DNA of 64,000 bases, taken from positions 1-64,000 of the forward strand of contig JAFGPS010000079.1 of NCBI GenBank assembly GCA_016936075.1, written 5' to 3'. Every line of letters begins with the position of its first letter. Positions within the stretch are counted from its first letter, which is position 1. The notes under the pieces are model-generated. The model was not told the DNA's origin and searched no databases. It worked only from the letters and a program-made list of their open reading frames with translations. The DNA comes from Sedimentisphaerales bacterium (GTDB lineage Bacteria; Planctomycetota; Phycisphaerae; Sedimentisphaerales; Anaerobacaceae). Below are positions 1 to 64,000 of this stretch, in pieces. A program made the position numbers and the translations under genes.

Positions 1-279
1 AATAAGAGGATACAGGGCTTGAATGAGAAGGGGATTGAAGTTGCGGCTATACAGACTTCAATAAGAGAACAGAGTGAAATAGATAACTGGATAAAAGAAA
101 TTAGCATTCCTTTCCAGGTCAGAATGATTCAGGAAGATTTGGAAAAAGTACGAACAGAGTGGGGTATTAAAGCACTACCATGGATGATTCTGACTGATAA
201 GGAGCATAATGTCATCGCAGAGGGATTTTCAATAGATGAACTGAACGAGAGAATAAAAGAGAATAAACAGGGAAATTAA
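1..279 (+). CDS. C-terminal part of a secreted thioredoxin-fold protein (5' truncated)
   Basis: The reading frame is open from the first base, so the gene starts outside the window and only about 92 C-terminal residues are seen. They align almost end to end with the C-terminus of the next gene (311-1723). The two share RTEWGI.ALPWMILTDKEH and VIAEGFS, and the DNA is identical over 31 bases (178-208 versus 1631-1661). In thioredoxin folds the conserved Pro of ALPW is the cis-proline region facing the active site. Function is unknown. By analogy with its neighbour it is probably an exported protein with an N-terminal LolA-like domain. The pair is a tandem duplication. Confidence 0.75.
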   Translation, partial: NKRIQGLNEKGIEVAAIQTSIREQSEIDNWIKEISIPFQVRMIQEDLEKVRTEWGIKALPWMILTDKEHNVIAEGFSIDELNERIKENKQGN

Positions 280-310
280 TAATATGTTAGGTTAGATAAG
301 GAAACGAAAC

Positions 311-1723
311 ATGAAACTACAAAAAAATAAGTTAAAAGTCTCTTGTGCAAAAATTGCCATTTTAGTATTTGTGTTTATGTTACAGGGATTCAACGTATTG
401 AGTCCGCTTCAGGCACAAGGCCAGGAAAATCCTATAGTTGAGAGTATTCTTGACTCAGTGATATTTCAGAATAACTTGCTACCTCCCTTTTCTGCAAGTT
501 ATACAAAAACAATGACATGGGAAAGGGCGGAGGGAAGTGGTACATCGATAGAAGAAGGTATTTCCCATTGGGATGGAATTAAATATGATTATATTGATAA
601 TAGCTATAATCTTATAGATAATAAAAAAGTGCCCACACACTCTGGTAGGGCGATATGGGATGGAAAACAAGGAATAGTAAAACAAGTCTCTTTTGATCCA
701 TCACAAAAACAGTACCTTGATTTTGTAGGTGTGAGAGAAAAAGCCGATGATTTTATTTTTCAAAAAAGAAGTTTTTCAACATACTTATCCAGTTGTGGAA
801 AGACTGAAGAAGGTTTTGTCGATTTACTAAGAAAATCATCAGATTTAATTGTTAAAGAGCAAAAAGAGAAAATAGATGGACATGGATGTTATGTCCTGGA
901 AGGAACGACAGAGAAAGGTCATGCGAGAGTATGGATAGATCCAGAGACAGGATTTAATATACGTAAAATTATTATAAGCAACATTAAAAACGGAGAAATT
1001 ACCAATATAACAGATATATCAGAAATTGTAATTGATGACATACAAATGCAAATAGTTGAAGATATTTGGCTACCTATGTCGGTAAGTAAGAATATGATAA
1101 CGAAGGATTCTGAAGGAAATATTATAAATGAAGTAAAAACAACGTATAAAAGAACACAATTTGAATTTAATCCGGATTTTAAAAAACTGGGTGCTTTTAA
1201 AATGGATGTCATACCAAATGGTACTCGTGTTAAGTTTGATACAGATAATCCTAAAAGGGCTTTACATTATTTTTGGCAGGATGGAAAAATAGTTCCATTA
1301 GATATTCCACCTGTGCCGCTTTTGGGTAAGACACTGCCTGATTTGAGTGATTTGGGAGTGGATATGTTACAGGAAAATATAAGTAATAAGGTTGTATTAC
1401 TTTGTTTTTTCGATATAGAACAGCGGCCTTCAAGGAACTTTATGATAGAATTGAATAAGAGGGTACTGGAACTAAGTAAAAAGAGTATAGAAATAATAGT
1501 TATACATACCGTAAAGGTCGAACAAAGCAAGTTAAATAACTGGGTAAAAGATAATGAAATAACATTGCCTGTCAAAATATTTCAGAAAGATTGGGAAAAG
1601 GCTCGAACAGAATGGGGTATTGAAGCGCTGCCATGGATGATTCTGACTGATAAGGAGCATATTGTCATCGCCGAGGGATTTTCAGTAAATGAGATTGATG
1701 AAAAGATTGGGGGGGGGCAGTAA
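311..1723 (+). CDS. Secreted protein with LolA-like N-terminal region and cysteine-less TlpA/thioredoxin-like C-terminal domain
   Basis: The protein has 470 residues. A signal peptide (about residues 1-36, ending at an A-Q-A site) indicates export. Residues about 45-330 are beta-rich and resemble outer-membrane lipoprotein-sorting (LolA/LolB-like) folds. Residues about 345-465 resemble a TlpA/AhpC-type thioredoxin fold with a preserved WGIEALPW proline loop. Where TlpA proteins carry WCxxC, this protein reads FFDIEQRPSRNF with no cysteine, so thiol-disulfide exchange is not expected; binding or structure is more likely. Start ATG 311 is the first codon that gives a good signal peptide. It lies 31 bases after its truncated paralogue (1-279). 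A run of nine G sits directly before the stop (1709-1717), so the last few residues depend on the base call there. Confidence 0.7.
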   Translation: MKLQKNKLKVSCAKIAILVFVFMLQGFNVLSPLQAQGQENPIVESILDSVIFQNNLLPPFSASYTKTMTWERAEGSGTSIEEGISHWDGIKYDYIDNSYNLIDNKKVPTHSGRAIWDGKQGIVKQVSFDPSQKQYLDFVGVREKADDFIFQKRSFSTYLSSCGKTEEGFVDLLRKSSDLIVKEQKEKIDGHGCYVLEGTTEKGHARVWIDPETGFNIRKIIISNIKNGEITNITDISEIVIDDIQMQIVEDIWLPMSVSKNMITKDSEGNIINEVKTTYKRTQFEFNPDFKKLGAFKMDVIPNGTRVKFDTDNPKRALHYFWQDGKIVPLDIPPVPLLGKTLPDLSDLGVDMLQENISNKVVLLCFFDIEQRPSRNFMIELNKRVLELSKKSIEIIVIHTVKVEQSKLNNWVKDNEITLPVKIFQKDWEKARTEWGIEALPWMILTDKEHIVIAEGFSVNEIDEKIGGGQ

Positions 1724-1800
1724 AAACGAACATATTTCAATAAACACGCATATAATTCTTATCGCTTGACTATAATGGAAATTGTATATAGGATAAGATA

Positions 1801-2424
1801 ATGCAAAATATTAATATTGAATATGTGATAAAAGTTTTGATTGTAGTGTTGCCTTCTTTAGCGGTGCATGAATTAGCACATGCCTTCACTGCGTATAAAT
1901 TCGGTGATACTACCGCAAAAGACATGGGCCGGCTAACCCTCAATCCGATAGCTCATATAGATTTTTTCGGAACTATTATTTTGCCGATACTTGTAGGATT
2001 TGGTTATGCCAAACCTGTACCGGTGAATTTTTCAGTCTTAACTCGATTGCAAATTGTATTGGTTGCGATTGCCGGGCCTGCCTCGAATTTATGTCTTGCA
2101 ACAATTCTTGCTCTTTCTTACCATATCCTGCCAGTTGCGAATATACCAATTCTTAAGTATTTTCTTTTACTCGGTGTACAACTGAATATTGTTTTCGCAG
2201 TATTTAATCTTATTCCAATCCCGCCGCTCGATGGTTCAAGATTAATATATGCAAGTCTAAGAACTCCGAAGGCGATGAGATTCTATAGCCATTTTTCTCA
2301 GGTCAGTATGATTCTTCTTGTTGGATTAATGTACTTGAGTTTTTCAGGTAGATTTAATTTTTTTGGTATGGTAATTGATCCTGTCATTGGATTTTTTTTC
2401 AGATTATTTCAATTGTCTTCTTAA
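1801..2424 (+). CDS. Site-2 protease family protein (peptidase M50, YwhC/Rip3-like membrane zinc protease)
   Basis: This 207-residue polytopic membrane protein carries the metalloprotease motif HELAH at residues 23-27, inside the first membrane segment. A second zinc-ligand motif, NLIPIPPLDGSR, lies around residues 136-147. Short M50 proteins of this type lack PDZ and CBS domains. The family cleaves substrates within the membrane and often releases anti-sigma factors or processes signal peptides; the target here is unknown. ATG 1801 has an AGGA ribosome site 7 bases upstream. The downstream gene follows after 30 bases and may be co-transcribed. Confidence 0.85.
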   Translation: MQNINIEYVIKVLIVVLPSLAVHELAHAFTAYKFGDTTAKDMGRLTLNPIAHIDFFGTIILPILVGFGYAKPVPVNFSVLTRLQIVLVAIAGPASNLCLATILALSYHILPVANIPILKYFLLLGVQLNIVFAVFNLIPIPPLDGSRLIYASLRTPKAMRFYSHFSQVSMILLVGLMYLSFSGRFNFFGMVIDPVIGFFFRLFQLSS

Positions 2425-2454
2425 TGTTTGTAGTAATAAAGAGGGATTATTATT

Positions 2455-2988
2455 ATGTTAAAAAGCAAAAAGTATAAAATGTTTCGAAACCAGAATAAGA
2501 TTACTTTTCCTAAACGCTCTGGCGGAACTATAGTTAATATACTTGTAGTTGGAATTATCATATTTCTGATTGGTGCCGGTATCATGTCGTTAATGAAACA
2601 GACTGGAGAAACAGTAGAAGAATACGGCGAAGGTATGATTAATACAACAAATAAAGCATCTGGGATTGTGTGTACATCGAATATGAACCAAATTTTCCAG
2701 ATTTTACAGATGTATTCCATAAGTGAAGGTGAATTGCCTGCATCATATGAGGCTTTAGTTAACGAAGTCGGAACGTCAGGTGTCTTTCATTGTTCTGAGT
2801 CAGACAGTCCAAACTACTCATATATACCGGGCCAGACACTTAGCTCGCCGCCAGACAATATTTTATTGTATGAGTCTGTGCCGGTTCATAACGGTATGTG
2901 TAATGTTCTTCGAGTCAGTGGGAAAGTTGAAATGCTTACTCCCGAAGAGCTCCAAGCAGCTATTCAGCAGACAGAATCGCATCTTTGA
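2455..2988 (+). CDS. Pseudopilin-like membrane-anchored protein
   Basis: The protein has 177 residues: a basic N-terminus, one hydrophobic helix at about residues 26-46, then an extracytoplasmic region. The layout (helix, then a conserved-looking C-x-x-N-M-x-x-I stretch, L-P-A-S-Y, F-x-C-S and a late ILLYE...G..NVL..SGKVE) resembles the short type II/pseudopilin-like proteins common in Planctomycetota. There is no canonical G-F-T-L-x-E prepilin cleavage site. It has a GAGGGA ribosome site before ATG 2455. It ends 10 bases before the convergent DUF401 gene. Function is unknown. Confidence 0.55.
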   Translation: MLKSKKYKMFRNQNKITFPKRSGGTIVNILVVGIIIFLIGAGIMSLMKQTGETVEEYGEGMINTTNKASGIVCTSNMNQIFQILQMYSISEGELPASYEALVNEVGTSGVFHCSESDSPNYSYIPGQTLSSPPDNILLYESVPVHNGMCNVLRVSGKVEMLTPEELQAAIQQTESHL

Positions 2989-2998
2989 AGATAATTAT

Positions 2999-4243
2999 TT
3001 ATCCGAAGAACTTCGCGACTAAGATACCTGCGCAAGCGATAAAGATTACAGGTCCAAGTATTTTTATAATTATCTTTGTTAGCGGAGTCTCGAAATAGCT
3101 TGCTGAAAGTGCAAGGCAAAGATGTACTGGCGTAATAAACAAGCCGCAAATCAAACCTGAAAACGCGAGTGTTTCAAGGGCGATTTTCGCATCCTGTCCT
3201 GTTCCGATGTACGGCAAAAGAAATGGAAAAGTTATCGCAACCGTTGGCATAGTCAAACCAGTTAAAAACGCGACGAACATTGGTAAGAAAAAGATAACGA
3301 AGTTCTGCGGCATATTTATTTCAGATAAAAAGACAACTACCTGGTCAATTGCATTTCCCGCTTCGAGATTGACCTTGAATAACAACGCTCCGAGTATGAG
3401 TAATGCAAAATCAATATTGAATCCTGATTTGAAAAAAGCCGGCCAGCGTTTTACTGATATTTTATGGACATACAGGAAAATCGGTAACGCAATAATTAGT
3501 CCGATGGCAGGGGGGATGTTTGTTGCGGCGTATAAAATTGCTACAAACAAAATTGGCCAGAATGCGTGTGCGAAGTTTTTCAGATTGTGAGTAAACTGAG
3601 CATGAGTATGCTTGTCTTTGCCTTTTGGTGGTATTCCAAATAACAACAAGAAAATAACGCCGCTAATAATTCCTGTCAATGATATTGCAATATTATGTGA
3701 GATTAGCGCAAATGCTGAAATTCCGAACATACCCTGTATTAAAGGAATGGATGGAAATAACGGCCAGACCGTTTCCCATTGGTGACGAAAGAAAAAGTTA
3801 ATCGCTGCCTGCCGTGACCTTTCAACTTTTATATGGTCTCCCAATTCTCGAACCATCGGAGCGGAAAGCATTATCCCGCCCGGCGTAGGGAGCAAACCCA
3901 TCATTGCTGGAATCGCCGCCAATGCGAAACGTCTGCTCCTGAACAAACCATGAATCGCCGGCGCAAGTTTCTGCGCGACTCCGGTTTCCTTCAATGCTAT
4001 ACCGAGAACGTTCACTAACATTACAAGAGCAGTAAGTGATACGAGCAAGTAGCCTGTAGTCTGGCCTAAGGGATTCTCGTTCCATTCGAAAAGTATTTGA
4101 TTCCAGAATTTTACGGGCGTGACGCGCAAAAGTATAGCAAGAGCAAATGCTGAAATCATCATTGCCCGGCCAATCTTTACTTTAAAATGCAAAAGCGCTA
4201 CAAGTAATATAAGCGCGACAAACATAGATATTAGTGCATACAT
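2999..4243 (-). CDS. DUF401 family integral membrane protein (GntP-like permease fold)
   Basis: The protein has 414 residues and about ten to twelve hydrophobic segments. It matches the DUF401/TIGR00529 family: an N-terminal segment like LISMFVALILLVALLHFK, a central MMGLLPTPGGIMLSAPMV stretch, the FFFRHQWETVWPLFPS loop, and a C-terminal GLICGLFITPVHLCLALS helix. The family is thought to transport organic anions, but substrates are not established. It is the last gene of a minus-strand run after the symporter (69-base gap). Start ATG 4243 has only a weak ribosome site. Confidence 0.75.
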   Translation of the reverse strand: MYALISMFVALILLVALLHFKVKIGRAMMISAFALAILLRVTPVKFWNQILFEWNENPLGQTTGYLLVSLTALVMLVNVLGIALKETGVAQKLAPAIHGLFRSRRFALAAIPAMMGLLPTPGGIMLSAPMVRELGDHIKVERSRQAAINFFFRHQWETVWPLFPSIPLIQGMFGISAFALISHNIAISLTGIISGVIFLLLFGIPPKGKDKHTHAQFTHNLKNFAHAFWPILFVAILYAATNIPPAIGLIIALPIFLYVHKISVKRWPAFFKSGFNIDFALLILGALLFKVNLEAGNAIDQVVVFLSEINMPQNFVIFFLPMFVAFLTGLTMPTVAITFPFLLPYIGTGQDAKIALETLAFSGLICGLFITPVHLCLALSASYFETPLTKIIIKILGPVIFIACAGILVAKFFG

Positions 4244-4311
4244 TTTTCTGTTTCTTAAAGAATTATCAAAAGAAGTTTATTTCAAAGTGTGTATTATAAT
4301 CGAAATGCTGC

Positions 4312-5523
4312 TTAGTTGTTAAGTGTTTCCTGTTCTAATTTTGCGACTATTACAGTGCCGCAGGTATCTCCCCATACGTTGACCGCGGTTCGGCACATAT
4401 CCAGAATTCTGTCCACCGCCAAAATCATGCCGATTCCCTCTATCGGGAGATTTACTGCTCTTAGTACAATAATCAAAGTGATAAGTCCGGCGCTTGGAAT
4501 TGCGGCTGCTCCGATTGATGCGAGAGTAGCGGTTAGTACGATTATGATTTGGTCACTAAAACCTAAGTGAATACCATATGCAGGTCCATATACTTGTGCA
4601 ATAAACATTGCTGCTACTGCTTCGTAAAGGGCGGTTCCATCCATATTGATTGTAGCGCCCAGAGGCAATACGAAACTTGTTATCTTTTTCGATACACCTG
4701 TATTTTCCTGAAGACATTCCATAGTAATTGGTAATGTTGCGGCACTGCTGGCCGTGCTGAAAGCTGTTGTGACCGCGCTGAAAACATCTTTGATAAGTTT
4801 CAGGGGAGAGTATTTTCCAAAAATCCGTAATAAAATCGGAAGAACAATTACGGCGTGAATTAATAATCCAAGAACTACAGTTATCATATAGATTGCCAAC
4901 GGTTTCAAAACAGACAATCCCAATGTTCCTATCGTATGAGCCATTAGTGCGAAAATACCAATAGGCGCTAATCTCATAATCCAGCCTGTTATTTTCAACA
5001 TTACATCATTAAACGCCTCGAACAGGTTAACGAGCGGCTTGCCTTTTTCTCCTATACTGCAAATCGCAATTCCCAGAAGAATCGAGAAAAATATAATTGA
5101 TAGTACCTGGCTTTGCGCCATCGCGGCGAATATGTTTTCAGGGATAATGTCAGTGAGAATCGAAATTATCGAAGGAGCTTCTCTTTCGGAGAAATCAGTT
5201 GTCGTCTCCGTTGGTAATTTCACACCTTTACCGGGTTGTATTATATTGACAAGGACAAGACCAAGAATTACCGCCAGTGCGGTTGTAGTCAAATAGTACA
5301 GGAACGTTTTAAGACCGATCCTGCCTAACTTTTTCGTATCGCCAAGGCTGATAATTCCAGTGACTATAGATGCGAGAATTAACGGCACAATAATCATCTT
5401 TAGAAGACGAATGAACAAGTCACCTACAATTTCTAACTCGCCTGCTTTTTCACCTAATACAATCCCGGTGACGAGTCCCAATACAATAGCAATTAAAATT
5501 TGTGTGTGAATCTTGAGTTTCAA
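4312..5523 (-). CDS. Dicarboxylate/amino acid:cation symporter (DAACS family, GltP/DctA-like)
   Basis: The protein has 403 residues with the DAACS hallmarks. The serine-rich hairpin motif reads STASSAATLPITMECL, the ion/substrate helix carries NMDGTALYEA, a second hairpin reads AAIPSAGLIT, and the C-terminal helix reads DRILDMCRTAVNVWGD. Such proteins import glutamate, aspartate or C4-dicarboxylates with Na+ or H+. The conserved Arg in the last helix (MCRTAVN) is often associated with acidic substrates. The start is TTG 5523: an in-frame stop lies just upstream, and AGG sits about 8 bases before it. The PEGA lipoprotein gene ends 20 bases upstream, so the two are likely one operon. Confidence 0.92.
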   Translation of the reverse strand: MKLKIHTQILIAIVLGLVTGIVLGEKAGELEIVGDLFIRLLKMIIVPLILASIVTGIISLGDTKKLGRIGLKTFLYYLTTTALAVILGLVLVNIIQPGKGVKLPTETTTDFSEREAPSIISILTDIIPENIFAAMAQSQVLSIIFFSILLGIAICSIGEKGKPLVNLFEAFNDVMLKITGWIMRLAPIGIFALMAHTIGTLGLSVLKPLAIYMITVVLGLLIHAVIVLPILLRIFGKYSPLKLIKDVFSAVTTAFSTASSAATLPITMECLQENTGVSKKITSFVLPLGATINMDGTALYEAVAAMFIAQVYGPAYGIHLGFSDQIIIVLTATLASIGAAAIPSAGLITLIIVLRAVNLPIEGIGMILAVDRILDMCRTAVNVWGDTCGTVIVAKLEQETLNN

Positions 5524-5543
5524 ATTTCAGCCTAATATTACGA

Positions 5544-5987
5544 TTAGTTTTCAGTATCCTGCGTTGCTTTGAGCAGTTCTTCCTTTATCATTTCTTTTTG
5601 TAGTTCCTCTGCTTTCTGGATCAACTCATCTCTGGTCATTTCTTTCTGCTCTTCAAGCTCGAAAGTCCACTCATACGAATCGACAATCCTTTGCGGCCAG
5701 AGAACTCCTACAAAAAAATCGAATGGAAAATAGTCGTACCATGGCGCTTTTAGCATTTTATGTGTGTTCAGTGTTTCATAGCCGTCTTTAGTCAGCCTGA
5801 CATAATAATCGCCGTACCAGTTGAACGATACCGTTACTGGCGATTGCCCGATTTGCTCATCGTTTAAAGCTACCATCGCTCCATCCGGCGTAGTATTGAT
5901 TTTCAACTCACGTTCGAGACAGCCGCTTGTTAATATAGAAAATATCAGTCCCGTGATACCTAAAAGCAATATATTCTTTTTAATCAT
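5544..5987 (-). CDS. PEGA-domain lipoprotein
   Basis: The protein has 147 residues. The N-terminus is a lipoprotein signal ending LTSGC (Cys23), so it should be lipid-anchored outside the inner membrane. Residues about 27-72 form a PEGA domain: LKINTTPDGAMVALNDEQIG, then V-T-V-S-F and YYVRLTKDGYE. PEGA domains are surface-layer-like beta modules found on exported proteins. The C-terminal 40 residues are a charged, probably coiled-coil helix. Start ATG 5987 follows an AAAGGA ribosome site. It is the first gene of the minus-strand operon with the symporter and DUF401 permease. Confidence 0.8.
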   Translation of the reverse strand: MIKKNILLLGITGLIFSILTSGCLERELKINTTPDGAMVALNDEQIGQSPVTVSFNWYGDYYVRLTKDGYETLNTHKMLKAPWYDYFPFDFFVGVLWPQRIVDSYEWTFELEEQKEMTRDELIQKAEELQKEMIKEELLKATQDTEN

Positions 5988-6022
5988 TATAAAATCCTTT
6001 TTATTTTGTCAGTCGTTTTTTT

Positions 6023-6050
6023 CATGCTGAATCCCTTTAGGGTGAAGCAT
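6023..6050. repeat. Short hairpin repeat (atgct...agcat)
   Basis: Imperfect palindrome with outer arms atgct/agcat and inner arms ccct/aggg around a 2-base loop. Its look (GCTTCACCC...GGG..TCAGCATGA on the other strand) is that of dispersed intergenic repeats seen in many bacterial genomes. That family link is from memory, not a search. Confidence 0.45.
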
Positions 6051-6080
6051 CTGGCTTTCATATCCTATATATTTCATTAC

Positions 6081-6118
6081 CACGACTCTGTCATACTCGC
6101 GAATGCGGGTATCCAGTT
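6081..6118 (-). repeat. 38-bp dispersed hairpin repeat, copy A
   Basis: Read on the minus strand this is 34/38 identical to 8927-8964. It folds as an 8-bp stem with one mismatch around an ATTC loop. One of the four differences from copy B is paired: A-T in this copy is T-A in the other, so the stem is kept. Confidence 0.7.
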
Positions 6119-6133
6119 AAATTCGCAAGCCAT

Positions 6134-6154
6134 ATCCTTCGTTTCACTCAGGAT
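6134..6154. repeat. Short hairpin repeat (atcct...aggat)
   Basis: Arms atcct/aggat enclose an 11-base loop, followed by GACA as in copy B of the 38-bp repeat (ATGACA). It probably belongs to the same class of mobile-looking intergenic hairpins. Confidence 0.4.
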
Positions 6155-6354
6155 GACAAATTAAGCGTAATGTTCTATGCAATCGGAAACGATTTTACAT
6201 TCGATGCCCAATCCTTACAACAAAAAAAGCCTTACCCACTTTTTCTTATTGACCATTTGAGAAAAAACGGTATTTTTACTATATAGAGTAATAGACTGCC
6301 TGTATTTCATGATTTATAGAGGCTGTCAAGAGATTGTTAAATGCAAAGCGAAAG

Positions 6355-6993
6355 ATGACATCAAGTAATGAAATAACCATTCCAAAATCAAGAACTGAAG
6401 TTACTTTTCAATTTTTGATTACACTAATAGTTGTAGTCTTTGTTGCCATAGCAATATTAGATATCATTCTTGGAGTGGCACTTGTCGTTTCCGTTGTATG
6501 GCTGGTTCTAATTACCATGCTAATATGGTCAAAAAACCGCCAACAAGGCAATCTTTACAGATTTTTGATGAATTACCTGGGGAATATGTTTGGCCGACAC
6601 TTTGCTGAGATGCCCGCACAGAACTCGTCTCATAATGAAGTTCATTTTGGGTATGAGTTGTTTGGTCGCCGATTCCTAAAACAGATTATTCGAATTGATA
6701 GAATTGAATCAGTTGAATGGTACACGGGGCAGGCTACAGATATGGCTGGCCGAGATATGAATGACTGGAACGTGTGTTTGTGGTATAACCATAACGATCC
6801 AGTAAAAAGCGAGAAAAATAGTAAATGGCACAGAAAGCCAGATCAAGATGTATATATTGTTGGTCCATCTGTGAATAAGGAGAAGGTTGAAGCTTTAGGG
6901 ACGTTACTTATAGCTTTTCTTCGGGATGCTGGTATATCTCTGGTACAAAGCGAAGAGAGTAACTGTTTTGTCAGAAATGATAAAAAACAGTAA
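6355..6993 (+). CDS. Uncharacterised membrane protein
   Basis: The protein has 212 residues from ATG 6355. A start at TTG 6334 would add seven residues; neither has a strong ribosome site. Two adjacent hydrophobic helices (about residues 18-36 and 38-56) are followed by a cytoplasmic-looking domain of about 140 residues, with FGYELFGRRFLKQIIRIDRIESVEWYTGQ and a W-N-V-C-L-W-Y strand. That beta-rich domain after paired helices recalls bacterial PH-like membrane proteins, but I cannot confirm the family. It stands alone between repeat-rich DNA and a convergent AAA ATPase gene. Confidence 0.6.
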   Translation: MTSSNEITIPKSRTEVTFQFLITLIVVVFVAIAILDIILGVALVVSVVWLVLITMLIWSKNRQQGNLYRFLMNYLGNMFGRHFAEMPAQNSSHNEVHFGYELFGRRFLKQIIRIDRIESVEWYTGQATDMAGRDMNDWNVCLWYNHNDPVKSEKNSKWHRKPDQDVYIVGPSVNKEKVEALGTLLIAFLRDAGISLVQSEESNCFVRNDKKQ

Positions 6994-7056
6994 GTAGAAA
7001 ATAAAGTTGTACGTTACAATTTATATTTATTCGCGGGCAGGATGCCAGCGACACGA

Positions 7057-8544
7057 TTAATCAGCAGGTACGCATCTGCCTTGTGCCCATTGTCTTAGGA
7101 ATTGTACTTGTTCGGCTAAGGTTACCGATAGGGGCGGTGAAACTTTCAATGCGTCGAGGATATTTTCTGTTGTTAGTTCCTTTTTGTCTGCGTATGCATT
7201 GTGGAGTGCGGAAAGAATAGCCTGTTCTATTTCTGCGCCGCTGAAACCTTCGGAAGCTTCGGCGAGTTTATCGAGGTCGAATTTTTTGGGGTCCCGTTTT
7301 CGTTTTTCCAGATGGATTCGGAAAATATCTTTTCTTACTGCGGCTTTAGGTAAGTCAATAAAGAAGATTTCATCGAAGCGGCCTTTTCTGAGTAGTTCCG
7401 GTGGTAAAGCCGCGATGTCGTTGGCCGTAGCTACTACGAATACTGGTGCTTTTCGTTCCTGCATCCATGTTAATAATGTTCCAAATAATCTTTTTGATAA
7501 TCCGCCGTCTGAGCTTTGGCTGGCTGCGGACGCAAAGCCTTTTTCAATTTCGTCTATCCATAGAATAGCGGGGGCCATCATTTCGATTTGTTTTAATGCT
7601 CGTCTGAGATTATGCTCGGATTGCCCGATGAAACTATTGTACAGGATTCCCGGGTCGAGTTTCAATAACGGCTGATGCCATGCGGTTGCGATTGCTTTTG
7701 CGCAAAGGCTTTTTCCTGCGCCCTGTACGCCGAGCATGAAAATTCCCTTCGGAGCTTCGAGGCCGAACTCAATTGCAGTTGTATTAAAAGTTTCTTTTCG
7801 CTGGTTTAGCCATTGTTTAAGGTTTTTCATTCCCCCAATCTGGCTCATGTTTAATGGTGTTTCGATAAATTCAAGCAAACCTCCCTGTTGAATCATTCGT
7901 CTTTTGCTTGCGATTACGGTGTGAATGTCATCGTCGTCGAATCTTCTGTCGTCTATCACTGTTTCAATAATAATTCGTTCCGCCTGCCGCCTGCTCAAAC
8001 CTCTTAGATTGCGAATGATTGTTTCCATGCCTTTTTGCGTAATACCGACTTCAATAGGTTTTTTGCGGTGGCATCGTTGGAGAGTTTGGCGGACAATGTT
8101 TTTTAATTCGTTTACGTCGGGATAAGAAATCTCGAATTTTCGCGAGTAAGATTTTACGACACCCGGCAGAACGTCTTCGCTGTCAATCATAACAAGGGTA
8201 TTCTTTTTCCTTTCGCAAGTATCGATAAGGTTACGAAGTGCCCGCATTGTTATACCTTTGTTGAGATGGTCTGCCAAATCGAGAGTTACACAGATAGAGT
8301 TTTCCTGGGCATTCGAGAAATGCAATAGACCTTGTGCGGGAGTTTCAGTATCACTGATATAAAGGCTATCGGCCAAAAGTCCCTCGCGAACACCTCCGGC
8401 AACGGACCATATCCATAATCCTTTTTTCAAATCCATCGTTGCCTGGCGTATTGTATCCAGGGCATATTGCTCTTCATAGGTAACGATTGATATGCAGCGA
8501 TTATCGCTTTCTATATACTGTTTAATTCTCTCGGTATCATCCAT
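7057..8544 (-). CDS. AAA+ ATPase, Ycf46-like
   Basis: The protein has 495 residues. The N-terminal ~190 residues look like a degenerate nucleotide-binding domain without a P-loop, as in Ycf46-type proteins. Residues about 245-490 are a canonical AAA module: Walker A GVQGAGKS, the pore-region YNSFIGQSEHNLRRAL, Walker B ILWIDEIEKGF, sensor-1 VVATANDI and the arginine-finger region LRKGRFDEIFFIDLP. It ends with a helical lid (EGFSGAEIEQAI). Ycf46-type ATPases occur in cyanobacteria and plastids, where a link to CO2 use has been proposed; the role here is unknown. Start ATG 8544 is the first Met with no strong ribosome site. A second ATPase with a related two-domain plan is encoded at 20828. Confidence 0.85.
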   Translation of the reverse strand: MDDTERIKQYIESDNRCISIVTYEEQYALDTIRQATMDLKKGLWIWSVAGGVREGLLADSLYISDTETPAQGLLHFSNAQENSICVTLDLADHLNKGITMRALRNLIDTCERKKNTLVMIDSEDVLPGVVKSYSRKFEISYPDVNELKNIVRQTLQRCHRKKPIEVGITQKGMETIIRNLRGLSRRQAERIIIETVIDDRRFDDDDIHTVIASKRRMIQQGGLLEFIETPLNMSQIGGMKNLKQWLNQRKETFNTTAIEFGLEAPKGIFMLGVQGAGKSLCAKAIATAWHQPLLKLDPGILYNSFIGQSEHNLRRALKQIEMMAPAILWIDEIEKGFASAASQSSDGGLSKRLFGTLLTWMQERKAPVFVVATANDIAALPPELLRKGRFDEIFFIDLPKAAVRKDIFRIHLEKRKRDPKKFDLDKLAEASEGFSGAEIEQAILSALHNAYADKKELTTENILDALKVSPPLSVTLAEQVQFLRQWAQGRCVPAD

Positions 8545-8644
8545 AATAGAAGAAATTATAATAAAAATTGAAAATGATAAAAGGGTAAAGTTGCGAAACT
8601 GGTTGGTTTTTGTTTCATACTACAAGATTGAAGGGTACATTCAG

Positions 8645-8729
8645 AATGGGTGGCAGCCTCAAACGCAGTTTGGGGATGGTTTCTTGGTATAGAGTTCCAT
8701 CCCTCCCCCATGGAAGGCTGCCACCCATT
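8645..8729. repeat. Inverted repeat, 15-bp perfect arms
   Basis: The arm at 8645-8659 (aatgggtggcagcct) has its exact reverse complement at 8715-8729. A second nested pair (ggggatgg / ccatccct) lies inside. The loop carries no ORF. It could form a long hairpin in RNA from either strand, or be two inverted copies of a dispersed repeat. Confidence 0.7.
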
Positions 8730-8855
8730 GTTTTGTGAAAATACCTTCAAATATCCTTTTTTTCCAAGATAAAGCAATTTTCGCGGCGAGAGAGTTCAAA
8801 ATCATTGACATTAAGGCTTGGGAATTGTATGGTAATGGCTGTTTTTAATTTATTT

Positions 8856-8873
8856 GGTGCGATTCATCGCACC
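8856..8873. repeat. Short perfect hairpin (ggtgcga-ttca-tcgcacc)
   Basis: Seven perfect pairs and a TTCA loop. It sits in the repeat cluster upstream of pheT. Confidence 0.55.
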
Positions 8874-8885
8874 CTACATTTAATT

Positions 8886-8905
8886 GTGTTTATTCGTGTT
8901 TATTC
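8886..8905. repeat. Tandem doublet of a 10-bp unit (gtgtttattc)
   Basis: Two exact copies in direct orientation, followed by gtggttt. It is part of the repeat cluster upstream of pheT. Confidence 0.6.
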
Positions 8906-8926
8906 GTGGTTTGATTTATTGCATCT

Positions 8927-8964
8927 AACTGGATTCCCGCCTTCGCGGGAATGACAGAGTCGTG
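8927..8964 (+). repeat. 38-bp dispersed hairpin repeat, copy B
   Basis: It contains a perfect 8-bp stem (attcccgc / gcgggaat) with a CTTC loop, then ATGACAGAGTCGTG. It matches 6081-6118 in inverted orientation at 34 of 38 positions, with one compensatory stem change. Confidence 0.7.
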
Positions 8965-9022
8965 ATAGCGAATAATCTGTGTAAATCCGCGTTAATCAGT
9001 GGTTAAAATAGTTGGTTTTATT

Positions 9023-11038
9023 ATGAAAATATCTTTAAATTGGTTGAATGATTATATCGAGACGGGCCTTGATGCCGAACAGATCGCTGAAACTCTCAGT
9101 AATATGGGTTTTCCGTGTGAAAGCATTGAAAAGCTCGATAATGATACTGTAATTGATGTTGAAGTGACCAGTAATCGCGGCGATTGTCTGGGTTATATCG
9201 GAGTTGCTCGTGAACTTTCAGTAGCGACGGGCAAAGAGTTGAAGCTCCCTGTTGTCGTGTTGGACGAGTCCGATACAGATGTGACTCAGTTAGCTCAGGT
9301 CGAAGTAGCCGAGCCTGAATTGTGCGGCAGATATACGGCGAGAGTAGTTGAAGGCGTGAAAATCGGTCCTTCTCCCGACTGGCTTGTTGAACGGCTCGAA
9401 GCGATTGGAATGCGAACTGTTAATAATGTAGTCGATGTGACCAATTATGTAATGATGGAAACGGGCCAGCCGCCTCATGCTTTCGATTACGATAAAGTTA
9501 AAGATGGTAAAATTATTGTTCGTAAAGCGAATAAGGGTGAAAATCTTGTTAGTATAGATGGCTCGAAATGTGAACTGACTCCAGATATGCTCATGATTAC
9601 TGACCCGAATGGGCCGGTTGGTATAGCCGGAGTTATGGGCGGTTTGGAAACTGAAGTCACTGATACGACAAAAAGGATTCTTCTTGAAGATGCTTCGTTC
9701 GACCCGGTTTCTATTCGTACTACATCGCGAAGACTGAGTTTGCCTTCTGAAGCTTCGTTCAGATTTGCGCGTATAGTCGATATCGAAAAAATTGACTGGG
9801 CGTCGCAGAGAACATGCCAATTAATAACTCAACTGGCAGGTGGAAAAGTTGCCAAAGGAGTTATCGATATATATCCGAAAAAGAAAGAGCCTGTAAAAAC
9901 AAGCATGCGGCTGTCACGCTTAAAGAAACTTCTTGGAATTGAAGTCCCTCTCGAAGAAGTTTTAAGAATTCTTACGGCATTGAAGTTCGAGCCTGATTTG
10001 CAGAATGATGTGGTAAGCTGTAATATTCCTACGTGGCGAAGCGATGTTCATCGCGAAGTCGATTTGATTGAAGAAGTAGCTCGCGTTTATGGTTATCATC
10101 AGGTTCCAACCGAGAAAAAAATCCAGATAGAAGTCGTTCCTGTAAACGCAAGGCAGAGACTTACCGATTCTGTCGGGACATATCTCAACGCATGCGGCTA
10201 TTACGAAACAATCAATGTGACATTTACCGATAATATCGTTGCTGGACTATTCAATGAGTCGGATTCCGCTTATCTTTCAGTTAAAGATGAATCGAGAAAA
10301 AGTGCGAATGTACTGCGTCAGACACTTATAGGCTCTCTTATGGGTGTACTCCAGACGAATGTAAACGCCAGGAATTTGCCGTGTAGAATATTTGAAATCG
10401 CGGATACTTTTGTCCCTGCGAAAGACAATAGCGATGGTTTGCCGAATGAAAAAACAAAGCTTGCTCTTGTTTGTGACGGAGATTTGCGAACTCTTACCGG
10501 CGTAGTTGAAGGATTAATAAAAAATATCAGCAGAAATGCGATTATAGAAATCACTCCATCAGATTTGAAATGGGCACAAACAGGCGCGCAAATCAAAGTA
10601 AATTCCCAGCCGATAGGTGTAATGGCAGTTGTCGGTTCTGCGATAAAGGATAAATTCGATTTCAAAGAAATCACTCTATGTGCTGCAGAAATTGATTTCG
10701 AATTTCTACTGCAATTGGAAAAAGGCCAGTTAAATGTAAAACCGATTCCAAGATTTCCTGCGATACAGCGTGACTTATCCATTATAGTCGATGAGGATGT
10801 GACATGGTCGCAAATCGTCAAGGCTGTAGAGGAAAAAGCTTCTACGGAACTTGAGCAGGTTAATTTTACAGACATATATCGCGGCAAAGGCATACCCTCC
10901 GGACAGAAAAGCGTTACTTTGTCACTGCAATTCAGAGACGAAGATGGAACGCTTACCCATGAGACCGTAGATACTTTCCAGAAAGAGATTGTTCAAAACC
11001 TTTGTGATTCTGTGAAAGCAGTTTTACGCGATTCATAA
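9023..11038 (+). CDS. pheT: Phenylalanine--tRNA ligase beta subunit, short form without OB-fold insert
   Basis: The protein has 671 residues. It joins with PheS to form the alpha2beta2 enzyme that charges tRNA-Phe. The N-terminal B1 part starts MKISLNWLNDYIETGL and passes straight into VIDVEVTSNRGDCLGYIGVARELS at about residue 45. In full-length PheT (about 790-800 residues) an EMAP-II-like OB fold of roughly 110 residues sits at that point; it is absent here. The B3/B4 editing region (TNYVMMETGQPPHAFDYD, GIAGVMGG), the B5 region and the C-terminal FDX-ACB anticodon-binding domain (from about residue 573, FPAIQRDLSIIVDEDVTW) are present. ATG 9023 is chosen because the MKISLNWL start is family-typical; the upstream in-frame GTG lies in a repeat. 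pheS is not in the window. Confidence 0.93.
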   Translation: MKISLNWLNDYIETGLDAEQIAETLSNMGFPCESIEKLDNDTVIDVEVTSNRGDCLGYIGVARELSVATGKELKLPVVVLDESDTDVTQLAQVEVAEPELCGRYTARVVEGVKIGPSPDWLVERLEAIGMRTVNNVVDVTNYVMMETGQPPHAFDYDKVKDGKIIVRKANKGENLVSIDGSKCELTPDMLMITDPNGPVGIAGVMGGLETEVTDTTKRILLEDASFDPVSIRTTSRRLSLPSEASFRFARIVDIEKIDWASQRTCQLITQLAGGKVAKGVIDIYPKKKEPVKTSMRLSRLKKLLGIEVPLEEVLRILTALKFEPDLQNDVVSCNIPTWRSDVHREVDLIEEVARVYGYHQVPTEKKIQIEVVPVNARQRLTDSVGTYLNACGYYETINVTFTDNIVAGLFNESDSAYLSVKDESRKSANVLRQTLIGSLMGVLQTNVNARNLPCRIFEIADTFVPAKDNSDGLPNEKTKLALVCDGDLRTLTGVVEGLIKNISRNAIIEITPSDLKWAQTGAQIKVNSQPIGVMAVVGSAIKDKFDFKEITLCAAEIDFEFLLQLEKGQLNVKPIPRFPAIQRDLSIIVDEDVTWSQIVKAVEEKASTELEQVNFTDIYRGKGIPSGQKSVTLSLQFRDEDGTLTHETVDTFQKEIVQNLCDSVKAVLRDS

Positions 11039-11072
11039 ATCATTTTTGCTGAAATATCCAAAGTATTATTGC

Positions 11073-11111
11073 AACGAAATAAGTCCCTGAAAAAGAAGGA
11101 TTTGTTTCGTT
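11073..11111 (+). terminator. Possible terminator hairpin after pheT
   Basis: Arms 11073-11086 and 11098-11111 pair over 14 positions (12 Watson-Crick, 2 G-U) around an 11-base loop. The downstream sequence (atatctatg) is not a clear U tract. The hairpin is well supported but its role as an intrinsic terminator is not. Confidence 0.45.
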
Positions 11112-11301
11112 ATATCTATGTAAGTCATTGTATATAAATAGCTTACGTAAAATATTTCCAATTGAGTTATCTGGTAATTTGGGGGCTTATTAGAAAAAAT
11201 AAATTTTCTTTACAACGAATTTATCCGTCATGCGTTCTTATTAATAATGATACAGAAATTGATATGCTTGAATAGATTTTGTATTGGGCAGATTTATTTC
11301 T

Positions 11302-11330
11302 TTGAAATTCAGGGAATTAAGCAATATTAT
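11302..11330 (+). promoter_or_regulatory. Putative sigma70-type promoter of the envelope cluster
   Basis: TTGAAA (11302-11307), a 17-base spacer and TATTAT (11325-11330), each box 5/6 to consensus. A start near 11337 would give a leader of about 55 bases, with the AAGGAG site at 11380-11385. Confidence 0.55.
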
Positions 11331-11391
11331 TGTAAAAAATCAATAGCGAACAAGTAAACAAAAATGAATTTTTTTGATAAGGAGTTTTGAA

Positions 11392-13266
11392 ATGCTAAGC
11401 GAAATCAGAAAAAATGAGAGGAAGTTATTTACCTTTGCAGTGCAGGTCATTATCTGTACTTTGGTAATTTGTTCAGGAATTGCTTCAGCAGAAACAAGAT
11501 TCGCAGATGAAATAGGCAATGTAACAGTTGGAGATTTCAAAGAAACGACTCCAATGAAAGTTCCGTTCATTCTCTGGGGTGGGGACATTCCGACTTTCTA
11601 TGCGAACGGCGGCTTGAAAACTCAGCCGGGTACAATATTCGCAAATCTTGGTTTGAATATCGAACTTGTTCGCGGCGATGACTTTCTTCAGCAGGTAAGA
11701 GACTATATGAAAGGCGATTCTGCGTTTCTCAGGGGTGTTTTCGGAATGCCCAGCCAGGCTTCAGAAGTTATAGGAAGCGATTCGCGTACAAAACCTTATA
11801 TGTTCATGCAAATGACATGGAGTGCCGGTGATCATTGTGTTGCACGTGAAGAAATAAAAACTCTAACAGACTTAAAGGGCAAGAAAATTTGCCTTCAGAC
11901 AGGCGGGCCGCATGATGTCGGTTTTGTCGATGATGTTCTTACAACAGCAGGTTTAAAAAGAGACGATGTGACTTTAGTTTTCGCGAAAGATTTAACCGCT
12001 ACTGCCAACTCACCTGCAGAAATGTTCAGGAAAGACAGTAGTATCGCGGCGTGTTTTGTCGTATCTCCTGATATGATTGGTTTGACAGGAGGTTTCGATA
12101 GTATCGGAACCGGCGCAGAAGGTACCGTTAAAGGTGCGCATATACTCGTATCAACCGCAGAACTTTCTTATTCCATTGCAGATACATATGTTTGTAGAAG
12201 CGATTATTGGACAAAACATTCGGATGTTGTGACAAAATTTGCGGCAGGTTATTTGAAAGCATGCGAGGAAGTAATTGATTTGAAAAAAGCATACGAATCA
12301 AATAGCTCAAGTTCCAATGGTCAAAAATACAGAGCACTTTTGCAAATGGCACAGGATATTTATGGTAAAACCGATATACCTACAATAGAAGATGCTCATG
12401 GTTTGCTTTGTGACTGTACATTTGTGGGTCATCCCGGAAATATCGCCTTCTTCAAACAGGCGAACAATTCTCATGGATTTGACGTTTTCCAGAACAAGCT
12501 GCTCGATATAGTTGTATCAAGAGGGTACGCAAAAGTTCGTCAGGGTATTTTTCCAAGTCCTATTGACTGGAACTCTTCTGCATTCGATATTTTGACAAAA
12601 AAGCAGGTTGCCCGCGGAGAAAGATTTAATCCTGAAGCAGTTCTTAAAGAAATCGAAGCATTAAATCAAGGTTCACTTGATACCAGAACGATTTTATCTT
12701 TTGCTATTAACTTCAAATCGAATCAGGACACTTTCTCTGAATTACAGTATGGTTCCGAATATCAGAGAGTTGTCGATGCTCTTGGAAAATTCGGTAATGC
12801 TGTAATTGCTATCAGGGGACATGCAGATGTCACAAAGGTTCTTTCTGAATGCGTTCAAGCAGGTATGGAAAAGAATATACTGAAACAATCAGGCACTACC
12901 GGAAACTATAATTATTATCTCAACGGCAGGCCGCTTGATCTTAACTCTACTGCAGAAATAGTAAAGCTTATCGATAATGGTTCGTTCGATGGAAGTGCCA
13001 ATCATAATCCGAGGGAAGTTATGAATGCCGCACGTAATTTATCGAGAAGCAGAGCAGAGGCCGTTCGCGATTCCATCGTGGATTTTGCAAGGAAAAATAA
13101 TATAACCCTGGATATAAGCCAGATTCAGCCGGTGGGTGTCGGTGTAAAAGAGCCGCTCATTACAAAACCGAGTAATATGGCAGAAGCAGAGCAGAACATG
13201 AGAGTTGAGTTCAGGATTATCAGAGTAAACGCCGAAGCAATCAATCCTTCTGATTTTGATTTCTAA
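11392..13266 (+). CDS. Periplasmic solute-binding protein fused to OmpA peptidoglycan-binding domain
   Basis: The protein has 624 residues. The signal peptide is at about residues 1-35 (ends IASA). Residues about 45-330 match NMT1/SsuA-type solute-binding proteins: an ILWGGDIPTFYANGG opening, LTDLKGKKICLQTG as the second-lobe entry, and an AACFVVSPDMIG strand. Residues about 436-615 form an OmpA-like domain with ILSFAINFKSNQDTF, AIRGHADV and a late SRSRAEAVRDSIVDFA...VGVGVKEPL stretch; an extra segment of about 55 residues interrupts it. It is the first gene of the ten-gene cluster. ATG 11392 is preceded by AAGGAG at 7 bases, so the longer frame from TTG 11374 is rejected. Inferred role: a cell-wall-anchored ligand sensor or binding protein for the ABC transporter encoded downstream. 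Confidence 0.8.
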   Translation: MLSEIRKNERKLFTFAVQVIICTLVICSGIASAETRFADEIGNVTVGDFKETTPMKVPFILWGGDIPTFYANGGLKTQPGTIFANLGLNIELVRGDDFLQQVRDYMKGDSAFLRGVFGMPSQASEVIGSDSRTKPYMFMQMTWSAGDHCVAREEIKTLTDLKGKKICLQTGGPHDVGFVDDVLTTAGLKRDDVTLVFAKDLTATANSPAEMFRKDSSIAACFVVSPDMIGLTGGFDSIGTGAEGTVKGAHILVSTAELSYSIADTYVCRSDYWTKHSDVVTKFAAGYLKACEEVIDLKKAYESNSSSSNGQKYRALLQMAQDIYGKTDIPTIEDAHGLLCDCTFVGHPGNIAFFKQANNSHGFDVFQNKLLDIVVSRGYAKVRQGIFPSPIDWNSSAFDILTKKQVARGERFNPEAVLKEIEALNQGSLDTRTILSFAINFKSNQDTFSELQYGSEYQRVVDALGKFGNAVIAIRGHADVTKVLSECVQAGMEKNILKQSGTTGNYNYYLNGRPLDLNSTAEIVKLIDNGSFDGSANHNPREVMNAARNLSRSRAEAVRDSIVDFARKNNITLDISQIQPVGVGVKEPLITKPSNMAEAEQNMRVEFRIIRVNAEAINPSDFDF

Positions 13267-13325
13267 AAAACATCGAGAAAAATTATATTTATCTAAAATT
13301 CTAATTTTTCTATAGGAGACTTAAA

Positions 13326-14276
13326 ATGAAACATAATCTGATTTTAGCAATATTTACTTTTGCTATACTCTTTGCTTGTCGTACTTACTCTCAGGAAACT
13401 GATATAGACAATGTAGTTATTGTTCTTGACGCTTCAGGTAGTATGAATGAAGGAATGAGAGATGCCCAGGGAAAAGAAGTAAAGAAGATTGACGCGGCCA
13501 AAGCCGCTCTTTATGAAGTATTAAATCAAGTCCCGGATACAACCCATATAGGATTATTTGTTTTCAGTTCAACAAGAGGTAGCGGCGTATGGTTCTATGA
13601 TCTCGGACCTAAAGATGACGCGAAACTGAAACAGGCGATTAACTCGATTCAACCTTCTGGAGGAACTCCTCTCGGTACCTATATGAAAGTAGGTGCCGAT
13701 AGACTGCTAAAAGAAAGGGAAAAGCAGTTTAATTACGGATCATACAGGCTGCTCGTAGTGACAGATGGTGAAGCCAATAACGAGAGGCCTAATTTGGTAG
13801 ATGATTATACGAAAGAAATAATGTCAAGGGGAATAACTCTTGATGCTATCGGAGTTTCCATGGCAAACAAGCATACTCTTGCAACAAAGGTTCATAGTTA
13901 TCGTAGTGCAAAAGATCCGGAATCTTTCACACGAGCCGTAAGGGAAGTTTTTGCGGAAATATCTTCTGAAAAGAATGATGTCGCCGGAGAAGATGCATTT
14001 GCTTTAATTGCGGGGATTCCGACAGAAGTTGCAGCCGGGATGATTTCGGCTCTTTCAAATACTGGAAACAATCCGATTGGAGAAAGGTCTGCTCAGCCGA
14101 TAGTTGGTCAGGTTCAGCGTCCACAAAATCCTCCTGTGAGAAATGTTATCCCTCCCCAGGTTCAAACTCAAAGTCATAGAAGAAACGCCCCAATGGCTTT
14201 TATGAAAGTGGTTATAAGTGTATTTATCATAATATTTATCCTTGCAGGAGTTATCAAAATGTCGTCTAATTCATAA
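13326..14276 (+). CDS. Exported von Willebrand factor A domain protein with C-terminal membrane anchor
   Basis: The protein has 316 residues. An N-terminal signal (about 1-22) contains LFAC, which could be a poor lipobox (Cys18). The vWA domain covers about residues 28-215 with a complete metal-ion site: DASGSMN (residues 34-40), the Thr of GGTPLG near 114 and the Asp of VTDGE near 147. A Pro/Gln-rich linker (about 255-290) leads to a C-terminal helix (about 296-313), so the domain should sit in the periplasm tethered to the inner membrane. An AGGAG site precedes ATG 13326, 59 bases after the SBP-OmpA gene. vWA domains bind partners in a metal-dependent way; partners here are presumably other products of the cluster. 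Confidence 0.82.
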   Translation: MKHNLILAIFTFAILFACRTYSQETDIDNVVIVLDASGSMNEGMRDAQGKEVKKIDAAKAALYEVLNQVPDTTHIGLFVFSSTRGSGVWFYDLGPKDDAKLKQAINSIQPSGGTPLGTYMKVGADRLLKEREKQFNYGSYRLLVVTDGEANNERPNLVDDYTKEIMSRGITLDAIGVSMANKHTLATKVHSYRSAKDPESFTRAVREVFAEISSEKNDVAGEDAFALIAGIPTEVAAGMISALSNTGNNPIGERSAQPIVGQVQRPQNPPVRNVIPPQVQTQSHRRNAPMAFMKVVISVFIIIFILAGVIKMSSNS

Positions 14277-14304
14277 AACGACAACATTAGTACAGGAGTA
14301 TAAG

Positions 14305-15867
14305 ATGAGCATTGAAAGCAAAGCCAGAAAAGTCGCTCTTGCTTCGCTTGTATGGATTATAACTGTTCTTATTGTTTTTGGTGGGATTTGGTTTTGGATT
14401 TCACGCTCTAAAGCCAAATTGACAGACGAGACAGGCTCTGCAAGCAAGTACAAAGAAGAGGTTCGGATTATTGCCGACTCCTTTTCCGGGTATGCCGGTT
14501 TGCGCAAATCTTCAGAAGAACTCAAGAGCAAGGGAATCAAGCTTATAGTTCAGGATGATGGTGCGGATTATATAGGAAGGATTAAAGCTTTAAGGGATAA
14601 TAAAGCAGACATGGCTGTATTTACAGTTGACTCATTATTAACCTCCGGTATTAAAATAAAAGAATTCCCTGTCAGTACAGTTCTTATTATAGACGAGACA
14701 AAAGGCGCTGATGCAATTGTTGCTTACAAAAGCGCATTGAAAAATATTCAGGATTTGAATAGAAAAGACGCGAAAATAGTATTAACTCCATCTTCACCGA
14801 GCGAATTTTTGGCAAGAGTCGCTCTGGCGAGCTTTAACCTTCCCGAACTGCCGAACAATTGGATCGAAGAAGCGGACGGAGCAAAAGAAGTATATAACAA
14901 ATTCAGGAAAGCATCGAGAACGGAGCCTAAAGCTTATGTTATGTGGGAACCCTATGTCTCAATGGCTTTGAAAGATTCTGATGCAACGATTATTCTCGGA
15001 AGTGACAAACTCAAAGGTTATATAGTTGATGTTTTAGTGGCAAGAAGAGAATTCATCAAGCAAAGGCCGGATTTAGTTAAGCAGGTTATCCAGGCTTATC
15101 TAAGCACTGCTTACAGTTACAAAGATAACATGCCGAAACTGGTTTTGGAAGATTCCAGGAAAACAGATAGTACTTTGAGCAAAAGTGAATCGGAGCAGGT
15201 TGTAAAGGGAATTCAATGGAAAAACACCCTCGAAAATTATGCTCATTTTAATCTATTGGACAGAAAAGAAGCACGAGGACTGGAGGACCTTGAAACAATT
15301 ATAAGTAAGATTACAGGAGTTCTCGTTACAACAGGCGCAATAAGTCAGGAAGAGGGTGACAATATCGAGCCTACAATTTTGTTTTATGACAGGTTTCTAC
15401 AGGAATTAAAACAGGCTAATTTTCACCCGGGCAAAAAACTTAATATAATTAGCGGAAATACGCTCGCTAACGACGAACAGGTAAGAGGCGATGTCGAATT
15501 GCCTGTGTTAACAGAAGGGCAGTGGGACAGCTTAATTCCAGTCGGGCAGATGAGAGTACAGGATATTAGTTTCAGAAGAGGAACGTCTGAGCTTAGCGAT
15601 TTTTCAAAGCATGATTTGCAGGAATTGACGAGCAAGTTAAAATCTTTTCCTCAATATTATCTCGTGATTACTGGTAATGCCAGAGCCGAAGGGGATCCTA
15701 AGGCAAATTTAAAACTCGCTGAAACCAGGTCGAAAGTTGTAGCAGAATATCTTATTTTAAGATTAGGTATAAGTAGAAACAGAATAAAAACGATAGCTGC
15801 GGAACCTTCAATGACAGGTGGTGACGCTCAATCAGTAAGTTTCCAGTTAGGACAGATTCCTTATTAA
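14305..15867 (+). CDS. Membrane-anchored solute-binding protein with C-terminal OmpA domain
   Basis: The protein has 520 residues. A single helix at about residues 8-29 is followed by a periplasmic SBP domain (about 50-330). Its SsuA/NMT1-like features include DNKADMAVFTVDSLLTSG, TPSSPSEFLARVAL and AYVMWEPYVSMAL. The C-terminal OmpA-like domain (about 420-520) reads DISFRRGTSELSDFSKHDL, then YYLVITGNARAEGD and LAETRSKVVAEYL, as in peptidoglycan-binding OmpA modules. The protein would bridge inner membrane and cell wall. ATG 14305 has an AGGAG site at 14294-14298. The frame extends upstream to TTG 14242, overlapping the vWA gene, but has no better start there. Confidence 0.8.
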   Translation: MSIESKARKVALASLVWIITVLIVFGGIWFWISRSKAKLTDETGSASKYKEEVRIIADSFSGYAGLRKSSEELKSKGIKLIVQDDGADYIGRIKALRDNKADMAVFTVDSLLTSGIKIKEFPVSTVLIIDETKGADAIVAYKSALKNIQDLNRKDAKIVLTPSSPSEFLARVALASFNLPELPNNWIEEADGAKEVYNKFRKASRTEPKAYVMWEPYVSMALKDSDATIILGSDKLKGYIVDVLVARREFIKQRPDLVKQVIQAYLSTAYSYKDNMPKLVLEDSRKTDSTLSKSESEQVVKGIQWKNTLENYAHFNLLDRKEARGLEDLETIISKITGVLVTTGAISQEEGDNIEPTILFYDRFLQELKQANFHPGKKLNIISGNTLANDEQVRGDVELPVLTEGQWDSLIPVGQMRVQDISFRRGTSELSDFSKHDLQELTSKLKSFPQYYLVITGNARAEGDPKANLKLAETRSKVVAEYLILRLGISRNRIKTIAAEPSMTGGDAQSVSFQLGQIPY

Positions 15868-15889
15868 CGATTTAGCAGGGCAGGTAACT

Positions 15890-16633
15890 ATGGATAAAGA
15901 AAGATTCAGGAGGAAGTACCTGTTAGGTATTTTCTTGAGTCCTTTGACACTCTTCCCTGCGGCAGCCGGTTTTACGGGATTTTTGGGTTTTATGCTGTTT
16001 CAGAAAACGGTTAATGCAGTTGTCAGCCTGGCGATTGGATTGGGATTAGGACTCGGAATACTGGCTCAGAGATTGATAATAGGCTCTGAAAAAATTGCCC
16101 AAAAAGCAAAAAAGGAAACCGAAGATGAAGAACGAGCCGAAAGAGAAACGAAACTTGATAAGCTTGATAAAGAATTAAGAAAAACACGTGGCAAGCAGGA
16201 CGAGGAAGCATTAAGAGAATTGAGGTTTTTAGTAGATAATTTTAATAAGAGTGATTTATGGAAGCAAAGCCTGGATGCTGTTTCAGCAAATAGCTTACTA
16301 TCAACGATAGATGAGATTTTTGAGCAGTGTTTAAGCTCTTTGTATCAAACCATCCAGCTTTACCAACTTGCTCAGGAAGCTCCTTCAAAAAGAATAAGTG
16401 ATTCGATTCTGGGAAAACGTGACTCAATTATAAAAGGAGTTCAGGACAGCGTCACCAGGCTGAATGTGACACTATGTGCGGCTCAGGAGTTGAGAGTCTC
16501 GAATGATCAGGAAGCAAAGCTTTCGAGATTAAGCGAAGAGCTTACGAGCCAGCTTGATATTGCAAAACGTGTCCAGGAAAGGCTGGAGAATATCCGTTTG
16601 AACGATTATGATGCTGAAAATACAGCTATGTAA
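15890..16633 (+). CDS. Membrane protein with long coiled-coil domain
   Basis: The protein has 247 residues with two hydrophobic helices at about residues 11-32 and 37-58. A highly charged coiled coil follows (about 65-115, rich in K, E, R), then a helical domain to the end. I recognise no family. The helical C-terminal part could interact with the PspA homologue encoded 76 bases downstream. GGCAGG lies before ATG 15890, and the gene follows its upstream neighbour by 22 bases, so co-transcription is likely. Confidence 0.7.
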   Translation: MDKERFRRKYLLGIFLSPLTLFPAAAGFTGFLGFMLFQKTVNAVVSLAIGLGLGLGILAQRLIIGSEKIAQKAKKETEDEERAERETKLDKLDKELRKTRGKQDEEALRELRFLVDNFNKSDLWKQSLDAVSANSLLSTIDEIFEQCLSSLYQTIQLYQLAQEAPSKRISDSILGKRDSIIKGVQDSVTRLNVTLCAAQELRVSNDQEAKLSRLSEELTSQLDIAKRVQERLENIRLNDYDAENTAM

Positions 16634-16709
16634 ATTTACTTTAATATAAGTGTTTTCGTAAAGAAAAGAGTAATTGGAGTTTAAGAGCAATTATTTAAGG
16701 AGAACCTAA

Positions 16710-17528
16710 ATGGGTGCAATAGGCAGGTTATTCAGAAACATGTGGTATTTTCTGACTGGAAAAGTCGACAGGATGAGCGAAGGTATGGAAAAAGATCCTA
16801 CCGTCATTAGAAAACAATTCGATGTGATAATCGAACAAAGGAAGATGAGCATCAATCAATATGTCGAAGCAGTCTCCGGTTTAATTGCCGTCCAGGAAAA
16901 GAAAAAAGCCCGGCTCGAGTATGCCTCGAAAGAGCTTGATAGATTATCTACTCTGCAGGATGGCGCTATTGCTATGGCAAAGAACAGGATGAAGGAGCTT
17001 CAGAAGCAAGGTATGACGAAAGAGCAGATAGAAGCAGATGCTACCTATATGAAATGCCTCACAGGCTATCAGGATTTTGCTTCATCCATCACTCAATATG
17101 AAAGTGAGTGCAAGGCTCTTGAAGATGAGATACAGACATCTCAAAAAGAAATTGATAGTCACAAGCTTCGTCTTGAGCAGCTTAAGAGGAGTATCGCGGA
17201 AGTCAAGAAAGAGAAAGACGCGACTGTCGCCGATATAATTTCAGCTAGGGAAGAAGATGGAATTAACAAAGTTCTGGCCGGAATATCGACAGATAAAACA
17301 GGAGAAATGCTCGAACGTCTAAGAGATAACAGGCAAAAAGCGAAAGCACGAGCCAGAACTACAAGAGAACTTGCTCAGACTGATACCGCACAAAGCATGG
17401 CGGAATTTGAGAAGTTTGCCTCTGAAAGTGTCGCGAAAACTAACTTTAATGATCTTATTGGCCTTGGTGATCAGCCTTCAGTTGAGACTCCTTCTGAAGA
17501 TAAGCCTGGAAAGATTTCTGAAGGTTAA
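16710..17528 (+). CDS. PspA/IM30 (Vipp1) family protein
   Basis: The protein has 272 residues and is almost entirely helical. The N-terminus MGAIGRLFRNMWYFLTGKVDRM corresponds to the membrane-binding amphipathic helix plus helix 1 of PspA/IM30. A coiled-coil hairpin follows (about 25-190, with VEAVSGLIAVQEKKKARLE) and then acidic, low-complexity C-terminal residues. PspA/IM30 proteins belong to the ESCRT-III superfamily; they polymerise on membranes and protect or remodel them under stress. The gene has its own AAGGAG site. Here it is embedded among ABC transporter genes instead of the classic pspABC set, and an AAA ATPase is encoded in the same cluster. Confidence 0.82.
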   Translation: MGAIGRLFRNMWYFLTGKVDRMSEGMEKDPTVIRKQFDVIIEQRKMSINQYVEAVSGLIAVQEKKKARLEYASKELDRLSTLQDGAIAMAKNRMKELQKQGMTKEQIEADATYMKCLTGYQDFASSITQYESECKALEDEIQTSQKEIDSHKLRLEQLKRSIAEVKKEKDATVADIISAREEDGINKVLAGISTDKTGEMLERLRDNRQKAKARARTTRELAQTDTAQSMAEFEKFASESVAKTNFNDLIGLGDQPSVETPSEDKPGKISEG

Positions 17529-17600
17529 TTTGCTTTTTCCCATTTAATATTAATAGAGTTTAATTTTTAAAAAATATTTACGAGATTAAGGAGAAATAAA

Positions 17601-18794
17601 ATGAGGACTATGAAGAGTTTAATAATTGTGTTTGCTGTCATGGCATTAACGACCGGAAGTGTTTTAGCGGCGGAGACTTTTTCTCTTACATGGAGTGAGT
17701 ATCCTTCATGGAGCGTTTTCGGTGTTTGTGAAATGTTAAAGTTCACAGAGACAGACGGAAAATGGGCGATTGATACGAAAGGTGAATATCTTCTTGACGG
17801 GAAAGCAGGCAAACAGGGTATAATCGAAAAGAAATGGGATGTCGATATCGTTCTTCTTGAAAAAGATTATGATACATGCATTTCATTTTATGCGACGAGT
17901 CAGTGTGATGCGGTATGCATAACAACTCTTGATGTATTGCCGATTGCACTATCAAGAAGCTCTGTAGTTATCATGCCCACTTCGACAAGCTTCGGTGCAG
18001 ATGCGCTTATTGTTGGAAATGATATTAAAGAAGTAAGCCAGCTTAAAGGTAAGAGTGTTTACGGCCTTTCCAAAAGTGTATCAGAGTACACATTTGACAG
18101 GAATATTGAGATTCTAAAGCAGAACGAAAAAGACTATAAGTTTGTTCACAACGACCCGGGAGCAGCCGCAGTTGCATTCCAGCAAAATAACAAAAATTAT
18201 ACAGGTGTAGTTGTCTGGAATCCTTTTGTAATGTCAACACTTGCAAACAGGAAAGACTCGCATGTATTATTCAGTTCTGAAAGTATCCCCGGAGAAATTA
18301 TTGACTCGGTTGTGATGGCCAAAGGCTCGCTCGAAAAAGCATCCGGCAAAAACGGCGCATGTGCAATAGCCGATGCTTATTACACTCTATCTAAAATTCT
18401 TGCTCAGAAAGATACTCAAGACCAGACACTTGTCGCATTGGGAAAGAAATTTTCCAATCTCAACGCAGAGCAGATGAAAACAGTTGTAAGACAGACAAGA
18501 TTTTATGCTACGCCTGAGATGGGAATTTCCTTTATGGAAGGTGGAGTTGTCTTTCCGTGGAAGAAAACTGTGGAAGATACTTCAGACTTGTTTACAAATG
18601 CAGGATTTGATGCCAGGAAATCCGAAGTGACAACAAAAACTCTCAAGGAGCTTATGCCTTTTGTAGTAAAGTTCTGTGTTGATAAGGAAATGACACCGAA
18701 ATCGCCAGTTATAAGTTATGGTAAAGCTGATGATAATACACAGATGCTTTTTGATGCCCAATATATGAAGGCGGTCCTTGAAAAAAATAAATAA
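17601..18794 (+). CDS. ABC transporter solute-binding protein (SsuA/NMT1-like)
   Basis: The protein has 397 residues with a cleavable signal peptide at about 1-24 (VLAA). The domain is a type II periplasmic binding fold: QCDAVCITTLDVLPIALSR lies at the ligand hinge, followed by SQLKGKSVYGLSKSVSEY and a VVVWNPFVMS strand like the corresponding strand of the 14305 protein. It has no OmpA domain, so it is the free, diffusible SBP of the cluster. ATG 17601 follows AAGGAG at 17588-17593. An intrinsic terminator lies directly downstream (18810-18858). The ligand cannot be told from sequence; relatives bind sulfonates, nitrate or pyrimidine precursors. Confidence 0.85.
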   Translation: MRTMKSLIIVFAVMALTTGSVLAAETFSLTWSEYPSWSVFGVCEMLKFTETDGKWAIDTKGEYLLDGKAGKQGIIEKKWDVDIVLLEKDYDTCISFYATSQCDAVCITTLDVLPIALSRSSVVIMPTSTSFGADALIVGNDIKEVSQLKGKSVYGLSKSVSEYTFDRNIEILKQNEKDYKFVHNDPGAAAVAFQQNNKNYTGVVVWNPFVMSTLANRKDSHVLFSSESIPGEIIDSVVMAKGSLEKASGKNGACAIADAYYTLSKILAQKDTQDQTLVALGKKFSNLNAEQMKTVVRQTRFYATPEMGISFMEGGVVFPWKKTVEDTSDLFTNAGFDARKSEVTTKTLKELMPFVVKFCVDKEMTPKSPVISYGKADDNTQMLFDAQYMKAVLEKNK

Positions 18795-18809
18795 AAAAGC
18801 AGAGCTTTT

Positions 18810-18858
18810 ATAAAGAGTGTCTTGGTTGATCGCTTATAATCGGGCACTCTTTATTTTT
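18810..18858 (+). terminator. Intrinsic terminator inside the envelope cluster
   Basis: Perfect 10-bp arms ataaagagtg (18810-18819) and cactctttat (18845-18854), extended by wobble pairs, are followed by TTTT. It sits between the SBP gene and the permease gene and should lower expression of the downstream four genes. Confidence 0.75.
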
Positions 18859-18902
18859 AGAATTTATTAATTGTTTTTGATAAATTTGAATATGGAGTGT
18901 AT

Positions 18903-19832
18903 ATGACAATTTCTGCTCTGAAATATTTTTTAGTAATTTTTGTGTGCCTTATTTGGATAGTAAAAATTGCGGTAAGTGAAAAAACTATCAGAAAAGCTCT
19001 ATCAAAAAGAGATGCATTTATTCTGAGAATGTTGTCACTTATTATCCTGATTAGCGTTTATCTGTTCCTTTCGCACAGACAGCATTTAATTAATCCTGAT
19101 GATAGTACTATGCCTACAATATCTCAGCTTGGTAAAGGTCTTCAGAGTATTTATAAAGCAGATGAATTCACTGAAGAACGATGGATTGTAGTCGATGCCA
19201 AAGCAACTTTCTCAAGATTTTTCCTTGGCCTTGCCTTTACTATTGTTTTGTCAATAAGCTGGGGAATTTTAACCGGCTGCTTTAAGATATGGAGAGAAAG
19301 CTCAATTCTTCCGTTGGTGTTTTTCTCCTTCATTCCTCCAACAGCAGCTATGCCGGTTTTCTTTGTAACAATGGGAACTGACATGGCAATGTATGTTGCG
19401 CTTATTGTATTTGGAACTTTTCCAATATTAGCCCGGACAATTTGCCTGGCGGTTGACGAAATTGATGAAGAATTCATTTTTAAATCACAAACACTCGGAG
19501 CCTCGAAATTAGAAGTAATTTATAATGCGATTTTCAAGCAGATTCTTCCCAAAATTATTGACAGCGTTCGCCTTCAAATTGGAATAGCGGTTATTCTTTT
19601 AATCGCTGCGGAAATGATGTGCGGAGATGCTGGATTCGGTTATAGGATAAGGATACACTACAAACTGGCAAACATGTCAGTTCTTTATCCATACTGTGCG
19701 TTCTTAGCAGGATTTGGTTTTATTATTGACGCAGCATTCAGGAAGATTAACGCGTGTTTATGTCCATGGTATTTCAATCTTCCCGCCAAAAAACGTTCCT
19801 GTCATTCAGGAAGGATAAATAATGCAAAATAA
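18903..19832 (+). CDS. ABC transporter permease (SsuC/TauC-like)
   Basis: The protein has 309 residues with about six to seven hydrophobic segments. The BPD_transp_1 domain spans about residues 95-285. The coupling (EAA) loop is recognisable at about 185-215: SQTLGASKLEVIYNAIFKQILPKIIDSVR. After it comes AAEMMCGDAGFGYRIR, close to the conserved AE...G.G of SsuC/TauC proteins. ATG 18903 has GGAG at 18894-18897. The stop overlaps the start of the ATPase gene by 11 bases, so the two are translationally coupled. It presumably pairs with the ATPase and one or more of the three SBPs. Confidence 0.88.
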   Translation: MTISALKYFLVIFVCLIWIVKIAVSEKTIRKALSKRDAFILRMLSLIILISVYLFLSHRQHLINPDDSTMPTISQLGKGLQSIYKADEFTEERWIVVDAKATFSRFFLGLAFTIVLSISWGILTGCFKIWRESSILPLVFFSFIPPTAAMPVFFVTMGTDMAMYVALIVFGTFPILARTICLAVDEIDEEFIFKSQTLGASKLEVIYNAIFKQILPKIIDSVRLQIGIAVILLIAAEMMCGDAGFGYRIRIHYKLANMSVLYPYCAFLAGFGFIIDAAFRKINACLCPWYFNLPAKKRSCHSGRINNAK

Positions 19833-20835
19833 AGATATAGTTCTTGAGATAAAAAATGTTTTTCACAATTTCGGGAAAAAGTATGTCCTCTGGGATGTTA
19901 ATCTCGAAGTTGTAGCAGGTGAGATCGTAGGATTAGTTGGCCCGAGCGGCTGCGGAAAATCAACTCTACTGAGAGCGATTCTTGGTACGCACCCGGCGGC
20001 ACGAGGTGTAATTACGGTACATAGCGGCCCGAATAATAAAGAACTTAAAATTGTTAAAAAAGCAAACAGGGACTGCGGCATTGTTTACCAGAAATATACT
20101 CTGTTTCCTTTTTTAACTGCTCTTGAGAATGTTGCAGTCGGGTTAAAGTTGGACGAATCGAATTTGTTCCAGAGAAGTTTAGGCAAATTTATGAAGTTTG
20201 ATTTTCCATCAGGAAAAATGAGATGGGGCCAGCTAAGAAAAATTCATCTCGAAAAAGCAGCGACTTTGCTCGAAAAGCTCAGGCTGAAAGATGCAATGGA
20301 TAAATACCCAAGAGAGCTTTCAGGCGGAATGTGCCAGAGAGTAGCAATCGCACAGTCACTCATCATGAAACCGAAAATACTGCTTCTTGATGAGCCGTTT
20401 GGTGCATTGGACGAAGCGACAAGAGAAGAGCTTCAAACTATGCTCCTTGAGCTATACGATGAAAACGTCCATGCAAAAAGTAAAGGTGAAAAGCCTCCTT
20501 ATACAATTATAATTGTCACGCACGAATTGAATGAAGCAATTCTGGTTGGTGACAGAGTAATTGGACTGTCGCAACACTGGGACTCAAAAACCGTTGGAGA
20601 TTCCAGGGCGATTAATGCTTCGACAATAGTTTACGATTCAAAATCACCTGTTTTCCAGCCGAATAAGGAAAGAGATTACGGCTCGTTTGCACAGCAGAGA
20701 AAAGAGATAAGAGAGTTTGTATTTAATCCTTATTTCCTTCCGAAACCGTCTGAATTTAGATTGCATTTCTGGGAACAGGTTGAACATGGAGATGGTGAGG
20801 GTATATTAAAATTAGGAGAGACAAAAGATGAGTGA
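19822..20835 (+). CDS. ABC transporter ATP-binding protein (SsuB/TauB-like)
   Basis: The protein has 337 residues with complete ABC ATPase motifs: Walker A GPSGCGKST (about 40-48), Q-loop VYQKYTLFPFLTALENV (about 88-104), signature LSGGMCQRVAIAQSL (about 167), Walker B LLLDEPFGALDEATRE, and switch His in VTHELNEA (about 232). It is longer than SsuB/TauB (about 255). There is an insert of about 35 residues before the signature (NLFQRSLGKFMKFDFPSGKM...) and a C-terminal extension of about 90 residues that could be a docking site. Its last 8 bases overlap the AAA ATPase gene. Confidence 0.92.
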   Translation: MQNKDIVLEIKNVFHNFGKKYVLWDVNLEVVAGEIVGLVGPSGCGKSTLLRAILGTHPAARGVITVHSGPNNKELKIVKKANRDCGIVYQKYTLFPFLTALENVAVGLKLDESNLFQRSLGKFMKFDFPSGKMRWGQLRKIHLEKAATLLEKLRLKDAMDKYPRELSGGMCQRVAIAQSLIMKPKILLLDEPFGALDEATREELQTMLLELYDENVHAKSKGEKPPYTIIIVTHELNEAILVGDRVIGLSQHWDSKTVGDSRAINASTIVYDSKSPVFQPNKERDYGSFAQQRKEIREFVFNPYFLPKPSEFRLHFWEQVEHGDGEGILKLGETKDE

Positions 20836-22660
20836 GAAAAATGAGGTGAGTTACGGCTTTCTGGCAAAACTTGGGAGGACCTTAAATGCAGGACAATCAA
20901 AAGTTGTCGCATTGACTGGAAATATTTTAGACTTGTTTTTCTCGAGTCAGGAAAACGATTATGTCCCATTAACAAACTTTTTGATATCGAGTTGGGACAC
21001 TCCTGATATGAATAAATGGTTTATTAAAGTAGTTTATGAGTTGAATAAACCAGTACATTTTCTAAATGATCAGGATAAAGAAGATGTAGAAGAAGCATGG
21101 GTAAGAGTACATACTCACCCCAATGCTGAACAGGCAGTAGAAAAAGTAATCAGGCCGTTTTCATTTGAAAAGGCAGATAAAGAAGCAAAAGAAAGTTTCG
21201 AGAATGCCTTAAAACTTACTGCGGAAAACTCATTCTTTGCACTTGAATTCCTCAGGCAGTTATGTCTGGTTTCAAGAGTAAAAGTTAATGGAAAACAAAT
21301 TCTTAACAGGGACCTGATTATTCTTGTCGAAGGTGCTGATTTACTTATACCACAGGGCGAAGTTTCAAGGATTTCTGAGAGCGACAGGAGAAAAGTTGCT
21401 ATTTGCAGGGACTGGTTCTGCGATCCTGAATTTATGAATGGAAGCGACTCAGTGGTTTTTATAGCTGAATCCAGGAGCAGGCTAAACGAGGAAGTTTCTC
21501 ACCTGCCGCAATTATTGGAAGTTGAAATTCCATCTCCCAATGAATCGCAGCGAGAATCCTTTATCTCATGGTTTACTAAAAAACAATCAGAAAACCGAAA
21601 ACCGAAATTTTGGAAAGGAGGTTCTGCAGAGAAATTTGCAGGCTTAACGGCAGGACTTTCTATACACGCTTTAATGCAGCTTTTGAAGGAAAAAAGCTAT
21701 TTAAGCGAAAGTATCGAAGAAAAAGATATTATCGTAAAAGTTTCGGAATATATTGTGAGCCAGCTTGGCGGCGAAGATGTCGTAGAGTTTTACAGGCCGA
21801 AACACAAACTACTTGATGTTGTCGGGAACGAAAAACTTGTAAATTTCCTGAAAGAAAAATTTATACCGAGAATAAAACAGAAAGAAGGCTGTATTTCGGG
21901 AGCAATTGTCTGCGGGCCTATAGGCTCGGGAAAAACTTTTATTTTCGAAGCAGTAGCGGCAGAGCTTGGGATTCCGGTTCTTGTCTTGAAAAATTTAAGA
22001 AGCAAATGGTTTGGTGAGACAGATGTGATTTTTGAGAGGTTACGTAGATGTCTTGAGTCTTTGGGTAAAGCTTTGATTTTTGTTGATGAAGCGGACACAC
22101 AGTTTGGCGGACTGGGACAGGGTGTTCATGAAACTGAAAGAAGACTGACTGGAAAAGTACAGGCTATGATGTCTAATCCTGTTTTAAAAGGTAAGATTGT
22201 CTGGTTATTAATGACGGCTCGAATCAACATGCTATCGCCGGATATAAGAAGACCCGGAAGATGTGGTGACTTTATAATTCCTGTTCTTGATCCGATTGAC
22301 GAAGATTTAAAAGCATTTGTAAGCTTTGTGCTAAAACCAGTTATGAAAAATGCTTCGGAACAATTTCTCGCAGAGTTAGCCGAAATAATGAAAGGATACT
22401 ATGCGGCTGCGTTTGCATGCCTTAAGGACGATTTGATTTCTTATCAGATTTCACAAATGTCTAAAGATATAAGTGAAAACGAGATAAAAGGGATTATCTC
22501 TGACAGGATTCTGCAAAAGGGCGGTACTGCAAGAAGAGTACAGGAATTAAATGCGCTTCTTAACTGCTCTCACAGGTCATTGCTTCCGTACAGTGAAAAT
22601 TTCGAGCAATCAATAAAGCAATGGGAAGATGAATTAAAACATTTGGAAAAACTTTATTAA
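20828..22660 (+). CDS. AAA+ ATPase with degenerate first domain, coupled to the ABC transporter
   Basis: The protein has 610 residues. Residues about 1-320 are a non-canonical region that ends like a dead AAA/RecA module (VVFIAESRSRLNEEV, then LPQLLEVEIPSPNESQRESF). Residues about 325-600 are a canonical AAA domain: Walker A GPIGSGKT (363-370), pore-region SKWFGETDVIFERLRRCL, Walker B ALIFVDEADTQF, and arginine-finger region DIRRPGRCGDFIIPV. The sensor-1 position is MTARINML. The plan resembles Ycf46-type ATPases and the 7057-8544 protein. Its start overlaps the ABC ATPase gene by 8 bases. Inference: it remodels a product of the cluster, with PspA the obvious candidate because ESCRT-III polymers are handled by AAA ATPases such as Vps4. 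Confidence 0.82.
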   Translation: MSEKNEVSYGFLAKLGRTLNAGQSKVVALTGNILDLFFSSQENDYVPLTNFLISSWDTPDMNKWFIKVVYELNKPVHFLNDQDKEDVEEAWVRVHTHPNAEQAVEKVIRPFSFEKADKEAKESFENALKLTAENSFFALEFLRQLCLVSRVKVNGKQILNRDLIILVEGADLLIPQGEVSRISESDRRKVAICRDWFCDPEFMNGSDSVVFIAESRSRLNEEVSHLPQLLEVEIPSPNESQRESFISWFTKKQSENRKPKFWKGGSAEKFAGLTAGLSIHALMQLLKEKSYLSESIEEKDIIVKVSEYIVSQLGGEDVVEFYRPKHKLLDVVGNEKLVNFLKEKFIPRIKQKEGCISGAIVCGPIGSGKTFIFEAVAAELGIPVLVLKNLRSKWFGETDVIFERLRRCLESLGKALIFVDEADTQFGGLGQGVHETERRLTGKVQAMMSNPVLKGKIVWLLMTARINMLSPDIRRPGRCGDFIIPVLDPIDEDLKAFVSFVLKPVMKNASEQFLAELAEIMKGYYAAAFACLKDDLISYQISQMSKDISENEIKGIISDRILQKGGTARRVQELNALLNCSHRSLLPYSENFEQSIKQWEDELKHLEKLY

Positions 22661-22729
22661 CATGAGGATGGCTTGCTTTTTTTATATGGCAAAAGACCAT
22701 CAGTATTGTCTTAGGGAAAGGAAAAAGAA

Positions 22730-23221
22730 ATGGCGAAAAAAGTAAAAGCTGCAAAAAAGAAAGTTGCAAAGAAGCAGGAAAAAAAGCAAAAAGATAAAAA
22801 GCAGACAAAGAAACAGAAGAAAGAAGCTAAGAAAAACAATATGAGTCACTCTGTTTCTCAGAAGGTTTTACAACTGTTAATGGATGAAGGTCAGATGTCG
22901 GCCGATAAAATAGCCAAAAAAATAGGTAGGAGCAAAGTTTTTGTGAACAAGGTTATAAATGGCGAAGCGACTTTGTCTGCTGAAGAGCTTGGTAAACTCA
23001 CAAAGGCAGTTGGCAGTTCTCTTGGCAGTTCTTTAATTAAAAAGATTTCTGACATAACAATGGACGATGTGAAAGAAGCCGCGGAAAAAGCAAAATCCGC
23101 CGCCGCAAAAGCTGTTAAAGGAACACCGGATTTTACATCAGATGTTCTTAAAAAAGCATTAAAAGAAGCTGGTAATGTTATTCAATCTGCCGGTTCATTT
23201 CTTAAAGGACTTGGGAGCTGA
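22730..23221 (+). CDS. Lysine-rich protein with helix-turn-helix-like domain
   Basis: The protein has 163 residues. The first ~38 are nearly all Lys, Ala, Gln and Glu, like histone H1/HU-tail sequences. Residues about 42-88 look like an HTH: QLLMDEGQMSADKIAKKIG then SKVFVNKVINGEATLSAEEL. The C-terminal 70 residues are Ala/Lys-rich helix. It could bind DNA as a cluster regulator, or the basic tail could bind acidic lipids or RNA. An AAAGGAAAA ribosome site precedes ATG 22730. It is the last gene before the terminator at 23292. I do not recognise a named family. Confidence 0.65.
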   Translation: MAKKVKAAKKKVAKKQEKKQKDKKQTKKQKKEAKKNNMSHSVSQKVLQLLMDEGQMSADKIAKKIGRSKVFVNKVINGEATLSAEELGKLTKAVGSSLGSSLIKKISDITMDDVKEAAEKAKSAAAKAVKGTPDFTSDVLKKALKEAGNVIQSAGSFLKGLGS

Positions 23222-23291
23222 TTAAATATGTCAAAGACCATATAAACTCCAAATTATCCTGAAGGTAATTAAACCTATTTTCAAAACGAAA

Positions 23292-23345
23292 GAAGGTTAT
23301 TTATCAGACGTTGAAAATCGAGATAGATAACCTTCCGGTTTTTAT
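23292..23345 (+). terminator. Intrinsic terminator at the end of the envelope cluster
   Basis: A 14-bp stem (arms 23292-23305 and 23322-23335, one G-U) with a 16-base loop is followed by CGGTTTTTA. It ends the transcript of the AAA/HTH genes. Confidence 0.8.
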
Positions 23346-23622
23346 TAAGCACGATTCTAATGCCAGGAACCTTGCTATCAAATATATAGGAAATACAATT
23401 GGTTTAATTTCATTAAATCATCAAAAACAATACCTCGAAACTCGCTGGGCTAATAGGTCCTAAAATATCTCTTATTATGTGCGAATAATTTAATAAAAAT
23501 TTCGGTTTTAATCTTTATTTTACCTATTTAAACTTTCTTAATTTATTATTACAAAACATGTATAATAATAATATACTTTTGTATATAATACGCTCTAATA
23601 CGCAAACGATGTAATTTATTTA

Positions 23623-23651
23623 TTGACAAAAAAGACAAAATATTGTATGAT
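23623..23651 (+). promoter_or_regulatory. Consensus sigma70-type promoter of the exopolysaccharide locus
   Basis: TTGACA (23623-23628), a 17-base spacer and TATGAT (23646-23651). It is the best promoter match in the window. Predicted transcription start is near 23658, about 280 bases before the first coding sequence. Confidence 0.8.
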
Positions 23652-23657
23652 AGCGAT

Positions 23658-23939
23658 TATCAGTGAAAAAGATGGGGTTTTAGTGAGAAGGATACATTCA
23701 TTTCTGGGATGGCATAGTTACGCCTATATAATTTAAGTTTGGATGCACCTTTATACTCTATAAAACTACATCTTAAGGAATGAATATTTGTTGTTGTAAA
23801 CCATGGAATGCTTATTAATTTTTACAGCAACTTACGGGGACGGAGTCTAAACTAATATTGTTAATAGGAAATAACTTGTTAGTAAGTATTTAATGTATTA
23901 TTATAAAAAATCAAATTATGACAAGGAATTAACATTCGA
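23658..23939 (+). promoter_or_regulatory. Long 5' leader of the exopolysaccharide operon
   Basis: About 280 untranslated bases. An 11-bp stem (arms 23790-23800 gttgttgtaaa and 23821-23831 tttacagcaac, one G-U) with a 20-base loop is the clearest structure. No known riboswitch consensus (for example GEMM c-di-GMP) was recognised. The length suggests RNA-level control. Confidence 0.45.
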
Positions 23940-26279
23940 ATGAAATCCTATTATGTGTTAATTTATTTTGGCACGATATTAACCGCGATTTTTCTTGTAC
24001 CAATTGTATCAAGGTTGGCTAAAAAGCTTCATTTGGTTGATAAACCTGATTCACGTAAGGTTCATCATACTCCTATCCCGCGTGTTGGCGGAGTAGTTTT
24101 CGTTATAACAACTCTTGTTTTCATCGTACCCGGATTTTTCTTAGATAACTACATTGGTGAGTCTTTCCGTGAGTCACAGACACAGTTTATCGTTTTGTTG
24201 GCGGCGGCTTGTTTTGTTTTTATAGTTGGATTTCTTGATGATATACATTCTTTGCCAGGTTTTGTAAAACTTTTAAGTCTTATTGCCGCATCTGTTGCAA
24301 TATGTGCATCCAGTGCCACATTACAAACGATTTCAATTGGTCAGTGGGAGATAAATACCGGCCTAATATCGTGGCCTCTTTCTATTCTCTGGATAGTAGT
24401 AATAACTGTTGGAATGAACTTTATTGATGGGCTTGATGGTTTAGCAGCAGGTATAGCGGCATTCGTATGCGGAACTATTTTCGTTATTGCTCTTTTGAGC
24501 GGCCAGGCAGCGATGTCCCTGTTAATGCTTGTTCTCGTTGGTAGCGTGACAGGCTTTCTGTTTTTTAACTTTTATCCTGCTAAGATTTTCATGGGTGACT
24601 GTGGTTCAATGTTTCTCGGATTTATGATAGGAGCGGGAAGTCTTGTTTGTCAGGCCAAAACGGCAACATTTGTTGGTTTGGCGATACCTTTTCTTGTGCT
24701 GGGTATTCCACTTATTGATGCGGCATTCACTATGATTCGACGTGCTATTCTCTATCGCCGTTCGGTATTTTCATCAGAAATGGGACATATTCATCATTAT
24801 TTGCTGGATATGGGTTTGCCGCAACTTACAGCTGTTATTATAATTTACGCATTGACATGCATTAGCGCTTGTATAGGTTTATTAATGCTCACCACAAGCG
24901 GCAGTTGGTCTGTTTTATTATTTGCGGGTGGTTTGATACTTATTTTTGTAGCCTTTATTTATCTCGGAGCTGCACGTGTTCGTGAGACAATAGGAGCTAT
25001 GAAACGAAACAAAACAATTGCTCAGAAAATTAAAGCTGATCAGATTTGTTTTGAGAATGTTCAACTGCGTATGCGTCATAATGTTTCATTCAATGACTGG
25101 TGGGAATCAATTTGTATTCTGGCAAAACAGATGCGGTTTAATGATATGGAATTTTATTTAAGCAACAATGGATGTTCAGAAAAAAAATGTTCATGGGTAT
25201 TAGAAGAAAATGATAATAAAGTTGATTTACTGTCAGATTTTACTCTTCCGATAGGATCGAAAAATTCTGAAACATCAGCACATATAAAATTAAGGACATC
25301 GAGAATAGACTTGCTGGAAATTACCTGCAGGCGTGTTGCTCTTTTAGGACGACTTGTGGATGAATTTCCACCTCCAGAAGAAGTTTTTGAGATTGAAGAT
25401 GAAACAGTGTCTGAGCAGGTTAAACGAAAGGAAAAGCGTGCGATAGGAGAACCTGCGATTATGCCCGCCGCGATTAATGTGATGGGAGTTCCGGTAGTAC
25501 CCTTTACCTCTTATCAGCAGGCTCTTGCGTGTATAGAGCAAACAATAGAATCGAATCAAAAATCGTTCTGGGTTGCAATGAATCCTCAAAAATGTTATCG
25601 CGCATGGCATGAACCGGAATTAATGAAGGTCGTAAATCAGGCTGATGCCGGCATCTGCGATGGCGTTGGTATATCAGTAGCTTCAAAAATACTCAATGGA
25701 ACCAGTATAATTCGATGTACTGGTTGCGATCTTTTCTTCCAAATTATCGCTTTGGCCGAAAAGAAAAAATGGCGAATATTTCTATTAGGCGCTTCCCCTG
25801 AGTCAAATTCGAGAGCCGCTGATAATCTTACACAGCAGCATCCTGAACTTGTAATAGCTGGTAGGCATGATGGTTTTTTTAAAGACAAATCAGAGGTAAT
25901 AGAAGAAATTAACGCGAGTAAATCTGATATTCTGTTTGTGGCGATGGGCTCACCAAAGCAGGAATACTGGATATCGAAAAATTTGGACTCTATCAATGTG
26001 AAATTTTGTATGGGAATAGGGGGCAGTATTGATGTTGCTTCTGGGACTCTGACAAGAGCGCCTAAAATATTTCAAAAAACAGGTACAGAATTTCTGTTTC
26101 AATTAATTACAGAACCACGCAAGAGATGGCCGAGACAAAAGGTGTATTTTCCTTTTTTGTTAATGGTTATTTTTAAAAAGATTTTTGGTACTGCTTTATT
26201 AACTGGAGAAGATGGTGACTCATCAAAGAGACGTGTTGTAAAACCATTAGCTTCGGAACCTCAAAAAAGTAATACATAA
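23940..26279 (+). CDS. Fused WecA-like phosphoglycosyltransferase and WecG/TagA (GT26) glycosyltransferase
   Basis: The protein has 779 residues. Residues about 1-345 are a polytopic MraY/WecA/TagO-type enzyme that moves a sugar-1-phosphate onto undecaprenyl phosphate. Its motifs are VHHTPIPRVGG (about 41), FLDDIHSLPG, NFIDGLDGLAAG (about 160), FMGDCGSMFLG (about 217) and SEMGHIHHYLLDMG. Residues about 365-500 are a soluble middle region of unknown role. Residues about 515-760 are a GT26 domain: AMNPQKCY, GICDGVGIS (about 570), FLLGASPES, FVAMGSPKQEYW and GIGGSIDVASGTLTRAP. Together these would perform the first two steps of lipid-linked repeat synthesis. First gene of the locus, behind the promoter at 23623; AAGGA lies 12 bases before the ATG. 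Confidence 0.9.
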   Translation: MKSYYVLIYFGTILTAIFLVPIVSRLAKKLHLVDKPDSRKVHHTPIPRVGGVVFVITTLVFIVPGFFLDNYIGESFRESQTQFIVLLAAACFVFIVGFLDDIHSLPGFVKLLSLIAASVAICASSATLQTISIGQWEINTGLISWPLSILWIVVITVGMNFIDGLDGLAAGIAAFVCGTIFVIALLSGQAAMSLLMLVLVGSVTGFLFFNFYPAKIFMGDCGSMFLGFMIGAGSLVCQAKTATFVGLAIPFLVLGIPLIDAAFTMIRRAILYRRSVFSSEMGHIHHYLLDMGLPQLTAVIIIYALTCISACIGLLMLTTSGSWSVLLFAGGLILIFVAFIYLGAARVRETIGAMKRNKTIAQKIKADQICFENVQLRMRHNVSFNDWWESICILAKQMRFNDMEFYLSNNGCSEKKCSWVLEENDNKVDLLSDFTLPIGSKNSETSAHIKLRTSRIDLLEITCRRVALLGRLVDEFPPPEEVFEIEDETVSEQVKRKEKRAIGEPAIMPAAINVMGVPVVPFTSYQQALACIEQTIESNQKSFWVAMNPQKCYRAWHEPELMKVVNQADAGICDGVGISVASKILNGTSIIRCTGCDLFFQIIALAEKKKWRIFLLGASPESNSRAADNLTQQHPELVIAGRHDGFFKDKSEVIEEINASKSDILFVAMGSPKQEYWISKNLDSINVKFCMGIGGSIDVASGTLTRAPKIFQKTGTEFLFQLITEPRKRWPRQKVYFPFLLMVIFKKIFGTALLTGEDGDSSKRRVVKPLASEPQKSNT

Positions 26280-26355
26280 AACATTATTTAAATCTCTAAA
26301 AAAGAATTAATGTGCGATAGAGAAGCATATGAGTTAATTCAAGGAGACGTTTGAA

Positions 26356-28731
26356 TTGAAAAATATAAATAACCAATTTGAAAATTCATCGAATGAAGGA
26401 TTACCATCTAATCCTAATCCAATAATTCAGTCAAAGGATGAATCCGGAAATCAAAACGGAAATATTCAGCCGGTCGAAACAGTATTAAGAACGAAAAGAC
26501 CAATGCCGCTTTCTGACTCATCATTATCTTATGGTCCGCATGCTGGTGCGCGAAATTATGACAAACAGGTTTGGACGGCAAGTTATATTTTAAGAGCACT
26601 ATTCCGTTACAAATGGTCTTTCTTATTAATATTTATTCTTACCGCGGGACCTCTTCTTGCTTTTATCTGGACACAAATTGTTCCGAAGTACCAGGCCCGA
26701 GCGGAAATACGAGTTAGACCGATTATTCCATTTCTTGTTTATAAGACAGAAGACAGTGGAATGATTCCGTTATATAGTTCGTTCCTTAATACTCAGGTTT
26801 CTATTATTAGAAGTATGACGGTTCTTCAGCGTGTTTTGGATCAAAAGGATATTCAGAATACGACATGGTATAAGAAGCCGCAGAAGTCTTTATTATCAAA
26901 ATTGAGTGGTAAAATATCTCCAATGGAAAGACTGAGAGATGATCTTTCAGTAAGACCTCGCAGACAAACAGAAATTGTTGATGTATCTTTTGTTGCGGTT
27001 AATGCTAAGGAAGCAAAGCTTGTTGTAGATTCTGTTTTGGACAAGTACCTGCAATATGTTAAAGATAGATCTGATACAACTCAAGATGAACTTTACCGCC
27101 AGTTGTCAGATGAGTTTAGGAAATTGGATAGAGAAATTCAGGGTAGTCAGGTATCGATTCAGGAACGTCTTAAGGCGTTGGGTACAAATTCTCCCGATGA
27201 ACTTATTGCAAGTAAGAGGAATAGCATAGAAGAAACAGCACTAAGACTGAACCATGTACAACAGAGCATTGCGATTTTGGAATGGGATCAAAAGAAAATA
27301 ATTGAATTAATGAAAAATGAAAATGACCAAAACAGAGATAGTAACGACGCTTTTGCTGAGGTTCCGGAGGAAAGACAATATTATGCTGATCCTGATTGGC
27401 GACAATTGGATATTAATGTAAGAACTATTAAGTACAAGATTGAAACAAGTAAGTTTACAGATAATAATCCAAAATTGCTTGATTTACAGGAAGATCTGAA
27501 GTTTTCTGAAGATTTACTTAAACTTCGAGAATCTCAAATTGATGCACAAAGAAAGAGTATGCCAAATAATATGATGGCTTTAACTGGCGGCTCAGTCTTG
27601 AATTACGAAGATCAGTTAAACAAAAATGAGTATCAGATAGAACGGGCTAAACAAGAGGAACAAATCCTAAGCGAAAATTTGAGTAAACAACAAGAAGAAT
27701 TTGAATTAGTTTTTAAAAGCGCACAATCGCTTGAACAAGAAAAACAGGACCTGGCATATACTCTAGAGAAATTTGAAGCGGTTCGCCAGCGTTTGGATCA
27801 GAAGAATACGGAACGAAATGTTCCCGGCTCTATTGAAATATTAACGAATGCCTTTGTGCCTTCAAAGCCATACAATGATCGAAGAGTAGTATTCTCTGTG
27901 ATGGTGTTATGTTTAGCTGCCGGCTTAGGTTTAGGTGTGTCATTTCTCAGAGCGACTATGAACCAGGTGATTTTGGGTTCTCAGGATATGCCTCTCTCTA
28001 TAAAGGTTCCTCATCTGGGTTCAATACCATTGATTCGTCTTAAGAATCCTTTGGGTAAAATGCTCGGTGATGAGATTGAAAAGAACCAGATTCAACTCTT
28101 TGAGTCGGTACGTGTTATCCGTACAAAACTTCTGCTGCAATTGAATAATCAAAAAAGCTCCACAGTTCTTATCTCCAGTTCTGTCGCAGGGACGGGCAAA
28201 TCAAGTTTTATAAAAGTATTGGGCAAGTGCATTGCAAAAACAGGTAAAAAAGTTCTTATGATAGATACTGATTTTTATAAGAAGACATTATCGAGACGTT
28301 TTGGTTTGGTAGATAAACCAGGTATTATTAATTATTTAAACTCGAAATCTTTGGACTTTTCTGGTATTTGCCAAACGGAAATACCTAATCTGAGTATCTT
28401 ACCTGTCGGGAAACAAGATGCTGAAAATACTATGTTCGAAGGTATAGATAATGGTTTTTTCGGGACATATCTCGAAGCATTGCAAGAAAAATATTCGGTA
28501 ATCATTTTAGATAGTTCGCCCGTTTTACCGCGTGCGGATACTGTTATAATGTCTCAACATGTTAATGGTGTTATAATGGTAGAACGCGAACTTTTATCGC
28601 GTCGTGAGAATATGATTGATGCAATTGAACGAGTTAATTCTGCTGGTGGACATATGTGGGGTGTAGTTTTTGTTGGTTCAAGTGATTTTGAAGCGTACGG
28701 CAGCTACTCCGGCTATTACGATTCCGAATAA
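26356..28731 (+). CDS. Polysaccharide co-polymerase with bacterial tyrosine kinase domain (Wzc/BY-kinase type)
   Basis: The protein has 791 residues from TTG 26356, with AGGAG eight bases upstream. A Wzz-type chain-length domain has its first helix at about 85-108, long periplasmic coiled coils (about 240-500) and a second helix at about 511-531. The C-terminal kinase has Walker A AGTGKS (about 610), Walker A' VLMIDTDFYKK (about 634) and Walker B VIILDSSP (about 716). The extreme C-terminus has a tyrosine cluster (Tyr781, 784, 787, 788), the usual autophosphorylation tail. Such proteins set chain length and control export of Wzy-dependent polysaccharides. No Wza-type outer-membrane exporter is encoded nearby. 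Confidence 0.9.
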   Translation: MKNINNQFENSSNEGLPSNPNPIIQSKDESGNQNGNIQPVETVLRTKRPMPLSDSSLSYGPHAGARNYDKQVWTASYILRALFRYKWSFLLIFILTAGPLLAFIWTQIVPKYQARAEIRVRPIIPFLVYKTEDSGMIPLYSSFLNTQVSIIRSMTVLQRVLDQKDIQNTTWYKKPQKSLLSKLSGKISPMERLRDDLSVRPRRQTEIVDVSFVAVNAKEAKLVVDSVLDKYLQYVKDRSDTTQDELYRQLSDEFRKLDREIQGSQVSIQERLKALGTNSPDELIASKRNSIEETALRLNHVQQSIAILEWDQKKIIELMKNENDQNRDSNDAFAEVPEERQYYADPDWRQLDINVRTIKYKIETSKFTDNNPKLLDLQEDLKFSEDLLKLRESQIDAQRKSMPNNMMALTGGSVLNYEDQLNKNEYQIERAKQEEQILSENLSKQQEEFELVFKSAQSLEQEKQDLAYTLEKFEAVRQRLDQKNTERNVPGSIEILTNAFVPSKPYNDRRVVFSVMVLCLAAGLGLGVSFLRATMNQVILGSQDMPLSIKVPHLGSIPLIRLKNPLGKMLGDEIEKNQIQLFESVRVIRTKLLLQLNNQKSSTVLISSSVAGTGKSSFIKVLGKCIAKTGKKVLMIDTDFYKKTLSRRFGLVDKPGIINYLNSKSLDFSGICQTEIPNLSILPVGKQDAENTMFEGIDNGFFGTYLEALQEKYSVIILDSSPVLPRADTVIMSQHVNGVIMVERELLSRRENMIDAIERVNSAGGHMWGVVFVGSSDFEAYGSYSGYYDSE

Positions 28732-28800
28732 ACATAATTATATAGCAAACTTTTAGAATTGATTTTAATAAATTATAATCAATACAAGTCAAATTGAAAT

Positions 28801-29418
28801 ATGTTTGAGAATGTAATAGCCGACTTAAAGCACTATCGATTTCAATGTGTAAGCAACAAAGAATCTTCATTAGTGCTGACATTATTTTCCTGTTTATATA
28901 GGCATCCCGCTCTTGCCGCTGTACTGTTCTATCGATTTGGACACTGGGCTTATAATCTTCGTATTCCTATAATTAGGGAGATTGGGAAGCTTTTATACTT
29001 AATTTTCCAACCGCTGGTTAGGTTATATTCCGGTGTGCAGATTAACCCTCGTACAGAAATTGGTAAGGGATTGGTTATAATGCACTTTGGAGGTGTGGTA
29101 TTGTGTAAAGATTGTTCTATTGGAGAGCAGTGTGTCCTGCACCATAATTTCAGTATTGTTACAACTAATTATCGTCAGGGTGCGCGGATTGGTAACAATT
29201 TCTGGGCTGGTGTCGCAGTTGTAATGGTAGGCAATATCATCGTTGAAGATAACGTGATTTGTGGGGCAGGGAGCATTGTAACTAAGTCCGTTCCTGCAAA
29301 CGCAATTATTACCGGAACTCCCGCCAAAATTTTGCGGTTTCGTCTTCCTACAGAGATGCCCCCAAAACAAATTCACGGGCATCACTCCCCTGAGTCGTTT
29401 TTGAAACTGGATAAATAA
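28801..29418 (+). CDS. CysE-like hexapeptide-repeat O-acetyltransferase
   Basis: The protein has 205 residues. It has a helical N-terminal part like serine acetyltransferases (LFSCLYRHPALAAVLFYRFGHW), then left-handed beta-helix hexapeptide repeats (about 80-185): VQINPRTEIGKGLVIMH, VVLCKDCSIGEQC, ARIGNNFWAGVAVVMVG. It ends with the family-typical GAGSIVTKSVPANAIITGTPAK. His94 (VIMHFGG) is the likely catalytic His. In this locus the substrate is more likely a sugar hydroxyl or amino sugar than serine. There is a 69-base gap from the kinase gene. Confidence 0.82.
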   Translation: MFENVIADLKHYRFQCVSNKESSLVLTLFSCLYRHPALAAVLFYRFGHWAYNLRIPIIREIGKLLYLIFQPLVRLYSGVQINPRTEIGKGLVIMHFGGVVLCKDCSIGEQCVLHHNFSIVTTNYRQGARIGNNFWAGVAVVMVGNIIVEDNVICGAGSIVTKSVPANAIITGTPAKILRFRLPTEMPPKQIHGHHSPESFLKLDK

Positions 29419-29565
29419 TGTTGTTTTGGTCCTATATTATCATAATAGTATAGGTTGTATGTGTTGAATTGAGCAAGTTAATATTGTTGCAAACTTGTAA
29501 ACTTGGCAAAGATATATTACATTTTATTTAGAAAGTTCAATGTCTTATTTCGTGGAGTCAAGGTT

Positions 29566-31605
29566 ATGAAAAAATTATTATTTTTGCTTATTTTATTATT
29601 CTTAGAAGTAAATCATGTTAATGCAGATGAAACTTGGAAGCCACCAATAGGAATACCAGTACCACCATTTGGTATTAATGAGACTTATAGAATGTATGAT
29701 TCTGAACCGAACAGGAGTTCTTTATTAACTTATTATGAAAGCAGTTCCGGAGGTTACTATACTTCTTATGTAGATCCTTGTAATTCCGCGGCAACTAATT
29801 CCGGCAATACTTATGGTACGGAAAGTAAGCCAAGAAAAACGATACCGTCAACATTACCTGCCGGCAGTGTTTGTGAGGTACATCACGTTCTTAAAGCATT
29901 AAATAAATATCAGTCTAATATCACAAGTCAGGGAACAGAAACATATCCTGTCTTTATTCGTGGTATAAATAACCCTGTTTCGGAAGATACAAGTCCAACT
30001 ACAGGGCATAGGCATACAATCCAGTTTTTTGGAAGTTATCTTGTATTTGAAGGTTTCCGTATTTATAATGGTTCACTTACCACCTATAATAATTCTACGG
30101 AAAAAACTCATATAGTTATAAGAGGTAATGACGTTGCTTACATTGATTCCTCTTCAGGTGGTAACGGTATAACTATTAATGGTAATTCTTCATATACTGT
30201 TATTTATAATAACAATATACATAATAACGGTAATATTCCGATTAATAGTTCATATGATGTCCACGGCATTAAGGTGTGGAATAACCAAAGTGGTGGGATA
30301 GTTCCTCGATATACCTGGATTATTAATAATCAGATATATCAGAATGATGGAGATGGTGTACAACTTGGTGAAACTTATACTGGTACGGGTCCGGAATATA
30401 CATATATTGGATACAATATAATGTATGGTGACAGGCAGTATGGAGTAACATTAAAAGAGTCTAATCATACTATTATTTCTCAGAATACTGTATATGGTTA
30501 TAAAGAAGAAGATAGAATCATTGGAATAAATCCTAATCCAAGGCCGTTAGGAACTAACGCTGATACTGCTGGTTTATATCTTGGTAATAACAACGCGTAT
30601 AATAGCTGGACATTATTTAATGACATATATGACTGTACGTGGGGTATGAAACTCGATAATGAGGGCAGTGATTGCAACGCTTATGTAGTAGGTAATATCG
30701 TTCATGATATTTCCGATTCAGGATTTTTTACTTATTCCCCACAATGTCATCCCTATACATATTTTGTATTCAATACATTTTATAATGTAAATAAGGGATT
30801 TTATATGCATCATCCATTTGGAGGTACACACCAGTTTTATAATAATATTTTCTCTGGTTGTGCTACGAAATGGATTGATCTTGCCGATGAAAATACGATT
30901 GCAAATGTAATAGCGAAAAATAATATTTTCTTTAATGGCGGCGGTTTAAACTGGGGTAAAGATACTTATTCAACGGTATCTGCATTTATGGCTGGTGAGC
31001 CAAGTAATACAGGCAATAAGGTAATAGATCCATTGTATGTGGATCCTGAAAATCATGATTTTAATCTACAGGATGGAAGCCCGGTTAATGATTTGGAAAC
31101 ATGCAATGAAGCTCAGGCGATTTTAAATTTATTTTTCCAGCTTTATGGTATCGATTTGAGCGAAGATATCGATGGAGTTCCGAGAGTAAACGGATCAAAC
31201 AATGTGCCAAATATTGAAAATCCTGAATCAGCTGATTCAGTTCCCACTGACAACTCCAGTGATACAGGTATTAATGACAATACAAATGATCCAGTGGATG
31301 AATCCAGTAACCCTGTAGAAGAATCAGGTTCTTCAGACCCAGGTGTTACAGTGTCTCCAGAAAATATAACTCCTTTGCCTATGATAGATAAAGTTGAAAT
31401 TATCGAGGTTGATAGCAGTGACAGCACTTATGCAGGTTTTTCAACTATCGATCCTTTATTTAGTACCTCGAATGCAGGATTGCACGTCCGGGATGACAAA
31501 ATTGCCAAGGTAAAGACAATCAAAGTTAGAGGAATCTTTAACAGGTACGATGATTTATATTGTTTACCTAAGAAAAACATGAATTATATGGAATCTTTTG
31601 AATAA
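29566..31605 (+). CDS. Secreted right-handed parallel beta-helix protein
   Basis: The protein has 679 residues with a signal peptide at about 1-21 (ending VNA). Residues about 120-480 show repeated short N-rich turns and Y/I strands (NDGDGVQLGETY, ITINGNSSYTVIYNNNIH, GVTLKESNHTIISQNTVYG), characteristic of pectate-lyase-like beta helices. A Ser/Asp/Pro-rich linker (about 525-600) precedes a C-terminal domain of about 75 residues. Relatives in polysaccharide loci are lyases, epimerases or hydrolases acting on the polymer; no catalytic set can be assigned with certainty. ATG 29566 has GGAG upstream and fits the signal peptide. A strong terminator follows. Confidence 0.75.
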   Translation: MKKLLFLLILLFLEVNHVNADETWKPPIGIPVPPFGINETYRMYDSEPNRSSLLTYYESSSGGYYTSYVDPCNSAATNSGNTYGTESKPRKTIPSTLPAGSVCEVHHVLKALNKYQSNITSQGTETYPVFIRGINNPVSEDTSPTTGHRHTIQFFGSYLVFEGFRIYNGSLTTYNNSTEKTHIVIRGNDVAYIDSSSGGNGITINGNSSYTVIYNNNIHNNGNIPINSSYDVHGIKVWNNQSGGIVPRYTWIINNQIYQNDGDGVQLGETYTGTGPEYTYIGYNIMYGDRQYGVTLKESNHTIISQNTVYGYKEEDRIIGINPNPRPLGTNADTAGLYLGNNNAYNSWTLFNDIYDCTWGMKLDNEGSDCNAYVVGNIVHDISDSGFFTYSPQCHPYTYFVFNTFYNVNKGFYMHHPFGGTHQFYNNIFSGCATKWIDLADENTIANVIAKNNIFFNGGGLNWGKDTYSTVSAFMAGEPSNTGNKVIDPLYVDPENHDFNLQDGSPVNDLETCNEAQAILNLFFQLYGIDLSEDIDGVPRVNGSNNVPNIENPESADSVPTDNSSDTGINDNTNDPVDESSNPVEESGSSDPGVTVSPENITPLPMIDKVEIIEVDSSDSTYAGFSTIDPLFSTSNAGLHVRDDKIAKVKTIKVRGIFNRYDDLYCLPKKNMNYMESFE

Positions 31606-31616
31606 AAAACCATTCT

Positions 31617-31664
31617 AAATATCATTGCAGGGCTGCTGACCTTGCAATGATATTTATTTTTTTG
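31617..31664 (+). terminator. Intrinsic terminator within the exopolysaccharide locus
   Basis: Perfect 13-bp arms aaatatcattgca (31617-31629) and tgcaatgatattt (31643-31655) around a GC-containing loop, followed by a run of T. It ends a first transcription unit of four genes (23940-31605). Confidence 0.85.
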
Positions 31665-31789
31665 CCTTATTTGATAAAAAAGTGTCACAATTCATCTCAA
31701 AGATATTTTCAATTTGTTATTATTTCAACGACCAACTGAATATATAATCATCTATACTGGCACTAATATAGATACAATTAATATCTGAT

Positions 31790-33208
31790 ATGAGTATTCG
31801 CATAACCGCTTTATATTTTTTAATATTAAGTCTTTCCATCTATGCGTGGAAGGACTGGTTTAAGAGTCTCTGCGGCCTGATTTTACTGATGGCTGTTATC
31901 GAACATCCGGATATGCCCAAAAACCTGTTCGGAATTCAGGGACTAAATCCATGGAATGTCTTATTCGGTGTAATATTTCTTGCCTGGTTAGTTAGTCGCG
32001 TTCGTGATGGTCTGCGATGGGATATGCCGCGATATATAGCAGTATTATTACTGATATATATTAGCGTAATTGTAGCAGGTGTATTGCGTGCGTTTTTTGA
32101 TCCGGGCTATTTTGCAGAATATCCGCTTAAAAGCCTTATAAGCGAGGAATTAATTAATACTATAAAGTGGATGATTCCCGGTATTTTACTATTTGATGGC
32201 TGCAGAACGCGAAAACAGGCTGTAATGGCTTTAGTTTGTTTACTTGTACTATATTTTCTTATATGCCTGCAGGTTGCCAAACATGTACCTCCTTCAGCTA
32301 TCTTCAGTGATAGCGGAAATGTTGAAGTTTTAAGAAATAGAATAAAAAAGATGGTTGGATATCATCCCAACGAGGTAGCCGCAATACTTGGTGGTGCATA
32401 TTGGGGATTTATAGCATTATTGCCTTTAATACCAAGGAAGATTTTTAAGATAGCTGTTTTAATAGCAGCATGTTTAATTATTTATGCTCTTGCTTTAACT
32501 GGTGGAAGAACTGGTTATGCTGCCTGGGGATTAACAGGACTAATTTTATGTTTAATAAAGTGGCGAAAGTATTTAATACTTGCACCCATAGTTGTAATAC
32601 TATTGCCGGTAATTTTTCCCGGCGCAACTCAACGTATGCTCGAAGGCTTCGGACAGGTGAACGTTTCCGGCGAAACCATTGCAAACGAAGATGAAATAAC
32701 CGCAGGCAGAACAGTAGCATGGCCTTATGTTATTGACAAGATATCTGAGTCGTCCTTGACAGGCTACGGACGACTGGCAATGAGACGTACCGGTTTATAT
32801 GATAGAATTGAAGCTGACCATCCTGGCACAGGAACGCCTCATCCTCATAATATGTATCTTGAGACATTGCTGGATAACGGATTAATAGGTTCTTTGCCGA
32901 TTTTGCTGTTCTGGGCTATTGTAGTAATACATTCAGCAAGGTTATTTCGAAGTAGTAATCGGCTTTGTTCTGCAATTGGCGGCCTGTCTTTGGCTTTGAC
33001 ATTGAACTGGTTAATTGCAGGTATCGGTAGTCAGCATGTTTATCCTGAAGAGTTTACTTTTGGAATGTGGGTAACGTTGTTTCTTATGAGCAGGGTTTAT
33101 TTGGAAGAAAAAAAGGCTCACAGGACTGCCATTATTGCCCAGGGATATGAAATAACTCATCAATCTTTTGACGAGAGTATGGCTGTAATTCAGACCTATG
33201 AAAAATAA
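31790..33208 (+). CDS. O-antigen ligase/polymerase family membrane protein (Wzy-like)
   Basis: The protein has 472 residues with about ten or more hydrophobic segments. The large periplasmic loop carries the Wzy_C/WaaL features: TAGRTVAWPYVIDKI, LTGYGRLAMRRTG and the HPHNMYLETLLDNGLIG motif (from about residue 350). These enzymes polymerise lipid-linked repeat units or transfer polymer to an acceptor. Since the locus has a Wzz/Wzc protein and a flippase, polymerase is the better guess. Start ATG 31790 lacks a clear ribosome site. A TATAAT lies at 31743-31748 but no convincing -35 box. Confidence 0.85.
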   Translation: MSIRITALYFLILSLSIYAWKDWFKSLCGLILLMAVIEHPDMPKNLFGIQGLNPWNVLFGVIFLAWLVSRVRDGLRWDMPRYIAVLLLIYISVIVAGVLRAFFDPGYFAEYPLKSLISEELINTIKWMIPGILLFDGCRTRKQAVMALVCLLVLYFLICLQVAKHVPPSAIFSDSGNVEVLRNRIKKMVGYHPNEVAAILGGAYWGFIALLPLIPRKIFKIAVLIAACLIIYALALTGGRTGYAAWGLTGLILCLIKWRKYLILAPIVVILLPVIFPGATQRMLEGFGQVNVSGETIANEDEITAGRTVAWPYVIDKISESSLTGYGRLAMRRTGLYDRIEADHPGTGTPHPHNMYLETLLDNGLIGSLPILLFWAIVVIHSARLFRSSNRLCSAIGGLSLALTLNWLIAGIGSQHVYPEEFTFGMWVTLFLMSRVYLEEKKAHRTAIIAQGYEITHQSFDESMAVIQTYEK

Positions 33209-33431
33209 AAAACAGGATTATAAGATAATAGATACAAATCAGGAATCGAGTATTACCGATTCATCGGATACAACTGGAAAGGATAAGTCAGGTAAAGACC
33301 TTACTGGCCGAGATAATATAGCCTCAAGCGTCATTTATAGCTGGATTGGTCACTTGGTTCTTATCATCGCTGGTTTCATTATGCCCAGAATAATTGACTT
33401 TAAGCTTAATCCTAAACTATTGGATAAATAA
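33198..33431 (+). pseudogene. Probable remnant of a second flippase (N-terminal fragment)
   Basis: This frame of 77 codons overlaps the Wzy-like gene by 11 bases. After a low-complexity polar start (SSDTTGKDKSGKDLTGRD) it reads VIYSWIGHLVLIIAGFIMPRIID, which looks like the first membrane helix of MOP-superfamily polysaccharide flippases. It then stops, and no continuation is visible in other frames before the complete flippase gene at 33474. It may instead be an intact small single-helix membrane protein; the overlap suggests it is translated. Confidence 0.45.
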
Positions 33432-33473
33432 ATTTTACATGATGATTGAGGAGATATCTTAAAGAGATAATTT

Positions 33474-35024
33474 ATGAATAATGTTGTAGGAAATACCTTA
33501 CCAGACGAAAAACGTTTCTTTGATACTGAGCATCTTAAAGCTGATATAAAAGGTCACTCTATTCGAGGCGCTGCGGTAACTGTAACGGCTCAAGGAATTA
33601 AGTTTATCCTTCTGACTGGTTCAACTGCCGTTTTAGCCAGATTGCTGACACCAGCGGATTTCGGCTTAATTGCGATGGTTGAATTTTTTACTGCTTTTAT
33701 TATTATGTTCAAAGATCTCGGTCTTTCTATGGCAACCATACAGAAGAAGGATATTACTCACGAACAAATTACCTCTCTATTTTGGATTAATGTGGTTTTT
33801 AGTATTCTGCTTATGTTTATGACCATTGCAATTTCTCCTCTTGTTGCAAGGTTTTATAACGAGCCTCGACTTACTATGATTACAATCGCAACTGGATGTA
33901 CATTAATTATCGGAGGACTTAATCCACAGCATATGGCGTTATTAAACCGACAGATGCGTTTTGTTAGTATAGCAGTTATAAATATTGTCTCCCTGACCTG
34001 CGGTATAGTTGCTGCTATCATTGGCGCACTACTTGGATTATCCTACTGGTCGCTTATACTTATGACAATTGTTCAGGGCCTTGTCTGTGTAATCATGGTC
34101 TGGTCAATTAGCGGCTGGCGTCCGGGCAGACCAGCAGTTGGAAAAGGTGTCAAGTCGATGCTGACTTTTGGCGGGAACCTTACCGGATCCAGCGTACTTG
34201 GCTACTTTATTCGAAATGCTGATAATGCAATAATTGGATATGCTCTTGGCAGCGCCTCACTGGGAATTTACACGAAGGCTTATGGTTTGCTTATGCTTCC
34301 GATAAGACAATTTAATTCGCCTATGCAGCGCATTATGATTCCCACCCTTAGCAGATTGCAGGACGAGCCGAAGCAATACCGCAGTTTTTATCTGCAGGCT
34401 CTGGCGGCTATAGCACTTATAACAATGCCGATGGTGACATTTCTGTTCGTTTCGGCCAATGAGATAGTAGATATTCTCCTCGGAAGCGAATGGACCGCAG
34501 TGGCTCCAACGTTTCGTTTTCTGGCCCCGGCAGCATTTCTCGGTGCAATTAATTTCGCGCCGGGATGGCTCTTTGTCTCATTAGGGCGAGTTGGTACTCA
34601 ATTTCGCTGGACTATTCTTAGTGCACCAGTTATTATAATCGGATTTCTTATCGGCGTTAACTGGGGCATAAACGGTGTTGCCGCATCAGTAAGCATTACA
34701 TGGTCTGTGATGTTTGTGCTTGCTGTTTATTGGGCAACTCAACAGTCTCCAGTAAAATTTTATGATTTTATTCAGGTTCTTAGTGTCCCTGTGGCCAGTT
34801 CACTGCTCGCAGCGATTGGCTCTTTTTTGGCCGGTAGAATTGTATTGCAATACAACTCTATTATTCGCCTTGCGGTGTACAGCATAGTTTTTGTTATATG
34901 CTATTTTGCCTGCGTAATCGCTACACCTAAAGGCCGGCGGCTTATAAAGTCAATGATAAACGCAATATCTAAACTACGAAAAAAAAACAGTTCTTACAAC
35001 AATAACCAGATAAATCAGGTTTGA
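33474..35024 (+). CDS. Polysaccharide flippase, MOP superfamily (Wzx/WzxC-like)
   Basis: The protein has 516 residues and about 12-14 hydrophobic helices. The N-terminus is typical of WzxC-type exporters: IRGAAVTVTAQGIKFILLTGSTAVLARLLTPADFGLIAM. Later features include GLSMATIQKKDITHEQITSLFWINV and NADNAIIGYALGSASLGIYTKAYGLLMLP. Such proteins flip lipid-linked repeat units across the inner membrane. The next gene starts 3 bases after its stop. Confidence 0.92.
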   Translation: MNNVVGNTLPDEKRFFDTEHLKADIKGHSIRGAAVTVTAQGIKFILLTGSTAVLARLLTPADFGLIAMVEFFTAFIIMFKDLGLSMATIQKKDITHEQITSLFWINVVFSILLMFMTIAISPLVARFYNEPRLTMITIATGCTLIIGGLNPQHMALLNRQMRFVSIAVINIVSLTCGIVAAIIGALLGLSYWSLILMTIVQGLVCVIMVWSISGWRPGRPAVGKGVKSMLTFGGNLTGSSVLGYFIRNADNAIIGYALGSASLGIYTKAYGLLMLPIRQFNSPMQRIMIPTLSRLQDEPKQYRSFYLQALAAIALITMPMVTFLFVSANEIVDILLGSEWTAVAPTFRFLAPAAFLGAINFAPGWLFVSLGRVGTQFRWTILSAPVIIIGFLIGVNWGINGVAASVSITWSVMFVLAVYWATQQSPVKFYDFIQVLSVPVASSLLAAIGSFLAGRIVLQYNSIIRLAVYSIVFVICYFACVIATPKGRRLIKSMINAISKLRKKNSSYNNNQINQV

Positions 35025-35027
35025 GCA

Positions 35028-36269
35028 ATGAAAATAGCTTTTATTTTGTCTGTATTTCCTTCCATAACGACGCCCTTTATTTTTAATCAGATTACAGGAT
35101 TAATAGATAAAGGCCATGATGTCCGGATTTTTGCTTATAAGCGAGGAGGAACAGATGTTGTCCATCCTGAAGTAGAGAAATACCATCTCCTTGACAAAAC
35201 TGTATTTTTGTCACCTGAAATTAAGAACAAATGGTTTCGGTGGGCAAAGCAACTTCTATTGTTCCCATTGAATTGTGTTCAAAATCCGCGTTTGTTGAAA
35301 TGCTTTAAAAACTTGGATTCGATGAAGACTTTGGTCTGGCCTGATGCCTGTGAACTGGCTAAATATTATAATAGCTCTGATTCATTTGATGTCACCCATG
35401 TTCAATTTGGTGTCGATGCACCGAATCTTGTTTATTTACAAAGAGCTGGTCTTGTATCCGGGATTTTAGTAGTCAGCTACCGAGGAGCTGATGCGTACAT
35501 ACATTTGAAAGCGTATCCGGATTGCTATAATCTTGTATTTCAATATGCAGACAAGCTTCTGACCGTAAGCGAAGATATAAAACATCTTTTGATAGAGTAT
35601 GGAGCACCTGAAGACAAAATTATGGTTCATCATTCCGGAATACGTCTAAGTGAATTTCCTTTTTCCATTAGGCAGTTTCCACAGGATTGTCCTGTGAGGC
35701 TGTTGTGCATCGCACGCTTTGTTATATTCAAAGGAATTGATTATTTGCTTGAAGCAGTAAGTTGCCTAAAGAAAAGAGGTTATTACGTCCGACTGGATAT
35801 TCTTGGAGATGGTCAGTTGAAGAACGATTATATGGATAAGATAGAGCAATTGGGAATCTCCGACATTGCTCGACTGCGCGGTTCATACTCTTGGCCTTCA
35901 GTTTTAGAATTTCTTCAAAAAGCCCATATACTTATTTCTCCAAGTATAAGAGCAACTAATAAAGCAGAAGAAGGAATACCCAATGTGTTAAAAGAGGCTA
36001 TGGCAACAGGTCTGCCAGTAATTGCCACACGCACAGGAGGATCACCTGAGCTTGTTGAGGACGGCAAATCTGGTTTCTTAGTTCCGCAGAAAGATGCTGA
36101 TGCCTTAGCAGAAAAAATCATCTATTTAATTGAACATCCTGAAATCTGGCCTCAAATGGGATATGCCGGACGTGCTCGTGTTGAGGCCGATTATGACAGC
36201 GATAAACTGAATGACTGCCTTGAAAAAATATATCAGCAATTGTTAGTCAAAAAGAATGAAGTTATATGA
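35028..36269 (+). CDS. Glycosyltransferase family 4 (WcaL-like)
   Basis: The protein has 413 residues with a GT-B fold. The N-lobe starts MKIAFILSVFPSITTPFIFNQI, resembling colanic-acid-type transferases. The C-lobe has LLCIARFVIFKGIDYLLEAV, the DGQLKNDY turn, and a nucleotide-sugar site EEGIPNVLKEAMATGLPVIATRTGGSPELVEDGKSGFLV with the E-x7-E pair. It should add one sugar to the lipid-linked repeat from a nucleotide-sugar donor at the cytoplasmic face. It overlaps the next gene by 4 bases (ATGA). Acceptor and donor cannot be told. Confidence 0.88.
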   Translation: MKIAFILSVFPSITTPFIFNQITGLIDKGHDVRIFAYKRGGTDVVHPEVEKYHLLDKTVFLSPEIKNKWFRWAKQLLLFPLNCVQNPRLLKCFKNLDSMKTLVWPDACELAKYYNSSDSFDVTHVQFGVDAPNLVYLQRAGLVSGILVVSYRGADAYIHLKAYPDCYNLVFQYADKLLTVSEDIKHLLIEYGAPEDKIMVHHSGIRLSEFPFSIRQFPQDCPVRLLCIARFVIFKGIDYLLEAVSCLKKRGYYVRLDILGDGQLKNDYMDKIEQLGISDIARLRGSYSWPSVLEFLQKAHILISPSIRATNKAEEGIPNVLKEAMATGLPVIATRTGGSPELVEDGKSGFLVPQKDADALAEKIIYLIEHPEIWPQMGYAGRARVEADYDSDKLNDCLEKIYQQLLVKKNEVI

Positions 36270-37444
36270 AAGAAATAAAACACTTAATTTTGATATTCGG
36301 CCGCTGGTTGGCAAAAATAGCAAAACGAATTTGTGTAGGTTCATCTCACCGACAAGTTTTATTTGTTGGTGAAAGCCAACTGATGGTAGCATATCTGAAG
36401 GAAGTCTGGCAACGGCTGAAGGATGATGACAGACTTTCTCTCAGGGTAGCTTTTGATTGTGATATTGATCCACATGTAATTGCTAAAGAGATGCGGCAGT
36501 TTGAAGTCACCGGCAATAAAATTCGCCGTGTTCATTACTGGTTGGCAATGATATGGCCCTGGGATATGATTGTTTTTGCAGATTGCACAAAAGCATGGAT
36601 AGCTTTTTCAAATGTCTCAAAAAAGCTCTGGATACCACATGGTATTACCGCAGGGAAATTATCCAGAAGAAGTGGAAAAATTATTGAGTGGGATGAATGG
36701 CTTTGGAAAAAAGATAAAACACCTGCTTTTGATATGATATTCGTTATAAATGAAAAATCAAAGATAGATTTAGAAAGAGAGTGCCCTGCTTACGTGGGGC
36801 GAATAGCATGCGTTGGAGATCTTCGTTTTGACAATCTTCTTGAGGTTTGTAAAAAAAGAGAAAAGATTAAAAAATATCTTGATATACCTCAAGACAGAAA
36901 GATAGTGCTTTGTATTTCATCCTGGGGGCCAAAGTCACTTCTACATACTGTAGGTACACAATTATATCAGGAATGTTCGAATTTATCGGATAAATACCAT
37001 TTTATTATAACTGCGCATCCTAACAACTATGATAGAGATAAATCCTGGATTGATGTCGTGCAAAAGCATAAATCATGGGGAGCAACAGTCCTGGAACCTA
37101 ATGAAGACTATGTCAGTTCTCTTTCTATTGCAGATGTTTTAATTACAGATTTTACATCACTGTCATTATATTTTGTTCCTTTACTAAGGCCAATAATATC
37201 TATTCCGATACCATTAGATGTTGGCGCACCAGGCTCCAATATGTACAAAATGGAAAGTATTTCTACCCGCCTTGAGAGTCCAGGTAAGCTGAGAGATGCT
37301 TTGGAGATAGCACTTTCTTCAGAAATTAGTGATCAACATCGAGCTTTTGCAAAGGAACTTGTTGCCCATCAGGGGGAGGCATGGATTGAGATGAGGAAGA
37401 GAATTTATGAACTTCTGTCATTAAGCGAACAGGAAAGTATATAG
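36266..37444 (+). CDS. CDP-glycerol glycerophosphotransferase-like (GT-B) protein
   Basis: The protein has 392 residues. The C-terminal half carries features of the TagB/TagF (Glyphos_transf) fold: WIPHGITAGKLSR, IACVGDLRFDNL, VLCISSWGPKSLL, FIITAHPNNYD and ADVLITDFTSLSLYFVPLLRPIISI. The last of these matches the D-x-S-S region that binds CDP. It may add glycerol-phosphate or another polyol-phosphate to the glycan, or may be a diverged sugar transferase. Translation is coupled to the preceding GT4 gene by an ATGA overlap. Confidence 0.7.
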   Translation: MKEIKHLILIFGRWLAKIAKRICVGSSHRQVLFVGESQLMVAYLKEVWQRLKDDDRLSLRVAFDCDIDPHVIAKEMRQFEVTGNKIRRVHYWLAMIWPWDMIVFADCTKAWIAFSNVSKKLWIPHGITAGKLSRRSGKIIEWDEWLWKKDKTPAFDMIFVINEKSKIDLERECPAYVGRIACVGDLRFDNLLEVCKKREKIKKYLDIPQDRKIVLCISSWGPKSLLHTVGTQLYQECSNLSDKYHFIITAHPNNYDRDKSWIDVVQKHKSWGATVLEPNEDYVSSLSIADVLITDFTSLSLYFVPLLRPIISIPIPLDVGAPGSNMYKMESISTRLESPGKLRDALEIALSSEISDQHRAFAKELVAHQGEAWIEMRKRIYELLSLSEQESI

Positions 37445-37462
37445 GATTGAATTTGTAAAATA

Positions 37463-38569
37463 ATGAAACTTTTATATCTATATCGTGGTTGGAATTCCGG
37501 GACAAATCAGGCAGTTTTAAATGCATGGCGATTGGGCAGTCCTCAACTTGATATTCAGGCTTACGATTTGGATGCGATTATATTTCAAAATCTGAAAAAT
37601 AAAATCATGGCGATGCCGACTGCTTTTAGAAGGGGCGGAATAAAAGCAATAATTCCCGGCGGAGGTCGATTCGGTGATGCTGTAAAACGTTCCAAATGGT
37701 ACATGCAAAAAATTGCAAAAGAAGTTGAACAATTACAGGAATCTGAAAATTATGACTTTTCGCTTGCGATAGGAACCTTTATTCAAAATCTTAATCCTGG
37801 AAAGCCACATTTTATATATACTGACCATACAATGCTCGCAAATAAATATTATTCTGATGGCGACAAATATATTAATTTGATAAAAGAATGTATTCCTTAT
37901 GAGGAACAGTCATTAAAAAAAGCAACACTTGTTTTTACTATGAGTGACAACATTACACGTTCACTTATCGAACAATATAATCTACCAGAGGAAAAAGTCA
38001 TTAGGATTAATGGTGGTATTAATTCCTCAATTCAAGAAAAATTCGATTCATCTCGATATTCAAAAAAAAATATTTTATTTATCGGTGTTGATTGGGAAAG
38101 AAAAGGTGGCCCTCAGCTTCTCGAAGCTTTTATAAAAGTGCAAAAACATCATCATGATGCTACTTTAACGATTGTTGGTTGTTCGCCAAAAGTAAATAGC
38201 CATGGTATTGAAGTAATTGGTCGAATTCCACAAAAAGAAATTTCAAGATATTTAGTAAAAGCGAGTTGCTTTTGTATGGTTAGCCGAAGAGAACCCTTTG
38301 GAATTGTCTATCTCGAAGCGATGCATACAGGTTTGCCTGTGATAGCATCAAATTTAGGTGCAACACCTGATTTCGTAATTAATAATGAAACAGGCTTTCT
38401 TGTTGAACCTGACGATATTGAAGGGCTTGCAGAGAGAATCGAACAACTAATCGGCAATCCTGAGAAATGCAGATTAATGGGTGAGCAGGCACAAAAACTT
38501 GCGAGAGCTGAATACACATGGGAAAGAACTCAACAGAAGATGTACCAGGCTATATGTAAGGCAATTTAA
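37463..38569 (+). CDS. Glycosyltransferase family 4
   Basis: The protein has 368 residues. The N-lobe starts LLYLYRGWNSGTNQA, and mid-protein features include HFIYTDHTMLANKYY. The C-lobe has ILFIGVDWERKGGPQLLEAF and VSRREPFGIVYLEAMHTGLPVIASNLGATPDFV with the conserved E-x7-E, then GFLVEPDDIEGLAERI. The WERKGG and ReEPFG.V.lEA features are those of the sub-group that uses UDP- or GDP-activated hexoses; the exact donor is unknown. The gap to the CDP-glycerol-like gene is 18 bases. Confidence 0.88.
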   Translation: MKLLYLYRGWNSGTNQAVLNAWRLGSPQLDIQAYDLDAIIFQNLKNKIMAMPTAFRRGGIKAIIPGGGRFGDAVKRSKWYMQKIAKEVEQLQESENYDFSLAIGTFIQNLNPGKPHFIYTDHTMLANKYYSDGDKYINLIKECIPYEEQSLKKATLVFTMSDNITRSLIEQYNLPEEKVIRINGGINSSIQEKFDSSRYSKKNILFIGVDWERKGGPQLLEAFIKVQKHHHDATLTIVGCSPKVNSHGIEVIGRIPQKEISRYLVKASCFCMVSRREPFGIVYLEAMHTGLPVIASNLGATPDFVINNETGFLVEPDDIEGLAERIEQLIGNPEKCRLMGEQAQKLARAEYTWERTQQKMYQAICKAI

Positions 38570-38580
38570 GTCTTTTGTTA

Positions 38581-39738
38581 ATGACTAATACACATAAACT
38601 CACAATTTGTTTTACAGCATTGAACGCATATAATGTTCTTTCCGGTCGTGGGGACTTAAGTCATACCGGTGGGGCGGAAGTACAGCAATTATTGATTGCA
38701 AAGTGGCTTGTTGGGCGTGGATTTCCAGTCAGCTTTATTACGCTTGACCACGGCCAGACTGACGGTATAGAAATTGACGGTATAAAAGTCTATAAGGCCT
38801 ATGCCCCGAATGATGGTATTCGTGGATTGCGGTTTATTCATCCTCGATGGTCGGGGCTCTGGTCCGCTATGTCTCGGGCGAATTCAGATGTGTACTATCA
38901 ACGTACGGCTGATTGCCAAACCGGACAGGTGGGATTGTGGTGTCGTTTGCATCATAAGAAATTTATCTTTGCCGCAGCGAATGAGTCGGACTGCGTCAGT
39001 TCACTATATGCCTTAAAAAACAATAGAGAAAAAATACTGTATAAAATTGGTTTGAAGTATTCAAATATTGTTATCGCACAGACGATAACTCAGCAAAAGC
39101 TGTTACGAGAGAATATGAAGGTAGATAGTTATATTGTCCCAAACTGTCGTAATGATTCAATAGAAGGTCTCTTAGACAAAGAACTCTCAATTGAAAAATC
39201 TAAAGCTCTGCGTGTACTTTGGATTGGCCGTATTAATGAGCAAAAAAGATTTGAGTGGCTTCTTGATATTGCAGAACAATGTGCGGATATAACCTTTGAT
39301 GTTGTCGGTGCCGCAAATGTCGATTCGGATTATTCAAATGGTTTGGTACAACGTGCCGCAAAAATTCCGAATGTAAAAATGCACGGCTATGTCCCGTATT
39401 CAGAAATAGGCAAGTACTATCAGCAATGCGATATTTTATGCTGTACATCTGCTTATGAGGGTTTTCCAAATACTTTTCTGGAAGCCTGGGCAATCGGAAT
39501 GCCGGTTGTAACAACTTTTGATCCTGATGGAGTAGTTTCGGCTAATAATCTTGGTTGGATAGCTCAAGATGTCGAAGGGATTGTAAAAACTCTACAGAGA
39601 ATCATCCAGTCACCGGAAATATGGAAGAAAGCTTCAACCTCGGCCAGGCAATATTATCTCGCAAATCATACACCTGAAGTTTGTCTTCCAAAGTTTGAAA
39701 AGCTGCTTATAAAATTATTCGAAGATAAAGTGAATTGA
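38581..39738 (+). CDS. Glycosyltransferase family 4
   Basis: The protein has 385 residues from ATG 38581; an in-frame TTG at 38575 would add two residues. The N-lobe contains SHTGGAEVQQLLIAKWLVGRGF, the donor-side glycine loop of GT4 enzymes, and YYQRTADCQTGQV. The C-lobe reads VLWIGRINEQKRFEWLLDIA and CCTSAYEGFPNTFLEAWAIGMPVVTTFDPDGVV with the conserved E-x7-E. It follows the previous GT4 gene by 11 bases. Confidence 0.88.
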   Translation: MTNTHKLTICFTALNAYNVLSGRGDLSHTGGAEVQQLLIAKWLVGRGFPVSFITLDHGQTDGIEIDGIKVYKAYAPNDGIRGLRFIHPRWSGLWSAMSRANSDVYYQRTADCQTGQVGLWCRLHHKKFIFAAANESDCVSSLYALKNNREKILYKIGLKYSNIVIAQTITQQKLLRENMKVDSYIVPNCRNDSIEGLLDKELSIEKSKALRVLWIGRINEQKRFEWLLDIAEQCADITFDVVGAANVDSDYSNGLVQRAAKIPNVKMHGYVPYSEIGKYYQQCDILCCTSAYEGFPNTFLEAWAIGMPVVTTFDPDGVVSANNLGWIAQDVEGIVKTLQRIIQSPEIWKKASTSARQYYLANHTPEVCLPKFEKLLIKLFEDKVN

Positions 39739-39754
39739 ATTTGGAGATTATTCT

Positions 39755-40891
39755 TTGAAAGTAGCATTGTTTAGCAGGTATCCGAATGATTATCAACAAC
39801 CCAAAGGCGGGATAGAATCTGTCACTGTCGTTTTAGCCAGAGCATTATCTCAATTAACTGATATTGAAGTACATCTTATTACGCTCGAGCGCTGCAGGTC
39901 GGAAGTTGCAATTGAGCATGATGGAGAAGTCACAATACATAGACTTATAGGCTCAAATTGGCCGGAGATTATGGATATTCTGGCAGGGCCTGGCAAAAAA
40001 CGGTTATTAAATTATATCAGTGATTTAAAGCCTGATGTATTACACACACATGAGACATATGGTTTATGCCTGGGAAATATTTCTATTCCTCATGTTTTTA
40101 CTGTTCATGGATTTGACCATGCCAATCTTATCGCTAATTCGGCTAAACATGCGTGGATCAGGTCGCCGTTATGGAAATATGTAGAAAAGTATGGGTTTTC
40201 AAAACAGAAGCATATTATATCTATTTCTCCTTATGTGAGAAAAATGATTGAGCCGCTAACGAACGCTAAAATCTACGATATAGATAATCCCGTGGATGAG
40301 CGTTTCTTTAATATTGAGCGAAAACCGGAACAGGGCCGTATTTTATGTGTTGGTTGGGTCAATGAAAGAAAAAATACTTTGGGTTCAGTAGAAGCTTTTG
40401 CCGGCATAGCAGGTCTTTTTCCGCAGTCAAAGCTGATAATAGCCGGCCAGGCAAATGAAGAAGAATATCTTAATCGGATAAAACAAAGTATAAAAAAGCA
40501 TAATATTGACAATCAGGTAGCGATACTCGGGCATGTCAATCATATACAGTTAAAAGAAGAATTATCAAGGGCAAGTATATTGCTCCTTCCTTCGAGACAG
40601 GAGAATGCACCAATGGCGATTGCTGAAGCAATGGCGGCGGCAATTCCAGTTATTGTATCTAATCTGTGTGGAATGCCGTATATGGTTGCCGAGGGACAAA
40701 GCGGTTTTTTAGTTGATCCCGAATCAAATGAACAAATAAGTAATCGTCTAAACCAATTGGTAGCTTCAGAACAGTTATGCAAACAGATGGGAGAAAAAGG
40801 ACGCCAGATAGCATTGGAAAGATTCCATCCACAATCTGTGGCACAAAAAACAAAAGTTGTCTATGAACAGATATATGCAGAAAAAAGATAA
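39755..40891 (+). CDS. Glycosyltransferase family 4
   Basis: The protein has 378 residues from TTG 39755, with GGAG at 39742. The N-lobe starts VALFSRYPNDYQQPKGGIESVTVVLARAL. Acceptor-side elements include DVLHTHETYGLCLGN and HVFTVHGFDHANLIAN. The C-lobe has ILCVGWVNERKNTLGSVEAF and LPSRQENAPMAIAEAMAAAIPVIVSNLCGMPYMVAEGQSGFLV with the conserved Glu pair. It probably adds one sugar of the repeat unit. Confidence 0.87.
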   Translation: MKVALFSRYPNDYQQPKGGIESVTVVLARALSQLTDIEVHLITLERCRSEVAIEHDGEVTIHRLIGSNWPEIMDILAGPGKKRLLNYISDLKPDVLHTHETYGLCLGNISIPHVFTVHGFDHANLIANSAKHAWIRSPLWKYVEKYGFSKQKHIISISPYVRKMIEPLTNAKIYDIDNPVDERFFNIERKPEQGRILCVGWVNERKNTLGSVEAFAGIAGLFPQSKLIIAGQANEEEYLNRIKQSIKKHNIDNQVAILGHVNHIQLKEELSRASILLLPSRQENAPMAIAEAMAAAIPVIVSNLCGMPYMVAEGQSGFLVDPESNEQISNRLNQLVASEQLCKQMGEKGRQIALERFHPQSVAQKTKVVYEQIYAEKR

Positions 40892-40905
40892 GGATATTGT
40901 TATAA

Positions 40906-42135
40906 ATGATCATAAAAAGAATAACAGCTTATATTTTGTTGTTTAATATATATTTCTTTACTTTACTTGTAGCTATTATTGGAGGGATTATTCCAAGAAG
41001 GCGGTGGAAACCAACAGGACGTATAGCTGTTACAGGCACATTTTTTAATCCTAACTGGTATTTGTCACACGTTACTCCTCTGGCCCGAAGTGGTGTTAAA
41101 GAGGTGATTTTAGTCGTTGATGAGCCTCAAATGCCGATGGATAATGTCACATTTGTTTGTCCTCCTAAATGGGTTGCAAAAATACTTAGCCGGGCAGGTG
41201 CAAAGGCAATATGGATGTTGTTGGCCGGTTTACGATATAAACCTGACCTTTATATGGGTTACCATATAGCTCCAGGTGCTTGTTCAGCACTGGTTGCGGG
41301 CAGGATTTTCGGACGACCATCCTGTTATCAAATGACTGGAGGGCCAGCGGAAGTAATCGGAGGTGGTATAGATGCCTCAGAAAGCGTAGGTGGTTCCCTT
41401 GGACGTCCATCAAAACTTATAGAATCTTTGGCTATTCATGTTATAAGAAAGTTTGATCTTATTGTAGTACGCGGCAGTAAGGCAAGAGATTATTTGAAAG
41501 ATCAGAAAGTAAAAGGAACAATAGCTATTATCACAGGAAGTGTGAAAGAGCATCAGAAATTATCTCAAAGTGATAGAACATATGATTTAATAAATGTTGG
41601 TCAATTAGTTCCAAGGAAGCAAGTAGAGCAATTTGTTACAATTGTGCATTTGACTTCTCAACAATTACCGAAAATTAAGGCCGCGGTTGTAGGTGATGGA
41701 CCTTTATTAGAAGATTTGAAAGCTCAAGCCGCTCAGTTGGGACTTAGTGACAAAATAGAATTTCTTGGCAAGAGAAAAGATGTTGAAGCAATTCTCGGAA
41801 GTTCCAAAGTCTTTGTGATGAATTCAAAACTTGAGGGACTTGCTATTGCGATGATGGAGGCGATGGCGGCTGGAGCCGTGCCGGTGGTTGCTGATGTAGG
41901 TGATCTTAGTGATCTTGTAAATGATGGAGTTAACGGTTATTTGATTGAGCCAAACAATATCGATAGATATATAGAAAGAATTATACCAATACTGCAGGAT
42001 CAGTCTTTAAAAGAAAAGTTATCTCTTAAGTCAATCGAGGATGCGAAAAACAATTGTTATATAAACGTTATTTCCGGAAGATGGCAACATAATCTTCAAG
42101 AAACAATTCGTCGAGCACCAAAAGTAATTATATAG
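40906..42135 (+). CDS. Glycosyltransferase family 4 with N-terminal membrane helix
   Basis: The protein has 409 residues. A hydrophobic helix at about residues 7-29 is followed by a basic patch (RRRWK), so the enzyme is anchored in the inner membrane. The GT-B body has YMGYHIAPGACSALVAGRIF and CYQMTGGPAEVIGGG. The C-lobe has LINVGQLVPRKQVEQFV, VVGDGPLLEDLKAQAAQLG and NSKLEGLAIAMMEAMAAGAVPVVADVGDLSDLVNDGVNGYL. It is the fifth GT4 in the operon. The gap to the previous gene is 14 bases. Confidence 0.86.
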   Translation: MIIKRITAYILLFNIYFFTLLVAIIGGIIPRRRWKPTGRIAVTGTFFNPNWYLSHVTPLARSGVKEVILVVDEPQMPMDNVTFVCPPKWVAKILSRAGAKAIWMLLAGLRYKPDLYMGYHIAPGACSALVAGRIFGRPSCYQMTGGPAEVIGGGIDASESVGGSLGRPSKLIESLAIHVIRKFDLIVVRGSKARDYLKDQKVKGTIAIITGSVKEHQKLSQSDRTYDLINVGQLVPRKQVEQFVTIVHLTSQQLPKIKAAVVGDGPLLEDLKAQAAQLGLSDKIEFLGKRKDVEAILGSSKVFVMNSKLEGLAIAMMEAMAAGAVPVVADVGDLSDLVNDGVNGYLIEPNNIDRYIERIIPILQDQSLKEKLSLKSIEDAKNNCYINVISGRWQHNLQETIRRAPKVII

Positions 42136-42146
42136 AAATATAAGAA

Positions 42147-43646
42147 TTGAAGGACATAACAGATACTAAACATGTTGCTATTTCAGTGGGAAATAGCGAT
42201 TATTCAGACCAGCCGCCATTTTCGCCGGATACATTTTTTTCGGAATATCAGTTCAACAGGCAGACGTTGTCTGAGAAAAAAAATACTGCATACAAGGCAG
42301 TACGCAATGCTCTTGGACTATTAGGTCTGGATGCCGAAAATTATGGTTGTAAAAACTGGAATCCACTTGGCCAGATAATTAAAGCTGGTGACACGGTTGT
42401 ATTGAAGCCAAATTTTGTTCGTGATTTTCGCGAAACTCTTCCAGGTGATGATAACTGCTTAATAACTCATGGCTCAGTAATTCGTGCAACTGTTGATTAT
42501 GTTTATATTGCGCTAAAAGGTAAAGGTCGTATTATGATCGCCGACGCTCCTCAAAATGATGCAAATTTTGATGAGATAAAGCGAATGGCGGGATTGAATG
42601 AAATTAAGGAGTTTTATAAAAAACAAGCTGGTTTTGAAATTGAGGTTTATGACCTCAGACCGGAGCAGGCAAAAAAAGTAAATGGTGTTATTGTCGGTCA
42701 TGAAATATTACCAGGGGATCCGGCCGGATATGTTAAGGTTAATTTGGACAGTAACTCGATGTTTGCTGAGATTGAAGATCTCTGTGAAAAATTATACGGT
42801 TCGGAATATGATACCAGTGAAATACGCCGACATCAGACAAATGGTGTTCATGAATATTTAGTTTCAAAAACTATCTTGGATGCGGACTGCATTATTAATC
42901 TTCCCAAGCTCAAAACACATAAAAAAACAGGTGTCACATTATGTATGAAGAATCTTGTTGGGATTAACGGTAATAAAAACTGGCTTCCTCATCATAGAGA
43001 GGGAACACCTTGTCAGGGCGGTGACCAGTTTTCCGACGATAGTATAAAACATAAAATGGAACGTGAAGTTATGAAATGCTTCAGACGTTTCTTTCCGCTG
43101 TTTGGTCCTATAAGAGCAGTTATTGCTAAGCCAATAAAAGCCGTTGGTAAAAGTATTTTTGGTGACACCAACACAGATACAATTCGATCCGGCAATTGGT
43201 ATGGTAATGATACAACATGGCGGATGGTAATTGATTTAAATCGTATTTTAATGTTTGCCGATACAAATGGAAACATTATGGAACATCCGACAAGAAAAGT
43301 ATTTCATATTGTTGATGGGATTGTAGGCGGTGAAGGAAACGGCCCATTGGATACTACCTCAAAACCTATTGGGATAGTTGTTACCGGTAGTAATATGGTT
43401 GCGGTAGATTTGACATGTGCCAGATTGATGGGCTTTGATTACAAGCTGATACCAGTATTATACAGGTCGCTGACAAATTCATCTTTGCCGCTTATAACAG
43501 GCACATACAGCGATATCGTATGCAGATCAAACAACGAGCAGTTCAATCGAGTTTTGTGTGAGATTGAAGGTGAAACTTTTATTTTTAAGCCACACTTTGG
43601 CTGGAAGAAACATATTGAAATAAATAATTCTGGTAGTAAATCTTAA
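42147..43646 (+). CDS. DUF362 domain-containing protein
   Basis: The protein has 499 residues from TTG 42147; no better start lies nearby, and in-frame GTG 42186 is an alternative. It has the DUF362 core: VVLKPNFV near residue 90, MIADAPQNDANFDEI near 132, and DADCIINLPKLKTHKKTGVTLCMKNLVGINGNK near 248-280. Some DUF362 proteins carry ferredoxin domains; this one has none. The fold is of unknown biochemistry. Its presence next to a methyltransferase-CapK fusion, amid glycan genes, suggests a modification of the polymer or a lipid carrier. Confidence 0.78.
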   Translation: MKDITDTKHVAISVGNSDYSDQPPFSPDTFFSEYQFNRQTLSEKKNTAYKAVRNALGLLGLDAENYGCKNWNPLGQIIKAGDTVVLKPNFVRDFRETLPGDDNCLITHGSVIRATVDYVYIALKGKGRIMIADAPQNDANFDEIKRMAGLNEIKEFYKKQAGFEIEVYDLRPEQAKKVNGVIVGHEILPGDPAGYVKVNLDSNSMFAEIEDLCEKLYGSEYDTSEIRRHQTNGVHEYLVSKTILDADCIINLPKLKTHKKTGVTLCMKNLVGINGNKNWLPHHREGTPCQGGDQFSDDSIKHKMEREVMKCFRRFFPLFGPIRAVIAKPIKAVGKSIFGDTNTDTIRSGNWYGNDTTWRMVIDLNRILMFADTNGNIMEHPTRKVFHIVDGIVGGEGNGPLDTTSKPIGIVVTGSNMVAVDLTCARLMGFDYKLIPVLYRSLTNSSLPLITGTYSDIVCRSNNEQFNRVLCEIEGETFIFKPHFGWKKHIEINNSGSKS

Positions 43647-43684
43647 GAGTGAAGAGGTGACTGAAGTAATGGAGATTTTTTTGA

Positions 43685-45883
43685 ATGGTATCTGAAAAAG
43701 ATAATAAAGACTGCGCACAATATTTTGGTTCCATAGCTGAGAAGTGGACAAGTCTTTATAAAACTAAGGCTCAATTTAAGGACAGGCTTGAACTTTTCGT
43801 AAAGAAAGTCATTAAAAATGTACCTAAGTCCGGAAAAATACTGGATTTTGGTTGTGGTCCAGGTAATTTATCCTTTGCTTTAGCACAGGAGGGGTATGAG
43901 GTAACAGGTGTCGATGCTGCTGAACATATGATACAAATTGCTAACCAGCAGTTAACTCAAACAGTGTTGACTAAACTTAACTTCCAGGTAATGAAGGCTG
44001 AAAATGTAACTATGCCTCGAGAATCTTTTGATGCAGTAGTTTGTTCAAGTGTAATTGAATATATAGAATATGATAAAAAATTTCTAAAGGATTTAATTGG
44101 CTTGTTAAAACCAGGGGGAGTATTACTTATTTCAGTACCACATAATAGTAGTTTTTGGGGGAAATTCGAGGATGCTCTCAAATGGATTCCCTTTTTTAAG
44201 ATCGGACCTGGGCGACGAGATCTGAAATATTCCAAAAGACGATATAAAATTAAAGAGCTTCAGAACTTCATTCAAGATTTTTCATTTGAAATAGCTGAAT
44301 ATACATATTTCGAGTTTCCTTTATTTGGAAAGCTTGGAATAAAATTATCAAGGTTAAGAAATATTGGTGTGATGGTATTGGTGGTGGCTGTTAAAAAAAA
44401 ACATACTCTAAAAGCTGCAAATTCGACTGATTTTTCTGCTAAATATGATTTTATTAAAACAGACAACAATGTACTGGATAGAAAGAAGTTATGGGAACAA
44501 ACCTCGCCATCAGTAAAGAAACTAATAAGTGTTTTTTTTCTAGTGCTTCCCAACAAAGCTGCTTTTGGAAAAAAATTCTATAATAATATTAATTTTTTAA
44601 GCTCAGTTGAATGGCGGCCTTCTGAACAAGTTCGTCAGTATCAATTGGAGACACTACGTGAGATTCTAAATATTGCATATGAAAAAACAAAATTTTATCG
44701 TCAGATGTTTGATTCAGTCGGATTTAATCTAAATGATTTCGACTCACTGGATTATCTGAGAAAACTGCCAACAATCAATAAGCAAACTATAATTGACAAT
44801 CTATCTGATATATGTACAAAAAATATCAATGAAAACAATGTTGATTATGTATCAACCGGCGGTACAAGTGGGATTCCACTAAATTTCTATATAAATGCAG
44901 GGCGTTCGGCAATTGAATATGCTTATCTGATTTCAAGTTGGGAACGTGCTGGTTATAAGCTTGGCATGCCGATGGCAGTATTACGTGGACGTATAGTCAG
45001 GCCGGATAAAAACGGCTTATTTCATGAATATGATCCAATTCTGAAACATCATTATTACAGCAGTTTTCATCTTACTGAAGAGAATATGGCTCGGTATCTA
45101 AAACATATAACAACAATTGGACAATGTTTTTTACATGTGTACCCATCAAGTGCATCTACATTAGCAAAATTTATTCTTAGAAGCGGCAGGCATGCACCCA
45201 AAAATATCAGAGGTATAATTTCTGAATCTGAAATAGTGTATCCTGAGCAGAGACAAATGGTTGAAGAAGTGTTTGGATGTCGTTTATTTTCCTGCTATGG
45301 TCAATCAGAAAAAGTAGTTCTTGCTGCTGAATGTGAAAAATCAGATAATTATCATATCTGGCCAACTTATGGATATTTTGAACTTCTCGATGATGAGGGT
45401 AATCCTGTTACTACGCCTGGCCAGCGAGGTGAAATAGTTGGAACAGGATTTATTAATACTGTAATGCCTTTCATTCGTTATAGAACCGGTGACTTGGCTA
45501 CATATGTGGACGACCATTGTTCGATCTGTGGACGGGAACATATACTTATTAGTGATATTCAAGGACATCGAGTTCAAGAGGTTTTGATTGCCGATGATGG
45601 TTCGGAAATATCATGGACAGCCTTAAATATGCACGATGATACTTTTTTAAATGTCCGTCAGTTTCAATTTATGCAGGAAAAACCGGGAAGAGCAGTTCTT
45701 CGTATCGTACCGGCTGATGGATATCTACAGTATGATACAGAAAAAATACAACGAAATTTAGGTAATAAACTTAATGGCAGGGTAACTTTTTCAATTGAGC
45801 TTGTAAAAGAAATTCCGCTTTCTGAACGTGGTAAGGCAATATATGTTGATCAGAGGATTCCACGTGACAATTTGCGGATATAA
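43685..45883 (+). CDS. Fusion of SAM-dependent methyltransferase and CapK/PaaK-like adenylate-forming enzyme
   Basis: The protein has 732 residues. Residues about 1-235 are a class I methyltransferase: LDFGCGPGNLSFALAQEG (about 53-70), VTGVDAAEHMIQIA and VVCSSVIEYIEY. Residues about 285-730 are an AMP-forming domain of the phenylacetate-CoA ligase/CapK type: YVSTGGTSGIPLNF (about 388), FSCYGQSEKVVLAAEC (about 535), GEIVGTGFINTVMPFIRYRTGDL (about 583-604) and CSICGRE. Stand-alone CapK-like proteins are frequent in capsule loci. The fusion suggests that one substrate is both methylated and activated or acylated. GGAG lies before ATG 43685. Confidence 0.85.
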   Translation: MVSEKDNKDCAQYFGSIAEKWTSLYKTKAQFKDRLELFVKKVIKNVPKSGKILDFGCGPGNLSFALAQEGYEVTGVDAAEHMIQIANQQLTQTVLTKLNFQVMKAENVTMPRESFDAVVCSSVIEYIEYDKKFLKDLIGLLKPGGVLLISVPHNSSFWGKFEDALKWIPFFKIGPGRRDLKYSKRRYKIKELQNFIQDFSFEIAEYTYFEFPLFGKLGIKLSRLRNIGVMVLVVAVKKKHTLKAANSTDFSAKYDFIKTDNNVLDRKKLWEQTSPSVKKLISVFFLVLPNKAAFGKKFYNNINFLSSVEWRPSEQVRQYQLETLREILNIAYEKTKFYRQMFDSVGFNLNDFDSLDYLRKLPTINKQTIIDNLSDICTKNINENNVDYVSTGGTSGIPLNFYINAGRSAIEYAYLISSWERAGYKLGMPMAVLRGRIVRPDKNGLFHEYDPILKHHYYSSFHLTEENMARYLKHITTIGQCFLHVYPSSASTLAKFILRSGRHAPKNIRGIISESEIVYPEQRQMVEEVFGCRLFSCYGQSEKVVLAAECEKSDNYHIWPTYGYFELLDDEGNPVTTPGQRGEIVGTGFINTVMPFIRYRTGDLATYVDDHCSICGREHILISDIQGHRVQEVLIADDGSEISWTALNMHDDTFLNVRQFQFMQEKPGRAVLRIVPADGYLQYDTEKIQRNLGNKLNGRVTFSIELVKEIPLSERGKAIYVDQRIPRDNLRI

Positions 45884-45909
45884 TAGTCTTTAATCGGGAT
45901 GGATTAGTT

Positions 45910-47019
45910 TTGATTCATTTGATTCTCAGTCTGGATTATGAAATATTTGGTAACGGCTCCGGCGATGTTCGGCGAGATGTGATTGAGCCGACTCGCAGAT
46001 TGCTTGAATTGTGCAGCAAGTATCAAGCAAAAGTCTCGATTATGTTTGAAATTGGAGAATACTGGGCGATGAAAAAGGCTGAGCAGGAAGGATTGCTTAA
46101 TCTCGACTATTCGCCCTCACATGAGATTGAAGAGCAGGTTCGATATGCCGCTGGAAATGGACATGATGTCCAGTTGCATCTGCATCCTTGGTGGATTGGG
46201 GCTGAATTTGTTAATGGTACGTGGAAACTTAATCCTCAATACCAGCGAATTAGTGATTTGCCAAACGGCATAGGAAATGAAAGTGACATGCTATCAGTAG
46301 TAGGTATTCTTTCGCTGGGCAAAAAAACTCTTGAGAATATGATACAGCCAATTTGTCCTGATTATGAGTGTCTTGTTTATCGAGCCGCGATGTTCTGGGG
46401 ACAGCCTTCAAAAGATTTAATAGCAGGTCTTAAAAAAGCGGGTTTGATTGCCGATTCGTCTGTAATAAGTGGTCTCTATGAACAAGAACCTGTCCCAACA
46501 GACTATCGCAATGCAAAATCTTTATCTGGTTACTGGTGGACTAATGCAGACGATATCAGTCAGTCAGGAGTAACTGGAGAAAATATTATTGAGTTTCCAG
46601 TTTATTCGAAGCTTAGACCTTATATTTGTAATTTAAAATGGACAAAATTGTCCGTTACTCTGAAAAGAAGGAAGAAAGAAAAAAATGACCTACATGGCCA
46701 TGGTATGAAAAAAGCCAGACAAAGCAGAGATTCTTCTGGAACGATATTCAAGAAGCTATTTTCATTGCAGCCTGTAAAGTATGATTTTTGCAAATTGAGT
46801 ACCAAAGAGATGATTAAAGAATTGAAATATATAATAGATGATAGCGGATTAGAAGATGATTCGATTGGTACTCCGGTTGTAATGCTTGGGCATAGTAAAG
46901 ATTTTTGGAATGATAGAAATGTGGAAAATTTTCTAAAATATGTTAAAAATGAGTACACTGAAAATGTTCGTTTTGGTACTTTTGCAGAATTGACAAACAC
47001 AATTTTAAAAAAGACATAA
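45910..47019 (+). CDS. Polysaccharide deacetylase-like protein (NodB-related)
   Basis: The protein has 369 residues from TTG 45910. The opening LILSLDYEIFGNGSGDVRRDV and the GHDVQLHLHPWWIGA segment (about residues 83-97) correspond to the first Asp motif and the metal-binding H-x-x-x-H-type motif of NodB-fold deacetylases. FEIGEYWAM lies between them. The usual second half is diverged. The protein has no signal peptide, so if active it would act on a cytoplasmic sugar intermediate. It follows the MT-CapK fusion gene by 26 bases. Confidence 0.72.
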   Translation: MIHLILSLDYEIFGNGSGDVRRDVIEPTRRLLELCSKYQAKVSIMFEIGEYWAMKKAEQEGLLNLDYSPSHEIEEQVRYAAGNGHDVQLHLHPWWIGAEFVNGTWKLNPQYQRISDLPNGIGNESDMLSVVGILSLGKKTLENMIQPICPDYECLVYRAAMFWGQPSKDLIAGLKKAGLIADSSVISGLYEQEPVPTDYRNAKSLSGYWWTNADDISQSGVTGENIIEFPVYSKLRPYICNLKWTKLSVTLKRRKKEKNDLHGHGMKKARQSRDSSGTIFKKLFSLQPVKYDFCKLSTKEMIKELKYIIDDSGLEDDSIGTPVVMLGHSKDFWNDRNVENFLKYVKNEYTENVRFGTFAELTNTILKKT

Positions 47020-47061
47020 AGTCTAATACAGAATAATTATAAGGGAGTTTTAATAATATAA

Positions 47062-49206
47062 ATGGAACAAATCACACAAAAATTAATTTCCGGTGAAATA
47101 GTAATTCAGGAACTTCCCTGGCCGATAGTTGGTCCCGGTATGGTGCTTGTTCGTAATCACTATTCGCTGATTAGTGCCGGAACTGAAGGCTCTACAGTAA
47201 AAACTGCCCGTAAAAGCCTGATAGGAAAGGCCAAAGAACGTCCCCAGCAGGTTAAGCAGGTAATAAATACCTTCAAACAGCAGGGACCTATACAAACCTA
47301 TCGCGCTGTAATGAAGAAGCTGGATGCCTATTCACCATTAGGTTATAGTTCTGCTGGGCAGGTAATCGAAGTAGGAGCAGAAATTGCCGATATCAAGGTT
47401 GGTGACATGGTAGCTTGTGCAGGTGCAGGTTATGCCAATCATGCTGAGATAGTTTGTATCCCTGGTAATCTGTGTGTAAAACTCGAAGATGAAGCGGATT
47501 TGAAGAAAGCCAGCTATAACACACTTGGCGCAATTGCATTGCAGGGTATTAGGCAGGCTGATTTGCGTCTTGGTGAAAGTTGTCTCGTGATTGGACTTGG
47601 ACTTTTAGGACAATTAACCTGTTTGATGCTTCGAGCCAGTGGTATAAAAACTTTTGGTCTTGATATAAATGAAAATACTGTTGATACTGCAAAAAAACAT
47701 TGTTGCGATGACGCCTGGCTTAGTAAGTTACCGAGTTTATCTTTAAATGTAGAAAATCAGACCAATGGATTAGGTGTTGACGCCGTGATTATTACGGCTG
47801 GCAGTTCAAGTCTCGAACCGATAAATTGTGCAGGTGAATTGGTTCGCAAGAAAGGCAGGGTAGTTGTAGTAGGAGCTGTCCCGACCGGTTTTGACAGGGA
47901 TCCGTATTGGTATAAAAAAGAACTGGAATTGCGTATGTCGTGTTCTTACGGTCCTGGCCGCTATGATTCCGAATATGAGGAAAAAGGTATGGATTATCCT
48001 CCTGCTTATGTCCGCTGGACTGAGAAGAGGAATATGCAGGCATTTCAGGAACTTGTTTATAGCGGCAAAATCAATTTGGACTACCTTACAACTCATGAAT
48101 TTTCGCTTGAAGATGCTTCAAAGGCTTATAATATGATTGTTAGTCATAGCGAACCTTTCCTCGGAATAGTCCTGAAATATGATATTCAAAAACCTATTAA
48201 GAGGCAGAAAATTGAAATTAAAAATGCGGCAAAAGAAGCAAAGGTTAATGTTGCTTTTGTTGGAGCGGGAAGCTATGCACAACAGAACCTTCTGCCGAAT
48301 ATTCAACTTAATAAAAGTGATGTAAGTTGTGTCGGTATTATGTCAAATTCCGGCACGACATCGAAACGTGTTGCAGAAAAATTTGGTTTTCAATTCTGTA
48401 CTTCGGAATCCTCGGAAATATTTGACAATAAAACAATCAATACAGTATTTGTGACGACTCGTCACGATAGTCATGCGCAATATGTCAGGCAGGCAATAAC
48501 GGCTGGAAAACATGTATTTGTTGAAAAGCCGCTTTGCTTAACGATTGAAGACTTAGATGGAATTCAACAGTTATATAACGACTCGAAGCACAATCGCCAG
48601 TTAATGGTTGGATTTAATCGACGCTTTGCTCCGCTTACGGTAGAACTGAAGAAGCATTTAGACGGCGGCCCTATTTCTATGCTGTATCGAGTTAATGCCG
48701 GTAAAATTCCAAAAGATCACTGGATTCAGGACCCAAAAACAGGTGGCGGCCGCATTATAGGTGAGGTCTGTCATTTTATTGATTTAATGACATGGTTCTG
48801 TAATTCTGTTCCGAAACAAGTTCACGCTGTCGCTATTCCTGACCCAAGTGGTCTAAACGATACAGTTTGCATTAATCTTCAATTTGCAAACGGTTCAATA
48901 GGTACTATTAACTATTTTGCAAATGGCTCAAAAGAAATGCCTAAAGAATATATTGAAGTTTATAGCGGCGGTATTGTTGGTACTATTCATGATTTCAAAA
49001 TGATGGAATTATATTCAAAAGGAAAGCCAAATCGTAAAAAAGGTTTTGTACAGGATAAAGGCCAAAAAGATATGGTTCATGCTTTCCTGGAAAGAATAAA
49101 AGAGGGTGGATTGCCGCTAATACCTGTCGAAGAAATATTCTCTGTAATGCGAGCTACTTTCGCGGTAAAGGAATCCCTTAGTACAAGGCAGGCTATTGTT
49201 TTATAA
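47062..49206 (+). CDS. Bi-domain oxidoreductase: zinc-type alcohol dehydrogenase plus Gfo/Idh/MocA
   Basis: The protein has 714 residues. Residues about 1-370 are a medium-chain dehydrogenase: AGTEGSTVKTARKSL, GYSSAGQVIEVG, NAD-binding CLVIGLGLLGQL (about 175) and VVVVGAVPTGF. Residues about 393-705 are Gfo/Idh/MocA-like: VAFVGAGSYAQQNLLPNI (about 397), VFVTTRHDSHAQYV and the FVEKPLCL motif (about 485). The same fused pair occurs in many capsule and exopolysaccharide loci. It presumably oxidises or epimerises a nucleotide sugar, but the substrate is unknown. The next gene starts 3 bases after its stop. Confidence 0.88.
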   Translation: MEQITQKLISGEIVIQELPWPIVGPGMVLVRNHYSLISAGTEGSTVKTARKSLIGKAKERPQQVKQVINTFKQQGPIQTYRAVMKKLDAYSPLGYSSAGQVIEVGAEIADIKVGDMVACAGAGYANHAEIVCIPGNLCVKLEDEADLKKASYNTLGAIALQGIRQADLRLGESCLVIGLGLLGQLTCLMLRASGIKTFGLDINENTVDTAKKHCCDDAWLSKLPSLSLNVENQTNGLGVDAVIITAGSSSLEPINCAGELVRKKGRVVVVGAVPTGFDRDPYWYKKELELRMSCSYGPGRYDSEYEEKGMDYPPAYVRWTEKRNMQAFQELVYSGKINLDYLTTHEFSLEDASKAYNMIVSHSEPFLGIVLKYDIQKPIKRQKIEIKNAAKEAKVNVAFVGAGSYAQQNLLPNIQLNKSDVSCVGIMSNSGTTSKRVAEKFGFQFCTSESSEIFDNKTINTVFVTTRHDSHAQYVRQAITAGKHVFVEKPLCLTIEDLDGIQQLYNDSKHNRQLMVGFNRRFAPLTVELKKHLDGGPISMLYRVNAGKIPKDHWIQDPKTGGGRIIGEVCHFIDLMTWFCNSVPKQVHAVAIPDPSGLNDTVCINLQFANGSIGTINYFANGSKEMPKEYIEVYSGGIVGTIHDFKMMELYSKGKPNRKKGFVQDKGQKDMVHAFLERIKEGGLPLIPVEEIFSVMRATFAVKESLSTRQAIVL

Positions 49207-49209
49207 TTT

Positions 49210-50394
49210 ATGACTCAGAAAAGTGTAGAAAATTGCATCGAAGAGATGCTTGCATATATTGAATCCGAAGATTTTGCCGGGTATGACCCTTATGATGCTC
49301 TAAATAGTCCTTTTGTACAACTTATTGGAGCAAAGAGTAAATGGGTGAGAATTGCCGCTACCCAGTTTTTCAGGCGTTCACCTATAAATTTCAGGCCGTT
49401 ATTTGGTATAAAAAAAGGCCTCAATCCTAAAGGGATAGGTCTTTTTCTTTGGGGTTACTCAAAGCTTTTTGCTTTTACAAACAATAATGAATATCTCGAA
49501 AAAATTGATTATTTAATCGAATTGCTTGAAAAACTAAGATGCGTTAATTATTCAGGCAATTGCTGGGGTTATAATTTTGGCTGGCAATCAAGGTCTGCTA
49601 TGCGGCCAAAGGCAACCCCAACTATTGTAAATACGTCCTTCATTGGTCATGCGTTACTTGACTGCTATGATATAACAGGTAGAACAGAAGCGCTAAATAT
49701 AGCAGTACTGGTAAAAGATTTTATTCTTAAGGACCTTCACAGAACAAAATTGGATAATACGTTTTGTTTTAGTTATACGCCAATAGATACCGAAGTTGTT
49801 CACAATGCGAATCTTATGGGTTCTTCTATTCTTGCCCGCTTGATAAAATATTGTCAGGATGATTCATTAAAGGGTGCGGTTCAGCAGAGTCTGGATTATT
49901 CAATGCGGCATCAGCGTGAGGATGGCTCATGGTTTTATGCAGATACAAGCAATCAAAAATGGATAGATTCATTTCATACAGGCTTTAATCTTCAGGCGAT
50001 TCGATATATTATGGAAGCGGAAATTGGACTTGAATACAAGGATTCTTATAGCCGTGGTGTAGAATATTACGCAAAGGAATTTTTTCTGGATGATGGGACA
50101 CCAAAATATTATAATGATAGAACATATCCGATTGATATACATGCACCAGCTCAGGCTATCAGTTTTTTTAGCCGGGAAGGTACAAGATATAAAGAATTTA
50201 CAGAACAAATTATCAACTGGATGATTAATAATCTTTATAGTAATAAAGGTTATTTTTATTTTCGTAAAGGTAAGTCCCTTACCAACCGTATACCTTATAT
50301 GAGATGGTCTCAGGCTTGGGCATTTCATGCTTTAACAGAATATGTTTTCGCTCTCAAAGGGAGATTCAAAAATGCCGGGAATACTGGGTTATAA
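49210..50394 (+). CDS. Uncharacterised glycan-locus protein with alpha/alpha-barrel look
   Basis: The protein has 394 residues, helical, without signal peptide. Repeated helix pairs with W- and G-rich turns (NCWGYNFGWQSR, NTSFIGHALLDCYD, HQREDGSWFYADTSNQKWIDSFHTGF) resemble six-hairpin glycosidase or cyclase folds. Relatives regularly sit beside bi-domain oxidoreductase and heparinase-type genes in exopolysaccharide loci, and database names for this family are unreliable. His and Asp residues in DSFHTGFNLQAI could be catalytic. Its 3' end overlaps the asparagine-synthase-like gene by 23 bases. Confidence 0.65.
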   Translation: MTQKSVENCIEEMLAYIESEDFAGYDPYDALNSPFVQLIGAKSKWVRIAATQFFRRSPINFRPLFGIKKGLNPKGIGLFLWGYSKLFAFTNNNEYLEKIDYLIELLEKLRCVNYSGNCWGYNFGWQSRSAMRPKATPTIVNTSFIGHALLDCYDITGRTEALNIAVLVKDFILKDLHRTKLDNTFCFSYTPIDTEVVHNANLMGSSILARLIKYCQDDSLKGAVQQSLDYSMRHQREDGSWFYADTSNQKWIDSFHTGFNLQAIRYIMEAEIGLEYKDSYSRGVEYYAKEFFLDDGTPKYYNDRTYPIDIHAPAQAISFFSREGTRYKEFTEQIINWMINNLYSNKGYFYFRKGKSLTNRIPYMRWSQAWAFHALTEYVFALKGRFKNAGNTGL

Positions 50395-52342
50395 AAGTAC
50401 TCATTCAAAAAGTGTAATTGATTCGTCCATTATTAACAAAATGGCGATACCAGTTACTTACTCGCCGAAAGACCGTTTGAAAACGGTAAATCATGATTCA
50501 TTTTCAGGTGGGGTTGTTGATTATGGCGAGGAATTCCCCGTGAAGTCTGCGATTGCTCAGAATTCAGGTGTTTATCTTTTCATAGATGGTGAAGTCTATC
50601 CGGACAGTAGTGAAGTACCTCAGGCACTAAGGGATACAGAAGCGACAATACAAAGGGCTGAATATTGTCTCCATATGTATTTGCAATCCGGGCCAGCATT
50701 TGTGCGTCAGTTAAATGGCTCTTTTGCTATTGGGATTTATGATTCACGAGATCAGAGTCTTCATCTTTACACAGACAGGTTTTTGTCACGTCCACTTTTT
50801 TACTGGCAAAAAGATGGCGATTTTGCTTTTGCATCATCTGTTCGAAGCCTGCTTTGCAGTCTTGATGGTGTTGGGCAAAAATATGATCCCATAGCGGTTT
50901 CAGAGTTTTTCGCCTTTGAAAAAGTTATCAGTGATAGAACCGTCTTTTCAGATATAAAAAGATTACCTCCAGCGTCACATGCAGTATTCAGTAATGGCAA
51001 GCTTGTGATTGATAGATACTTCAGGTTTGATCCAGGTGCCAAAAATGAGTTTTCTTCATGGAAAGAGGCGTCGCTTAAGCTTAAAGATATTCTTAAAAAA
51101 GCTATAGAAAAACGTACTGCGGATAAGTGCGGAGTTGGTATATTGCTTAGCGGCGGATTGGACTCACGTTTTATTCTCTCTCTTTCCCCTGATAGCGTTA
51201 AAGGTGTAACTCTGGTAAATGCCGATATGAAAAATCAGGAGCGAAACATAACATTGGAAGTAGCTGCCACACGTGGAATTTCCTGCATTGAATTACCTCG
51301 AACTACAGATTATCCCGTTTTACAGGCATACGCATCTGTAGATATTAATGAGGGGATTCTTAGTTCATTTCTTGCATGCAGGGGAGTTACATTTTTTGAT
51401 AAAATAATTGATTCTGGAGTACATGCGGTTATTGCCGGTTTGTATTTTGATCAGGTATTAAAGGGGGTATATATAAATGATATTGATCTTTCATTCTTGT
51501 TGAGGACTAAATCTCTACCGGAATATATCAAAAATAGAACAATCGGCAGAATATTGTTAGAGTCCAAACTTGTAAGAGAGTCAGGTCCAATGGATTTAAT
51601 ATCGTTAGTTATGACTGATGAACTACGGGATGCTTTTGGTGCTGCAAAAGAACAACAAATCAAAAGGATTTCCCAGTGGTTTTCAGTTGATGGAAAAATC
51701 GAAGATATTGCAGATCGTTTTCCTTATGAGAATATTTTAGCCGTATCCGATCTTGCTCCAACGACCAGAACTAATCGAACTCGTTTAATTGACCGCTCTC
51801 TTATTTATGATAATGAGCTTGCTGATTTTGCAATTTCAATTCCATTTAAATGGAAGAGAGGTGGCCGTCTCATTAGATATGCTCTGCATAATGTCTCAGG
51901 TGAGCTATCTAAATTTAAAGATCCCAAAACAGGACTTCCTGGGCGTTTCTGCTCACCAACTCATTGGCCTTTTATCAAAAGCTTTTCAGAAATTTCTCGC
52001 GAAGTACTTAAAAGGTCTTCTTTAGCCTGGAAGATAAGAAACTATAAAAATAATAGTAATAAAAAGTCCTCTGTACATCCATTTAATCAGAGTGCTTATC
52101 ACGATATTGATGCTTTATTAGCATTTTCTCCAAAATATCAGGAACTTGTACAAAATTCCATAAGTAGCCTGCCTCGTGAACTTTTCGATATTGACTATAT
52201 ACAAACATTGCTTGATAATGATATATCATTAGCAAAGCCACGTTTATCAAAAATATTCTCTCCTCTTGTTGCATTTAGGCTTTTTGACGCAAAGTGGGGG
52301 CCAAATGCTAATAGAACGATAAAAAATTGTTACCTGGATTAA
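50372..52342 (+). CDS. Asparagine synthase-like protein lacking the glutaminase cysteine
   Basis: The protein has 656 residues. It has an N-terminal Ntn-type glutaminase fold (about 1-210, with RQLNGSFAIGIYDSRDQSLHLYTDRFLSRPLFY) and a C-terminal synthetase domain with the PP-loop SGGLDSRF at about residue 260. In AsnB-type enzymes residue 2 is the catalytic Cys (MCGI). Here the start is MPGILGYKS, so glutamine hydrolysis should not work and free ammonia or another nucleophile would be needed. Such proteins in glycan loci may amidate uronic acids. ATG 50372 follows GGGAG at 50358; the upstream frame start is less credible. Confidence 0.85.
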   Translation: MPGILGYKSTHSKSVIDSSIINKMAIPVTYSPKDRLKTVNHDSFSGGVVDYGEEFPVKSAIAQNSGVYLFIDGEVYPDSSEVPQALRDTEATIQRAEYCLHMYLQSGPAFVRQLNGSFAIGIYDSRDQSLHLYTDRFLSRPLFYWQKDGDFAFASSVRSLLCSLDGVGQKYDPIAVSEFFAFEKVISDRTVFSDIKRLPPASHAVFSNGKLVIDRYFRFDPGAKNEFSSWKEASLKLKDILKKAIEKRTADKCGVGILLSGGLDSRFILSLSPDSVKGVTLVNADMKNQERNITLEVAATRGISCIELPRTTDYPVLQAYASVDINEGILSSFLACRGVTFFDKIIDSGVHAVIAGLYFDQVLKGVYINDIDLSFLLRTKSLPEYIKNRTIGRILLESKLVRESGPMDLISLVMTDELRDAFGAAKEQQIKRISQWFSVDGKIEDIADRFPYENILAVSDLAPTTRTNRTRLIDRSLIYDNELADFAISIPFKWKRGGRLIRYALHNVSGELSKFKDPKTGLPGRFCSPTHWPFIKSFSEISREVLKRSSLAWKIRNYKNNSNKKSSVHPFNQSAYHDIDALLAFSPKYQELVQNSISSLPRELFDIDYIQTLLDNDISLAKPRLSKIFSPLVAFRLFDAKWGPNANRTIKNCYLD

Positions 52343-52350
52343 AGATATAA

Positions 52351-53064
52351 ATGAAAACGTTACGAAATAGACCTATAATTTCTGCTGCTATAGCAGCGAT
52401 TTTTCTGATGTTTCTATTTGGTTTATCACATCGCATTCTTGCTGATAAATTACTGTCTTCTGGGGAAATGCCTCCGATAAATCCTGATGCTTTGGCGAGT
52501 TTTCCTATGGAGATAGGTTTGTGGACAGGTCAGGAAGCGCCTCTGGATGAAGCAATAATTGAAGCTACGGATACTGATGCACATATTAGCAGGAATTATG
52601 TACGTGAGGGTGGTTTGGAAGGTGTTGCTTTTTATGTGGCTTTCGGTAAAAAAGCTCGTGATTTAATGCCGCATCGTCCTGAGGTTTGTTATGTTGGTGC
52701 GGGTTGGACACGCGGAAATACTGAATCATTGGAATTACTTTTGGAAGATGGGACGAAATTATCATGCACTATCTTTCAGTTTTCAAGAGGAAGTTTAATT
52801 CAGAATAAGATTATGATACTGGATTATTACATAGTTGATGGTATATTTTGCAGCGATGTTTCATTATTAAGGTCAAAAATATGGAAAGGTTCAGGTGCGG
52901 TTAATTATACGGCTCAGATACAGATATCTGCACCAATTTCATCAAGCATGGATTCCGAATCGGTGAAAAAGACAATTTGTGATTTTGCAGTCAAATCTGC
53001 GCCATTATTGAGGCAACTGCTTCTAAGTTTTAATATAAAAGATTCTGAAAAAGAGCAAATCTAA
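52351..53064 (+). CDS. EpsI family protein (exosortase-associated)
   Basis: The protein has 237 residues: one N-terminal helix (about 10-31) and a periplasmic domain. Family features are FPMEIGLWTGQEAPLDEAIIE, YVAFGKKARDLMPHRPEVCYVGAGW (about 96-120) and a late FQFSRGSL. EpsI domains occur either fused to exosortases or encoded next to them, as here (exosortase starts 31 bases downstream). They are thought to support protein sorting or exopolysaccharide assembly; the mechanism is not settled. ATG 52351 follows the asparagine-synthase-like gene by 8 bases. Confidence 0.88.
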   Translation: MKTLRNRPIISAAIAAIFLMFLFGLSHRILADKLLSSGEMPPINPDALASFPMEIGLWTGQEAPLDEAIIEATDTDAHISRNYVREGGLEGVAFYVAFGKKARDLMPHRPEVCYVGAGWTRGNTESLELLLEDGTKLSCTIFQFSRGSLIQNKIMILDYYIVDGIFCSDVSLLRSKIWKGSGAVNYTAQIQISAPISSSMDSESVKKTICDFAVKSAPLLRQLLLSFNIKDSEKEQI

Positions 53065-53095
53065 GATATGAATAGTATATCCTTGGAAATGGAAA

Positions 53096-54049
53096 GTGAT
53101 TAGCGACGATATGCAGAAAAAAGATAATTTAACTATATCAAATAAAGGAATTAAGCAAGATAGTTCTATAGTTTTGTGGATAATATTCTTTGCTTTGACC
53201 GCGGTTACTTTGTGGGCTTATTGGCCGGTAATGATGGATTTGATCGATGAATGGCAGAGTAATGATGACTATTCCGCAGGTCAGCTTGTTCCTATAACAG
53301 CGTTATTTCTTATCTTGAAAGAAAGAAGAAAACTCAAAGAATCTACTCTTTCCCCTTTTTGGCCGGGCATCGTTCTGCTTTTTCTGGCACAAGCGGCAAG
53401 ATTGTATGGTTTGCTATTTATGTTCGAATCGGCTGAAAGATATTCGCTTGTATTAATGATTGCTGGATTAATTCTTACTGTAGCAGGCTTAGATGTTTTT
53501 AAAAGAACTTTCTGGATAATCATGTTTCTTTTCCTTATGGTTCCATTCCCCGGGCAAATCCACAATCTTATAAGCGGGCCTCTGCAGAGAATCGCAACAT
53601 CCGGCTCCGTTTTTCTATTGGAGGCTTTTGGTGCAAATGTAAGTCAGCAAGGTAATGTAGTTTCATTGAATCGTGGGACAACAATGGCTGTAGAAGAAGC
53701 GTGCAGCGGCCTGCGAATGCTTACTGCATTTATTATAGTAACTTACTTTGTTGCTTATGTAGTAAAACGTTCTCGGTTTCAGAAGGCATTCTTAGTGTGT
53801 TCAAGTGTTCCTATTGCAGTAATGTGCAATATTATAAGGCTATGTATAACAGCAGTACTATTTATGCTCGTCAGTTCACAGGCGGCAGAAAAATTCTTCC
53901 ATGATTTCGCCGGTATTACGATGATGCCGGCGGCGGTAATACTGATATTTGGCGAATTATGGATTTTAAAACTTTTGACTACCACGGAATCCACAAAAGA
54001 AGAAATTATTATTTCTTCAAAATCACTCACTTCAAATAATAAAAAATAA
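53096..54049 (+). CDS. Exosortase
   Basis: The protein has 317 residues from GTG 53096; ATG 53111 is an alternative start five residues in. It has about eight hydrophobic helices. The catalytic triad of the exosortase/archaeosortase superfamily is visible: Cys203 in VEEACSGLRML, Arg248 in CNIIRL, and His269 in FFHDFAGITMMP. Exosortases cleave C-terminal sorting tails and are linked to export or attachment of the processed protein with exopolysaccharide. The three genes immediately downstream encode proteins with candidate tails. It is the last gene of the polysaccharide run. Confidence 0.93.
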   Translation: MISDDMQKKDNLTISNKGIKQDSSIVLWIIFFALTAVTLWAYWPVMMDLIDEWQSNDDYSAGQLVPITALFLILKERRKLKESTLSPFWPGIVLLFLAQAARLYGLLFMFESAERYSLVLMIAGLILTVAGLDVFKRTFWIIMFLFLMVPFPGQIHNLISGPLQRIATSGSVFLLEAFGANVSQQGNVVSLNRGTTMAVEEACSGLRMLTAFIIVTYFVAYVVKRSRFQKAFLVCSSVPIAVMCNIIRLCITAVLFMLVSSQAAEKFFHDFAGITMMPAAVILIFGELWILKLLTTTESTKEEIIISSKSLTSNNKK

Positions 54050-54150
54050 GCATGAGAAAAGCTTGTTTTTTACTAAAATCCTACCTTTTTCATCAATCTC
54101 TCACGAATTCTCTTAATTCCTATAATTATTTTATTTTTTTTATTTTATTC

Positions 54151-54179
54151 TTGACTTTTCACAAAATTGGCGATAGTTT
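54151..54179 (+). promoter_or_regulatory. Weak promoter candidate before the first sorted-protein gene
   Basis: TTGACT (54151-54156), a 17-base spacer and TAGTTT (54174-54179). The -35 box is good and the -10 box is poor. Confidence 0.3.
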
Positions 54180-54208
54180 TAGGATGTTACACTGCTGATG
54201 ATAAATAG

Positions 54209-54243
54209 GAATCTCTAAGGGGATATCTTAAGAGGATTTTTTT
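54209..54243 (+). terminator. Terminator-like hairpin in the leader of the 54302 gene
   Basis: The sequence aatctctaag pairs with cttaagaggatt (about ten pairs, two one-base bulges) and is directly followed by seven T. It lies 60-90 bases before the start codon, where it could end transcripts from the exosortase operon or act as an attenuator. Confidence 0.45.
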
Positions 54244-54301
54244 CTAAATTTAATATAGAATAATCTGGGTTTTTAAGTAGGGTTTGGAAAGAGAGTTGAT
54301 T

Positions 54302-55018
54302 ATGGAGAATTGTATTCGTTTTGTAATTATATTATCTTTGTTGCTGGTAGGCGTACAATCTACAAAGGCTGATTTGTATAATGGTTCCCTTTCTTACCCA
54401 ACTGGGATTACAGCGCCGAGCGATGGCAATATTAATGCATGGGCAAGTACTTCGACAAGTATAACATGGGTAGTAACGCAAAATGCAAACAAGACATGGC
54501 ATTACTCTTATACTTTCACTGTTCCAGAAAAGGATATAAGCCATTTTATTCTTGAGGTTTCAGATAATTTCACGTCAGATGATTTTTTAGGTTTTTCAAA
54601 TCCTTTATTATTGGCTTCTGTGAAAACAGATGGTTCATGGATTGCCTATGATCCGGCTGTGTATAATTCCTCTAGTAATGGGAACTCCAATCCAGGAATG
54701 CCTGGTGATATATATGGTATCAAGTTCGAGCTCAAGGACATAGATTCAACGGTTTGGCATTTCGAGTTTGATAGCACAAAACAGCCAATGTGGGGTGATT
54801 TCTATGCTGTAGATGGGAAGAAGCCTGCTGATCCAACATTTTGCGATTGCGAGCCATCTATAATACCTTATGCATATAATATGGGTTTTGGAAATAATCT
54901 TCAAATTTCAGAAGGGCATATTGCGGTTCCTGATACAGTAGTTCCTTTGCCCGGGGCTATCTTGTTAGGTACGCTGGGAATTTTAGTTTCAGGTATAAAA
55001 TTAAGGAAATTTGCATAA
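54302..55018 (+). CDS. Secreted protein with VPLPGA-type exosortase sorting tail
   Basis: The protein has 238 residues with a signal peptide at about 1-23 (ends TKA). The mature part is rich in W, S, T and N, with DVSDNFTSDDF-like beta features and no recognised domain. The C-terminus (DNA 54941-55015) reads VVPLPGA, then a hydrophobic helix and KLRKFA: a PEP-CTERM-like tripartite tail. ATG 54302 follows GAGAG; the frame opens at TTG 54284. It lies downstream of the exosortase gene and is a likely substrate. Confidence 0.8.
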   Translation: MENCIRFVIILSLLLVGVQSTKADLYNGSLSYPTGITAPSDGNINAWASTSTSITWVVTQNANKTWHYSYTFTVPEKDISHFILEVSDNFTSDDFLGFSNPLLLASVKTDGSWIAYDPAVYNSSSNGNSNPGMPGDIYGIKFELKDIDSTVWHFEFDSTKQPMWGDFYAVDGKKPADPTFCDCEPSIIPYAYNMGFGNNLQISEGHIAVPDTVVPLPGAILLGTLGILVSGIKLRKFA

Positions 55019-55042
55019 TAATGTAAAAATAGGTAATATTTC

Positions 55043-55071
55043 TTGACGTACAAGTATTAATATGGTATATT
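55043..55071 (+). promoter_or_regulatory. Putative sigma70-type promoter of the 55160 gene
   Basis: TTGACG (55043-55048), a 17-base spacer and TATATT (55066-55071), each 5/6 to consensus. Predicted leader is about 80 bases. Confidence 0.6.
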
Positions 55072-55159
55072 TCATTATTGTACGAAATATATATAAGTAA
55101 AATGAACGATTTTAGGGTTTTCTTTATAAATGGAAGAAAATCGAAAGGAGAAAAAAAGT

Positions 55160-55852
55160 ATGAAAAAGTTGATAATTTTAAGTGTTTTTGTTGGAGTTTT
55201 ATGTGTATGTACCTCATCTGCTATGGCTGATATAATTAGTTTTGTTACTCCATTAAATAATGTTGATGATACAACAGGTTGGAGTACAAATGATGATTTA
55301 GCTGTCCTGAATGATAGTTACAGTCTGCTTGGTGGAAATGCGACTGTAACGGGGTATGTTAATGGCAGTGATGAACAGGTAAATTTGAGCCATCGAGGTA
55401 CTCGTGGTCTGGGTGTTTATGGTGGAGAACTGGATGAAATAGATAGCAGTGAAGAAAAGAGAGTTGAGTCAATCCAAATATCTTTTAACCAATCTTATTT
55501 TGTAAACTCTGTAGAAGTACGTTCTTTATTTGATATTGATACTGATGAGAACGTAGAGTACGCTGCTGTAGGTTTTTATCTTGAAGGTACTTTATTGGAT
55601 ACAGTCTATTTGGAAGGAAATATGGACCTTGGTGACGGGAAAGGTGCATCAGTCTGGTCAGGTCAATACGAAGTGGATAAGATTGTATTTTATGTTCCTA
55701 CTCAGGGTGAACTTGACTTAGATTATGACTATTTCTTGAGTGAATTTGCCGTAGCTAAATTAAATGTATCAACGGTTCCGGTACCGGGAGCATTGCTGCT
55801 TGGCCTGCTCGGCATGGGTGCAACAGGTATGAAATTACGCAAATATGCGTAA
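55160..55852 (+). CDS. Secreted protein with VPVPGA-type sorting tail, paralogue 1
   Basis: The protein has 230 residues with a signal peptide at about 1-24 (AMA). The mature domain shares GGNAT, THR/SHR.TRGLGV.GGE.DE.D, VNS.EVRSLFD, DTVYL.GN and LSEFAVAK.NV with the next gene. The conserved RGLGV.GGE and EVRSLFD features look like a small beta-sandwich, perhaps carbohydrate-binding. The C-terminal tail (DNA 55775-55849) is VPVPGA, hydrophobic helix, KLRKYA. ATG 55160 follows AAAGGAG, which decides against the in-frame ATG at 55130. Confidence 0.82.
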   Translation: MKKLIILSVFVGVLCVCTSSAMADIISFVTPLNNVDDTTGWSTNDDLAVLNDSYSLLGGNATVTGYVNGSDEQVNLSHRGTRGLGVYGGELDEIDSSEEKRVESIQISFNQSYFVNSVEVRSLFDIDTDENVEYAAVGFYLEGTLLDTVYLEGNMDLGDGKGASVWSGQYEVDKIVFYVPTQGELDLDYDYFLSEFAVAKLNVSTVPVPGALLLGLLGMGATGMKLRKYA

Positions 55853-56038
55853 TTGATAGGTAAGGTAAGAAGCTACTCTGCTCTGGAAGAACTTGCATTG
55901 AAGCGTTGAAATAATAACTAAAACGATTGATATTTTTGAGAAAAGCTAAGTTGTTATTCGGAGGTCTTAGTATAGATTATTATCTTTTTTAGAAGAAAAG
56001 ATTTTTTGCTGAAAAGTAAAAATGGTGAGGAGTGATTT

Positions 56039-56716
56039 ATGAAAAGGATGTTATTTATTTTTGTGTTTTGTACGGTCTTCAGTTTGAGTACTAAAACCGC
56101 GATGTCATCGGAAACGATTAGTTTTGCAGATACAATACAAGGTGTAGATTCCATAGTCGGTTGGAGTAGCAATAACAACGAGGTGGATCTGTCTACTTCA
56201 AGTTTGAGCCTGCTTGGGGGAAATGCAACCTTGTCGACGAGTTTAGGTGATTTGACTCATCGTCTTACCCGTGGACTAGGTGTGGCCGGTGGCGAAAACG
56301 ATGAAGTTGACAGAGTAAATGGTATTGAGCATATATACATTACTTTCGATGCAATAGACTACTATGTCAATAGTATAGAAGTTCGCTCCTTGTTTGATCA
56401 GGATGTAACCGGTAGCCCTAATGCTGAATGGGGAGCTATTGACTTTTGGCTTAATGGCAGCGTAGTGGACACGGTTTATTTGCAGGGCAATAATAGTGTT
56501 CTTGGTGATGCATTTTGGACTGGTCCCTCTATTCTTGTGGATAAACTGGATTTCTATATTCCAGCTTCGGTGACAGATATTAATTTTAATCCAGCTTTAA
56601 GTGAATTTGCAGTTGCAAAAGTTAATGTGACAGCGATTCCCGTTCCGGGAGCATTGTTTCTTGGTTTATTCGGGTTGGTGAGTTTAAAAAGACTGAAATT
56701 ACGCAAAATTACATAA
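56039..56716 (+). CDS. Secreted protein with VPVPGA-type sorting tail, paralogue 2
   Basis: The protein has 225 residues with a signal peptide at about 1-22. It is a tandem duplicate of the 55160 protein, sharing GGNATLS, DLTHRLTRGLGVAGGENDEVD, YYVNSIEVRSLFD, VDTVYLQGNN and LSEFAVAKVNV. The tail (DNA 56636-56713) reads IPVPGA, hydrophobic helix, LKRLKLRKIT. A GAGGAG site lies before ATG 56039. A strong terminator follows. Confidence 0.82.
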   Translation: MKRMLFIFVFCTVFSLSTKTAMSSETISFADTIQGVDSIVGWSSNNNEVDLSTSSLSLLGGNATLSTSLGDLTHRLTRGLGVAGGENDEVDRVNGIEHIYITFDAIDYYVNSIEVRSLFDQDVTGSPNAEWGAIDFWLNGSVVDTVYLQGNNSVLGDAFWTGPSILVDKLDFYIPASVTDINFNPALSEFAVAKVNVTAIPVPGALFLGLFGLVSLKRLKLRKIT

Positions 56717-56746
56717 AATAATTTTTAGATTTTATTATTGGACATG

Positions 56747-56795
56747 AGACTGTTGCTACGAAGATAATCTTCTTCGCAGCAATGGTCTTTTTTTA
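56747..56795 (+). terminator. Intrinsic terminator after the second paralogue
   Basis: Arms agactgttgctacgaag and cttcgcagcaatggtct (56772-56788) pair along 17 positions with a few wobble or mismatched pairs, followed by TTTTTTT. Confidence 0.8.
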
Positions 56796-56962
56796 TTTTC
56801 GGAAAATATAAAATTTAATATGGGCAAATGGGAAATCCAGGTTTCTATGATTAATAGATGAGTAGGTATTGCTGAAACGGTTATTACCAATTGTTAACAT
56901 ATGTTATTTGTAAACATGTTGGTTTCTGATTGAGTTGTATATACCATTAACATAAATTTGTT

Positions 56963-56991
56963 TTGCATCGAATGCTGTATGTCTATATAAT
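56963..56991 (+). promoter_or_regulatory. Putative sigma70-type promoter of the TPR gene
   Basis: TTGCAT (56963-56968), a 17-base spacer and a perfect TATAAT (56986-56991). Predicted leader is about 160 bases. Confidence 0.65.
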
Positions 56992-57159
56992 TTTCCTATT
57001 ATATTTTTGAGAATGTTCAATTTAAAAATACGAATATATTTTCTTCTGTTCGTATAATTAGAAAAAGAAAACCTTATAAATTTGCGATTTTCAGCAATAA
57101 TCATAAAAAGTATTATTCTGATTAATTGAAAATAATTCATTAATATGGAGATTAATATC

Positions 57160-60100
57160 ATGCTCAATGGTAAGAGATATGCGAAGATTAATGTTAAAGT
57201 TCTTATAATTTTGATAATTATTACAGTAGCGATAGTATTTGCTTTGTTCGCCGCTCGACAGTTTCGAAGGAGTTTTCTATCAAGGATCTCTTTAGAAAAT
57301 GGTCAAAAGGCATTTGAAAGCAAGGATTGGGTTAATGCGTATAAGAATTTTCAGGAATATCTTGGTAGAAATCCGGATGATATTGAAATATTGAAGAAAT
57401 ACGCTGAATCACGTCTGTCTGTAAGGCCATTTGAGCCTGAAGCTCTTGCCGGTGTAATATGGGCATATCGAAGAGTTTTGCAATTGGATAAAAATGATAC
57501 TACTTCCTATGAAAAACTTGCTATGCTTTACGGTGGTATAGGTAATTATGACGAGCTTGCATATATTGCACAAATGAGACTTGATAATAAACCAGATGAT
57601 TTAAACGCACCATTATGGCTTGCTAATGCGCAAACGAATTTGAATAAATATGAAGATGCGCAAAAAACACTGATAAAGCTTACAGATGAAATAGGGGCTC
57701 TTGATGGTAAACATTCGGAATATGTAAAAGCCTGTCTGATGCTTAGTAATATTGATATGAATTTCAATGTTTCTCCTGAATCCTTATCAAAAGCCCTTGA
57801 TTGGATAAACAAAGCAGTAGAATATTTACCGGAGTCAGTGGATGCGTTGGTTAACCGTGCCAGGTTTTATTTAGAAACACCCGATATTCCCGGCTATAGT
57901 ACAAACGACCGAGTAAATGTCGCAAGGAAAGATCTTGAATCTGCGGACAGGATTGGTTCTGAAAAGCCGCAGAATTTGTTCTTATTGTGTTCACAATGGT
58001 TAACGCTGGGCGAATATGAAAAAGCTGCCGCCGAAATACAATTAGTTGATAATCTTTCAGAGGAAACTATAAAAGAATATTTTTTTGATATTCAGGGTTT
58101 AAAAGTAATCAGATTTTTATTAGCGTCTGAAATAGCTCTGCGACGAGGTGACATAAATGAATCTGTTTCTCTTCTTGATGAGTCGTTGGAGGAATTTAAG
58201 GAGGCCTCTCAGCGAATGAAGATTATTCCAACTGCCGTAAAAATATATGCTATAACTGATAAAGTTTCTGAAGCACGAAAGTATCTTAACGAATATCTTG
58301 AGAATGTTCATAAATTATCAAATACAACGTCTGTTGAAATTGAAAGTGCTTATATGCAGGCACTTGTAGCAACTGCTGAAGGAAAACCTTACCTTGTTAT
58401 TGATATTTTACAGCCTGTAGTTTTAAATAATTCCTCTCCTGAACTATGGCGATTACTTGCAGATGCCTATAGTAAAACAGATCAGCCGAGAAGAGCAATT
58501 ACCTCTATCAATAATTATTTAAATTTCCGACCTAAAGATACTGAAATGATTAAACTTCTGGCAAAAGAATATTTTGCAATTAGACAATGGAATGAAGCGT
58601 ATCAAGCGGCTAAAGAAGCGGAATCTGTAAATCCGGATGATTTAGTTATCCAGTTGATGCGCATAGAATCTGGTATTCGTCAGGTAGTTGACAATTTTAA
58701 TAATATGGATAAAAGCGTTCTTGATACATTCTCTCAAGAATTAACCGAATTGCGTCAGAAACATCCACAGAATGTCGATATTCGTATATTACAGGCTTTA
58801 ATAGCAAGTAATCTTGGAAAAACGGAACTAGCGGAAAATGAATTAAAACAGGCTATTACAGATTGCAATGATACATTAAATGCCGAAATGCAGCTTGCCG
58901 GTCTTTATAGAAAAACGAATCGGATTGTAGATGCTTCTAAAGTTTATGAAACAGCTTTTCAAAATCATCCGGATTCTGTCAAAGCAAGGTTAGGTCTTGC
59001 AGAAATATTTATGGAAAGCTCGAATGTAGAATTGGCACGCGAATGCCTTCAGAACGGACTTGAATCTGCGATATCTAAAGAAGGCAAACGTTCCTTCTCC
59101 ATCAATCTTGCTTTGCTGGAACTACTTAAAGGGGAGCGGGACGAAGGAATAAAAATTCTAAAAAATATAGCTGAACAGAATGATAGGGAGATTCAGGTTC
59201 GTTTGATGCTTCTGGATATGAAAGAAATTCAGCAAGACTCAGGCGAAGTTGAAAAACTGATTAGTCAAATAAAGCAGATTGAAGGACAAGCCGGAGTATG
59301 GTGGCGTTTCTATCAGGCGAGATTATGGCTTTTGTCTGAAGATTGGCGGTCTAAGGAGAAGGAAATTTCTGATTTGCTTCAAAATTGTATCAGTGCAGAT
59401 CCCGGCTGGATTGCGCCTGTGTTAATGATGGCGGACTTGTACAAAAAGCAGGGTGATCTTCGAAGAGTTGAAGATATATATAAGCAGGCTATTGCGATAA
59501 ATCCAAAGGCATCTGATATTGTAAATGAATTATTGACGCTCTATGAAAGTCAGGGACGATTTTCTGATGCAGAACAAATTCTTAAGCAGTCTGGTGTAAA
59601 CGATAGATTTTTGAATACATGGCAAATTAAAATGGCTCTTGGCACAGGGGATATTTCCAGGGCAATCGAGGAATTAAAGGTACGAGTATATAATGATAAA
59701 AATGATGCAACATCAAGAATACAGTTAGCAAGGCTGATTTATCAACAGACAAAAGATAGTACTCAGGCATTTGAATATCTGGATGAAGCACAGGTTATCA
59801 CTCCTGATTCGATAAATATTGTGGGAACAAAAGCCGCTATTCTGAAAGCTGATGGTCGAGGTGGAGAAGCTCTTAAAATTATCAATGATTATGTTGAGAC
59901 TCACGATAACTTCAATGCTTATCGCATGAGAGCTATGTACTTCGCAAATGAAGGTGAATACGAACTGGCCGAGAAAGACTACCGGAAGTTGACAACATTT
60001 GAGGATAATGCTGCAGCAGGTTATGAGCTATTGAGTAATTTCTTTGCGGGTATCAAGCAGTATGAAAAAGCAATATCCGCAATTGACGAAGGTCTCGTCA

Positions 60101-61548
60101 AGTATCCGGATAATACGTCACTGGAACGCAGCCTTTTGAGATTGCTTGTAGCTGGCGGACCGACACATGATATTGAAAGAGCAGGTAAAATTCTTGCAAA
60201 ACTTGAGGAAAAGTTTCCCCAGGATTCAGAGCTTATAAAATTCAAAGCCGCAATATTGATGGAAAACCCTACACCAGAATCTATCGAAACTGCTATCAAT
60301 TCCCTCAAAGAGTATGTCAAGCTGAAACCGACCGATGTCGATGCGTATCTTATATTGATTGAGATTTCCATTAGTGAAAGAAAATATGACGCGGCACGTA
60401 ATTATGCTATTCAGGGTTTGGGAATTAATTCCTCGAATTCTGAATTAATGGTTGCCCGAAGCAGAATTGAACTGGAAGCTGGAAATTCACAAATGGCTGC
60501 CGAACTCGCTAATATTGTAATTCAAAAATATACCGGCAATACACAAGCTCGTGACATATATATAAGAGCCGCACTTAAAAGCAGAGACAAAAGCCTTTTG
60601 AGAGAAGCCCTCAAGATGGTCGAATCGGCTTTAGTAAACAATCCCAAAGATGAAAATATGCTGTTAACCAGAGCCAATATTTTAATTGGATTGGGCCAGG
60701 GGGATAGTATTATTCCTGAAATGGAAGCTTATTGTCAGGTTGAACCCGGGAACGGCAGCGTTCCTGCTCTTATGACTCTCGCAGAATTATATCGTGCTAC
60801 AGGCGATATGGCCAAGGCAGAGCAAATGATTGTTCAGGCAGAAAGCATTGATCCTGATAATTTATCAATATTAAATTCGCGTTTTTTACTTTTGGCATCA
60901 CAGAAAAAATATGATGATATTTCACAGATAGTTGACTCATATCTATCTGCCAAGGCAAAAGATGTGCCGCTTATTCTAAATGCTGCGGCAATTTTACTCT
61001 CATTGGATTCTCAAGAACTGAAGGAAGACGGAATTAAGATTTTCGAACATGCTTATACAATTGCCCCAGAGTCGAAAGATGCAGGATATCGTTTAGCTTC
61101 AGGTTTATATAGTACTGGAAATATTGAACGTGCCGAGCAAATATACAAAGAGCAGCTCGAAAGATTTCCTGATGATATACGAATTCTCAATGATTATGCC
61201 TGGATACTTCAGGATAAGCATCAGGATTACGAGCAGGCGCTGGAATTGGCAAATAAAGGCGTGGCACTCGCACCAGATGACCTACATCTTCTTGATACAA
61301 GGGGAACTATCCTGTTAAAATTGGATAATAAGCTTGAACAGGCTAGAGAAGATTTTGAAAAAATTGAAGAACTGTCACCTGCTGATTCGAGACAACAGGC
61401 TAACGCATATCTTAACCTGGGTCGAATTAATGTAAAGTTAAATGATAATGTCGAAGCAAAACGATGCTATCAGCGAGCACAGGAGATAAATCAGAAACTT
61501 AACATCTTTACTCCAGAGGAACTAACGGAAATTCAGGGAAATATTTAA
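57160..61548 (+). CDS. Very large membrane-anchored TPR-repeat protein (exosortase-system type)
   Basis: The protein has 1462 residues. An N-terminal helix (about residues 10-34, after a short basic start) anchors it, with the bulk presumably periplasmic. From about residue 40 to the end it is made of tetratricopeptide repeats, with recurrent A/G-Y-x-x-A-E and W-x-x-A-x-x-L...P features such as WVNAYKNFQEYLGRNPDD, AEQIYKEQLERFPDD and ARKDLESADRIG. It resembles the TPR proteins encoded with XrtA/PEP-CTERM systems (PrsT-like, usually under 1000 residues), but is longer. ATG 57160 has GGAG nine bases upstream; the in-frame ATG 57145 has none. It is presumably a scaffold for polymer or protein export. 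Confidence 0.82.
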   Translation: MLNGKRYAKINVKVLIILIIITVAIVFALFAARQFRRSFLSRISLENGQKAFESKDWVNAYKNFQEYLGRNPDDIEILKKYAESRLSVRPFEPEALAGVIWAYRRVLQLDKNDTTSYEKLAMLYGGIGNYDELAYIAQMRLDNKPDDLNAPLWLANAQTNLNKYEDAQKTLIKLTDEIGALDGKHSEYVKACLMLSNIDMNFNVSPESLSKALDWINKAVEYLPESVDALVNRARFYLETPDIPGYSTNDRVNVARKDLESADRIGSEKPQNLFLLCSQWLTLGEYEKAAAEIQLVDNLSEETIKEYFFDIQGLKVIRFLLASEIALRRGDINESVSLLDESLEEFKEASQRMKIIPTAVKIYAITDKVSEARKYLNEYLENVHKLSNTTSVEIESAYMQALVATAEGKPYLVIDILQPVVLNNSSPELWRLLADAYSKTDQPRRAITSINNYLNFRPKDTEMIKLLAKEYFAIRQWNEAYQAAKEAESVNPDDLVIQLMRIESGIRQVVDNFNNMDKSVLDTFSQELTELRQKHPQNVDIRILQALIASNLGKTELAENELKQAITDCNDTLNAEMQLAGLYRKTNRIVDASKVYETAFQNHPDSVKARLGLAEIFMESSNVELARECLQNGLESAISKEGKRSFSINLALLELLKGERDEGIKILKNIAEQNDREIQVRLMLLDMKEIQQDSGEVEKLISQIKQIEGQAGVWWRFYQARLWLLSEDWRSKEKEISDLLQNCISADPGWIAPVLMMADLYKKQGDLRRVEDIYKQAIAINPKASDIVNELLTLYESQGRFSDAEQILKQSGVNDRFLNTWQIKMALGTGDISRAIEELKVRVYNDKNDATSRIQLARLIYQQTKDSTQAFEYLDEAQVITPDSINIVGTKAAILKADGRGGEALKIINDYVETHDNFNAYRMRAMYFANEGEYELAEKDYRKLTTFEDNAAAGYELLSNFFAGIKQYEKAISAIDEGLVKYPDNTSLERSLLRLLVAGGPTHDIERAGKILAKLEEKFPQDSELIKFKAAILMENPTPESIETAINSLKEYVKLKPTDVDAYLILIEISISERKYDAARNYAIQGLGINSSNSELMVARSRIELEAGNSQMAAELANIVIQKYTGNTQARDIYIRAALKSRDKSLLREALKMVESALVNNPKDENMLLTRANILIGLGQGDSIIPEMEAYCQVEPGNGSVPALMTLAELYRATGDMAKAEQMIVQAESIDPDNLSILNSRFLLLASQKKYDDISQIVDSYLSAKAKDVPLILNAAAILLSLDSQELKEDGIKIFEHAYTIAPESKDAGYRLASGLYSTGNIERAEQIYKEQLERFPDDIRILNDYAWILQDKHQDYEQALELANKGVALAPDDLHLLDTRGTILLKLDNKLEQAREDFEKIEELSPADSRQQANAYLNLGRINVKLNDNVEAKRCYQRAQEINQKLNIFTPEELTEIQGNI

Positions 61549-61638
61549 TAATTTAGTTTTAAGGTTTTTTTCCGGTAAAATCTCGTCTTTCAATTCAAGA
61601 ATAGGATATTGTCAGGGCTTGTACAATAATAAAAATTT

Positions 61639-64000
61639 ATGATACAACGAAAGAAATTTAAAAATATAATAAAAGATAAATCTGAATTTGTAGTAATACT
61701 GGAATTAACAAGTGGACCGGGTTTCAATTATGCTCCGATTGATGGTTTTCTCGAATCTTATCAAAAGTCAAAACCTGATTTTAAATCTCAGGGATTTGAT
61801 TTTGTTGGTATTACCAGCACAGATAATTCAGGTGGAACACCAAATTGTGAACCAATTAACGTATTAAATCATATCACTTCGAAAGATTTGCTGGGTGATC
61901 TGGATTTCATTCCACATATTAGCTGTAAAGACAAGAATTCAGATGCTCTTATTAGTTATTTAGCCGGTTTAAAGGCAGCGAATACAGAATCATTACTTGT
62001 TGTAACTGGTGATAAACCTGTTAATGGAAAGGGTGTTTTCGAGCTTGAATCGATAAATCTTTTACAGTTGATAAAAAAAATAAATACTGATGATTACTTA
62101 AAATCTTCTCCAGATAAACTGGATAGTGTTCATCAGTTCTTTCCTGGAGCCGCAGTTTCTCCATTCAAATATACCGAGGCTTCACAGATGCAGCAGTATT
62201 ATAAAATGGAGAAAAAAGTTGCATCGGGAGCAAAATTCCTTATCACTCAGGTGGGATGGGACTGGAAAAAATCTGTCGAACTATTTCGTTATCTGAAGGA
62301 AAATAATATTGATATTCCTGTAATAGGGAATGTGTTTTTATTAAGTACGACTAATCCGTCAGCGCGTTTGATGCACGATATGAAACTTCCGGGTTGTTAT
62401 GTCAGTGATGAATTTTTAGCGAAACTTTCTTCTGAAAGTTATGACGAGCATATTGAACGATGTGCTCAGCAGGTTGCGATGTATAAGTCCATCGGAGCTG
62501 CCGGAGTTGATATTGGCTCGGTACACAATTATGATGTTTTTGTACAAATACTTCAGCGTGCCTCAGAAATAGGAGATAACTGGGAACAATACAAAGATAA
62601 TCTCTGCTGGCCGAAGAAGGATGGTTTTTATCTTTACGATGAATCTGGGCAACGTGTTGCACTTTCAAAACCGAAACAGAAATTAAAACATAAATTCTTC
62701 GATGTTTTTCACAGGCATCTATTCGAGTCTGAAAGTATGGGATTTCGCATGGCAAGCAAAGTCATGTCAGTCCTGGGCGCGAAAAAGAACAAAGGATTCA
62801 TTTATAATTCTTTCAGTGCATTCGAATATACGTTTAAGCACATGATGTTTCAGTGTGACATGTGCGGCGATTGCTTTCTACCGGAAAACTTCAGTCTCTG
62901 CACAATAGGAGGTTGTGAAAAAGGGCTTTCAAATGCTCCTTGCGGTGATGCGACTGTAGATGGTTATTGCGGCAATAATCTCGATATTATTTGTATCGGG
63001 GAGCGGATTTATAATGCAGCCGCTTCTGTGCCTGGTGGAATTGATAAGTTGAAAATGATAATAAACGAAAAAAGAATTCATGATCTTGAACTCACATCAT
63101 CAATTCTCAATGACTGGTTCTTAAGGGATCATAATGTAAAGCCTTCTTTTATTTCAATTGGAGATACAATTAATTCCCTTGTTCCCAAAATAGGGAAAAT
63201 AATGAAACAACTTCATGACTCTGGCAATGATGCTTATTTACAGCCGAGCGGATTTCTTGATTTTGTTTTGGCTATGATTGAATCTCAGGCATTGGCTGGT
63301 GCAGATTATATTGCAGTGAATTTGGATGCTTTTACAAAGGGTAACCGTCAACAGGCTGTCGATATAATTATCGAATATATTCGTCTTATTCAGAAGCATG
63401 GTGGTAATATCCCGATTTGTATTGATTGTTGTGACAATAAGGTTCTTATTGAAGGTTTGAAGAAATGGTATGAATCCGATACACAAGTTGGATCGCCTTT
63501 ATTAAGCTCAATTGCAATGGATAAAATGGATGGCATTTTGGCGATGAGGAAGGATTATGAATTTGGAATATCCGTTCTATTAAAGAATGAAGAACGGCCT
63601 GAACAGTTGTATTCGTCTGCGCAGAAGATTTACGAAAAAGCTGTAGTAGATTATGGATTTAATTCGGAAGATATATTTTTTGAGTTGGTGGTAAGTCCCT
63701 TAATTTCGGAATTGCAAAAAGGTGACAATGTCCCTGGATCTACTTACGTTACATTTGAGACTGCCAGAAAAATAAAAAGTAACCGAAAAATGTCTGGCGT
63801 ACATTGTGTAATACGCCCATCTATGGCATGTATTAAGTTAAAACGGAGCATTGGAGTTACAAGGGCATTCGTAAGTAAAGCATTCGAATATGGATTTGAT
63901 TCGACTTTTGTAGATGTTGCTCGACAATACGGTAAAATTGAGCCGGACCTTGAGTTGACCAAGCTTGTCGATGCGTTTATAAAGATGGATGGCACAGTAG
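61639..64000 (+). CDS. Fused methylenetetrahydrofolate reductase / MTHFR C-terminal Cys domain / pterin-binding methyltransferase (3' truncated)
   Basis: The frame is open without a stop from ATG 61639 to the window end (787 codons). Residues about 15-330 are MTHFR-like: VVILELTSGPGFNY, FVGITSTDNSGG and GAKFLITQVGWDW, a match to the FAD-enzyme's F-x-x-T-Q motif. Residues about 399-455 are the Cys-rich MTHFR C-terminal domain with Cys407, 410, 413, 421, 426, 435, 444 and 452; it starts HMMFQCDMCGDCFL. From about 490 on it resembles pterin-binding methyltransferases (SIGDTINSLVPKIGKIM, ALAGADYIAVNLDAF, PICIDCCDNKVLIEGL, LLSSIAMDKM). It should act on folate-bound C1 units, as in methionine synthesis or a Wood-Ljungdahl-type methyl branch. 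No clear ribosome site precedes the ATG. Confidence 0.8.
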   Translation, partial: MIQRKKFKNIIKDKSEFVVILELTSGPGFNYAPIDGFLESYQKSKPDFKSQGFDFVGITSTDNSGGTPNCEPINVLNHITSKDLLGDLDFIPHISCKDKNSDALISYLAGLKAANTESLLVVTGDKPVNGKGVFELESINLLQLIKKINTDDYLKSSPDKLDSVHQFFPGAAVSPFKYTEASQMQQYYKMEKKVASGAKFLITQVGWDWKKSVELFRYLKENNIDIPVIGNVFLLSTTNPSARLMHDMKLPGCYVSDEFLAKLSSESYDEHIERCAQQVAMYKSIGAAGVDIGSVHNYDVFVQILQRASEIGDNWEQYKDNLCWPKKDGFYLYDESGQRVALSKPKQKLKHKFFDVFHRHLFESESMGFRMASKVMSVLGAKKNKGFIYNSFSAFEYTFKHMMFQCDMCGDCFLPENFSLCTIGGCEKGLSNAPCGDATVDGYCGNNLDIICIGERIYNAAASVPGGIDKLKMIINEKRIHDLELTSSILNDWFLRDHNVKPSFISIGDTINSLVPKIGKIMKQLHDSGNDAYLQPSGFLDFVLAMIESQALAGADYIAVNLDAFTKGNRQQAVDIIIEYIRLIQKHGGNIPICIDCCDNKVLIEGLKKWYESDTQVGSPLLSSIAMDKMDGILAMRKDYEFGISVLLKNEERPEQLYSSAQKIYEKAVVDYGFNSEDIFFELVVSPLISELQKGDNVPGSTYVTFETARKIKSNRKMSGVHCVIRPSMACIKLKRSIGVTRAFVSKAFEYGFDSTFVDVARQYGKIEPDLELTKLVDAFIKMDGTV

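Follow-up and report, generated by a model that had tools for sequence, protein, structure and literature searches.

A conserved PspA–AAA ATPase pair within a ten-gene, probably envelope-directed cluster of a Sedimentisphaerales bacterium

The window, i.e. the whole stretch of DNA that was analysed, comprises 64,000 nucleotides of a Sedimentisphaerales bacterium (contig JAFGPS010000079.1). According to its list of open reading frames, ten genes, all on the + strand, lie between position 11374 (ATG at 11392) and position 23221. The permease gene overlaps the ABC ATPase gene by 11 bases and the latter overlaps the AAA ATPase gene by 8 bases. The genes and overlaps had been given correctly in a sequence-only reading of this DNA and are as follows:

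11374..13266 (ATG at 11392), + strand: gene 1, exported NMT1/SsuA-type solute-binding protein (SBP) with a divergent C-terminal OmpA-like domain (Pfam NMT1, 25.8 bits)
13326..14276, + strand: gene 2, exported vWA protein with a C-terminal transmembrane (TM) segment (Pfam VWA, 50 bits)
14302..15867, + strand: gene 3, SBP with an N-terminal TM anchor and a C-terminal OmpA domain (Pfam OmpA, 46 bits; NMT1, 22 bits)
15890..16633, + strand: gene 4, helical/coiled-coil domain preceded by an N-terminal TM hairpin (two hydrophobic stretches)
16710..17528, + strand: gene 5, putative divergent PspA/Vipp1 protein of the ESCRT-III superfamily (profile E=1.7e-6, predicted fold)
17601..18794, + strand: gene 6, free periplasmic SBP, SBP3 (TIGR03427, 110.6 bits; PDB 6ssy, E=2.2e-8)
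18897..19832, + strand: gene 7, TauC/SsuC-like ABC permease (Pfam BPD_transp_1, 52.9 bits)
19822..20835, + strand: gene 8, ABC ATPase (Pfam ABC_tran, 114.6 bits)
20828..22660, + strand: gene 9, AAA ATPase with a degenerate N-terminal and an active-type C-terminal AAA domain (Pfam AAA, 56.7 bits at residues 360-482)
22730..23221, + strand: gene 10, lysine-rich Cro/C1-type HTH protein (Pfam HTH_3, 27.9 bits)

Matches to the vWA domain, the OmpA domain of gene 3, the BPD permease, the ABC ATPase, the AAA domain and HTH_3 exceeded the Pfam cut-offs, as did the NMT1-type SBP matches of genes 1 and 3. The earlier domain assignments held, with less strength for gene 5, which scored below its Pfam cut-off, and for the OmpA-like domain of gene 1, in which the motif is present while Pfam gave no match. 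Rfam detected no RNA families in the window, and a scan for promoters and terminators gave signals no higher than in shuffled sequences.

As gene 5 reached only 23.0 bits against Pfam PspA_IM30 (cut-off 33.9), its assignment to PspA required profile and fold tests. A profile built from 15 relatives matched PspA/Vipp1 structures, including the ELAGxD motif. An hhalign comparison with just the E. coli PspA sequence gave no match and was uninformative. The predicted structure, a model of moderate confidence only (pLDDT 75.5), shows the N-terminal amphipathic helix, long helical hairpin and further helices of the PspA/Vipp1 fold (helices at residues 3-15, 30-99, 111-192 and 198-239), and the best three Foldseek matches to it were all Vipp1 (E=5.5e-4 to 2.7e-3). 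Judged by profile and predicted fold, gene 5 is a divergent PspA/Vipp1 member of the ESCRT-III superfamily.

The two halves of the gene 9 product were related to each other in hhalign (E=2.5e-5), which identifies the N-terminal half as a degenerate AAA domain. In 68 AAA relatives the P-loop was absent from this half and Walker A was kept in the C-terminal domain of every protein, where gene 9 itself carries Walker A, Walker B and a KWFG-type pore loop. Because the first-choice relatives had been recruited partly via the pore-loop motif, the invariance of the loop in that set is biased; an aromatic-x-G pore loop was nevertheless present in nearly all AAA relatives, also in those recruited without that motif. 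The C-terminal domain scored closer to VCP/Cdc48, and no match to an MIT domain was obtained in 18 AAA relatives. By its motifs, the AAA protein combines a dead N-terminal AAA domain with an intact C-terminal one bearing a threading-type pore loop. It was not found in viral contigs; the plasmids searched yielded distant AAA proteins only, and the best of these matches, from Paenibacillus, had no PspA or ABC gene annotated alongside.

Genes 1 to 3 encode predicted envelope proteins. The gene 1 product starts with a signal-type hydrophobic stretch (residues 18-36) and ends in a region with a G-H-x-D ... L-S-x-x-R-A motif, in which R475, H477, D479 and R554 were invariant in the alignment of eight relatives. 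Pfam OmpA left the window protein unmatched and gave weak matches in two of eight relatives. The Asp and Arg of the OmpA domain we take, after work on A. baumannii OmpA, to be the DAP-binding pair; gene 1 and its eight aligned relatives keep both, whereas gene 3 (TM segment 11-29) keeps the Arg and has lost the conserved Asp (GNARAEGD). In the vWA protein (TM segment 292-310) the MIDAS is intact, with D35xS37xS39, T114 and D147 conserved in the alignment.

Gene 4, with hydrophobic stretches at residues 11-29 and 41-59, had no Pfam match and belongs to no known family, and its model (pLDDT 70) gave no significant fold match. It was considered as a second ESCRT-III protein; this is unsupported, as neither hhalign nor Foldseek showed a relation to PspA. 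The HTH gene was found in locus L035, a divergent copy adjoins the AAA gene in L036, and it was absent from all other loci; an HTH gene beside the AAA gene was observed only in Sedimentisphaerales.

Genes 6 to 8 possess what defines a TauT/SsuA-type importer, namely an SBP, a permease and an ATPase with catalytic motifs. SBP3 is nearest to TIGR03427, although its score lies under the equivalog cut-off of 333.9, and to the taurine-binding protein TauA. The permease has a conserved TLGAS...LP coupling segment, and in the ATPase Walker A, Q-loop, LSGG, Walker B and H-loop are all intact, likewise in the aligned orthologues. All this would suit a plain taurine-, sulfonate- or guanidine-like importer, to which PspA and AAA were added as membrane-maintenance or transporter quality-control accessories and in which the SBP-OmpA proteins concentrate ligand at the wall. 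SBP3 of Uhrbacteria, read by eye, seems to begin as a lipoprotein, as is usual for importers lacking an outer membrane. We regard the importer reading as a serious but rather doubtful alternative, given that two of the three SBPs are tethered to wall or membrane and given the distribution of the genes described below.

Apart from the HTH gene, the cluster (nine genes) recurs with its order unchanged in 13 species, the window counted; these belong to Planctomycetota, Sumerlaeota, Verrucomicrobiota (Lentisphaerae) and CPR. At the threshold used, the AAA gene was present in 67/392 Planctomycetota, 20/338 Verrucomicrobiota, 11/40 Sumerlaeota and 1/333 CPR genomes. Among the 392 Planctomycetota genomes, SBP-OmpA and AAA genes co-occurred strongly (39/43 versus 28/349; Fisher p = 5e-31), and in 21 of them both lie on one strand, no more than 15 kb apart. 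Pairwise distances, compared gene against gene over 14 clusters, were all positively correlated (Spearman 0.19-0.86), with co-evolution inseparable from species history.

The patchy distribution of the AAA gene over these phyla might be read as a sign that the genes have nothing to do with one another and are adjacent by chance or through operon inertia. The comparative data already contradict this reading, to which we give hardly any credence: the same nine genes recur in several phyla, co-occur as described, and the set is retained after rearrangement in L080, L081 and L083 with L194-L196, where the AAA gene stands at the front and the ABC ATPase gene is divergent. The same functions also reappear in a diverged type II operon (vWA, PspA, TM-anchored SBP-OmpA, permease, ATPase, TM-hairpin coiled-coil protein and AAA), whose PspA counterparts exceed the PspA_IM30 cut-off with 42.2 and 54.8 bits. 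Patchiness, together with weak PADLOC matches to IetA and to generic ABC models, could likewise point to an anti-phage or other defence locus; yet PADLOC gave no match to a specific defence family, the components are directed to wall and membrane, and the cluster contains no nuclease or toxin gene, which makes such a function very improbable.

The pairing of PspA with AAA was observed both within and outside the full set. PspA adjoins AAA in 13 of the 15 Planctomycetota genomes that have a high-scoring AAA gene, and in a number of loci the pair stands without other cluster genes (L036, L046, L050, L117-L121, L123, L188). In genome G185 the set is split, with the pair on a separate contig (L126) and the seven other genes in L076, where gene 4 is masked by an antisense ORF and was recovered by tblastn. 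No neighbouring PspA was recognised for the AAA gene in L122, L124, L125, L127, L130, L134, L192 and L193. PspA terminates in [LI]PE in the majority of type I members, ABC-less pairs included. PspA-AAA is the constant core of the cluster; far from being absent from most of the homologous clusters, which would have spoken against the sequence-only reading, these two were their most constant parts.

Two independent loci of the Verrucomicrobiota group, L176 and L179, have no gene for SBP3, the permease or the ATPase and keep both SBP-OmpA genes, vWA, coiled-coil gene, PspA and AAA, whereas L177 and L178, their neighbours in the AAA tree, do have the three importer genes. Since the rest of the set persists there without the transporter, the ABC pair is an arm of the cluster and not its heart, and together with the many loci reduced to PspA-AAA this speaks against the plain importer. 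It also bears on the earlier proposal that sensing is linked to PspA through the ABC pair, which could not be established in view of these loci and the intact importer motifs.

MoxR-vWA is one known example of a chaperone pair made up of an AAA and a vWA protein. With this precedent, and with the AAA gene located directly 3' of the ABC ATPase gene and overlapping it, the AAA protein might be an assembly chaperone for the transporter, the coiled-coil protein or a vWA complex, and PspA a passive scaffold or stress reporter. From its signal-type N-terminus and its C-terminal TM segment, however, the vWA protein is expected to lie outside the membrane, the AAA protein being cytoplasmic, and AAA stays with PspA alone in genomes without a permease orthologue; we consider the chaperone role unlikely.

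Altogether, the ten-gene cluster probably works as one cell-envelope machine. The conserved gene order, the joint occurrence across genomes and the recurrence of PspA beside AAA, whether or not the rest of the set is there, give good support to this part of the sequence-only reading and to its association of PspA with an AAA motor, while the action of AAA on PspA is our inference. On balance we favour, with some reserve, a layered machine in which a PspA-AAA core is driven by envelope inputs. For the core, families, gene order and catalytic motifs are observed, and its action is proposed as follows: the PspA/ESCRT-III protein would polymerise on the cytoplasmic membrane face, and the two-domain AAA protein would thread subunits into its pore and so extract them from the polymer, like Vps4 on ESCRT-III. 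For the envelope arm, gene linkage is observed and a role suggested: the TM-hairpin protein of gene 4 may be a docking partner at the membrane, and the outer face would carry the membrane-anchored SBP-OmpA, the wall-tethered SBP-OmpA and the membrane-anchored vWA protein. Most genomes add the ABC importer, catalytic motifs intact, with its own free SBP, and the arm as a whole may signal envelope state or ligand to the core. Given loci in which the arm has no ABC genes, and others in which the core has no arm, import would be an optional input or output and not the essential activity. A more specific version, which we put forward tentatively, is a bacterial ESCRT-III/Vps4-like machine in which AAA, recruited by the conserved [LI]PE tail of PspA, threads and disassembles PspA polymers in a cycle gated from outside by the wall-anchored SBPs and vWA, with the ABC transporter optional.

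Liu et al. 2021 (PMC8281802) posed the question whether PspA or Vipp1 has a Vps4-equivalent ATPase, and according to Makarova et al. 2024 (PMC10936438) ESCRT-III plus Vps4 is confined to archaea and eukaryotes. For the turnover of bacterial PspA/Vipp1 polymers, the conserved PspA-AAA pair with its threading pore loop is a direct candidate, checkable in vitro with just two proteins, and the ABC-less and split loci show which genes deserve priority.

Several known systems share parts of this content. Like ESCRT-III/Vps4 (CdvB/CdvC) of archaea and eukaryotes, the cluster places a polymer protein of the ESCRT-III superfamily beside an AAA protein with a Vps4-like pore loop; unlike there, the N-terminal half of the AAA protein is a dead AAA domain, the C-terminal domain scores closer to VCP/Cdc48, an MIT domain was not detected, and the ESCRT-III-superfamily member is PspA rather than one of the Snf7 branch. 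The E. coli Psp (phage shock) system likewise pairs PspA with an AAA+ class ATPase in a context of envelope stress, but PspF is a transcription activator of the NtrC type, whereas the window protein is a classical AAA of VCP/Vps4 type without HTH, and the cluster contains neither PspB nor PspC. TauABC/SsuABC and TIGR03427 importers have the same SBP, permease and ATPase families with the same catalytic motifs, and differ by lacking the two additional OmpA-fused SBPs and the linkage to PspA, AAA and vWA. Beyond the survey considered next, no description of vWA or SBP-OmpA with PspA was found in the literature searched. The closest relatives are the operons with PspA, a two-AAA protein, ABC ATPase, permease and PBPB-OmpA (example OGG56892.1) reported in the genome survey of Ravi et al. 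2024 (PMC11237479), which like the window have an AAA protein with an inactive N-terminal copy. That operon type also includes a Snf7 homologue with a TM segment, for which gene 4 is the window candidate, though without a profile or fold relation to PspA. The earlier statement that no system with the full content had been described is therefore partly wrong in view of these operons. The main text of Ravi et al. makes no mention of vWA, of the second SBP-OmpA together with a free SBP, which brings the SBPs to three, or of the HTH gene, nor of ABC-less forms and the type II operon. The cluster belongs to the operon type already reported there.

The sequence-only reading had described ten genes on one strand, and all of them are present at 11392-23221, where two neighbouring pairs overlap by 11 and 8 bases. 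The cluster and its neighbours are arranged as follows:

8999-11038, pheT, upstream of the cluster
11392-23221, plus strand, the ten-gene cluster
23940-26279, WecA/WecG-type glycosyltransferase gene, downstream of the cluster

The same-genus genome G001 contains all ten genes in identical order, with 69-91% identity to the window. The gene downstream of the cluster differs between the two genomes, which makes the HTH gene the last of the unit. The region 23940-28731 is the start of an exopolysaccharide-type locus, in which a fusion of a WecA-like transferase with a WecG/TagA domain is followed by a Wzc-like tyrosine autokinase with a chain-length domain. Both genomes of the genus encode, close to the cluster, another classical AAA ATPase that seems to be of the Ycf46 type (window 7057-8544, minus strand; locus L035, 14874-16487), on opposite sides and strands and with 38% identity between the copies.

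Relatives were gathered by an AAA-seeded scan of the genomes of 84,980 species, a separate search seeded with the solute-binding (SBP)-OmpA protein and further genome searches. Genes 1-9 were found in identical order in 13 species, the window counted (the others being L035, L039, L040, L041, L049, L051, L052, L077, L078, L177, L180 and L181; in L180, SBP3 was called as a long ORF that belongs to this family). The hosts include Sedimentisphaerales, other Planctomycetota, Sumerlaeota, Victivallales, Parcubacteria and Uhrbacteria; for MAG contigs, misassembly or misbinning is possible, above all in the CPR cases. Several additional clusters run off the end of their contigs. In one planctomycete family the AAA gene is shifted to the front and the ATPase gene is divergent, with the nine genes still together (L080, L081 and L083 with L194-L196).

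Among 392 Planctomycetota genomes, using thresholds set by hand, SBP-OmpA was detected in 43, AAA in 67 and both in 39 (p=5e-31), and PspA adjoins AAA in 13 of the 15 genomes with a high-scoring AAA. Beyond this phylum the AAA protein is rarer in Verrucomicrobiota (20/338) and CPR (1/333) and common in Sumerlaeota (11/40).

Pfam and NCBIfam supported the SBP (genes 1, 3 and 6), vWA, OmpA (gene 3), permease, ABC ATPase, AAA and HTH assignments. The window's gene 5 protein scores below the Pfam PspA cut-off; a PspA fold is nevertheless predicted, as a 15-member profile matched solved PspA/Vipp1 chains (E=1.7e-6) and Vipp1 gave the best three PDB matches to the AlphaFold model (pLDDT 75.5). No further PspA was found at E<=1e-3 in the window's genome (89% complete). 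Gene 4 encodes a transmembrane (TM) hairpin plus a helical domain outside known families.

By its sequence, the gene 9 product is built like a threading ATPase whose active domain is of the VCP/Vps4 type. Its C-terminal AAA domain retains Walker A in 68/68 relatives; Walker B and an aromatic-x-G pore loop occur in nearly all 68, the pore loop being one recruiting pattern, so that independent support comes only from HMM-recruited relatives (SQWFGQ, SKYVGE, DKWVGS and similar). A P-loop in the N-terminal AAA domain was found in none of the relatives. L180 and L181 have the full cluster, yet their AAA pore loop (SSDFGG) and the region of the arginine finger seem degenerate.

Several loci are reduced. 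L054 has genes 4-9 only, and in L176 and L179 genes 1-5 and 9 are present and SBP3, permease and ATPase are missing; the best permease match elsewhere in the latter two genomes reached ~100 bits, compared with ~300-450 for most permeases of type I clusters, the window's operon kind. PspA-AAA pairs without other cluster genes were found in L036, L046, L050, L117-L121, L123 and L188, and in genome G185 the set is split, L076 carrying seven genes and L126 the PspA-AAA pair. In the AAA tree, L176 adjoins L177 and L179 adjoins L178, both neighbours carrying ABC genes, and PspA-AAA-only loci are scattered among full ones. Because reduced and full loci are interspersed, the tree suggests that the arm of other envelope genes, not the core, was lost repeatedly. 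In the verrucomicrobial pairs L046 (1647-2298) and L050 (9701-9982), PspA and AAA are separated by genes for one or two small proteins (~95-115 aa) that apparently span the membrane.

A diverged type II operon covers the same functions with vWA, PspA, a TM-anchored SBP-OmpA protein, permease, ATPase, a distinct TM-hairpin coiled-coil protein and AAA (L183, L184, L186; L191 without a recognised vWA), and PspA of the type II loci L191 and L091 exceeds the Pfam cut-off. The coiled-coil family of type II (~310 aa; L183, L184, L186, L191 and others), encoded between ABC ATPase and AAA, gave no significant Pfam match.

Gene content, order, linkage and motifs of the cluster are established by comparison of genomes. 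The AAA protein would act on PspA, and both sensing by the cluster and a direction of coupling may be proposed. The outer-face vWA protein keeps its MIDAS site; the Asp and Arg presumed to bind peptidoglycan are both retained in gene 1, and the Asp has been lost from gene 3. Where the ABC genes are present a working importer is likely, since the catalytic motifs of the ABC ATPase are kept. Most type I PspA proteins, including those of ABC-less PspA-AAA pairs, end in [LI]PE after a linker of low model confidence that is probably disordered, and this tail could serve in recruitment. The window protein ends in ISEG and the Uhrbacteria proteins in EKLS/ERLT.

The window cluster belongs to the operon kind of Ravi et al. 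2024 (PMC11237479), whose main text describes bacterial PspA with a two-AAA protein having an inactive N-terminal copy, adds ABC ATPase, permease and a PBPB-OmpA protein in longer operons, and suggests a tie between membrane remodelling and solute transport. No mention of the vWA gene, third SBP, HTH gene, ABC-less or split loci or type II operon was found in that main text. The main addition here is that, as judged from the loci compared, PspA-AAA appears to form a constant core and the ABC pair a dispensable arm.
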